Translations under genes and position numbers: made by a program
Shown: one piece after another, positions 1 through 35,895 of the stretch
Layout: every line of letters starts with the position of its first letter
How positions within the stretch are numbered: position 1 is the stretch's first letter
The notes under the pieces: generated by a model
The model's database searches: none
The model's input: the letters and a program-made list of their open reading frames with translations, nothing else
Told to the model about the DNA's origin: nothing
Source: Desulfuromonas sp. TF
Lineage (GTDB): Bacteria > Desulfobacterota > Desulfuromonadia > Desulfuromonadales > ATBO01
DNA length: 35,895 bases
Reading direction: 5' to 3'
NCBI RefSeq assembly: GCF_000472285.1
Contig: NZ_KI421424.1
Span: 202,801-238,695, forward strand

Positions 1-150
1 TGTCGTATGGAAGCTCAAAGTCGTCTCGGTGATGCTCTCAGTTCCGCCTATGTTCTCGCCCTTCTCGGTGTTGTCGGGGTTTTTGCCCTGATATCAGCGG
101 TTCTTATCGCTTGGCCGGCACTTGCTTATCTCGGGTCTAAGATTGTCTAG
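1..150 (+). CDS. 3' end of an unidentified small membrane protein (partial or short ORF)
   Basis: The first reading frame is open from the window edge to a TAG at 148-150. An ATG at position 7 would give a 47-residue product, but too little upstream sequence is present to judge a ribosome binding site, so it may be the tail of a longer gene. The visible part has a short polar start and then one long hydrophobic stretch (about residues 15-45) rich in Leu, Val and Ala, consistent with one transmembrane helix. I do not recognise the family. It is co-directional with nothing nearby and is followed by the bidirectional terminator at 261-300. Confidence 0.35.
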   Translation, partial: CRMEAQSRLGDALSSAYVLALLGVVGVFALISAVLIAWPALAYLGSKIV

Positions 151-260
151 CTGGTCAGGACGTCTTCGGAGCTCTCTCTCCCATCGAAAAAGGGGACCGT
201 GTTTCGGCGGGGCAAAACGTTAAATGACGTTAATTACAAATGGCTTGAGAAACAAGCAGC

Positions 261-300
261 AAATAAAAAAGGCGCCCTCGTTGGGCGCCTTTTTTTATTT
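261..300. terminator. Bidirectional rho-independent terminator
   Basis: A perfect 7-bp GC stem (GGCGCCC at 271-277, GGGCGCC at 283-289) with a 5-nt loop is flanked by an A-run on the left and a T-run on the right, so it has a U-tract in both directions. It lies just past the stop of the minus-strand octaheme cytochrome and downstream of the plus-strand ORF at the window edge, and can serve both. Confidence 0.85.
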
Positions 301-315
301 GCATGCGATCAGATT

Positions 316-1482
316 TTACCATTTGACGTTCAGGTCTTTCAGTATCTGCTTGAAATCAGATTCTACGGACTTGAGGATGGCCTGGGCATAATCAATGTTA
401 TGGACCCCGTGTGTTCCGTCATCTTTAACGAAGTTCAGGTTGTGAAGCGCTTTTTCATAAAGCACCCAGCCTTCCACTGTGTCGCGACGAAGATCGTCGG
501 CTTTCTTGAGGGCCTTTTCGGCATCGGTGCGCAGGAGGCTGAGCCTGTCGACCTTGGCGTCAATCGTTTTGGCCCAGTCATTGAAAACTTCAACGTAGCT
601 TCCATCATGGCAGTCGACGCAGGTTGCAGAGCTGGGCCGATAGATGCCTTCTTCCACGCCTGTGTGGCACATCTGGCAGGTTACCTCGGCGGCGTGCATC
701 ATCCCCGGATCGCCCTGCACCTCCATGGCCCCCTTACCTTCGTTCATGGCCAATTGGGCTTCATGGCAGGTGGCGCAATCTTCGATGAGGGGGGCGGAAG
801 AACCTTCGTTTTCCTTATGGCAGGCGACGCAGGTATTCATCCGCTCGGTTTTGGTCCCCGGTTGATGTACCACTCCGAAATGACAGTCGCGGCAGGTCAA
901 GTCGAAGGACTCGATGTGGAAGGAATGGTCAAAATGGGTGCCGCCCACGAATGTGTCGGTCATGATGTCCGGCAGACCTTTGCGTTCGCGAAATTCGGGG
1001 TTGTTCACGCTGTCTAAAAGGCGCATTTCGACGATCTCGAGCGGGCCTTTGTGCTTCTCACGATACTCCCGATTGCCTTCATCGGAATGGCAGAAAAGGC
1101 AATGTTCCATCGGTACGAGGTCCGGACTGGGATTGGCGAGGATCTCCAGTTTTTCTTCCTTGGAGATGGTGAACTGCATGTACGTATCGTAGAGCCCTCC
1201 CAGTTTGGCCTTCATGTAGCCGGCGGGTCCGGGTCTGCCGTGACAGTCGAGACAGGAAACCCCGGCATCCGAATGGCCTGAGTGCTCCCAGGAATCGACT
1301 TCCGCAAGCGGACCGAAACCGTGCTTGGGATGGCACATGGCGCAGAACTCAGGTTCTGAAGTCATGTGCAGGATCTGGATGTTGACGAATCCGAAAACGA
1401 CGATGAAGCCGATGGCCAACAGGGTGACCAGGAGGATGTGTCTTTTGCACCAATTGATGAAGTTCTTCAACGTTAGAGCCAT
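316..1482 (-). CDS. NapC/NirT-type membrane-anchored octaheme cytochrome c
   Basis: The 388-residue protein has an N-terminal membrane anchor (about residues 15-37) and eight CxxCH heme motifs at about 47, 77, 128, 197, 218, 236, 269 and 288. The first two lie in a NapC/NirT/NrfH-like segment (EFCAMCH, then GVSCLDCH). The family takes electrons from membrane quinol and passes them to periplasmic redox partners; the extra hemes probably form a periplasmic wire, as in the heptaheme ImcH of Geobacter. After the last heme comes a heme-free, probably helical C-terminus ending in a VHNIDYA segment of the kind seen in other multiheme cytochromes. The start is supported by AAAGGAT about 10 nt upstream. 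It is third in a minus-strand cluster after the CbcL-like fusion and a small membrane protein. It could act in nitrite/tetrathionate-type respiration or extracellular electron transfer; the sequence does not decide. Confidence 0.88.
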   Translation of the reverse strand: MALTLKNFINWCKRHILLVTLLAIGFIVVFGFVNIQILHMTSEPEFCAMCHPKHGFGPLAEVDSWEHSGHSDAGVSCLDCHGRPGPAGYMKAKLGGLYDTYMQFTISKEEKLEILANPSPDLVPMEHCLFCHSDEGNREYREKHKGPLEIVEMRLLDSVNNPEFRERKGLPDIMTDTFVGGTHFDHSFHIESFDLTCRDCHFGVVHQPGTKTERMNTCVACHKENEGSSAPLIEDCATCHEAQLAMNEGKGAMEVQGDPGMMHAAEVTCQMCHTGVEEGIYRPSSATCVDCHDGSYVEVFNDWAKTIDAKVDRLSLLRTDAEKALKKADDLRRDTVEGWVLYEKALHNLNFVKDDGTHGVHNIDYAQAILKSVESDFKQILKDLNVKW

Positions 1483-1740
1483 GGGTATCCATCCTTTGCA
1501 AATTCGTTATTCTGTGTCCTCTTTTTACAAAACGGATAGAAAATACACTTTGCGGGAGGAGATTGCAACAGGAAAACAGCGCAAAATCAAATGGTTGTAA
1601 AAAATAAACTAAAAAAAATTAATTACATTATGACAACCAAATGGAGTCTAGCCATCATTTCCATAGGGAGATGAGCGTAAGAACGAGTTGGGAGAGAGAG
1701 GAAGGTAGGCCGGGTTCGGATAAGAAGCAACAATTGGAGA

Positions 1741-1968
1741 TTAAGGAGTAAACCGGTTTCTGAAGATGCGCATGAGGAGGACGGCGAGAATTGAAAATCC
1801 AAGGCCTGTGCTGAAGAACAGGTACCCTATGCTTCGGGCACTTCCCCATCCACCCAGTTCACGTCCATTCATCAAAACGATCAACGCCAATCCTGCAAAG
1901 GTTCCAATTCCTCCCAGGATATAGATTGCCAAGGCTGCGGCCGCGAGTCCGGTTCCATTGTATTTCAT
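1741..1968 (-). CDS. Small two-helix membrane protein in the cytochrome cluster
   Basis: This 75-residue ORF encodes two hydrophobic segments (about residues 7-31 and 48-67) joined by a short polar, Gly/Arg-rich loop, ending in a basic tail (RIFRNRF). A GGGAGA ribosome binding site lies about 6 nt upstream of the ATG. It sits between the CbcL-like fusion and the octaheme cytochrome on the same strand, so it may be a small membrane subunit or assembly partner of one of them. That is inference from position only; I do not recognise a family. A hairpin with a T-run lies immediately upstream and could limit its transcription. Confidence 0.65.
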   Translation of the reverse strand: MKYNGTGLAAAALAIYILGGIGTFAGLALIVLMNGRELGGWGSARSIGYLFFSTGLGFSILAVLLMRIFRNRFTP

Positions 1969-1979
1969 GCTGTCTCCCG

Positions 1980-2015
1980 AAAAAGGGGGGAGGGCGCAAT
2001 GGATTGCGCCCTCCC
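1980..2015 (-). terminator. Intracluster terminator/attenuator hairpin
   Basis: A perfect 13-bp inverted repeat (GGGAGGGCGCAAT at 1988-2000, ATTGCGCCCTCCC at 2003-2015) is followed on the minus strand by a C-run and five T residues (1980-1984). It lies 10 nt after the stop of the CbcL-like gene and directly before the ribosome binding site of the small membrane protein gene. It should end or attenuate transcription between those two genes. Confidence 0.7.
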
Positions 2016-2025
2016 TGTGTTCGTG

Positions 2026-3879
2026 CTAGTGGCTGCCGGAGAAGAAAGCGAAGAGCATCATTATCAGACAGGCTATACCGGTGAAGAAGGCTAGAAAGCC
2101 GAACCCCTTGAAAACGAAATCATAAAGTACCCCGCTGACCCGTGGAGCTACGAACTTTTCTGTAATCCCTTCCTCTTCATAGCGTCGCCACTGGTCCCCG
2201 CGTTCCTCGATGAATTCTTCTTTCGAAATCTGTCCATTGAAGATTACGAAATCCATCGGAAATTTCTCCGGTCTTCCGTGGGTGTTGAAAAAATGCACGG
2301 TGAATATGAAGCCGGTGGCAAGCAGAGCCTCATCGGAATGCACGATGGTGGCAACGTTGAATGTCCATCCTGGCAGGAAGTATCCGAAGAATTCAGGGAA
2401 CCAGAGCATCAGGCCCGAACCGCCGATGGCGAACATCCCCCAGAAAACAGCGAGGAAGTCGAATTTCTCCCAGTAGGTCCAGCGCTCGAAAGTCGGCTTG
2501 GGTCCCTTGAAAAGGAACCATTTTATCATTCCGGTGATATCCCTCAGGTCTCGGAAGTTTGGACAAAGGGAATCCGGACCGAAGAGGCGCTGCAGGAAGT
2601 TGCCTTTGATGTCTTTGCGTAAAAAGAGAAAATCAATGCTCAGCACCAGGGCGCCGAAAAAATAATAAAAAGTCAGGATCGCACAAGCCCGATGAATAAG
2701 ACCGGCATTGTAAGTCCCCCCGTAAAAGGACATCAGGATTTTGGCCCACTGCTCGTCGGCGAACTTGAGCGGCAAGCCGGTCAGGGAAAGGCCGAGGAAG
2801 CTTATGATGACGGTGAGGTGGAGGACGACATGCCTCGGCTTGAAGCGAAGGTACTGCTTATTGCCCTCGGGGATGGCGTGGGCAATGCCGCCGTCGTGCA
2901 GAGCCCGCACCCTTTCGCGATTTTCGACAAAGCCGCGGAACATCCACAGGAGGGTGTGGATCCAGAATACGGCGAACGTTCCGACCAGAAGACTGGTCAT
3001 GCCCAGGAAGGTCCAATAAAGAATCGGATAGTTGTCCCGATCGGAGTGTTCGCCGTGGGAATAATACCGGGTGAAGAGAGAGGTCGCTCCCTCATGGCAC
3101 TGGGAACAAGTCGCTACAAGGTTACTGTCGTTCACGCTCGAATTCGGATCGGATTTCGGCAGGACCGAATGGGAAGAGTGGCAATCGGCGCAACCCGCCA
3201 CCTTTTCAGGGAAGCCGAGATGGTAGTTTTTCCCGTGATAACTCTCCATATAGGTGCCAACGGCAACATTGAAGACACTATTGCGTGCCATCATCTCTTC
3301 ATTGGCGTGGCACGTGAGGCATACCTTGGTATGGAAGTCTCGATTTTCAAAGGAGTTGGGATCCCCAAGGGCCTTGATTTCGTGGAGGTTGTGACAGTCG
3401 TTGCAAGCTGCCGAATCTCCATTCCCGGACATGACCGCCCGACCATGGACTGAATTCAGGTAATTCTCTTCGACATCGTGACATTGCGCGCAGGTTTCAA
3501 CCACCTTGCGCTTGTCATTCTGCCAGTAGGTTGCCGAATGAATTTGGCTGTGACAATCGGCGCAGCCGACATCGTTCAGCATGTGGATGCTGGCATAATG
3601 TTCGGCTGCTTCCTTCTTATGGCAGCGAACACATTTAACCTGCTGGATTTCGATCTCGCCGGCCATGTGCTCGTCCAGGTCGGTGACTTCCACATGACAG
3701 CTGTTGCAGGAATTCTGGCCATGGACGGAAGACGCCATCTCCTCGACGGACACGGTGTCGTCGTGGCATTGCAGACAGCTTGCTGAATCAAGCGCCAAAT
3801 GGGCATCTGCGAAAGCGGTGGCGGCCAGGAAAAGCAATAAAAGGACGATGGGAATCATTCGAAGCGGGCTAGACAGCAT
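2026..3879 (-). CDS. cbcL: CbcL-like nine-heme cytochrome c / cytochrome b fusion (quinol oxidoreductase)
   Basis: From the chosen start the protein is 617 residues: a signal peptide (about 1-24), then nine CxxCH motifs at about 35, 58, 83, 106, 130, 159, 187, 230 and 258, then an integral membrane b-type cytochrome domain with about six helices and several intramembrane histidines (for example in VVLHLTV, GLIHRAC, TVHFFNTH). Nine c-hemes plus a HydC/FdnI-type b domain is the described architecture of Geobacter sulfurreducens CbcL, an inner-membrane menaquinol oxidase used with low-potential extracellular acceptors. The symbol is given by architecture, not by an alignment. An in-frame ATG at 3936 would add 19 residues, but the ATG at 3879 has GAGGAGA 7 nt upstream and begins exactly at the signal peptide. 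The gene leads a cluster with the small membrane protein and the octaheme NapC/NirT cytochrome. Confidence 0.85.
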   Translation of the reverse strand: MLSSPLRMIPIVLLLLFLAATAFADAHLALDSASCLQCHDDTVSVEEMASSVHGQNSCNSCHVEVTDLDEHMAGEIEIQQVKCVRCHKKEAAEHYASIHMLNDVGCADCHSQIHSATYWQNDKRKVVETCAQCHDVEENYLNSVHGRAVMSGNGDSAACNDCHNLHEIKALGDPNSFENRDFHTKVCLTCHANEEMMARNSVFNVAVGTYMESYHGKNYHLGFPEKVAGCADCHSSHSVLPKSDPNSSVNDSNLVATCSQCHEGATSLFTRYYSHGEHSDRDNYPILYWTFLGMTSLLVGTFAVFWIHTLLWMFRGFVENRERVRALHDGGIAHAIPEGNKQYLRFKPRHVVLHLTVIISFLGLSLTGLPLKFADEQWAKILMSFYGGTYNAGLIHRACAILTFYYFFGALVLSIDFLFLRKDIKGNFLQRLFGPDSLCPNFRDLRDITGMIKWFLFKGPKPTFERWTYWEKFDFLAVFWGMFAIGGSGLMLWFPEFFGYFLPGWTFNVATIVHSDEALLATGFIFTVHFFNTHGRPEKFPMDFVIFNGQISKEEFIEERGDQWRRYEEEGITEKFVAPRVSGVLYDFVFKGFGFLAFFTGIACLIMMLFAFFSGSH

Positions 3880-4163
3880 AGTTGTTTCTCCTCGAGTGCA
3901 ATGTGTCTTTTTATGAATTACACAATTAGCATGCATAAATTAAGGAATGCAAAAACTAAACCATCAGGCTATGAGGGAGGTATTGGATTTGAAAGGTAGG
4001 AAGGGAGCTGGACAAGTATGGGATGAAAAGGGGGTAGGGGGAGTGTCGATGGGAAAAGAGATTAACCCAGAAAAGATGCAGGGGGATAAGGACCGTGAAA
4101 TCACGTCAAACAACAGGGATTAAAAGGGTCAAATCACGTAGTGTTCTAAGTCGCTGGCTAATG
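3880..4163. other. Intergenic region upstream of the cytochrome cluster
   Basis: There is no convincing gene here. The stretch is AT-richer than its surroundings and should hold the minus-strand promoter of the CbcL-like gene. TTGCAT and TAATTG about 18 bp apart near 3920-3955 are a weak candidate only. Two copies of AAATCACGT (4098-4106 and 4131-4139) lie 33 bp apart in the same orientation. Confidence 0.4.
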
Positions 4164-4199
4164 AAAAAGGCGAATCCTCAAAGGATACGCCTTTTTTTT
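4164..4199. terminator. Bidirectional terminator after atpE
   Basis: A 10-bp stem with one A/A mismatch (4169-4178 with 4182-4191) and a 3-nt loop is preceded by five A residues and followed by eight T residues. On the minus strand it lies 20 nt beyond the atpE stop and ends the F0 operon. In the other direction it would stop plus-strand readthrough. Confidence 0.8.
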
Positions 4200-4218
4200 C
4201 ATTTGATTTCGGCTGTTC

Positions 4219-4485
4219 TTACTTCGCGGCCAGTTCAACCACCTGAGCGGTGAAGGGATTGGCGAAGAGGATGATCATGCACACGACGAAAACGTAGATG
4301 GCCAGGGACTCGATCATAGCCAGACCGATCATCATCGTGGTCAGGATCTTACCGCTGGCGCCGGGATTGCGGGCAACACCCTCGACGGCGCTCTTAATGG
4401 CGAGGCCCTGGCCGAGGCCGGTACCGAAGGAACCGATGGCCATGCCGAATCCGGCAGCGATCATACACCAAGCAAAAAATTCCAT
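4219..4485 (-). CDS. atpE: ATP synthase F0 subunit c
   Basis: The 88-residue hairpin protein forms the membrane rotor ring of F-type ATP synthase. It has two hydrophobic helices joined by the conserved polar loop (RNPGASGK, about 39-46). The ion-binding carboxylate is Glu59 in helix 2, followed by Ser60, and Gln26 lies in helix 1. This Gln/Glu-Ser set resembles the one in Na+-binding rings, but the Thr that follows in Ilyobacter is Leu61 here, so coupling-ion choice is open. AGGAAGGAG about 7 nt upstream is a strong ribosome binding site. It is the last gene of the F0 operon, 68 nt after atpB. Confidence 0.95.
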   Translation of the reverse strand: MEFFAWCMIAAGFGMAIGSFGTGLGQGLAIKSAVEGVARNPGASGKILTTMMIGLAMIESLAIYVFVVCMIILFANPFTAQVVELAAK

Positions 4486-4553
4486 GTGACTTCTCCTTCC
4501 TGTGGGTTGTTTTTCCTATACGATATAGGACTTAAATTTCGCCGTGGGCGAAA

Positions 4554-5228
4554 TCAGTGAGCTTCTTCCAGGGCGCCGGCGATGTAGATCATGGCCAGCA
4601 GGGTAAAGACGAAGGTCTGGATGCAGGCGACCAGCACGCCCATCAGCATCATCGGTACCGGCAGCAGGAACGGTACCAGGGCAAAGAAGATCATCAGGAC
4701 GATTTCATGCCCGTACATGTTCCCGAAGAGACGCAGGGACAGGGAAAGGGGCCGAGCCAGATGGCCGATGATTTCGATGATGAACATCAGGGGGGCCAGC
4801 ACCAGGATCGGCCCCATGAAATGCTTCAGATAGGAGAATCCGTGCTCCTTGAATCCTATGATGTGGGTCATGGCGAAGACCGTGAGGGCCAGTGCGGCAT
4901 TGGTGTTGAGGTTGGCGGTGGGGGGATAGAAACCAGGAATCAGGGCGATCAGGTTGGAAACCAGGATGAACAGGGCAAAGCTGGCGATGAGGGGGAAATA
5001 GGCTTTTCCCTTGGGCCCCATAGTCTCCTCAATAAGATTTTCCACGCCTCCGACAACCACTTCCATGAAGTTCTGCAACCCGGAAGGAACCTCCTTGACT
5101 GCCCGTGAGGCGGCAAAAGCCAGGAGGATGAGGACGATCATCACGAACCAGGTGTAGGTTACGTGTTCGCCGAGGTGAAGGTGCAACTTTTCTTCGAGCC
5201 ACTGCAGGATAAGAAAGGGATGAATCAT
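4554..5228 (-). CDS. atpB: ATP synthase F0 subunit a
   Basis: The 224-residue membrane protein is the stator subunit that provides the half-channels next to the c-ring. The signature [14 protein letters not shown] is present, with the essential arginine at about residue 166 (E. coli Arg210 equivalent). Several hydrophobic helices and the expected length support a complete gene. It lies between atpI and atpE on the minus strand. No atpF, atpH or F1 genes follow, so the rest of the enzyme must be encoded elsewhere, as in Geobacter species where the F0 a/c genes are separate from the F1 operon. Confidence 0.95.
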
Positions 5229-5249
5229 AATGGATTACTGCCTCCTCGT

Positions 5250-5615
5250 TCAGAACGATCTTTTTAATGTGATCCAGAGGATGTTGATAACAACTACCGA
5301 GAGTCCCGCCGACAGGGCGATGGGATGAACCTTCGCCAGGGCAATGAGCAGAAAAAGCGCCGCGGTCAGGGCGCCGAGCCGGACCAGGTAGCTGAACTTA
5401 AAACCTCGCGCGGTATATTGCGATGCTTCGGACAAGGTCAGCTGCAGGGAGCGATGCAGCCAGAGATATCCGATAATGGCCAGCAATCCTCCGGACAGCA
5501 CTCCCAGCGTCACATCGACGGAACGCCAGAGCAGGCTCAGCAGGACAAGTAAGGCCAGGATGATCCAGTTGCGGCGGGAAAGTTCCTCCAGCAGTTGTTC
5601 ATCCTTGTCCTTCAC
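5250..5615 (-). CDS. ATP synthase subunit I family protein (AtpI-like)
   Basis: This small membrane protein has a charged N-terminus (KDKDEQLLEEL) followed by four hydrophobic segments, as in the ATP synthase I family that aids c-ring assembly or Mg2+ supply. The longest frame opens at an ATG at 5654 and would overlap atpZ by 56 bp. The GTG at 5613-5615 is a better start: it gives 121 residues beginning VKDKDEQ and reduces the overlap to 17 bp. The start is not certain because the Shine-Dalgarno signal is weak in both cases. The gene lies between atpZ and atpB, which fixes its role in ATP synthase biogenesis better than its sequence does. Confidence 0.75.
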   Translation of the reverse strand: MKDKDEQLLEELSRRNWIILALLVLLSLLWRSVDVTLGVLSGGLLAIIGYLWLHRSLQLTLSEASQYTARGFKFSYLVRLGALTAALFLLIALAKVHPIALSAGLSVVVINILWITLKRSF

Positions 5616-5856
5616 CGTCTTTTTGATTTTCCTTCTCTTGGCGCTTGAGTTCACGCTCGGTCAGAATATATATATTGCGAAAACCGGAAACCACCCCGAA
5701 TCCCAGAAAAACGAGGGTCAGCCAGGGTGACGTCCCCAACCATTTGTCGAGATAATACCCCATGCCCAGCCCGATGAGCGTCGAGGCAACCATGGAAATC
5801 CCGACACTGGATAAGAAACCCAGTGATTTAATAAGCTGGCGCCTGTCCTCGGCCAT
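5599..5856 (-). CDS. AtpZ/AtpI-type putative F0F1 ATPase subunit
   Basis: The 85-residue protein has two hydrophobic helices around a GLGMGYYLDKWLGTSPW segment typical of the small AtpZ family (PF09527-like) encoded at the head of F0 operons, followed by a charged Lys/Glu-rich C-terminus. The family is thought to help ATP synthase assembly or ion uptake; the exact role is not settled. No Shine-Dalgarno sequence is visible before the ATG at 5856 (the preceding bases are AAAACTCC), so initiation may be inefficient or the start may be misplaced. A 17-bp palindrome-like site lies 8-24 nt upstream of this start and is shared with the nuo operon. Confidence 0.75.
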   Translation of the reverse strand: MAEDRRQLIKSLGFLSSVGISMVASTLIGLGMGYYLDKWLGTSPWLTLVFLGFGVVSGFRNIYILTERELKRQEKENQKDGEGQG

Positions 5857-5863
5857 GGAGTTT

Positions 5864-5880
5864 TGTATACAGCATACAGT
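5864..5880. promoter_or_regulatory. Candidate operator shared with the nuo promoter region
   Basis: TGTATACAGCATACAGT lies between the putative F0-operon promoter and the atpZ start. It matches the site at 18519-18535 upstream of nuoA at 15 of 17 positions. Overlapping GTATAC/ATAC half-sites are typical of operators for GntR-family (FadR-type) repressors. Here it would lie downstream of the predicted transcription start, a position suited to repression. The regulator is not in this window as far as I can see. Confidence 0.55.
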
Positions 5881-5899
5881 TGGATGTTAAAACCAAGGT

Positions 5900-5929
5900 T
5901 AAATAGCACAGGGGTAAGTTGGATGTCAA
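5900..5929 (-). promoter_or_regulatory. Candidate sigma70-type promoter of the F0 operon
   Basis: On the minus strand a perfect TTGACA (5924-5929) is followed after 18 bp by TATTTA (5900-5905) preceded by TGC, an extended -10 pattern. It lies in the gap between the trmJ stop and atpZ and points toward atpZ. The -10 match is only partial. Confidence 0.45.
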
Positions 5930-5957
5930 CCGGTTTCTCGGTCTTTTGCGGTCCGGA

Positions 5958-6701
5958 TCAATCTTCTCCCCGTTTGCGGCCGCGCCAGTCCCGGATGCTC
6001 CAGGCCAGCTGACTCCACATGCCTCTCAGCAGCCGCACCTCATGGCGATTGAGTTCTGCCCGCCGGAGAATATGGCGCAGAGGAGTCATCACATTTTCGG
6101 GGCGTTTTGAATTTAAGAAGGCGATCCGAGTCAGCACCGATTCCATCTGCTCGAACAGAGGTTCGACTTCACCCTGCTCGGCGATCTCCCGCAGATGAGA
6201 GGTCGTCAGGGGTTGTCGGGCAAGTTCATAAAGGAAAAGGAGGACTGCCTGGGCGAGATTGAGGGAACCGATTTCAGCGCTGGTGTTTACCGTTGCGGCA
6301 TGGGAACACAAGGCCGTTTCTTCGCTGGTCAGCCCTGCATCCTCTCGGCCGAAGACCAGCCCCATCCTGGCGGCTGGAGGAAGCTCGGAGCGCAGAGCCG
6401 GAACCGCGCTGATGTCGAGCAGTTTTCCGCGCAATCGGCCTCTGCGCCTGGTGGTTGCAATGGTCATGTGCAGATCGGAGACCGCCGAGGGCAGATCGGG
6501 AAAGATGCTGGCCGAACCCAGAAGTGAGCTCGCGCCGACGGCGAATTTGCGAGCCTCGGGGTGAAGGTGATGACAGGGATTGACCAGGCGCAGATCGGCG
6601 GCGCCGAAATTCGCCATGGCCCGACAGACCATGCCGATGTTTCCAGGACTCTGCGGCTCCACCAGGATAACGGTCACATCGCTCAGGGAGGGAATGCTCA
6701 T
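5958..6701 (-). CDS. TrmJ-like tRNA/rRNA 2'-O-methyltransferase (SPOUT superfamily)
   Basis: From the chosen start the product is 247 residues, close to E. coli TrmJ (246), which methylates the 2'-hydroxyl at tRNA position 32. The SPOUT/TrmH knot motifs are present in order: VEPQSPGNIGMVCRAMANFG near the N-terminus, GLVFGREDAGLTSEE in the middle, and SLNLAQAVLLFLYE after it. A C-terminal helical part of about 80 residues follows. The frame extends upstream to an ATG at 6830, but the ATG at 6701 has AAGGAAG about 9 nt upstream and starts just before the first conserved strand. TrmH-family paralogues are hard to separate by eye, so the exact RNA target is inferred. It is upstream of the F0 operon, on the same strand, but a separate promoter probably drives atpZ. 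Confidence 0.85.
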   Translation of the reverse strand: MSIPSLSDVTVILVEPQSPGNIGMVCRAMANFGAADLRLVNPCHHLHPEARKFAVGASSLLGSASIFPDLPSAVSDLHMTIATTRRRGRLRGKLLDISAVPALRSELPPAARMGLVFGREDAGLTSEETALCSHAATVNTSAEIGSLNLAQAVLLFLYELARQPLTTSHLREIAEQGEVEPLFEQMESVLTRIAFLNSKRPENVMTPLRHILRRAELNRHEVRLLRGMWSQLAWSIRDWRGRKRGED

Positions 6702-6986
6702 CGCGGGGCTTCCTTTTAGATCATGGATTAAAGATGGAACATTACCGCAAAAGAGCGGAATTGACCAAGCTTTTGACGTTGATTCACGATTCTGTTCACT
6801 CATTGAGGCAGGTTTCTGGGTGGCTGGCAATTATTGTCATCTCTGGAGGGGCAGATGGCGGGGATTTGGATTTCCCCTCCAATATGCGCAGGTGCTCAGA
6901 TCGTCCAGGCACGCCGCTGTTGGATCGGACGAATAGGCCTGCTGCTTGCATGCTGGGTCAAGACAACTTTTACAGGAGGTATATTC

Positions 6987-7736
6987 ATGCGTGTTTCAAT
7001 CATTGTGTTTTCGATGCTGATGTTCTTCGCTCTGTCAGTTGTCCCTGTCATGGCCGACGAAATGATTTCCTTCAAGGCCGGCTACCTGTCCCTTAGCCCG
7101 GAAGGGGAATTCGCGGTCTTCAGCGGCGGGGTCGGCACCAAGGTCGATATGGAAGACGACCTTGGATTCGACGACAGCGAGGAGTTCATGGCCGAAGCCG
7201 CCGTGCAGCTCGGTTCCTTCCGGCTGACGGCAGGTTATCTGCCGTTGAAGTTTTCCGGAAGTGGAAGCACAACGGGCATCATCTTCAACGGTCAACCTTT
7301 TGTCGGCACCGTCGACAGCGACGTGGACATCGACCTCTACGATGTCGGACTCACATGGTACCTGCTGAACTTCGACGACCTGCCCGTCCGCCTGCAACTC
7401 GGTCCCGAGGTGTCGGTCAAGTACGTCGAGGCCGATATTTCAATGCGAAGCATCACCGCCAGCGAGAGCGAATCGGTCAGTGTGCCGGTCCCCACCATCG
7501 GCCTGCGAGGCCGGGTTGGGATCTCCGATTTCCTCGGCCTGGTGGGGCGGGTCGGATATCTCGAATACGACCACAACAGCTTTCTGGATGCCGATGCTCA
7601 GCTCGAGTTTTCTCCACTTCCACTGGTCGGCATATTCGCCGGATACCGCTATCTGGATATCGAAGTCGATGAATCGGATGTTTTTCTGGACGTGACGTTT
7701 GACGGCCCCTATGGCGGTGCCTTTATCCGCTTCTGA
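6987..7736 (+). CDS. Small outer-membrane beta-barrel protein
   Basis: The ATG at 6987 is preceded 6 nt upstream by a perfect AGGAGGT and begins a signal peptide (about residues 1-23, cleavage after VMA). The 249-residue product shows alternating hydrophobic/polar strands, many Gly and Asp residues in loops, and ends in Phe, the usual C-terminal signal for BamA-assisted barrel insertion. It resembles generic small outer-membrane barrel proteins; no substrate or partner can be named. It stands alone between the divergent trmJ gene and a strong hairpin. The 285-bp gap upstream (6702-6986) contains no other gene and no promoter that I can identify with confidence. Confidence 0.8.
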   Translation: MRVSIIVFSMLMFFALSVVPVMADEMISFKAGYLSLSPEGEFAVFSGGVGTKVDMEDDLGFDDSEEFMAEAAVQLGSFRLTAGYLPLKFSGSGSTTGIIFNGQPFVGTVDSDVDIDLYDVGLTWYLLNFDDLPVRLQLGPEVSVKYVEADISMRSITASESESVSVPVPTIGLRGRVGISDFLGLVGRVGYLEYDHNSFLDADAQLEFSPLPLVGIFAGYRYLDIEVDESDVFLDVTFDGPYGGAFIRF

Positions 7737-7740
7737 TCGG

Positions 7741-7799
7741 GAAAAAAAAGAGACAACAACAAAGGGGAGGCTTCCGGGCCTCCCCTTTGTTGTTGTCTC
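7741..7799 (-). terminator. Long perfect hairpin with T-run on the minus strand
   Basis: A perfect 22-bp stem (7750-7771 with 7778-7799) with a 6-nt loop lies 13 nt after the outer-membrane protein stop. The eight-A run at 7742-7749 makes it an intrinsic terminator on the minus strand, suited to the zinc-ribbon gene at 7906-8103. No T-run follows on the plus strand, though the stem could still protect the 3' end of the plus-strand transcript. Confidence 0.7.
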
Positions 7800-7905
7800 G
7801 TGGATGGAGAAGAAGGGATTGTGCCTGGCTTTTCGGGGATTCCAGGAGGGAAGCTTATCAAGGAAGCCGGCTTCATCGCTCCCGATCAAAAAAGAGATTG
7901 GAGGT

Positions 7906-8103
7906 CTAAAGATGAGTCCGAAAGTCACCGGAGGCGGACTCAAGTTTGAGCAACGCCTTGACCAGTGTGTTTAAAGTTGTTTCTATTTTGGCGCCGCACT
8001 TCGGACAGTGAGAAATATTTTTCAACGACAGACTTTTGACGTAATGCCGTATTCTCCTTTTGCAGTCCGGGCACTCAGTATAAAGATAGAGATCGGTCAA
8101 CAC
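7906..8103 (-). CDS. Small zinc-ribbon protein
   Basis: The 65-residue product has a two-knuckle zinc ribbon: Cys11/Cys14 (CPDC) and Cys33/Cys36 (CPKC), separated by a basic segment, with a short helical tail. The start is a GTG at 8101-8103 with AGAGGGG 7 nt upstream. Such proteins may bind nucleic acid or a partner protein; no function can be assigned. Another small CxxC protein is encoded 226 bp upstream on the same strand. The 225 bp between them (8104-8328) shows no other convincing gene. Confidence 0.65.
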   Translation of the reverse strand: MLTDLYLYTECPDCKRRIRHYVKSLSLKNISHCPKCGAKIETTLNTLVKALLKLESASGDFRTHL

Positions 8104-8328
8104 GTTGAATCCCCTCTCGCCAGAGTTTAATCCTTAGCTGAACCTTAACAAAAAGATGAAAAGTTGCAAGTCCTTGCGCAGCACGAAAGTTTTTGAGGTT
8201 CCCCGGTGAAAGGCATCCGTTATCGCGGGCCCATGGACGAAGAAACCACTGATTGGGTTTTTTCTTTCCATGGGGCGCCGGAGCGGCAGATTCAGGCAGC
8301 CTCGATAGCGCGTCAAGCCCTCGATTTT

Positions 8329-8499
8329 TCAGTTCAAGCCGCCTCTTTCTCGTTCCGGTGGAGGTGGTGACTCAGTTGAGCCCGGAAAAAAACGGGCGCG
8401 ACATGTCGGGCAGATTCCATAGGAGATGTCCTGTGAAATTTCTCCTGAAGAATTTTCCATCGAAATATCTTTTTGGCACCAGGCACAAACCAGACGCAT
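8329..8499 (-). CDS. 56-residue CxxC/CPxC zinc-finger-like protein
   Basis: An ATG at 8499 opens a 56-residue frame with Cys5/Cys8 (CAWC) and Cys30/Cys33 (GICPTC), ending in a Pro/Arg-rich tail. The CAWC ... GICPxC pattern recurs in small proteins and domains of Deltaproteobacteria, often near signalling genes. A good GGAGGGGG ribosome binding site lies about 6 nt upstream. The conserved Cys spacing and the binding site are the support. The function is unknown, and zinc binding is inferred from the cysteines. Confidence 0.6.
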   Translation of the reverse strand: MRLVCAWCQKDISMENSSGEISQDISYGICPTCRARFFPGSTESPPPPERERGGLN

Positions 8500-8680
8500 A
8501 AGTCCCCCTCCCCGCTTTCAAACAGCTTCTCCCTGCCGACTGGTCAGTTTCTCCGTGGTTTCGGACGAGTTCAGAACCTGCGGGTGGAGCCGGATCCGCG
8601 GATTTTGTCATTGAAACCTGTACGAAACCTTGTTAGAAAGAAAAATATTTTTAAGAAATCCGGAATTCTCCGACGCCTCA

Positions 8681-8716
8681 ATTGTAAACGTTAAGTGTAT
8701 AATGTCAACTTACAAT
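8681..8716. promoter_or_regulatory. Candidate promoter and autoregulatory operator of the repressor gene
   Basis: ATTGTAA (8681-8687) and TTACAAT (8710-8716) form an inverted repeat centred exactly on a TATAAT (8698-8703). The half-sites extend imperfectly inward (ATTGTAA then GTTAA/GTTGA). A perfect -10 box bracketed by an inverted repeat just before a CI-like repressor gene suggests autoregulation. No matching -35 box is evident at 16-18 bp, so the promoter part is tentative. Confidence 0.4.
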
Positions 8717-8737
8717 AAACGAAAAGTGAATTCCGAT

Positions 8738-9154
8738 ATGGAAGCCGACGCGATACTCGAACGCATCAAGCTTTTGAAATCCTTGAAAAGCGAAAAAGAC
8801 CTCGCTTTTCTGCTCGGGTTGTCCCCCCAGGATTTCAGCAATCGGAAAAAAAGGAATACCCTCCGCCCACTTGTTCTCGAATGGGCGGCAAGGGAAGGGA
8901 TAAATGCGAACTGGCTTATCTGCGAGGAAGGGGAGATCTACGGACGGCAAGGGGAAGAGATGAGGAATGGAGTCCTCAATAAAGATCTTCTGCGCCTCGT
9001 GATCGAAATGGTCGAGCAGGGGGGAGAAGAGTTGGGGCTTCACCTCAAAGCGAATAAAAAAGCTGAACTCATTGTGACACTTTATGAAATGCATCAGAGG
9101 CAGAAGGAGATCGACAGGCAGACGCTGCTCAGGCTTGTCAGACTCGCCGGCTGA
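8738..9154 (+). CDS. Phage CI-type helix-turn-helix repressor-like protein
   Basis: The 138-residue product starts with a CI-type helix-turn-helix domain: SEKDLAFLLGLSPQDFSNRKKRN (written here as the SEKDLAFLLG and LSPQDFSNRK halves of the motif), then a helix and the GINANWLICEEGE segment matching the family's xxWLLxGEG end. The remaining half is helical and charged; there is no S24 peptidase domain, so it is not a self-cleaving repressor. An upstream in-frame ATG at 8702 is possible, but it overlaps the TATAAT box, so the ATG at 8738 is preferred although its Shine-Dalgarno sequence is weak. No phage genes are nearby. It could be a domesticated regulator of the small genes next to it. Confidence 0.7.
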   Translation: MEADAILERIKLLKSLKSEKDLAFLLGLSPQDFSNRKKRNTLRPLVLEWAAREGINANWLICEEGEIYGRQGEEMRNGVLNKDLLRLVIEMVEQGGEELGLHLKANKKAELIVTLYEMHQRQKEIDRQTLLRLVRLAG

Positions 9155-9195
9155 TGGCTGACGGTCGCCTTCGGCGTCAACCACCAGGCACGAAG

Positions 9196-9226
9196 TCCGG
9201 TTCTCGCAGGGAGAAGCCGGGCTTTT
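9196..9226 (+). terminator. Probable terminator of the repressor gene
   Basis: CCGGTTCTC pairs with GAGAAGCCGG (one bulged base) around a short loop and is followed by GGCTTTT. It lies about 40 nt beyond the stop of the repressor-like gene. Confidence 0.5.
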
Positions 9227-9262
9227 AAGTCATGCCAGGATACCGATCGCTTCAAAGAACGT

Positions 9263-10303
9263 TCAATACCCGTCCAGTCCCAATCTCTCGATGCGCTCAG
9301 CCGTTGCCGGATGTGTCGAGAGGTAATCAGTGATGCCTGCCCCCTGGTCTTCGTGCTCTGAGGCTCCGCCGCGGCTTTCCTGAAGTCGAAGGAGTATGGC
9401 GGCGAAACGATCGAGCGGTATCCCTTCCTGCTGCAGGTAGGCTGCGGCGAAATCGTCGGCTTCTCGTTCCATGTTGCGGGAAAAGCTGGCGTCCGCCAGC
9501 ATCGTCGGCAGGGCTGCGGCCAGGGAGGTAGCGGAAAAAACGTCACCGGTGAGGGTGGCGACGATCAGGCCTGTGGTCGAACTCTGAATGACCTGACGCA
9601 GGGCATGTCGATTACGGACATGCCCTATCTCGTGGGCGAGTACGGCGATGATCTCTTCATCGTGTTCGGCCAGTTTCTCCAGTTCGTCGGTGAGGACCAC
9701 CGTCCCGCCGGGCAAGGCCAGGGCATTGGCGCCCAGGTGCCGCGAACGGCGGAACATGAGGGCGAAGGCGCGGTCTGAGTCATCGAGGCCGGTGCCGATG
9801 GCGGCGAAAAGCGCCCTGAGTTCGTTCTGCCGATTCTCGGCAAGGTTCGTCGGTTCGAATAGGGTTCGGTCGAGGATGTGCAGCGTCTCGATTCCCAGGG
9901 ATGCCTCGGTCGCAGGCGGTATGGCAAAGGCCGCCCGTTTTGCCAGTATCGGCAAGCCGAAATGGATGAAGAGCCCGAGTACCGAGATGGTTGCCGCCAG
10001 GGCGGCGAAGGCCCGCTTCAGGTTCATTTCCCATCGGTGCAGGCTGCTGAAGAAGGAACCTTTCCCCTGCCGATGCTCCAAGCTGGCGGCGAAGGAACCG
10101 CCGGCGATTTCGCAAACCGCTCCATCGGGGAGGTAGAGCGAGCGGCGTACAGATGCCAGCGGCGGTGAAATCCTGATTTCGGCCAGAGGGAAATAAAGGT
10201 CGAGGTCCGCTCCGCGCAGGTGCAGATTGTCCCCGGCCAGAACTAGGGAGACTTTGCTGCGGGCTGAGCTTTCCCCGTCGTAGTAAAAGGCCTCAGTTTC
10301 CAT
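9263..10303 (-). CDS. M48-family membrane metallopeptidase
   Basis: The 346-residue protein has an N-terminal domain of about 90 residues like the beta-rich region before the peptidase in some M48 proteins, one transmembrane helix (about 98-120), then the M48 zinc peptidase. The zinc site is HEIGH at 224-228, with Glu281 in the READDFA motif as the probable third ligand. The family cleaves or chaperones membrane and envelope proteins (HtpX, BepA, LoiP relatives). Its ATG overlaps the stop of the upstream DUF898 gene (TGATG), so the two are translationally coupled and probably act together. Its own ribosome binding site is not evident, in line with coupling. Confidence 0.85.
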   Translation of the reverse strand: METEAFYYDGESSARSKVSLVLAGDNLHLRGADLDLYFPLAEIRISPPLASVRRSLYLPDGAVCEIAGGSFAASLEHRQGKGSFFSSLHRWEMNLKRAFAALAATISVLGLFIHFGLPILAKRAAFAIPPATEASLGIETLHILDRTLFEPTNLAENRQNELRALFAAIGTGLDDSDRAFALMFRRSRHLGANALALPGGTVVLTDELEKLAEHDEEIIAVLAHEIGHVRNRHALRQVIQSSTTGLIVATLTGDVFSATSLAAALPTMLADASFSRNMEREADDFAAAYLQQEGIPLDRFAAILLRLQESRGGASEHEDQGAGITDYLSTHPATAERIERLGLDGY

Positions 10304-11553
10304 CAGATCCCTATATCCACGCCGAAGATGTCGCCGATTTCCTCACCCGTGGCGCCGACTTCACCTATATTGTCGGCACGGAAAAGGTCGAGTTCGCCGC
10401 AGGTTTCGATGGCGAGATGGCCCAGACGGTACCGGGCAAGGCGCACCGTAGCCCAGGGAACGAGCAGTCCGGCCGAAAGGGCCACGGCAAGGGCGTTGGA
10501 GGCAAAGAGCCAGGCCATGTCGCGAACCCTCAGGGAGCTGACGAAACGATGGCTGCTGATGCGGGTGCCGTTCCAGGTCAGGTTGGTCAGGCGTACATAG
10601 ACGTACAGTCCGAGGAAGAGGTATCCGGCCATGAGAAGAAAGGGCAGAAACGCAGGCAAAATGGCCGCCGCAGAGGCAACCCGAGTATTGAGAACCGGCA
10701 GAAGAACCGAGGCTGAGGCGAAGGAGAGTCCTCCCAAAAGCAGCAGGAGTCCGAAAGCCCTGACGAACACCAGATAGAAATCCCCGCTCCGGGCGTCGAA
10801 GGCAAAAGGAGTGAGACCGAAAGAATTGTGTTCCATCAGAAACCGCTTCTGCCGATAGACCGTGTAGGGAACAATCGCACCCAGGGTGAAGGGAGTCATC
10901 AGGGGAAGCCAGGCAAAAGCCGTGTACGCCTCGCGATAGGAGGGGGTGAAATTGAACCGGATATTGCGGTGGGACGAGTTGCGGTTGTTGAAAAGGCGCG
11001 AACGCACGACCAGCCAGGGCAGGACGAGAAAGAAAAGAATCCCGAGTGCCCCGCTCAGGACAGGGCTGAAGCGAGTTCCCACGGAGTAGAGGATAAACAG
11101 GCCCGCCCCGATAAGCCACCCTTTGAGCAGGGCGAGCGGATCGGCGAGGTAATCGAAATGAGCGTCATCGAGCAGAGTGTTGCCGTAGAAATATTTCCGT
11201 TTCCGCACCTTTGCCCAAGGGGAATAGAGGCCAAGGGAGACAATCTTCAGCAAGGTGTTGACGATCCAAATGCCGAAATATTCCCGGGCATTGCCTGTGA
11301 AAACGAAGGGGATGCGCCGCAGCGAGGCGGTTTCTAAAGGGGGTGCGGGAAGAAGGGCCGGAGGCGGAGGGACGGCTTCGGCGGATGTCGCGGCTGTCTT
11401 CGGTGCCTGATCACCGCGGCCATCGTCCCGGTCAAATGAAAACCCCTGCCGGCACCGGGGGCAGACGGCCCGCACGGCACGGGCGGGGATCCTCTGCATA
11501 TCCACGGTCCTGCTGAAACCGCATTGCGGGCAGGTGATGCTGAGTCCGTTCAT
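10303..11553 (-). CDS. DUF898 (YjgN-like) membrane protein with N-terminal zinc ribbon
   Basis: The 416-residue protein begins with an MJ0042-type zinc ribbon (CPQC at 8-11, CPRC at 31-34), then a low-complexity Pro/Ala linker to about residue 75, then a multi-helix DUF898 membrane domain. Conserved-looking features include FTGNAREYFGIWIVNTLLK-type sequence after the linker (written here only to the first 19 residues) and SPWAKVRKRKYFYGNT. The family's function is unknown; E. coli YjgN is the reference member. AAGGAGGGG about 6 nt upstream fixes the start. The gene overlaps the M48 peptidase gene by one base pair set (TGATG), so the pair forms an operon. Confidence 0.8.
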   Translation of the reverse strand: MNGLSITCPQCGFSRTVDMQRIPARAVRAVCPRCRQGFSFDRDDGRGDQAPKTAATSAEAVPPPPALLPAPPLETASLRRIPFVFTGNAREYFGIWIVNTLLKIVSLGLYSPWAKVRKRKYFYGNTLLDDAHFDYLADPLALLKGWLIGAGLFILYSVGTRFSPVLSGALGILFFLVLPWLVVRSRLFNNRNSSHRNIRFNFTPSYREAYTAFAWLPLMTPFTLGAIVPYTVYRQKRFLMEHNSFGLTPFAFDARSGDFYLVFVRAFGLLLLLGGLSFASASVLLPVLNTRVASAAAILPAFLPFLLMAGYLFLGLYVYVRLTNLTWNGTRISSHRFVSSLRVRDMAWLFASNALAVALSAGLLVPWATVRLARYRLGHLAIETCGELDLFRADNIGEVGATGEEIGDIFGVDIGI

Positions 11554-11608
11554 TGTGCCCCTCCTTATCTACCTCTGCAATACTTCAAGCGGCCCCCATG
11601 GGCGGCAA

Positions 11609-11643
11609 GCAAAAAGCCCGGCCTCTCGTGGAGAACCGGGCTT
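11609..11643 (-). terminator. hemL terminator
   Basis: AAGCCCGG (11614-11621) pairs with CCGGGCTT (11636-11643) around a 14-nt loop that can itself pair in part, and is followed on the minus strand by a T-run (11611-11615). It lies 17 nt after the hemL stop. Confidence 0.75.
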
Positions 11644-11660
11644 CGGGAAAAGACCAAATC

Positions 11661-12944
11661 CTACAGACTCTTCAGGGCCTTGCGGGCGGCCTCGATCGTC
11701 TTATCGAGATCGTCCGTGGAATGGGCGGCACTCATGAAGCCGGCTTCGTACTGACTGGGAGCAAGGTTGATCCCCTCTTCGAGCATGGCGCGAAAGAATC
11801 GGCCGAAGATCTGCGGCGCCTCCGGCTTGACGTCGGCGAAGGAGAAGACCTCCTCGGCCTGGAAATAGGTGCAGAACATGCCTCCCACCCGTTGAAAGGA
11901 GGTGGGAACGTCCGTCTCGGCAGCGGCCTCCCTCAGGCCCTTCTCGAGATAGGCACTCTTCTTTTCGATGCCGTCATAGAAGCCCTCTTCCTTGAGCAGG
12001 CTCAAGGTGGCGATGCCGGCGCTCATGGCCAGGGGATTTCCGGAGAGGGTTCCGGCCTGATAAATTCCCCCCTCGGGGGAGAGTTTTTCCATGATCTCGC
12101 GTCTGCCGCCGAAAGCGCCGACGGGGAGTCCGCCGCCGATGATCTTGCCGAGACAGACCAGGTCGCCGCGCACGCCGAAGCGCTCCTGGGCTCCGCCGTA
12201 GGCGACGCGGAAGCCGGTCATCACCTCGTCGATGATGAGAAGGATGCCTTCGGCGGTGCAGATCTCGCGCAGTCCCTCCAAAAATCCGGGGCGAGGGGCG
12301 ACGCAGCCCATGTTGCCGGCGATCGGCTCGAGAATGATGCAGGCGATTTCACCTTTATTGGCGGCGATCAGAGCCTTGACCTCGGTCAAATCATTGTAGG
12401 TGGCCGTAAGGGTATGCTTTGCGAAATCGGCGGGCACCCCCGGCGAAGTGGGGACGCCGAAGGTGGCGGCGCCGCTGCCGGCCTTGACCAGAAGGGAGTC
12501 GGCATGACCGTGATAGCAGCCGTCGAATTTGAGGATTTTGTCCCGGCCTGTATAGCCGCGGGCCAGTCGGATGGCGCTCATGGTAGCTTCGGTGCCGGAT
12601 GAGACCATGCGCACCTTTTGGATGTTGGGATAGGCCTCGCAGACCATCTCCGCAAGAATGATCTCCTTTTCGGTCGGGGCGCCGAAGGAGGCTCCGCTCC
12701 TGGCGGCCTCCTGGATCGCCTCCACCACTTTCGGGTGGCAGTGGCCGAGGATCATCGGTCCCCAGGAACCGACGTAGTCGAGGTAGGCGTTTCCGTCGGT
12801 ATCGTATATCCTAGAACCTTCGGCCCGGGAGATGAAGATGGGATCGCATCCCACCGATTTGAAGGCTCTTACCGGACTGTTGACCCCGCCGGGAATGACT
12901 TTCTTAGCTTCGGCGAAGAGTGCCGCGGATCTGCTGTGATTCAT
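11661..12944 (-). CDS. hemL: Glutamate-1-semialdehyde 2,1-aminomutase
   Basis: This PLP enzyme converts glutamate-1-semialdehyde to 5-aminolevulinate in the C5 pathway of tetrapyrrole synthesis, which supplies heme to the many cytochromes of this organism. The 427-residue length matches E. coli HemL (426). Visible features are [10 protein letters not shown] near the N-terminus, the [10 protein letters not shown] phosphate-binding region (about 115-124), [10 protein letters not shown] (about 237-246) and the catalytic lysine at about 267 in [24 protein letters not shown] just upstream of the ATG is the ribosome binding site. It is a single-gene unit on the minus strand, divergent from rnfA. 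Confidence 0.96.
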
Positions 12945-13095
12945 GATGTCCTCTTTTTATTAATTAGTTATGGGTGATCAATAAGACGTAAGAAAGTCTC
13001 CCGTCTCCTTAGCACAGCCTCTGCTCAACTGTCAAGAACGAGAGCTTGCAAAGACCGGCCGATTCGAGGTGATGGGATAAATCCCCAGGAAAGGT

Positions 13096-13125
13096 TTGAC
13101 AGAGGGTATACGGCTGGTTTATAAG
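13096..13125 (+). promoter_or_regulatory. Sigma70-type promoter of the rnf operon
   Basis: A perfect TTGACA (13096-13101) is followed after 18 bp by TATAAG (13120-13125). It lies 47 bp before the rnfA start in the divergent hemL-rnfA gap and would give a leader of about 40 nt. Confidence 0.65.
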
Positions 13126-13171
13126 GGAGAAATTTGCCAGGCCAATTTAAGGAATCAAGGAACGGTTTGCA

Positions 13172-13753
13172 ATGGTAGAGCTACTTTTAATACTTATAAG
13201 CGCCATCTTCGTCAACAACTTCGTGCTGGCCCGCTTTCTGGGGATCTGCCCCTTCATGGGGGTGTCCAAGAAGGTGGAGACGGCCCTCGGCATGGGGATG
13301 GCAGTGACCTTCGTGATGACCGTGGCCACGGTGGTGACCTGGTTTATCCAGTATTACGTGCTGATTCCCTTCGGCATCGAGTACCTGCAGACCATCGCCT
13401 TCATTCTGGTGATCGCCTCGCTGGTGCAGCTGGTGGAGATGGTGATCCAGAAGGCCAGCCCGGTCCTGTACCAGTCGCTGGGAATCTTTCTGCCGCTGAT
13501 CACAACCAACTGCGCAGTGCTCGGTCTGGCGGTACTCAACATCCAGAAGGGGTACGGATTTCTCGAAGGGGTAATCTTCGCCATCGGCGCCGCCCTGGGC
13601 TTCACCCTGGCGCTGATTCTCTTCGCCGGCTTGCGCGAGCGCATCGATCTGTGTCCTGTGCCCAAAAGCTTCCGCGGAGCGGCCATCGCCTTTGTCACCG
13701 CCGGTCTGCTGTCGCTGGCGTTCATGGGGTTTGCGGGACTGGTAAAAGGTTAA
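13172..13753 (+). CDS. rnfA: Rnf complex membrane subunit RnfA
   Basis: The 193-residue protein with six hydrophobic helices is the RnfA/RsxA subunit of the ferredoxin:NAD+ oxidoreductase that pumps Na+ or H+. Family features include [20 protein letters not shown] at the N-terminus, with the conserved Cys that binds the intramembrane iron centre together with RnfE, and [12 protein letters not shown] in the middle carrying the second conserved Cys. AAGGA lies about 10 nt upstream. It is first in rnfABCDGE, the gene order of the proteobacterial type. Confidence 0.95.
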
Positions 13754-13757
13754 ATTC

Positions 13758-13830
13758 TGAGGACAGAGGACAGAAGACGGAGGACAGAAAAGAGGTTTTT
13801 GCCGTCTTCCGTCCTCAGTCCTCCGTCTTC
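13758..13830. repeat. Purine-rich inverted repeat between rnfA and rnfB
   Basis: Tandem GGACAGA/GACGGA-type units on the left (13758-13790) are mirrored by their complements on the right (13804-13830). The longest perfect stem is 13 bp (GAAGACGGAGGAC at 13773-13785 with GTCCTCCGTCTTC at 13818-13830). A competing pairing joins CTGAGGAC (13758-13765) with GTCCTCAG (13811-13818). It resembles the AGGACAGAGGACAGAAG-like intergenic repeats seen in some deltaproteobacterial genomes. No T-run follows. Confidence 0.75.
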
Positions 13831-13848
13831 CGCTTTTAAGAGGGTTGT

Positions 13849-14694
13849 ATGGTAGAAGCAGTTTTAAGTCTGGGCGGCATCGGCTTTGCGGCCGCGGTGG
13901 CACTGGGATTTGCAGCCAAGAAATTCGCCGTGGAGGTCGATCCGCGGGAGCTGGCCCTTCTGGAAGTGATGCCCGGGGCCAATTGCGGCGCCTGCGGGTA
14001 TCCCGGCTGCGCCGGCTACGCCAAGGCGGTCGCCTCAGGGCAAGCGTCTCCCAATCTGTGCACCCCGGGCGGCAAGGACGTTCTGGAGAAGATCGCTCAC
14101 CTCATGGGGGTGGCGGCCGTCTCGGCCGACCCGCAGGTAGCGGTGGTGCTGTGCCAGGGGGATAACGCCCTGGCCAAAGCCAAGTACCGCTACCTCGGCG
14201 TGCACGACTGCAACGCCGCCCAGAAAATCGCCGACGGGCCCAAGGAGTGCCCCGGCGGTTGCCTGGGGCTGGGGACCTGCGCCCGTGTCTGCCCCTTCGA
14301 TGCCATCGAGATCACCGGCGAAGGGCTGGCGGTGATCAGCCGCCAGAAGTGCACCGGCTGCAGAAAGTGCGTGGCGGTCTGCCCGCGTCAGGTGATCGTT
14401 ATGCGGCCTCTGGACGCCACCGTCCACGTGCTGTGCAACAGCCGCGACAAGGGGGCGGCGGTGCGCAAGTATTGCCAGGTGGGCTGCATCGCCTGCCAGA
14501 TCTGCAAGAAGACGTCTCCAGAGGCCTACGTCATTGAGGATTTCCTGGCCAGGGTGGTCTACGAGCATCACGAACAGGCCACCGCCGCCGTGGAGAAGTG
14601 CCCCACCAAGTGCATCCGCGACTTCACCGACGGCTACCCCCAGGGCAGCACCTTTGCCCCACCGACGGTGCCGGTAAAAGGCGTGGCCGCCTGA
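13849..14694 (+). CDS. rnfB: Rnf complex ferredoxin subunit RnfB, extended form
   Basis: The 281-residue protein has one N-terminal membrane helix and an RnfB-type [4Fe-4S] motif (Cys46, Cys49, Cys54, Cys71). Next come ferredoxin-type motifs with Cys134/138/144/148 and Cys168/171/174/178. A further C-terminal ferredoxin-like part keeps Cys213, Cys216, Cys219 and Cys251, enough for one cluster. The four positions expected for its second cluster are Ser223, His and two Ala. It is longer than the E. coli RsxB (about 192) and closer to the long clostridial RnfB. RnfB accepts electrons from ferredoxin and passes them into the membrane complex. It follows rnfA after a 95-bp gap holding the hairpin repeat. 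Confidence 0.95.
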   Translation: MVEAVLSLGGIGFAAAVALGFAAKKFAVEVDPRELALLEVMPGANCGACGYPGCAGYAKAVASGQASPNLCTPGGKDVLEKIAHLMGVAAVSADPQVAVVLCQGDNALAKAKYRYLGVHDCNAAQKIADGPKECPGGCLGLGTCARVCPFDAIEITGEGLAVISRQKCTGCRKCVAVCPRQVIVMRPLDATVHVLCNSRDKGAAVRKYCQVGCIACQICKKTSPEAYVIEDFLARVVYEHHEQATAAVEKCPTKCIRDFTDGYPQGSTFAPPTVPVKGVAA

Positions 14695-14762
14695 CGAAAG
14701 AATTTTAAGCTTTGACCTTGATTCCCAGACCTTGAGCATCTTTTAGATAAGAAGAATTACCA

Positions 14763-16079
14763 ATGAAACTCAAGACATTCCCCGGCGGGCTGCATCCGCC
14801 TGACAGCAAAGCGTATTCCGCTCATAAGGCCATCGAAACCTGTCCGCTGCCCGAAGAGCTCGTCATCCCCCTGTCCCAACACATCGGTGCGCCGGCTGAG
14901 GCCTGCGTTGCCAAGGGCGATGCGGTGAAGAAGGGGCAGGTGATCGGGCAGTCCAAGGGCTTTGTCTCCGTGCCGGTGCACGCCTCCACCTCCGGTGAAG
15001 TGATCGCCGTGGAGCCTCGCCCCCACCCCGCCGGCAAGGCACTGTCCGCCGTGGTCATCAGGCCCGACGGTGAAGACGCCTGGGTCGATGGACTGCTGGA
15101 AGCCGATCCCGAAGAACTTACCCCTGACGAAATCCGCGAGCGCATCCGCACCGCCGGGATCGTGGGGCTGGGTGGGGCCACGTTTCCCACCCATGTCAAG
15201 CTCTCCCCACCCGAAGGGAAGACCATCGACACCCTCGTTCTCAACGGCGTCGAGTGCGAGCCGTTTCTCACCGCCGACCATCGGCTGATGCTCGAGCAGA
15301 CAGAACGGGTCCTCGACGGTGTCGCCATCCTCAAAAAGGCCCTTGGGGTTAAAACAGTTCTGATCGGCATCGAGGCCAACAAGCCCGACGCCATCGCCGT
15401 CATGGAAAAGGCCTGCGCCGGCAAGGGAATAGAGGTTGTCCCTCTGGAGGTCAAATACCCGCAAGGGGCCGAGAAACAGCTCATCCTGGCCGCGACCGGC
15501 CGTGAGGTCCCTTCCGGCGGACTGCCCATGGACGTGAGCGTGGTGGTGCAGAACGTCGGCACCGCCGCCGCCGTATCCGATGCCGTGCGACTGGGCCTTC
15601 CCCTGATTGAGCGCATCGCCACTGTCACCGGGCCCTGCGTCGCCGAGCCCAAAAACCTGCGGGTGCGCATCGGCACCCTACTTTCTCACATGGTTGGGTT
15701 CTGCGGCGGTGTTACGCTGGATCCGGCCAAGATCATCATGGGCGGACCGATGATGGGGCAGACCCAGCTCTCACTCGATGTCCCCGCCGTGCGCGGCACC
15801 TCCGGAGTGCTGCTGCTGGGTGAATCGGACGTAGACGCCCGTCCCGAAGGCCCCTGCATCCGCTGCGGCCGCTGCGTGCGTGTGTGCCCGGCGCGGATCA
15901 TGCCCACCACCATCGCCGCTTATGCCCGTCTCGATATGATTGATGAAGCCGAAGCGTTCAACGCTATGGACTGCATCGAGTGCGGCTGCTGCACCTACAC
16001 CTGCCCTGCCTCCCTGCCGCTGGTGCAGGCGATCCGCTATGCCAAGGCCGCCATCCTGGCCAAGAGAAGGAAGATCTGA
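14763..16079 (+). CDS. rnfC: Rnf complex NADH/flavin/Fe-S subunit RnfC
   Basis: The 438-residue soluble subunit carries the NAD(H)-binding, FMN-containing module of the Rnf complex. The RnfC barrel-sandwich N-terminus (FPGGLHPPDSK, then the VKKGQVIG segment), the glycine-rich GIVGLGGATFPTHVK of the NuoF-like fold, and two C-terminal [4Fe-4S] motifs (CIRCGRCVRVCP and CIECGCCTYTCP) are visible in order. The Shine-Dalgarno sequence before the ATG is weak (AGAAGAA), after a 68-bp gap from rnfB. The stop is one base before rnfD. Confidence 0.95.
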   Translation: MKLKTFPGGLHPPDSKAYSAHKAIETCPLPEELVIPLSQHIGAPAEACVAKGDAVKKGQVIGQSKGFVSVPVHASTSGEVIAVEPRPHPAGKALSAVVIRPDGEDAWVDGLLEADPEELTPDEIRERIRTAGIVGLGGATFPTHVKLSPPEGKTIDTLVLNGVECEPFLTADHRLMLEQTERVLDGVAILKKALGVKTVLIGIEANKPDAIAVMEKACAGKGIEVVPLEVKYPQGAEKQLILAATGREVPSGGLPMDVSVVVQNVGTAAAVSDAVRLGLPLIERIATVTGPCVAEPKNLRVRIGTLLSHMVGFCGGVTLDPAKIIMGGPMMGQTQLSLDVPAVRGTSGVLLLGESDVDARPEGPCIRCGRCVRVCPARIMPTTIAAYARLDMIDEAEAFNAMDCIECGCCTYTCPASLPLVQAIRYAKAAILAKRRKI

Positions 16080-16080
16080 C

Positions 16081-17070
16081 GTGGAGAAACAGCCTTATCT
16101 TTCATCGTCGCCCCACATCCACTCGGGCGAAACCACCGACAAAGTGATGCGGGCTGTGATCTATGCCCTGCTGCCGGCCTGCGCCGTTTCCGTGTACTTC
16201 TTCGGCCTGCCCGCGTTCACGATCCTGCTCCTGTGCACCTTCGGCTGCATCGGCGCTGAGGCGCTTTGCCAGAAGATGATGGGGCAGCCTCTGACGATAA
16301 AGGATGGCAGCGCTGCCTTGACCGGGGTGCTGCTGGCCCTCAACCTGCCTCCGTCGGCCCCCTGGTGGCTCGCCCTGCTCGGGGCGGTGGTAGCTATCGC
16401 CGTGGCCAAGCAGGTTTATGGCGGGCTCGGCTACAATCCCTTCAACCCGGCTTTGGTGGCTCGCGTGGTTCTGCTGATCTCCTTTCCCGTGCAGATGACC
16501 ACATGGACGAACCCGGCGCCGATCGGCTCCGGCCTCGACGCCGTTACCACCGCCACCCCCCTCGGGGAATGGAAGACCGCGGTGATGCTCACCGGAAAAC
16601 TGCCCGAAACGATGCAGAACGGTCTCGGCGACTACTTCATCGGTTATATGGCCGGCAGTCTCGGGGAGGTCTCCGCTCTGGCTCTGCTCCTCGGAGCGGC
16701 CTACCTCTTCTGGAAGCGGATTCTTACCTGGCACATTCCCTTCTCTTTTTTGGGCACAGTGGCGGCGCTGTCGGGAATCTTCTGGGCGATCCACCCGGAG
16801 AAATATCCCGACCCGCTCTTTCACCTTCTGACCGGCGGCCTGATTCTGGGGGTTTTCTATATGGCCACCGATATGGTCACCTCGCCGGTGACCAATCGCG
16901 GGATGGTTGTATTTGGAATCGGCTGCGGAGTTCTCACTGTGCTCATCCGCCTCTTTGGCGGCTACCCCGAAGGAGTCTCCTTCGCCATCCTGCTCATGAA
17001 CGCCGCTACTCCCCTGATCGACCGCTACACCAAGCCGACCAAGTTCGGCTACGTGCCGGAGAAAGCCTAG
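16081..17070 (+). CDS. rnfD: Rnf complex membrane flavoprotein RnfD
   Basis: The frame is open from 15940, but that part overlaps the end of rnfC in another frame. A GTG at 16081, one base after the rnfC stop, gives a 329-residue protein beginning VEKQPYLSSSPHIHSGE, the usual RnfD N-terminus. It has many hydrophobic helices and the LDAVTTATPLGEWK segment, where a Thr carries covalent FMN in RnfD/NqrB proteins. An alternative ATG at 16147 would remove the conserved start. It is tightly coupled to rnfC and rnfG. Confidence 0.92.
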   Translation: MEKQPYLSSSPHIHSGETTDKVMRAVIYALLPACAVSVYFFGLPAFTILLLCTFGCIGAEALCQKMMGQPLTIKDGSAALTGVLLALNLPPSAPWWLALLGAVVAIAVAKQVYGGLGYNPFNPALVARVVLLISFPVQMTTWTNPAPIGSGLDAVTTATPLGEWKTAVMLTGKLPETMQNGLGDYFIGYMAGSLGEVSALALLLGAAYLFWKRILTWHIPFSFLGTVAALSGIFWAIHPEKYPDPLFHLLTGGLILGVFYMATDMVTSPVTNRGMVVFGIGCGVLTVLIRLFGGYPEGVSFAILLMNAATPLIDRYTKPTKFGYVPEKA

Positions 17071-17071
17071 C

Positions 17072-17674
17072 ATGAAAGACATTGCCCGTCTCGTTCTCGT
17101 TCTGACCCTGATCGCCGCCGGCGCCGGGCTGATCCTGTCCCTGGTGGAGACGGTGACCCGCGAGCCCATCGCCGAGCAGCGTCGCCTGCAGACACTCAAG
17201 GCTCTCAAGGCCGTGCTGCCGCCCATCGACAATGCCCCCGACACCGACACTGTCTCGCTGGTGGCTGGCAAGGACAGGAAGGGGCGGGACGTCGAGCGCA
17301 CCTTCTACCGAGGCCGCTACGAAGGAAGTCTGGCCGGGGTAGCCTTCAAAGTGGTGGCTCCCGACGGCTACAGCGGCAACATAGAAATCATGGTGGGGGT
17401 CGACGAGAAAGGGACGGTAAGCGGTATTGAGATCCTCAGCCACGCCGAGACGCCGGGGCTCGGCGATAAGATCGCTCATGAGGGATTCAAGGGCCAGTTC
17501 AAAGGGCAGAATCTCGGCAGTGTCGACTGGCGGGTGAAGAAGGACGGCGGCGACTTTGACCAGATCACCGGCGCCACCATCTCGCCGCGGGCGGTGGTCG
17601 GGGCGGTTAAAAATGGGCTCGAGTTTTTCGGCGAACACCGTCAGGAGATTGTTTCGCAGGAGGTGCAGCCATGA
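17072..17674 (+). CDS. rnfG: Rnf complex periplasmic flavoprotein RnfG
   Basis: The 200-residue protein has one N-terminal membrane helix (about 7-25) and an FMN-binding domain. The flavinylation motif is near the C-terminus (ITGATISPRAVV, the SGATxT equivalent), where the Thr receives FMN through a phosphoester made by ApbE. The segment SHAETPGLGDKI, typical of the family, lies before it. The gene starts one base after rnfD and overlaps rnfE by four bases (ATGA). Confidence 0.95.
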   Translation: MKDIARLVLVLTLIAAGAGLILSLVETVTREPIAEQRRLQTLKALKAVLPPIDNAPDTDTVSLVAGKDRKGRDVERTFYRGRYEGSLAGVAFKVVAPDGYSGNIEIMVGVDEKGTVSGIEILSHAETPGLGDKIAHEGFKGQFKGQNLGSVDWRVKKDGGDFDQITGATISPRAVVGAVKNGLEFFGEHRQEIVSQEVQP

Positions 17675-18261
17675 ACATGGCCAGGGAATTCAGCAAGGGA
17701 CTCCTCAAGGAGAATGCCGTCTTTCGCCTGCTGCTCGGGCTGTGTCCGACGCTGGCGGTGACTACCAGCGCCGAGAACGGCTTGGGAATGGGGCTGGCCA
17801 CTACCTTCGTGCTTCTGTGCTCCAACATCGTGGTGTCATTGATGCGCCGGCTGATTCCGGCCAAGGTGCGCATCCCAGCCTTCATCGTCATCATCGCCTC
17901 GTTCGTCACCGTGGTGCAACTCTCAATGGAGGCCTGGGTGTATGATCTGTACCAGGCCCTGGGTATTTTTATACCTCTGATCGTGGTCAACTGTCTGATC
18001 CTGGGTCGCGCCGAGGCCTTCGCCTCGAAAAAACCGGCCCTCCCGTCGATCGCCGACGGAGCCGGCATGGGCCTGGGCTTTACCCTGGCCCTGTTCGTCC
18101 TCGGAGCCGTGCGGGAGATTTTCGGCTCCGGCAGCATTCTGGGGCTCTCCCTCTTCGGCGGCGGGTACGTCCCTTTCCTGCTGATGATTCTGCCCCCCGG
18201 CGCATTTATCACTCTTGGCTTTCTCCTGGCCGGGATGAACCGTCTGGAGTCGCAGCGCTAG
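17671..18261 (+). CDS. rnfE: Rnf complex membrane subunit RnfE
   Basis: This 196-residue, six-helix protein is the partner of RnfA. NAVFRLLLGLCPTLAVTTSAENGLGMG near the N-terminus (first part NAVFRLLLGLCPTLAVTTSA) and FIPLIVVNCLILGRAEAFA in the middle carry the conserved cysteines that hold the intramembrane iron centre with RnfA. It ends the operon; no clear intrinsic terminator follows, only a weak hairpin and a T7 run near 18308. Confidence 0.94.
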   Translation: MNMAREFSKGLLKENAVFRLLLGLCPTLAVTTSAENGLGMGLATTFVLLCSNIVVSLMRRLIPAKVRIPAFIVIIASFVTVVQLSMEAWVYDLYQALGIFIPLIVVNCLILGRAEAFASKKPALPSIADGAGMGLGFTLALFVLGAVREIFGSGSILGLSLFGGGYVPFLLMILPPGAFITLGFLLAGMNRLESQR

Positions 18262-18518
18262 GTTATGCTTCTCAGGAAAACCTTTCCTTTCTTTTGCCTG
18301 AATGATCGTTTTTTTCTGGGAATAAAAATTCGGTGATGGTATTTTCCCTTCATTGATTCGTGCGAATACCTGATACCTGCGCCGCGTTTAATCCTGTCTT
18401 CCGCCGAACCGTCTGCCACTGCGTCCCTCGTCCTGAAGGATCCTGGCCGACGGCTGTCGATAAGCCCCCGGGCCGCCTGGCTAACCCCTTGATAAAACAC
18501 CGTTCTATTGCTCTTGAG

Positions 18519-18535
18519 TGTATACAGTATACTGT
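18519..18535. promoter_or_regulatory. Candidate operator upstream of nuoA
   Basis: TGTATACAGTATACTGT contains most of a perfect 16-bp palindrome, ATACAGTATACTGTAT (18522-18537), and matches the site upstream of atpZ (5864-5880) at 15 of 17 positions. It lies 9 bp upstream of the TTGACA at 18545. GTATAC cores of this type are common in GntR-family operators. The regulator's identity is not known from this window. Confidence 0.6.
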
Positions 18536-18544
18536 ATTTTTCCC

Positions 18545-18573
18545 TTGACAACGTATGTGAATTGTCTTAACTT
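18545..18573 (+). promoter_or_regulatory. Candidate promoter of the nuo operon
   Basis: A perfect TTGACA (18545-18550) lies 96 bp before nuoA. The -10 candidates at 15-17 bp spacing (within CTTAACTT, 18566-18573) are poor matches, so only the -35 box is well supported. Confidence 0.4.
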
Positions 18574-18577
18574 GCTC

Positions 18578-18601
18578 GGCGGCGAATCCGTGAGCGCCGC
18601 C
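18578..18601 (+). promoter_or_regulatory. GC hairpin in the nuoA leader
   Basis: GGCGGCG (18578-18584) pairs perfectly with CGCCGCC (18595-18601) around a 10-nt loop, 45 nt before the nuoA start. It has no T-run, so it is not a standard terminator; it may stabilise the 5' end of the transcript. Confidence 0.4.
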
Positions 18602-18646
18602 CGTTTAAGTAGTGAAAGATAAACATTTGTTGGGAGGAGCTGTTTC

Positions 18647-19003
18647 ATGCTAGAGAGTTATCTGCCGATACTCGTCCTCGTCGCCATCGCCTTTGCTTTC
18701 GCCGTGGGTTCCGTCGTCATGTCCAGGCTGGTGGGGATGAAAAAGCCGACCGCCGTCAAGCTGGCTCCCTACGAATGCGGCATGCCGCCGGTGGGGACGG
18801 CCCGGGAGCGGGTTTCCGTCAAGTTCTACATTGTCGCCATGCTCTTTATTCTCTTCGATATAGAAGCGGTCTTCCTCTACCCTTGGGCGGTGATGTTCAA
18901 GCGTCTCGGGATGTTCGGCTTCATCGAAATGGGAGTATTCATCGTCATCCTCCTCGTCGGTTATGTTTACGTTTGGAAAAAAGGAGCGCTGGAATGGGAG
19001 TAG
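18647..19003 (+). CDS. nuoA: Complex I subunit A
   Basis: The 118-residue membrane protein has three hydrophobic helices and the family segment [22 protein letters not shown] between helices 1 and 2 (key part [11 protein letters not shown]), followed by [17 protein letters not shown]. It is the small membrane subunit at the junction of the peripheral and membrane arms near the quinone site. GGGAGGAGC about 7 nt upstream is a strong binding site. It opens the 14-subunit nuo operon and overlaps nuoB by 10 bp. Confidence 0.96.
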
Positions 19004-19503
19004 AGCAACCGCTGGGAAATAATGTCATTCTCACCAGTCTGGATAAGCTGGTCAACTGGTCCCGGTCCAGATCCCTGTGGCCGATGACCTTCGGTCTGGC
19101 CTGCTGCGCCATCGAGATGATGGCGACCGGCGCCGCCCGCTTCGACCTCGACCGGCTGGGGGTGCTGTTCCGCGCCTCCCCCCGCCAGGCCGACTGCATC
19201 ATTATCGCCGGAACGGTGACCAAGAAAATGCTCCCCGCCATCAAGACCGTTTATGAACAGATGCCCGAACCAAGGTATGTCATCGCCATGGGCGCCTGTG
19301 CCTGCTCGGGTGGGATTTTCGACACCTACAGTGTGGCACAGGGGATTGACGAGACCTTGCCGGTGGACGTGTATATCCCCGGCTGTCCTCCCCGGCCCGA
19401 GGGACTGCTCTATGGTCTTGGCAAGCTTCAGGAGAAGATCATGAAGGAACGCAATTCTTTCGGCGCCGCCCTCGGGTTCGGCGAAGTGGTCAACGAGGCT
19501 TAA
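18994..19503 (+). CDS. nuoB: Complex I subunit B (cluster N2)
   Basis: The 169-residue peripheral-arm subunit holds the terminal [4Fe-4S] cluster N2 that reduces quinone. The ligands are the adjacent Cys37-Cys38 pair ([10 protein letters not shown]), Cys102 (MGACACSGG) and Cys131 (IPGCPPRPE). Upstream frame extension to 18775 lies inside nuoA. The ATG at 18994 has AAGGAG about 7 nt upstream and gives the usual N-terminus. It overlaps the nuoA end by 10 bp. Confidence 0.96.
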
Positions 19504-19542
19504 TGCCGGTCGGTAATCGGAAAACGAGATAGGAATTACGAT

Positions 19543-20025
19543 ATGACTGAAAATGCTGCCGTCGGCAAACTCAAGGAGAAATTCTCCGGTTCCGTTCTGG
19601 ATGTCACCGAGTTTCGGGGGGAAACAACCGTCACGGTCAAAAAAGAGGACATAGTCGCCATCTGCGCCTTTGCGAAGAAGGAGCTGGGGTACAATCTGCT
19701 CAGCGACGTGTGCGGTGTCGATTACCTCGGTCGGGCTCCCCGGTTCATGGTGGTCTATCACCTCTTCAATATCTCCACAAAGGAGCGCCTGCGCCTTAAG
19801 GCTCCTGTGGAAGAGAAGGATCCCAGGATCGATACGGTCAGCGGAATCTGGGCCACCGCCAACTGGCATGAGCGCGAATGCTGGGATCTGATGGGAATCG
19901 TTTTCAACAATCATCCCGACCTGCGCCGGATTCTCATGCCCGATGACTGGGAAGGGCATCCGTTGCGCAAGGATTATCCGCTGCAGGGGCCTGATCGCGA
20001 ACCGTATCAGGGGCGTCTTTCCTAA
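19543..20025 (+). CDS. nuoC: Complex I 30-kDa subunit C
   Basis: The 160-residue protein matches the 30-kDa subunit: SDVCGVDYLG in the middle, then the signature ERECWDLMGIVFNNHPDLRRILMPDDWEGHPLRKDYP (key parts ERECWDLMGI and GHPLRKDYPL). It sits next to NuoD and supports the quinone-reactive module. nuoC and nuoD are separate genes here, unlike the nuoCD fusion of E. coli. Confidence 0.95.
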   Translation: MTENAAVGKLKEKFSGSVLDVTEFRGETTVTVKKEDIVAICAFAKKELGYNLLSDVCGVDYLGRAPRFMVVYHLFNISTKERLRLKAPVEEKDPRIDTVSGIWATANWHERECWDLMGIVFNNHPDLRRILMPDDWEGHPLRKDYPLQGPDREPYQGRLS

Positions 20026-20063
20026 ATTTTCAGGAAATCACCTTTTCTATAGAAGAGGATATT

Positions 20064-21242
20064 ATGGCTATGACCGAAGTAATGACGGTAAACATGGGGC
20101 CCCAGCACCCTTCGACCCACGGGGTGTTGCGCCTGGTCCTCGAGCTCGACGGCGAGGTGATCGTCAAGGCCACCCCCCATATCGGTTTTCTGCACCGAGG
20201 CGTGGAAAAGCTCTCCGAGTATCGCACTTACCACCAGACCCTTCCCCTGACCGACCGTCTCGATTATCTCGCGCCTATGAGCAATAATCTCGGTTATGTC
20301 CTTGCGGTGGAGAAGCTTCTGGGTCTCACAGACGCCATTCCCGAGCGGGCTCAGACGATCCGCGTGATCATGGCGGAGTTGACCCGTTTGAAGAGCCACC
20401 TGGTCTGGCTGGCCTGCCACGCACTGGACATCGGCGCCATGACGGTTTTTCTCTATTGCTTCCGCGAGAGGGAAAACGTCATGGATATCTACGAGCAGGT
20501 TTCCGGGGCCCGCATGACCTCCAATTACTTCCGTGTCGGCGGCCTTTCGGACGATTTTCCCGATGGGCTCGAAAAGAAGATCCGCGACTTCGTCGATGAA
20601 ATGCCCGGACATGTCGACACTTATGAGGGGCTGCTCACCGGCAACAAGATCTGGCAGAAGCGTACCCAGGGAGTCGGCGTGATCAGCGCCGAGGATGCCA
20701 TCAATATCGGATTGACCGGTCCCGCCCTGCGTGGTTCGGGTGTCGATCTCGACCTGCGCAGGGACAATCCCTACAGCGGCTATGAGAAGTACGATTTCGA
20801 GGTGCCGACCAGCACCGAGTGTGACACCTGGGCCCGCTATCTCGTAAGGCTGACCGAGATGCGTCAGTCCTGCCGGATTCTCCGACAGGCCCTTGACAGC
20901 CTCAAACCCGGACCGATTCTGGCCGACGCCCCCAAGGTCTGCCTTCCCCCGAAAAAAGACGTGGTCAATACCATCGAGGGACTGATCCATCAATTCAAGA
21001 TCATCACCGAGGGGTTCAAACCCGAGCCCGGCGAGGTCTATCAGGAGATTGAGGCGCCCAAGGGGATTCTCGGCTATTACATTATTTCGGACGGTTCGGC
21101 CAAACCCTACCGGATGAAGATCCGGCCGCCCTCCTTCGTCAACCTGCAGGCCCTTCCCCAGATGGTGGAGGGGAGCTTGATCGCTGACGCTGTGGCGGTA
21201 ATCGGCACCCTGGACATCGTCCTCGGCGAAATCGACCGCTAA
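20064..21242 (+). CDS. nuoD: Complex I 49-kDa subunit D
   Basis: The 392-residue protein is the hydrogenase-like 49-kDa subunit lining the quinone cavity. It begins with the conserved NMGPQHPSTHGVLRL loop, followed by IGFLHRGVEKL and the YLAPMSNN segment, all at the quinone site. AGAGGA about 6 nt upstream supports the start. A 528-codon frame on the opposite strand over this gene is a coding shadow. Confidence 0.96.
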   Translation: MAMTEVMTVNMGPQHPSTHGVLRLVLELDGEVIVKATPHIGFLHRGVEKLSEYRTYHQTLPLTDRLDYLAPMSNNLGYVLAVEKLLGLTDAIPERAQTIRVIMAELTRLKSHLVWLACHALDIGAMTVFLYCFRERENVMDIYEQVSGARMTSNYFRVGGLSDDFPDGLEKKIRDFVDEMPGHVDTYEGLLTGNKIWQKRTQGVGVISAEDAINIGLTGPALRGSGVDLDLRRDNPYSGYEKYDFEVPTSTECDTWARYLVRLTEMRQSCRILRQALDSLKPGPILADAPKVCLPPKKDVVNTIEGLIHQFKIITEGFKPEPGEVYQEIEAPKGILGYYIISDGSAKPYRMKIRPPSFVNLQALPQMVEGSLIADAVAVIGTLDIVLGEIDR

Positions 21243-21269
21243 CCGTTCACGGGACGAGAGAGGTATCTC

Positions 21270-21767
21270 ATGAGCAACGCTGCGGAAAACGTACAGGAGC
21301 AGGAAATCGATCTGGCCGGGGCCAACCAGGTCATCGACAAATATCTCGATATGAAGGGCGCCCTGATGCCGGTCCTTCAGGGAATTCAGGAATTTTACGG
21401 CTATGTCCCTGAGCCGACCGTGCCCCTGGTTGCCGAGCGGCTGAACGTGTACCCGAGTCAGATCTACGGGGTTCTGACCTTTTATGCCCAGTTCCACCTG
21501 AAGCCTCGCGGCAAGTATATTGTCCGCGTCTGCATGGGAACCGCCTGTCACGTCAAGGGCGCTGGGCGAATCGCCGGGACCCTTGAGGAGCGCCTCGGGA
21601 TCACCCACGCGGAGACGACCGAGGATCTCAAGTTCACTGCTGAATACGTGGCCTGCATCGGCGCCTGTGGAATGGCGCCGGTCATCATGGTCAACGATGC
21701 GACCTACGGCAGCATGTCGGTGCAGAAGATGGATGAGGTCATTGCGAAATACAAGGCCATGGAATAG
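21270..21767 (+). CDS. nuoE: Complex I 24-kDa subunit E ([2Fe-2S] N1a)
   Basis: The 165-residue protein has an N-terminal helical part and a thioredoxin-like [2Fe-2S] domain. Its four ligands are intact: Cys88 and Cys93 (CMGTAC), Cys129 and Cys133 (CIGAC). It pairs with NuoF in the NADH dehydrogenase module. Confidence 0.96.
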   Translation: MSNAAENVQEQEIDLAGANQVIDKYLDMKGALMPVLQGIQEFYGYVPEPTVPLVAERLNVYPSQIYGVLTFYAQFHLKPRGKYIVRVCMGTACHVKGAGRIAGTLEERLGITHAETTEDLKFTAEYVACIGACGMAPVIMVNDATYGSMSVQKMDEVIAKYKAME

Positions 21768-21811
21768 GTCTGGGACTCTCTTTAACTATCATCGAGCGGG
21801 GATAGATTGAT

Positions 21812-23593
21812 ATGGCCGCAAACGCTGAAAACATAAAAGTTCTGATCTGCCAGGGTACCGGAGGCCTGGCCTCCGGGGCCGCCGCGGTCGCCAAGGCTTT
21901 CGAGGATGAGTTCGCCAGGCAGGGCGTGGAAGCCAAGGTCGGCAAGCGCTGCGAAGTGGTCGGCACCGGCTGCCGCGGACTCTGCGCCAATGACGTGCTG
22001 GTCGATATCGTTCTTCCCGGCCAGGAGGCCGTGACCTACGATTTCGTCACTCCCGAGCTGGTTCCGCAGATTGTCGAGGAGCACGTCCTCGCCAACGAGC
22101 CGATCGCGAAGAAGAAGGCCGGTCCGTACTACGCCAAGTTTCTCGAGAAGCAGCAGCGGATTATCTTCTCCCGCTGCGGCACGGTCAACGCCGAAAGCCT
22201 CGACGACTTCCTCGCTCACAATGGATTCACCGGGATCAAGAAGGCCGTGACCATGACTCAGGCCGAGGTCATCGACGAGGTCAAGCGTTCCGGTCTGCGC
22301 GGCCGGGGGGGCGGCGGCTTCCCCACCGGTGTCAAATGGTCCTTTTGCGCCGCTTCCCCCGGTAAGACCAAGTACCTGATCTGCAACGCCGACGAAGGGG
22401 ACCCAGGGGCCTTCATGGACCGTTCCATCCTCGAAGGCGACCCCTACGGCCTCATCGAAGGGATGATGATCGGTGCCTATGCCATCGGCTGCACCTTCGG
22501 GTATGTCTATGTTCGCGCCGAGTATCCCCTGGCCATCAAGCGGCTGCAGATGGCCATCGATACCTGTTACGAGAAGGGTTTCCTCGGCAAAAACTGCATG
22601 GGTCTGGGCTTTGACTTCGACCTCCGCATCAAGGCCGGCGCCGGGGCCTTCGTCTGTGGCGAAGAGACGGCGCTGATGGCCTCCATCGAGGGGCACCGCG
22701 GTATGAGCCGCCCCCGACCCCCCTTTCCGGCGGTGCGGGGCCTGTGGGGCTACCCGACCAACATCAACAACGTCGAGACCTTCGCCAACGTCTCCTACAT
22801 CTTCTATAACGGCGCCGACTGGTACAGCTCTATCGGCACCGAAGGGACAAAAGGGACCAAGATCTTCGCCCTCACCGGAAAAGTCAAACATACCGGTCTT
22901 GTCGAGGTTCCCGCCGGCACCACCATGAAAGAGGTCATCTACGACGTCTGCGGCGGCATCCTGAACAATCGTAAATTCAAGGCGGTTCAGGCCGGCGGAC
23001 CCTCCGGCGGCTGTCTGCCCGAGGCCGCACTGAACGCGGAAGTCGACTACGATTCCCTGATCAAGGCCGGCGCCATGATGGGATCCGGCGGACTGGTGGT
23101 CATGGACGAGACGACCTGCATGGTCGATATCGCCCGCTTCTTCCTGAACTTCACCCGGGTCGAATCCTGCGGCAAATGCATCCCCTGCCGGATCGGTCTT
23201 AAGATCATGCTCGAGATACTCGAGCGGATCACCAAGGGCGAGGGTCGCGAAGGAGACCTGGAAACACTCGAGGACATGGCCTACGACATCAAGAAGAGTT
23301 CCCTCTGCGGACTCGGTCAGACCGCCCCGAATCCTGTCCTCTCCACGCTTCGATACTTCCGCCACGAGTATGAGGCGCACATCAAGGAAAAGCGTTGCCC
23401 TTCCAATTCCTGCAAGGATCTTCTCAAGTTCGAAGTGGTGGAAGGCGCCTGTAAAAAATGCGGCCTGTGCTTCAAAATCTGTCCGGTGGACGCCGTTACT
23501 TGGGAAAAAGGCGGGGTGGCGATCATCGATAAGGAGAAATGCACCAAGTGCACCTCCTGTTACGATGCCTGCCGCTTCATGGCAATCGAGTAA
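21812..23593 (+). CDS. nuoF: Complex I 51-kDa subunit F, long form with extra Fe-S domains
   Basis: The 593-residue protein contains the NADH and FMN sites and cluster N3 of complex I. It is longer than E. coli NuoF (about 445). An N-terminal thioredoxin-like domain (about 1-120) and a C-terminal 2[4Fe-4S] ferredoxin domain (CKKCGLCFKICP, CTKCTSCYDAC) are added, as in NAD-linked [FeFe]-hydrogenase subunits. The core has GLRGRGGGGFPTG and ICNADEGDPGAFMDR for FMN/NADH, and ESCGKCIPCR plus a later Cys for N3. In the N-terminal domain Cys13, Cys54 and Cys58 are present, but the expected Cys at position 18 is Gly (CQGTGGLASG). That cluster may be absent or differently ligated. Confidence 0.95.
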   Translation: MAANAENIKVLICQGTGGLASGAAAVAKAFEDEFARQGVEAKVGKRCEVVGTGCRGLCANDVLVDIVLPGQEAVTYDFVTPELVPQIVEEHVLANEPIAKKKAGPYYAKFLEKQQRIIFSRCGTVNAESLDDFLAHNGFTGIKKAVTMTQAEVIDEVKRSGLRGRGGGGFPTGVKWSFCAASPGKTKYLICNADEGDPGAFMDRSILEGDPYGLIEGMMIGAYAIGCTFGYVYVRAEYPLAIKRLQMAIDTCYEKGFLGKNCMGLGFDFDLRIKAGAGAFVCGEETALMASIEGHRGMSRPRPPFPAVRGLWGYPTNINNVETFANVSYIFYNGADWYSSIGTEGTKGTKIFALTGKVKHTGLVEVPAGTTMKEVIYDVCGGILNNRKFKAVQAGGPSGGCLPEAALNAEVDYDSLIKAGAMMGSGGLVVMDETTCMVDIARFFLNFTRVESCGKCIPCRIGLKIMLEILERITKGEGREGDLETLEDMAYDIKKSSLCGLGQTAPNPVLSTLRYFRHEYEAHIKEKRCPSNSCKDLLKFEVVEGACKKCGLCFKICPVDAVTWEKGGVAIIDKEKCTKCTSCYDACRFMAIE

Positions 23594-23599
23594 ATCCCC

Positions 23600-23638
23600 G
23601 TGAGGAGTGAGGCATCCCCTCACATTTCGCGCCTCACT
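23600..23638 (+). repeat. Overlapping alternative hairpins between nuoF and nuoG
   Basis: GTGAGG (23600-23605) can pair with CCTCAC (23618-23623), and AGTGAGGC (23606-23613) with GCCTCACT (23631-23638). The two pairings cross, so they exclude each other or form a pseudoknot. They lie in the longest gap inside the nuo operon apart from the leader, 20 nt before the nuoG start. No T-run is present. Confidence 0.45.
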
Positions 23639-23658
23639 TCCTGTGATACGAGGTTGAG

Positions 23659-26139
23659 ATGGTAAATCTTACGATTGACGGTAAACAGGTCAAGGTTGGC
23701 AAGACGGCTACCATTTACGAGGCGGCCCAAGAGGCCGGCATCCACATTCCGGTTCTCTGCTATGCCAAGAAACTGCTCCCCTACGGCGCCTGCCGGGTCT
23801 GCCTGGTGGAAGTAGAGCAGATGAAAGGACGCCTGATCCCCTCCTGCACCACCCCTGTTACCGAAGGGATGGTGGTGACAACTTCGACACCTGAAATCGT
23901 CAAGGTGCGCAAGACGGTTCTTGAATTTCTGCTGGTCAACCACGTGATCGAATGTCCCGTCTGCGACAAGGGAGGCGAGTGCGACCTGCAGGACCTGACC
24001 TACGAATTCGGACTCAGCACCAACCGCTTCGAGGGTGAAAAGTTCGCCCTGCCGACCGATGAGATCAATCCGTTGATCGAACGCAACATGAACCGTTGCG
24101 TGCTCTGCGGCAAGTGCGCCCGGGTCTGCGATGAAATCGTCGCTTATGGGTCCTATTCTTTCATCAACCGAGGTTTTGAATCGAAGATCGCCACCGCCTT
24201 CGACCGGGGCCTCAACTGCGAATTCTGCGGCCAGTGCGTCTCCATGTGCCCGGTTGGCGCCATCCTCCCGCGTCCCTTCAAGTTCAAGGCCCGCCCCTGG
24301 CAGCTCAAGGAGGTAGACTCGGTCTGCGGTTACTGCGGCAACGGCTGCACCGTCACCCTCGGTGTTCTGGGCGACAAGGTCGAGACCATCCGCTTCAACG
24401 ACAAAACCGGGGTCAATGACGGCAACCTGTGCATCCGCGGGCGTTTCGGCTATTCCTACGTCAACAGCGGAGATCGCCTGACCAAGCCGCTGTTGCGTAA
24501 GGATGGACAGCTGGTGGAGGTCGACTGGAAGGAAGCCATTGATGCCGTCGTCGATGGCTTCGGCAAAGCCAGAACGGAAAAAGGCCTGGGCATTCTTTCA
24601 GGGGCGCGCCTGACCAACGAGGAGCTTTTCCTTCTGAAGAATCTGGCACAGACCTTGGGAACCGGAAATCTCGACCATTCCGGGGGGGAGTGCTACAAAG
24701 GGCTCACAGAAGGTCTCAAGGAGACCCTCGGGGTAACCGCCTCCACCGCAACCTTCCCCCAGGTGGAAGAGTGCGACGTCATTCTCGCCATTCGCTCCGA
24801 TTTCTACGAGACCCATCCGGTCTTCGGCATGGTGGTCAATCAGGCTGTCAAGCGCCACGGCGCCAAGCTCCTGGTGGTCTCCGATAAGAAGGGCAAATTC
24901 ACCAAGCTGCCGAATGCCCAGACCCTGCTCAATGCACCCGGGCTTGAAGTCAACGTGCTCAATGCCATGGCCCAAACCCTGCTGGAGGAGAATTTGGCGG
25001 TGATCGACGGCGTCGATGGAAGCGCCGAATTCAAGATCTCGCTGACGGATTACACCCCTGAAATAGTTGCCAAGCAGACTGGCGTTGCGGCCGATGCGAT
25101 CAGAGAGGCCGCCCGCAAGCTGGCTGCCGCTAAAAAGAGCGCCATCCTTCTCGCCTATGGTCTGCCCTATACGGGCGCCAGCCGCGAACTGGGGATCGCC
25201 GCCGCGAACCTGGCCATTCTCACCGGCAGTGCCGGGCGGCAAGGGAGCGGGCTGTACATCTGCGGGGAAAAGGCCAACAGCCAGGGGGCCGTCGATCTGG
25301 GCATCCTTCCCGCAGGGGGAGCACTAGGCGCCCAAGGGATGCTGAAGGCCGCTGCCGCAGGAGACCTATCCGCTCTTTATGTCGTCGGCGAGGATCCCCT
25401 TTCCTCTTATCCGGACCGGGACCAGGTTGAAGCTGCTCTCGAAAAAGCGTCCTTTGTGGTGGTTCAGGATATTTTTCTGACTCCCACCGCCGAAAAGGCA
25501 GACGTGGTCCTTCCCGCCGTCTCCTTTGCCGAGAAGGATGGAACCTTCACCAATGCCGAACGCCGTCTGCAGAGGGTGCGGCGGGGCATTCCCTCTCCGG
25601 GGGACGCAAAGTCCGATTTCGCTATTTTCGAGATGCTGGCCGCCCGTTGCGGCAGCCCTGTCAAGTATACGGGACCGGCCGCAGTTTTCACCGAGATCAC
25701 CGCCTCGATTCCCGAGTATGCCGGCATCTCCTTTGATTCCATCGGTCCGAAGGGGATTGTCTGGGGGGGTGAGACTCTGGCTCCAGCCAGAAAAAAGGTT
25801 CTTCCCGCCGCCGGCGGCAAGGCTTCCGAGGGCCCTTTCACTCTGGTGACGGGCAGCGCCCTCTACCACAGCGGCACCGTTTCGACCCGGGCCAAAGGGC
25901 CCATGGCCGTGGTTTCCGAACCCTATATCGAACTGGCCCGCGAGGATGCTTCGGCGCTGAAGGTCAATGAAGGCGATCTGCTTACCGTAAAGGGGAACGG
26001 TGCCGAGATCAAGCTCAAGGCCAGGATCGGGACCCGGCTTCCGAAGGGAGTTCTCTTTGCTCCCTATCATTTCGGAGGAGCCGGCATCAACCGCCTGTAC
26101 AAAGGGCAAACTGCCGTTGCAGTTCAGCTGAGCAAGTAG
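23659..26139 (+). CDS. nuoG: Complex I 75-kDa subunit G
   Basis: The 826-residue protein forms the Fe-S wire of the NADH arm. In order it has a [2Fe-2S] ferredoxin domain (Cys34, 45, 48, 62), the HxxxCxxCxxxxxC motif (HVIECPVCDKGGEC), two CxxCxxCxxxC motifs (CVLCGKCARVC, CEFCGQCVSMC), and an extra CxxCxxxC plus distant Cys motif (CGYCGNGC, later GNLCIRG) of the N7 type. A molybdopterin-oxidoreductase-like domain follows and ends in a molydopterin-dinucleotide-binding-like C-terminus. The cofactor is not expected in complex I. The start follows a hairpin region; its binding site (GAGG) is modest. Confidence 0.95.
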   Translation: MVNLTIDGKQVKVGKTATIYEAAQEAGIHIPVLCYAKKLLPYGACRVCLVEVEQMKGRLIPSCTTPVTEGMVVTTSTPEIVKVRKTVLEFLLVNHVIECPVCDKGGECDLQDLTYEFGLSTNRFEGEKFALPTDEINPLIERNMNRCVLCGKCARVCDEIVAYGSYSFINRGFESKIATAFDRGLNCEFCGQCVSMCPVGAILPRPFKFKARPWQLKEVDSVCGYCGNGCTVTLGVLGDKVETIRFNDKTGVNDGNLCIRGRFGYSYVNSGDRLTKPLLRKDGQLVEVDWKEAIDAVVDGFGKARTEKGLGILSGARLTNEELFLLKNLAQTLGTGNLDHSGGECYKGLTEGLKETLGVTASTATFPQVEECDVILAIRSDFYETHPVFGMVVNQAVKRHGAKLLVVSDKKGKFTKLPNAQTLLNAPGLEVNVLNAMAQTLLEENLAVIDGVDGSAEFKISLTDYTPEIVAKQTGVAADAIREAARKLAAAKKSAILLAYGLPYTGASRELGIAAANLAILTGSAGRQGSGLYICGEKANSQGAVDLGILPAGGALGAQGMLKAAAAGDLSALYVVGEDPLSSYPDRDQVEAALEKASFVVVQDIFLTPTAEKADVVLPAVSFAEKDGTFTNAERRLQRVRRGIPSPGDAKSDFAIFEMLAARCGSPVKYTGPAAVFTEITASIPEYAGISFDSIGPKGIVWGGETLAPARKKVLPAAGGKASEGPFTLVTGSALYHSGTVSTRAKGPMAVVSEPYIELAREDASALKVNEGDLLTVKGNGAEIKLKARIGTRLPKGVLFAPYHFGGAGINRLYKGQTAVAVQLSK

Positions 26140-26159
26140 TTCGCCATTCAGGAGAGTTT

Positions 26160-27122
26160 ATGGACTGTCCCAAGTGTAAGTCTCCCGTTTCCGCCCGGTC
26201 CAGATTCTGCGACCAGTGCGGGACCAACCTGGTGAAGAATGTCGAGTTCCTGCATCAGAGGGCGCTCGATCATTATCACCGCGGACTCATCGACGAGGCC
26301 GTAAAGCTTTGGGACGAAGCTCTGAGCGAGAATCCGGAGTTCAGCAAGGGATACTACTATAAGGGACTAGCTCTGTATGACCGGGGAGATCTGCAGCTTG
26401 CCGTCGACGCCTTCAACAAAGCGCTCGAAAAAGAGCGGGAACCCTTCCGTGTGTATTTTAAGCTGGGAATGGCCCAGTACGGACTGGGGGACCTGGCGGC
26501 GAGCTCGGAGAGCTTCCGCAAGGCGCTGAAGATCAATCCCGGCAGCGCCGAGACCCATTATCGCCTGGGACTCTCCCACCTGCGCAATTCCGATCTGGAT
26601 CAAGCGCAGGAAGCCCTTGAACAGGCCATCCGGATCAATCCCAAATACACTCGGGCCCTCTACATCCTCGGCATGGTCCTCTCCCAGAAAGGTGATCACG
26701 CCAAGGCGATCGACCAGTTCAGCAAGGTCGTGGAGATCAGCCCCTCCTATACTGCCGCCCGCTTCGATCTGGGCATGGCTCTGTTCAAGGAGGGGGATAT
26801 GCCGCAGGCCGTCGAGCAGTTCGGCAAGGCGGTGGAAACCAGTGCCCGTTTTGCTCCCGGATATTTCATGCTCGGCGAGGCTTATCGCAAAATGGGGGAA
26901 TTCGGAGATGCCATCAGCGCCTACAATCAACTGCTCAAGCTCAACCCGGTGGATGCTGACGCCTATGTTCGCCTGGCCGAATGCAATATGCAGCTCGATT
27001 TGATGGATGCCGCCCGCGAAGCTCTGAGCAAGGCGCTGGCCATCAACCCGAACAACCGTGATGCCCAATATCTGCAAAAGCATCTGGGCGAGATGACAAC
27101 GCCCCATAAACCCGGATTTTAG
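26160..27122 (+). CDS. Zinc-ribbon TPR protein inside the nuo operon
   Basis: The 320-residue protein starts with a zinc ribbon (CPKC at 3-6, CDQC at 17-20) and then carries about eight tetratricopeptide repeats to the C-terminus (repeating ...A...YxLGxxxxxxGDxxxAxxxFxKAxxxxP). It has no signal peptide or membrane helix, so it is probably cytoplasmic. The canonical nuoA-N order has no such gene. It sits 20 nt after nuoG and 47 nt before nuoH, has a good AGGAGAG site and reads in the operon direction, so it is almost surely co-transcribed. Likely roles are an assembly or stability factor at the junction of the peripheral (nuoE-G) and membrane (nuoH) modules, or an unrelated passenger. The function is inference only. 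Confidence 0.85.
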   Translation: MDCPKCKSPVSARSRFCDQCGTNLVKNVEFLHQRALDHYHRGLIDEAVKLWDEALSENPEFSKGYYYKGLALYDRGDLQLAVDAFNKALEKEREPFRVYFKLGMAQYGLGDLAASSESFRKALKINPGSAETHYRLGLSHLRNSDLDQAQEALEQAIRINPKYTRALYILGMVLSQKGDHAKAIDQFSKVVEISPSYTAARFDLGMALFKEGDMPQAVEQFGKAVETSARFAPGYFMLGEAYRKMGEFGDAISAYNQLLKLNPVDADAYVRLAECNMQLDLMDAAREALSKALAINPNNRDAQYLQKHLGEMTTPHKPGF

Positions 27123-27169
27123 TTCCTCGTAGAATAAGAGCCTAACTGCTTTAAGGAAGAGGATAGATT

Positions 27170-28207
27170 ATGGAAATGTTGAGTCTGTCGAATGCGCCGC
27201 TCTGGTTCGTAGTCGCAATGATGGTGAAGATTGTGACCGTCTTTGCCGTGGTCATGGGAATCGTCGCTTACGCCACTTGGGTGGAGCGCAAGGTCATTGG
27301 CCACATGCAGACCCGTCTCGGGCCGATGAACACAGGCTGGCACGGTCTTCTGCAGCCCATCGCCGACGGTCTCAAACTCTTCTTCAAGGAAGATATCATT
27401 CCGGCCGAAGCGAGCAAAGTGCCCTTCATCCTGGCGCCCATGATGATTCTCGTCCCCGCCCTGATTACCGTTGCGGTCATTCCCTTCGGACCCGACATGG
27501 AAATTGGCGGTTACCTTATTCCGATGCAGATCACCGATCTGAATATTGGCATCCTCTACATCCTGGCCATGGCCGGACTTGGTGTCTACGGCATTGTCCT
27601 CGCCGGCTGGGCCTCCAACAACAAGTATTCCCTGATGGGGGGAATCCGCTCCTCGGCGCAGATGGTTTCCTATGAACTCGCCGCCGGGCTCTCCATCGTT
27701 GCTGTCTTCATGCTCTCTGAAACCCTGAGCCTGCGCGGCATCGTTGAGGCCCAGCAGGGTCCCTGGCTTGAGGCCCTCCCCTTTATCCCCAACTGGTACA
27801 TCTTCTCCCAGCCATTGGCCTTCGGGCTCTTCGTGATATGCGGTCTGGCCGAGATCAACCGTACTCCCTTCGACCTTCCCGAGGCAGAGACGGAGCTGGT
27901 GTCCGGATTCTGCACCGAATATTCGTCCATGAAATACGCCCTCTTCTTCATGGCCGAATACGCCAACATGATCGTCATCTCCGCCATTGCAGCGACCCTC
28001 TTCCTCGGCGGCTGGGCTGGACCGTTTCCCGGCGCGATCAATCTACTGTTGAAGATCTTCGCCTTCATGTTCTTCTTCATGTGGTTGCGCGCCACCTGGC
28101 CGCGCGTCCGCTATGACCAGCTGATGTATCTGGGATGGAAGATCTTCCTCCCTCTCTCACTGGCCAATATCGTGGTGACAGGCGCCGTCGTCGTCCTTCT
28201 GCAGTAA
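27170..28207 (+). CDS. nuoH: Complex I membrane subunit H
   Basis: The 345-residue, roughly eight-helix subunit connects the quinone site to the ion pumps. Conserved features are the WVERKVIGHMQTRLGPM segment near residues 35-50, FFKEDIIPAEASK, and EINRTPFDLPEAETELVSGF (loop near 230) with several quinone-chamber acidic residues. It follows the TPR gene and precedes nuoI. Confidence 0.96.
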   Translation: MEMLSLSNAPLWFVVAMMVKIVTVFAVVMGIVAYATWVERKVIGHMQTRLGPMNTGWHGLLQPIADGLKLFFKEDIIPAEASKVPFILAPMMILVPALITVAVIPFGPDMEIGGYLIPMQITDLNIGILYILAMAGLGVYGIVLAGWASNNKYSLMGGIRSSAQMVSYELAAGLSIVAVFMLSETLSLRGIVEAQQGPWLEALPFIPNWYIFSQPLAFGLFVICGLAEINRTPFDLPEAETELVSGFCTEYSSMKYALFFMAEYANMIVISAIAATLFLGGWAGPFPGAINLLLKIFAFMFFFMWLRATWPRVRYDQLMYLGWKIFLPLSLANIVVTGAVVVLLQ

Positions 28208-28234
28208 TCCTAACCCAGACAAGAGGATAGACCC

Positions 28235-28630
28235 ATGTTCAAAGAGTTTGTCAAAGGTCTGAGCATCACCTTCAAGCACATGCTCCCGGGGCATTCGACC
28301 ACGGTACAGTACCCCAAGCAGAAGCTTCAGCCTTCCGAGCGGTTCCGCGGTCTGCATCGGCTGGTGCCGACCCAGGACCGGGAGAAGTGCGTGGCCTGCT
28401 ATCTCTGCCCGACGGTCTGCCCGGCAAAGTGCATCACCGTAGAATCGGCAGAGAACGAAAAGGGGGAGAAGTATCCCAGGGTCTACAAGATCGATCTTCT
28501 GCGATGCATCTTCTGTGGATACTGCGTGGAGGCCTGCCCCGTCGAGGCTATTGAGATGACCGGAAATTACGAGCTGGCCAATTACAAGCGCGAAGATTTC
28601 AACTTCACCAAAGAGCGGCTTCTCAAGTAA
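28235..28630 (+). CDS. nuoI: Complex I subunit I (clusters N6a/N6b)
   Basis: The 131-residue ferredoxin-like subunit carries two [4Fe-4S] motifs, CVACYLCPTVCP and CIFCGYCVEACP, which bind N6a and N6b on the path to N2. It is shorter than E. coli NuoI (180), mainly at the C-terminus, but the Fe-S core is complete. It follows nuoH after 27 bp. Confidence 0.95.
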   Translation: MFKEFVKGLSITFKHMLPGHSTTVQYPKQKLQPSERFRGLHRLVPTQDREKCVACYLCPTVCPAKCITVESAENEKGEKYPRVYKIDLLRCIFCGYCVEACPVEAIEMTGNYELANYKREDFNFTKERLLK

Positions 28631-28651
28631 GCAAATAGGAGTGCTGAACTC

Positions 28652-29155
28652 ATGGAAATTCTGTTTTTTTATCTGGTCGCCCTGATTGCAGTAATCTCCG
28701 GATTTCTGGTGATCACCTGCAAGAACCCGGTCAACAGCGCCATCTCCCTGGTGATGACCTTCGTCTGCCTGGCCACTTTCTACGTCATGCTCAAGGCGCC
28801 ATTCATGGCCGCCATCCAGATCATGGTCTACGCCGGCGCCATCATGGTTCTGATCGTCTTCGTCATCATGCTGCTCAACCTCGGAACCGTCACCCGGACC
28901 AAAACCTCCCATTCCGTCGCCGGCGGTGCGGTGGCTGGGGCCCTGGTGCTCTTTCAGATGGTGTATCTCATGAGTCGCGGCGAGCCTTCCGGGGCGGTCG
29001 GAGAGATCACCAATGAAGTGGTGCAGAGCGTGGGACATACGGAACTGATCGGGCGAGCTCTGTTCATCGATTTTCTGCTGCCTTTTGAAATCACTTCCAT
29101 CTTGCTCCTGGTAGCCATGATCGGCGCCGTGGTGCTGGCCAAGAGAACCGTCTAG
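28652..29155 (+). CDS. nuoJ: Complex I membrane subunit J
   Basis: The 167-residue protein has five hydrophobic helices and the family segment IQIMVYAGAIMVLIVFVIML (helix 3, which contains the pi-bulge in solved structures). It is an antiporter-adjacent membrane subunit. It lies between nuoI and nuoK with short gaps. Confidence 0.95.
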   Translation: MEILFFYLVALIAVISGFLVITCKNPVNSAISLVMTFVCLATFYVMLKAPFMAAIQIMVYAGAIMVLIVFVIMLLNLGTVTRTKTSHSVAGGAVAGALVLFQMVYLMSRGEPSGAVGEITNEVVQSVGHTELIGRALFIDFLLPFEITSILLLVAMIGAVVLAKRTV

Positions 29156-29181
29156 CTGTAGACAAGGACAGGAGATAGAAC

Positions 29182-29490
29182 ATGCACGGAGTTAGCGTAC
29201 ACCATTATCTAGTGCTCAGCGCGATTCTGTTCTCCCTGGGGACCGTGGGCGTCCTCACCCGGAGAAACGCCATTGTCATTTTCATGTGCATCGAGCTCAT
29301 GCTCAATGCGGTCAACCTATCCTTCATCGCCTTGTCGCATCATCTGGGTAACATGGACGGACAGATCTTCGTCTTCTTCGTCATGACTGTGGCCGCGGCG
29401 GAAGCAGCCGTCGGCCTGGCCCTGATGATCGCCTTCTTTCGCAACAAGGAATCGATCGACGTTGAGGAATTCAATCTGTTGAAGTGGTAG
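29182..29490 (+). CDS. nuoK: Complex I membrane subunit K
   Basis: The 102-residue, three-helix subunit resembles MrpC. The two conserved membrane glutamates are in [11 protein letters not shown] and [10 protein letters not shown]. It has the usual length and position before nuoL. Confidence 0.95.
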
Positions 29491-29538
29491 GTTCACCCGG
29501 GTTCGGTTAGGGGCTCAATCCGTTTAGAGGAGATATAG

Positions 29539-31479
29539 ATGTACGACAAACTGTGGCTCATCCCATTCTTTCCCCTGCTGGGGTCCGTTATCAACGGGCT
29601 GCTCGGCAAGAAGATCAAGAATGAGAAGGTGATCGGCACCATCGGCACCCTGGCGATTGCTTCTTCCTTCATGGTCTCCTGCATTTATTTCTTCCGCCTG
29701 CTCGGCGATTCGGTCAAGTCCCATGAGCAGGTGGTCGCTTCCTGGATTTCCGTGGGACAGCTGCAGGTCGACTGGGGATTCCTCCTCGATCCCCTCTCCG
29801 CGCTGATGATTATGGTAGTCACCGGGGTCGGCTCACTGATCCACCTCTACTCCATCGGCTACATGCACGGGGAGGAAGGGTTTTACCGCTATTTTTCCTA
29901 CCTGAACCTCTTCTGCTTCTCCATGCTGATGCTGGTGCTGGGGAACAACGCCCTGGTCATGTTTATCGGATGGGAAGGCGTCGGTCTGTGCTCCTATCTC
30001 CTCATCGGCTATTACTTTCACAAGAAGAGCGCCGGTGACGCCGCCAAGAAGGCTTTCGTGGTCAACCGCATCGGCGATTTCGGTTTTCTCCTCGGCCTCT
30101 TCCTTCTTTACTGGACCCTGGGTAGCAAGCACGGCGTCTGGACTTTGAACTTCACGGAGATCGCCCAACACGGACACCTGCTTGGCGCCGGCGGCACGGT
30201 GATCACCATCGTCACCCTCTGCTTCTTCCTCGGCGCCACAGGCAAGTCGGCTCAGATTCCCCTTTATACCTGGCTTCCCGACGCCATGGAAGGTCCCACC
30301 CCGGTTTCGGCCCTGATCCATGCCGCCACCATGGTCACCGCCGGCGTCTACATGATCGGCCGCATGAACGGGCTTTTCGCCATGGCTCCCGATACCATGA
30401 TGGTCATCGCCATCGTCGGTGCAGCTACGGCCATCTTTGCCGCCTCCATCGGTCTGGCCCAGAACGACATCAAGAGGGTGCTCGCCTACTCCACCGTCTC
30501 CCAGCTCGGCTACATGTTCCTCGCCATGGGAGTTGGCGCTTTCACTGCCGGCGTTTTCCACCTGATGACTCACGCTTTCTTCAAGGCCTGTCTCTTCCTC
30601 GGCTCCGGGTCGGTCATCCACGCTCTTTCAGGGGAGCAGGACATGCGCTATATGGGCGGCCTGCGCAAGCACATGCCCTACACCCATATCACTTTCCTCA
30701 TCGCCACCATAGCCATCGCCGGGATTCCGGGTCTTTCCGCCTTCTTCTCCAAGGACGAGATCCTCTGGTGGGCCTTTGCCTCCAATCGCGGCAGCTGGAT
30801 TCTCTGGCTGGTGGGTGCCGCCGCGGCCGGCATGACTGCCTTCTACATGTTCCGCCTGGTTTTCATGACCTTCTATGGCAAGGAGCGCATCACCGATCAT
30901 GCCCGCCATCACCTGCATGAATCGCCCTTCGTCATCACCCTGCCGCTGATGGTCCTGGCCGTCCTGTCCATCGTCGGGGGATACATCGGCGTTCCCGCCA
31001 TCCTCGGCGGCGCCAACCATATACACCATTTTCTCGAACCGGTATTCGGCAGTTCGGTGGAAAACTACGGGATCGCCACGGGCCATTACAGCCATGCACT
31101 CGAATACGGGATGATGGGAATATCCATAGGCATCGCGGTGGTCGGCATCGCGCTGGCCTATATCATGTATCTGAAGAAGCCCGAACTTCCCGGGAAGTTC
31201 GTGGCCTCCTTCCAAGGATTGCACCGCGCCGTTTTCAACAAGTGGTATATGGATGAGATCTATGACACCCTCTTCGTCAATCCTACCAAGCGGCTCGGCA
31301 CATTCTTGTGGAAAGGATTCGACGTGGTGGTGGTGGACGGCATCGTCAACGGTTTCGGCAAGGTCGTCAACGCCTGTTCGAAGGGTCTTCGATTCACTCA
31401 ATCCGGCTTCGTGCACAACTATGCTCTTTCCATGGTCATAGGGGTGCTGGTGATCGTCGGCATCTACGTCCTCAGGTAA
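29539..31479 (+). CDS. nuoL: Complex I antiporter-like subunit L
   Basis: The 646-residue protein is the distal pump subunit. Visible features are FIGWEGVGLCSYLLIGYYF (with the conserved Glu of helix 5), YTWLPDAMEGPTPVSALIHAATMV (helix 7-8 lysine region; key part LPDAMEGPTPVSALIHAA), and a long C-terminus of the lateral-helix type. AGAGGAGA about 6 nt upstream supports the start. Confidence 0.96.
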   Translation: MYDKLWLIPFFPLLGSVINGLLGKKIKNEKVIGTIGTLAIASSFMVSCIYFFRLLGDSVKSHEQVVASWISVGQLQVDWGFLLDPLSALMIMVVTGVGSLIHLYSIGYMHGEEGFYRYFSYLNLFCFSMLMLVLGNNALVMFIGWEGVGLCSYLLIGYYFHKKSAGDAAKKAFVVNRIGDFGFLLGLFLLYWTLGSKHGVWTLNFTEIAQHGHLLGAGGTVITIVTLCFFLGATGKSAQIPLYTWLPDAMEGPTPVSALIHAATMVTAGVYMIGRMNGLFAMAPDTMMVIAIVGAATAIFAASIGLAQNDIKRVLAYSTVSQLGYMFLAMGVGAFTAGVFHLMTHAFFKACLFLGSGSVIHALSGEQDMRYMGGLRKHMPYTHITFLIATIAIAGIPGLSAFFSKDEILWWAFASNRGSWILWLVGAAAAGMTAFYMFRLVFMTFYGKERITDHARHHLHESPFVITLPLMVLAVLSIVGGYIGVPAILGGANHIHHFLEPVFGSSVENYGIATGHYSHALEYGMMGISIGIAVVGIALAYIMYLKKPELPGKFVASFQGLHRAVFNKWYMDEIYDTLFVNPTKRLGTFLWKGFDVVVVDGIVNGFGKVVNACSKGLRFTQSGFVHNYALSMVIGVLVIVGIYVLR

Positions 31480-31518
31480 AGAACGCCGTCAGTTTTTCGA
31501 TATAAGGAGCGATTTCCC

Positions 31519-33069
<1,551 letters not shown>

Positions 33070-33116
33070 AGCAAAGATTCGAATAGCGATAACACCGCCT
33101 CCGGAGGAGCATTTCC

Positions 33117-34577
33117 ATGGAAAATCTGGTGCAAATAGCCATGCAGAACGTCAATTTCGCGGCGATCATGCCTTCACTGGTCCTGAGCTGTTTCGGTCTG
33201 GTGCTCCTGATCGTCAGTGTCTTTTCCCCCCGAGGGAAGACGAGTCACGTGGCCTGGATCAGCGTCGTCGGACTGGTTCTCGCCGGCCTGGTCTCCGTAG
33301 CGGGATGGAACAATCCTCAGTTCGGTTTCGCCGGGCATGTGGCCTTGGACAATTTCGCCACTTTCTTCAATATCACCTTCCTGGTGGCGGCGGCTCTTAC
33401 CATCCTCATGTCCGATGAATATCTCAAACGTGAAGGATACCCGATCGGCGAATACTATCCCTTGATCCTGTTTACAACGGCGGGCGCCATGTGGATGGCT
33501 TCGGGGACCGACCTGATGACCATATTTCTCGGTCTCGAAGTCCTCTCCATCTCCCTCTACGTCCTAGCCGGCCTCTTCCGCGGACAGACACGCTCCAACG
33601 AGGCGGGGCTCAAGTATTTTCTCCTCGGCGCCTTCTCCACCGGTTTTCTCCTTTACGGAATCGCGCTGATTTACGGGGTTTCCGGAACCACCAACATTGC
33701 AGATATCGGACAGTATCTTGCCGCTCATCCGGCGGCTCTCGGCAATCCGATGACCGTCGCCGGAATGCTTCTTCTCTCCGTCGGCTTCCTGTTCAAGATC
33801 GCCGCCGCTCCCTTCCACATGTGGACTCCGGACGTCTACCAGGGAGCGCCCACCCCGGTGACGGCGTTCATGAGCGCAGGTCCAAAAGCCGCTGCCTTCG
33901 CCGGATTTATCCGCGTCCTCGTGCTGGCCTTCGGCGGCATGCAGGAAGAATGGACCACTCTGCTCTGGGTCCTTGCCGTGTTGACCATGATCGTCGGCAA
34001 CGTGATTGCCATCAACCAGACCAACATCAAGCGGATGCTGGCCTACTCCTCCATCGCCCATGCCGGATACGCGATGGTGGGGATTGTCGCCGCCAACACT
34101 ATCGGAATCTCCGGCGTACTCTTTTACCTGCTGGCCTATACATTCATGAATCTCGGCGCCTTTGCCGTCCTCGTTCTGGCCGGCAAAAAGGGTGAGGACA
34201 ACCTCACTCTGGAGGGTTTCGCCGGCTTCGGTTACAAGCGGCCTTTCCTCGGCGTGGCCCTGACCGTCTTTCTCTTCTCCCTGATGGGAATTCCGCCCAC
34301 GGCAGGATTCGCCGGTAAGTTCTACATCTTTGCCGGGGCCATCGAAGCTGGATACATCTGGCTGGCTGTGATCGGGGTGCTCAATTCCGCCGTCTCCCTG
34401 TATTACTACTTGCGGGTGATGGTAGCCATGTACTTCAAGGAACCCACCGAGGATTACGGATGGGTGACCATGCACGTAGGAACAGTCGTCTCCATAATTC
34501 TGGCCCTCGCCGGAATCCTCTACCTGGGAATTATTCCCGGCGGAGTGATGGAAATGGCCAAGCTCGCAATCTTCTGA
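33117..34577 (+). CDS. nuoN: Complex I antiporter-like subunit N
   Basis: The 486-residue subunit shows FLGLEVLSISLYVLAGLFRG (conserved Glu), APFHMWTPDVYQGAPTPVTA and MLAYSSIAHAGYAMVG. The CCGGAGGAGC site is strong. It is the last gene of the operon and ends 20 bp before a strong terminator. Confidence 0.96.
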   Translation: MENLVQIAMQNVNFAAIMPSLVLSCFGLVLLIVSVFSPRGKTSHVAWISVVGLVLAGLVSVAGWNNPQFGFAGHVALDNFATFFNITFLVAAALTILMSDEYLKREGYPIGEYYPLILFTTAGAMWMASGTDLMTIFLGLEVLSISLYVLAGLFRGQTRSNEAGLKYFLLGAFSTGFLLYGIALIYGVSGTTNIADIGQYLAAHPAALGNPMTVAGMLLLSVGFLFKIAAAPFHMWTPDVYQGAPTPVTAFMSAGPKAAAFAGFIRVLVLAFGGMQEEWTTLLWVLAVLTMIVGNVIAINQTNIKRMLAYSSIAHAGYAMVGIVAANTIGISGVLFYLLAYTFMNLGAFAVLVLAGKKGEDNLTLEGFAGFGYKRPFLGVALTVFLFSLMGIPPTAGFAGKFYIFAGAIEAGYIWLAVIGVLNSAVSLYYYLRVMVAMYFKEPTEDYGWVTMHVGTVVSIILALAGILYLGIIPGGVMEMAKLAIF

Positions 34578-34597
34578 TCCTGTCCTCTGACATGATT

Positions 34598-34631
34598 CGA
34601 AAAAACCCCGACCCCGTTCGGGGTTTTTTCG
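34598..34631. terminator. nuo operon terminator
   Basis: A perfect 14-bp inverted repeat (34598-34611 with 34618-34631) around a 6-nt loop has an A-run in the left arm and a T-run in the right arm, so it works in both directions. It lies 20 bp after nuoN. Confidence 0.9.
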
Positions 34632-34729
34632 TTTCGCCTCGAAAGAAAGAGTGTTGTTTTGCAAATACCTGAAAATAGAGTTAGATTTATAGGGTCTGGT
34701 AAATTGAAAAAGATCGCGAGGAATAGCAG

Positions 34730-35488
34730 ATGCATGAAAGGCCTTTGCAGGGGGTGCTGACGAGGGAGCGGTTCGATGCCGTGCTGTTCGATCTGGACGG
34801 AGTGCTGACCGATACGGCAAAAGTTCATGCGCTCTGCTGGAAGAGGATGTTCGATGAGTTCCTCAAGCGACGCGCCGACGGGCAAGCAGAGGTTTTCCTC
34901 CCCTTCGACCTCAACGCGGATTACCGGCAGTATGTGGATGGAAAGCCGAGATATGAAGGGGTCCGGGATTTCCTTGCCTCCCGCGGAATCGAGCTTCCCC
35001 AGGGCGAGCCTTCGGAACCGCCCGGCTGGGAAACCGTGAGCGGACTCGGCAACCGCAAAAACGAGCTGATCAATGAGATTCTCGCCACCGAAGGTGTCGA
35101 CGTCTATGAGAACTCCGTTGTCCTTGTTCGACGCCTTCTCGGGCAGGGATTCAGGACCGCGGTGGTGTCATCGAGCAAAAACTGCGAGGCGATCCTTAAG
35201 GCCGCCAACATCTACGACCTTTTCGAAGTGCGGGTTGACGGCGTGGTGGCGGCGCGTGAACATCTGCCAGGGAAGCCGGCGCCCGACACCTTTCTCAGGG
35301 CCGCCCGCCTGCTTGGGGCCGAGCCTCCGCGGACGGTTGTGGTCGAGGATGCCATAAGCGGCGTCCAGGCCGGCAGGGCAGGCGGATTCGGATTGGTGAT
35401 CGGAGTCGATCGCCACGACGACGCCGAGGCACTGCTTGGGGGTGGGGCTGATATCGTCGTCGCAGACCTGGGGGAGTTTCTTCCCTGA
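34730..35488 (+). CDS. Beta-phosphoglucomutase-like HAD hydrolase
   Basis: The 252-residue HAD protein has motif I with Asp21/Asp23 (FDLDGVLTD), a helical cap with GLGNRKN, motif II in VVSSSKN, the motif III lysine in PGKPAPDTF and motif IV VVEDAISGVQAG. This set is typical of the beta-phosphoglucomutase family, which converts beta-glucose-1-phosphate to glucose-6-phosphate. The next gene, 70 bp downstream, is a GH65 phosphorylase, whose product would be the substrate; mycobacterial Rv3400-Rv3401 shows the same pairing. The Shine-Dalgarno sequence before the ATG is modest (GCGAGGA). A plain sugar-phosphate phosphatase is the alternative. Confidence 0.85.
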   Translation: MHERPLQGVLTRERFDAVLFDLDGVLTDTAKVHALCWKRMFDEFLKRRADGQAEVFLPFDLNADYRQYVDGKPRYEGVRDFLASRGIELPQGEPSEPPGWETVSGLGNRKNELINEILATEGVDVYENSVVLVRRLLGQGFRTAVVSSSKNCEAILKAANIYDLFEVRVDGVVAAREHLPGKPAPDTFLRAARLLGAEPPRTVVVEDAISGVQAGRAGGFGLVIGVDRHDDAEALLGGGADIVVADLGEFLP

Positions 35489-35523
35489 CCGGGTCCCAGA
35501 TCGGGAAGCGCTTTCAGGGGGCT

Positions 35524-35601
35524 GACATGGCAATGGCGTGCAAAAAGGTGACGCATCGATGATACGACACGAGACCCTCAATCCCCCCCCGCACATCTAT
35601 C
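35524..35601 (+). repeat. 78-bp direct repeat, copy 1
   Basis: This segment spans the ribosome binding site and first 14 codons of the GH65 gene and is identical to 35818-35895 at the window edge. The copies are 294 bp apart start to start, a multiple of three. Copy 1 is in the expected gene context. Confidence 0.95.
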
Positions 35602-35895
35602 CCGTCGACGGCTGGAAAATCATCGAGACCCGATTTTATCCTCGCTTTCTCGCCCAGACCGAGACTCTCTTTTCCATTGGAAACGGTTATCTGGGGCTGC
35701 GCGGTAATTTCGAGGAGGGGAATCCAGCCTTTCAGAACGGAACGTTCGTCAATGGTTTCCACGAGACCTGGCCGATTATTTACGGGGAGAAGGCCTTCGG
35801 TTTCGCCAAGACGGGGCGACATGGCAATGGCGTGCAAAAAGGTGACGCATCGATGATACGACACGAGACCCTCAATCCCCCCCCGCACATCTATC
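35559..35895 (+). CDS. GH65-family disaccharide phosphorylase, N-terminal fragment (partial)
   Basis: The ATG at 35559, with AAAAGGTG about 9 nt upstream, opens a frame that runs off the window. The first 86 or so residues match the N-terminus of GH65 trehalose/maltose/kojibiose phosphorylases (IGNGYLGLRGNFEEG, then NGTFVNGFHETWPIIYGEKA). After FAKTG the frame passes into copy 2 of the 78-bp repeat and re-reads the gene start in frame. The family-like sequence therefore stops at about 35817, and the join is either an artefact or a real in-frame duplication. Family membership is well supported; substrate is not. Confidence 0.75.
   Translation, partial: MIRHETLNPPPHIYPVDGWKIIETRFYPRFLAQTETLFSIGNGYLGLRGNFEEGNPAFQNGTFVNGFHETWPIIYGEKAFGFAKTGRHGNGVQKGDASMIRHETLNPPPHIY
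35818..35895 (+). repeat. 78-bp direct repeat, copy 2 at window edge
   Basis: Base-for-base identical to 35524-35601 and cut off by the window end. It interrupts GH65 coding sequence right after the FAKTG residues. Confidence 0.95.

Follow-up and report, generated by a model that had tools for sequence, protein, structure and literature searches.

The two similar 17-bp sites before the F0 ATP synthase operon and the nuo operon of Desulfuromonas sp. TF are very probably, judging from sequence comparison, operators of one autorepressed GntR-family regulator with an FCD ligand domain, and the genes of the TCA cycle, NADH dehydrogenase and ATP synthase would make up a single regulon. By this comparison the operator is real and conserved, the assignment to the GntR/FCD regulator is confident and the predicted energy-metabolism regulon is large and coherent. 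Both sites are located in the window, i.e. the whole stretch of 35 895 nucleotides that was analysed.

The sites, TGTATACAGCATACAGT at 5864-5880 and TGTATACAGTATACTGT at 18519-18535, have identical bases at 15 of 17 positions, as an earlier note on this DNA had stated. They share a 13-bp palindrome core, GTATACWGTATAC, found with one mismatch at 5865-5877 and exactly at 18520-18532; the nuo copy is a perfect palindrome save for its central base. A scan of the window with both 17-mers as one pattern (up to three mismatches) gave five matches in all: the two sites themselves without mismatch, the nuo site read twice more in shifted or reverse form, and a segment at 2957 with three mismatches. 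In 100 shuffled windows the same pattern produced on average 0.11 matches, with the largest number being 1. At up to three mismatches the window has no third good copy of the 17-mer, and on this point too the earlier note was correct.

The candidate operator of the F0 operon, atpZ-atpI-atpB-atpE, is on the minus strand (5865-5877; GTATGCTGTATAC in the operon direction), 8 bp 5′ of the atpZ ATG and within the predicted leader. The four genes occupy 4219-5856 on the same strand (Pfam ATPase_gene1, ATP-synt_I, ATP-synt_A and ATP-synt_C). A sigma-70-type F0 promoter at 5900-5929 was predicted by reading the sequence: TTGACA (5929-5924, minus strand), 18 bp and TATTTA (5905-5900); TTGAC boxes like this one are also visible 5′ of atpZ in the relatives compared. 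At nuoA, the candidate operator (18520-18532, plus strand; GTATACAGTATAC) has a -35 box 12 bp downstream, the predicted nuo promoter at 18545-18573 consisting of TTGACA (18545-18550), 17 bp and TAACTT (18568-18573). Overlapping the operator, 7 bp closer to the promoter, is a second register (18527-18539, plus strand) that includes a third half-site (GTATACTGTATTT). The nuo operon from nuoA onward extends over 18647-34577 (plus strand) according to ORF order; its proteins identified by Pfam are NuoA, NuoD-type, NuoH-type and NuoL-type only (Oxidored_q4, Complex1_49kDa, NADHdh and Proton_antipo). The claim that each site stands beside a perfect TTGACA holds for nuoA and fails for atpZ, where the box is 46 bp away with the -10-like TATTTA in between. 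Within 13096-13172 a single half-site, GTATAC, stands between the boxes of a TTGACA-17-TTATAA-like promoter that precedes rnfA-type genes (recognised by eye); it does not amount to a full operator.

In the 4.40 Mb genome (4 402 753 bases) GTATACWGTATAC occurs at ten places with at most one mismatch, five of them exact, while base composition would lead one to expect about 2.0 and 0.05, respectively. All ten places sit 8 to about 193 bp 5′ of gene starts and none of the ten is inside a recognised gene; the random matches within coding regions that the earlier note had named as evidence against its idea were thus not found. The looser pattern GTATACNGNATAC, at up to one mismatch, produced 39 genome matches (20 forward and 19 reverse), with 13 and 9 for its reversed control; the background of this pattern is real.

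The ten target loci were annotated with NCBIfam and Pfam. Besides atpZ and nuoA in the window they include gltA (citrate synthase), acnB (aconitase B) and icd (monomeric NADP isocitrate dehydrogenase), the last followed by genes for malate dehydrogenase and a 2-oxoacid:acceptor oxidoreductase (kor; its alpha subunit was assigned by model and the others by eye). Further targets are a pyruvate:ferredoxin-oxidoreductase-type (2-oxoacid:ferredoxin oxidoreductase) gene behind recR; the F1 ATP synthase operon (b-type subunits, delta, alpha, gamma, beta and epsilon) behind parB-like and bactofilin-like genes, both recognised by eye; a GltD-like gene with a NuoF-type cluster and then a NuoG-like gene, which we take to be sfrBA-type genes; glyQ-glyS with the pyruvate phosphate dikinase gene ppdK (L225:717-6608, contig 7 of the genome); and the gene of a GntR/FCD regulator on contig 11, outside the window. 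Several sites are located between divergent genes, and in such cases the target was picked because the same target recurs elsewhere. Matches before gltA and the F1 operon had been anticipated. The proposed co-control of generation and use of the proton-motive force was drawn too narrowly, as the predicted regulon extends to the TCA cycle, the SfrAB-type genes and glyQS-ppdK. A tRNA synthetase (glyQ-glyS) is an odd member of an energy regulon, and that operator may in fact be there for pyruvate phosphate dikinase.

The operators of the regulator gene and of the F1 operon are some 9 kb apart. The regulator, a protein of 236 aa, combines an N-terminal GntR winged-helix domain (PF00392, E-value 2.7e-19, residues 13-74) with a C-terminal all-helical FCD ligand domain (PF07729, E-value 2.9e-28, residues 84-203), an architecture shared with regulators of the PdhR, PmiR and VanR/Atu1419 type. 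The fold model (mean pLDDT 86.5, pTM 0.70) matched two-domain FCD structures (PmiR, VanR-type, AlkR and TM0439) with Z of 17.8-22.5; for PmiR (7xp0) Z was 21.0 with rmsd 2.8 over 199 aligned residues and 34% identity, and for the C-terminal domain of PdhR (5tpm) Z was 18.3 with rmsd 1.9 over 137. PdhR is a regulator of central metabolism, its palindrome differs from GTATACWGTATAC, and the regulon predicted here is wider than that of the PdhR, PmiR or VanR/Atu1419 type. The metal-dependent FCD subgroup of TM0439 type has a three-His metal site, while some FCD proteins have no such site. In an alignment of 30 rows, H139 and H183 were His in all; the third ligand position, His in PmiR, was Thr in 21, Asn in eight and Ala in one, and the three-His site was thus absent from the regulator in these 30 rows. 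With the third His replaced, metal binding by the regulator, if any, would differ from that of TM0439.

The promoter of the regulator's own gene points to this protein as the binder. We took 80 relatives of the regulator from named genome contigs; nearly all were labelled Desulfuromonadales, Desulfuromonadaceae, Geobacteraceae, their genera, or Deltaproteobacteria, with one Chloroflexi and one Desulfobacteraceae. Two loci (L069 and L097) with <100 bases upstream were left out. In all 78 remaining loci the palindrome was present 5′ of the regulator gene at up to one mismatch, and in 75 of them it was exact. TTGA[CA] was found exactly 12 bp 5′ of the palindrome in 67 loci, TACAAT across its 3′ end in 68, and both boxes in 65. 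The gntR operator occupies, in the Desulfuromonas genome as in the 65 loci with both boxes, the spacer of a TTGACA-16-TACAAT promoter; this is the layout of autorepression, and we propose that the regulator represses its own gene from there. On these grounds the GntR/FCD protein is likely to be the binder of the palindrome. The earlier suggestion of a single regulator for both operons gains computational support from the upstream position of all ten genome sites and from one GntR/FCD gene carrying the site in 78 of 78 loci; the same autogenous sites also favour, computationally, its preference for a GntR-family protein over the Geobacter regulator HgtR.

A second GntR/FCD protein (PF00392 and PF07729) is encoded between the F1 operon and the first regulator (L228:8911-9636, minus strand, contig 11 of the genome), and shares the neighbourhood of the latter. 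That this protein is the binder appears very improbable and was rejected: its identity to the first is 27% (217 residues), its gene was found in nine of the 80 regulator loci (flanks of up to 10 kb, E-value ≤ 1e-40), and it has no palindrome upstream, the exact copies in the 16-kb stretch being only those at F1 and at the first gntR. The DNA upstream of the second gene contains, near the start, TGGTCATACCA, presumably a FadR-type half-site arrangement and possibly an operator of its own.

For the co-occurrence of site and regulator we scanned 277 genomes of the class, calling the regulator at E-value ≤ 1e-40 and the site as the exact 14-mer TGTATACWGTATAC. The regulator was present in 219 genomes and the exact site in 235; the site was seen in 215 of the 219 genomes with the regulator versus 20 of the 58 without. 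Presence of the site thus goes largely with that of the regulator, a match that the earlier note had proposed to look for. Reversed TGTATACWGTATAC was found in none of the 277 genomes. Fisher's test for the association gave p = 1.7e-27, a value that overstates independence, since the 277 genomes are related. Four genomes (G218, G264, G266 and G268) have the regulator and lack the exact site. From 38 of the 42 site-less genomes the regulator is absent as well, and these belong to several distinct groups: family f11 (4 genomes), family f17 (14), parts of f19 (3) and f22 (3), genera g59 (1), g60 (2) and g72 (8), and G028, G072 and G238. Among the 20 genomes with the site and without the regulator, 14 are <90% complete, and in one (G100) the regulator match is cut off where a contig ends. 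The remaining five, all near-complete (G101, G217, G229, G244 and G248), combine exact sites with distant GntR proteins only, or none; these count against strict coupling. An assembly gap or a substitute regulator could be behind these five cases.

The same data bear on the view that the sites are non-regulatory, being UP-element-like A/T-rich segments or chance palindromes near promoters. An A/T-rich stretch does follow the nuo site and adjoins its -35 box. This view seems hardly credible, given the empty reversed control of the exact 14-mer, the conservation of palindromes in leaders as well as upstream, and a site presence that tracks the regulator.

In family f17 (G109-G122) and genus g72 (G192-G199) both the regulator and the exact sites are missing group-wide; NuoA matches there are distant or missing, which suggests a different energy metabolism. 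We considered whether genus g72, with its eight genomes, could be Geobacter in the narrow sense and found no support for this: the best PpcA matches were 47-68% identical in seven of the eight genomes and the eighth had none, compared with 77% in a Geobacter-like genome of another order (G155; identity to the PDB 1os6 protein).

HgtR (GSU3364) was considered first as the binder, since its targets matched. It is reported to lower gltA, atpG and nuoA (PMC7726332), classes that were found here by site only; hydrogen is said to induce it (PMC7894505), and it has been invoked to explain lower acetate metabolism under hydrogen (PMC8691401). If the palindrome were the operator of this hydrogen-induced repressor, the GntR gene would be merely another HgtR target. 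We regard this as unlikely and set it aside: the sites track the GntR gene both within the class and in the wider phylum, and the locus tag GSU3364 differs from GSU3370, a GntR-family protein of G. sulfurreducens said to bind the gltA promoter, in a statement citing Ueki and Lovley 2010 (PMC10599522). Moreover, the GSU3364 gene is described as predicted to be RpoN-dependent, with an enhancer-binding-protein gene upstream (PMC2725144), whereas gntR genes mostly have a predicted sigma-70-type promoter (TTGACA-16-TACAAT) around the operator. In the Geobacter-like genome, inspection by eye of about 9 kb around gntR revealed no enhancer-binding-protein gene. HgtR is reported to act on target classes similar to those predicted here; it is a separate gene, with reported induction by hydrogen and a predicted RpoN promoter.

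The regulator is probably the orthologue of GSU3370 and not HgtR, given the GntR family of both proteins and the operator that Desulfuromonas sp. TF and the Geobacter-like genome, which stood in for G. sulfurreducens, carry before gltA as well as before the GntR/FCD gene. On the simplest view, the promoters on which GSU3370 and HgtR act overlap. According to the 2023 paper, little is known of the mechanism and role of GSU3370; an operator and a wider regulon are absent from the description available there (PMC10599522), and both are predicted for the regulator here. In the literature on HgtR and on GntR, TCA and ATP synthase control in Geobacter, as far as these texts were available, the palindrome was not found as a described operator; Ueki and Lovley 2010 (NAR 38:810) may already show the site.

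Conservation of the two window sites was compared in the 30 loci nearest by NuoA and the 30 nearest by AtpB (in each case the own locus and 29 relatives). The nuo site was present at up to one mismatch in 30 of 30 loci (two exact, own included); the gap from operator to TTGAC[AT] was 12 bp in 24 loci and 10 bp in six, and the third half-site, NGTATTT, followed in 27, again with the own locus. Six regulator-bearing genomes of other families or orders were compared as well, and all had the nuo site, exact in five and with a single mismatch in the sixth; a TTGACA did not follow it in every genome. At atpZ, nine of 30 loci had an upstream site at up to one mismatch; in eight of them, own included, it started 20-24 bp before atpZ, and the ninth (G084), counted separately, was some 100 bp above this position. 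Allowing two mismatches raised the number at the atpZ position from 8/30 to 9/30, own included. The conservation among relatives that was expected before both operons is thus complete for nuo and patchy for atpZ; we take the nuo site to be old and stable and the atpZ site to come and go. In 13 genomes lacking the regulator, the nuo locus kept the operator at up to one mismatch in 11 and lost it in two, G129 and G130, which have a recognisable nuo promoter. Nine of the 11 keepers (G028, G054, G057, G058, G063, G070, G149, G156 and G208) are 66-89% complete; the other two, G101 and G244, are near-complete.

In the Desulfuromonas genome, with promoter boxes predicted by eye, three promoters (icd-mdh-kor, acnB and the 2-oxoacid oxidoreductase gene) have the site over the predicted -10 region; at atpZ, F1, glyQS and sfrBA it lies at or after the predicted start, and it precedes the -35 box by 12 bp at nuo and by 8 bp at gltA. 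At all promoters except nuo and gltA this placement is what a repressor needs, which suggests repression there; the nuo and gltA sites are not in simple-repressor positions and could serve to repress or to activate. E. coli FadR is a precedent for dual control by a GntR regulator. One may therefore consider, as a special case of the main reading, a position-dependent dual regulator that represses icd, acnB, gntR, F0 and F1 and activates nuo and gltA. The nearly fixed distance of the nuo operator from TTGAC[AT], which puts its centre near -54, and the third half-site on its promoter-ward side are in favour of such a regulator, as is gltA of the same genome, arranged like nuo with a gap of 8 bp. 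Yet the geometry is not universal: in the Geobacter-like genome the nuo operator is downstream of the predicted -10 box, and no TTGACA follows the operator of gltA. We consider dual control possible, and hold to it only tentatively.

The main reading, with the atpZ and nuoA sites as operators of one GntR/FCD regulator, would work as follows. A dimer of the regulator would bind the palindrome and, where bound at or after the start (atpZ, F1, glyQS and sfrBA), would block the polymerase. A small metabolite of acetate or TCA metabolism, binding to the FCD domain, would release or reshape DNA binding; the enzymes that would then respond together are citrate synthase, aconitase, isocitrate dehydrogenase, NADH dehydrogenase and ATP synthase. 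Such metabolites are proposed as ligands from pathway logic only. Geobacter and its relatives oxidise acetate via the TCA cycle and pass the electrons outwards. If the reading is true, one operator with its regulator governs citrate synthase, aconitase, isocitrate and malate dehydrogenases, NADH dehydrogenase and, besides SfrAB-type genes, the two halves of ATP synthase, and the regulator could offer a means of controlling strains used for current production and bioremediation. The proposed circuit for the control of central metabolism in Geobacter-like bacteria can now be put to a direct test. A concrete role would also be given to a GntR protein described as little known (PMC10599522); its targets are proposed here for 14 genomes of the class, and 235 of 277 carry the exact site.

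All ten sites of the Geobacter-like genome at up to one mismatch were upstream of genes. Seven targets are common with Desulfuromonas sp. TF (gltA, icd, nuoA, gntR, acnB, F1 and sfrB); the other three are frd/sdhCAB, a class I fumarase and a succinyl-CoA:acetate CoA-transferase. In 12 further genomes of the class there were 52 exact sites, 45 of which were at gntR (10), icd (9), F1 (7), glyQ (6), nuoA (4), frd/sdhC (4), acnB (2), mdh (2) or gltA (1). Two more were at a multihaem cytochrome gene after atpE, one was at a pyruvate carboxylase gene some 350 bp away, and four were other or unclear cases with no fitting target; mdh, the multihaem cytochromes and pyruvate carboxylase were named by eye. 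By eye we also noted an exact operator just 5′ of the start of a small minus-strand gene near an XRE-type regulator (L118:1501, genome G257), possibly in a mobile region.

In a sample of the phylum, 71 of 395 genomes had a regulator match at E-value ≤ 1e-50, 54 of them outside the class. Upstream DNA was examined for 20 of the 54: in 18 of these 20 regulator relatives (46-57% identity) a site at up to one mismatch was found ≤400 bp upstream, seven of the sites being exact. Four outside-class genomes (G467, G494, G302 and G449) had 24 places at up to one mismatch, read in 23 loci. Here gntR was a target in four of four by coordinates; in G467 Pfam identified nuoA, and in G449 it identified citrate synthase. 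Neighbours resembling thiolase, acetate permease, malate dehydrogenase, NuoE/F and methionine synthase were recognised by eye only, and several sites had no obvious target. At this threshold the reversed control matches as well (1 and 1 in G155, 2 and 2 in G467). One could speculate that the autorepressed GntR/FCD protein is an ancient, phylum-wide master switch, sensing a TCA- or acetyl-CoA-related metabolite, repressing most TCA, SfrAB and ATP synthase promoters, activating nuo and gltA by operator position and so setting, in Desulfobacterota, how carbon oxidation is balanced against NADH entry and ATP synthesis; in this full form the idea is doubtful, if conceivable.

In two other genomes (loci L149 and L159) an exact operator is located between atpE and multihaem cytochrome genes, and the cytochrome module may belong to the regulon there. 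In the window, two multihaem cytochrome genes follow atpE at 316-1482 and 2026-3936 (minus strand), and one of them is NapC/NirT-like.
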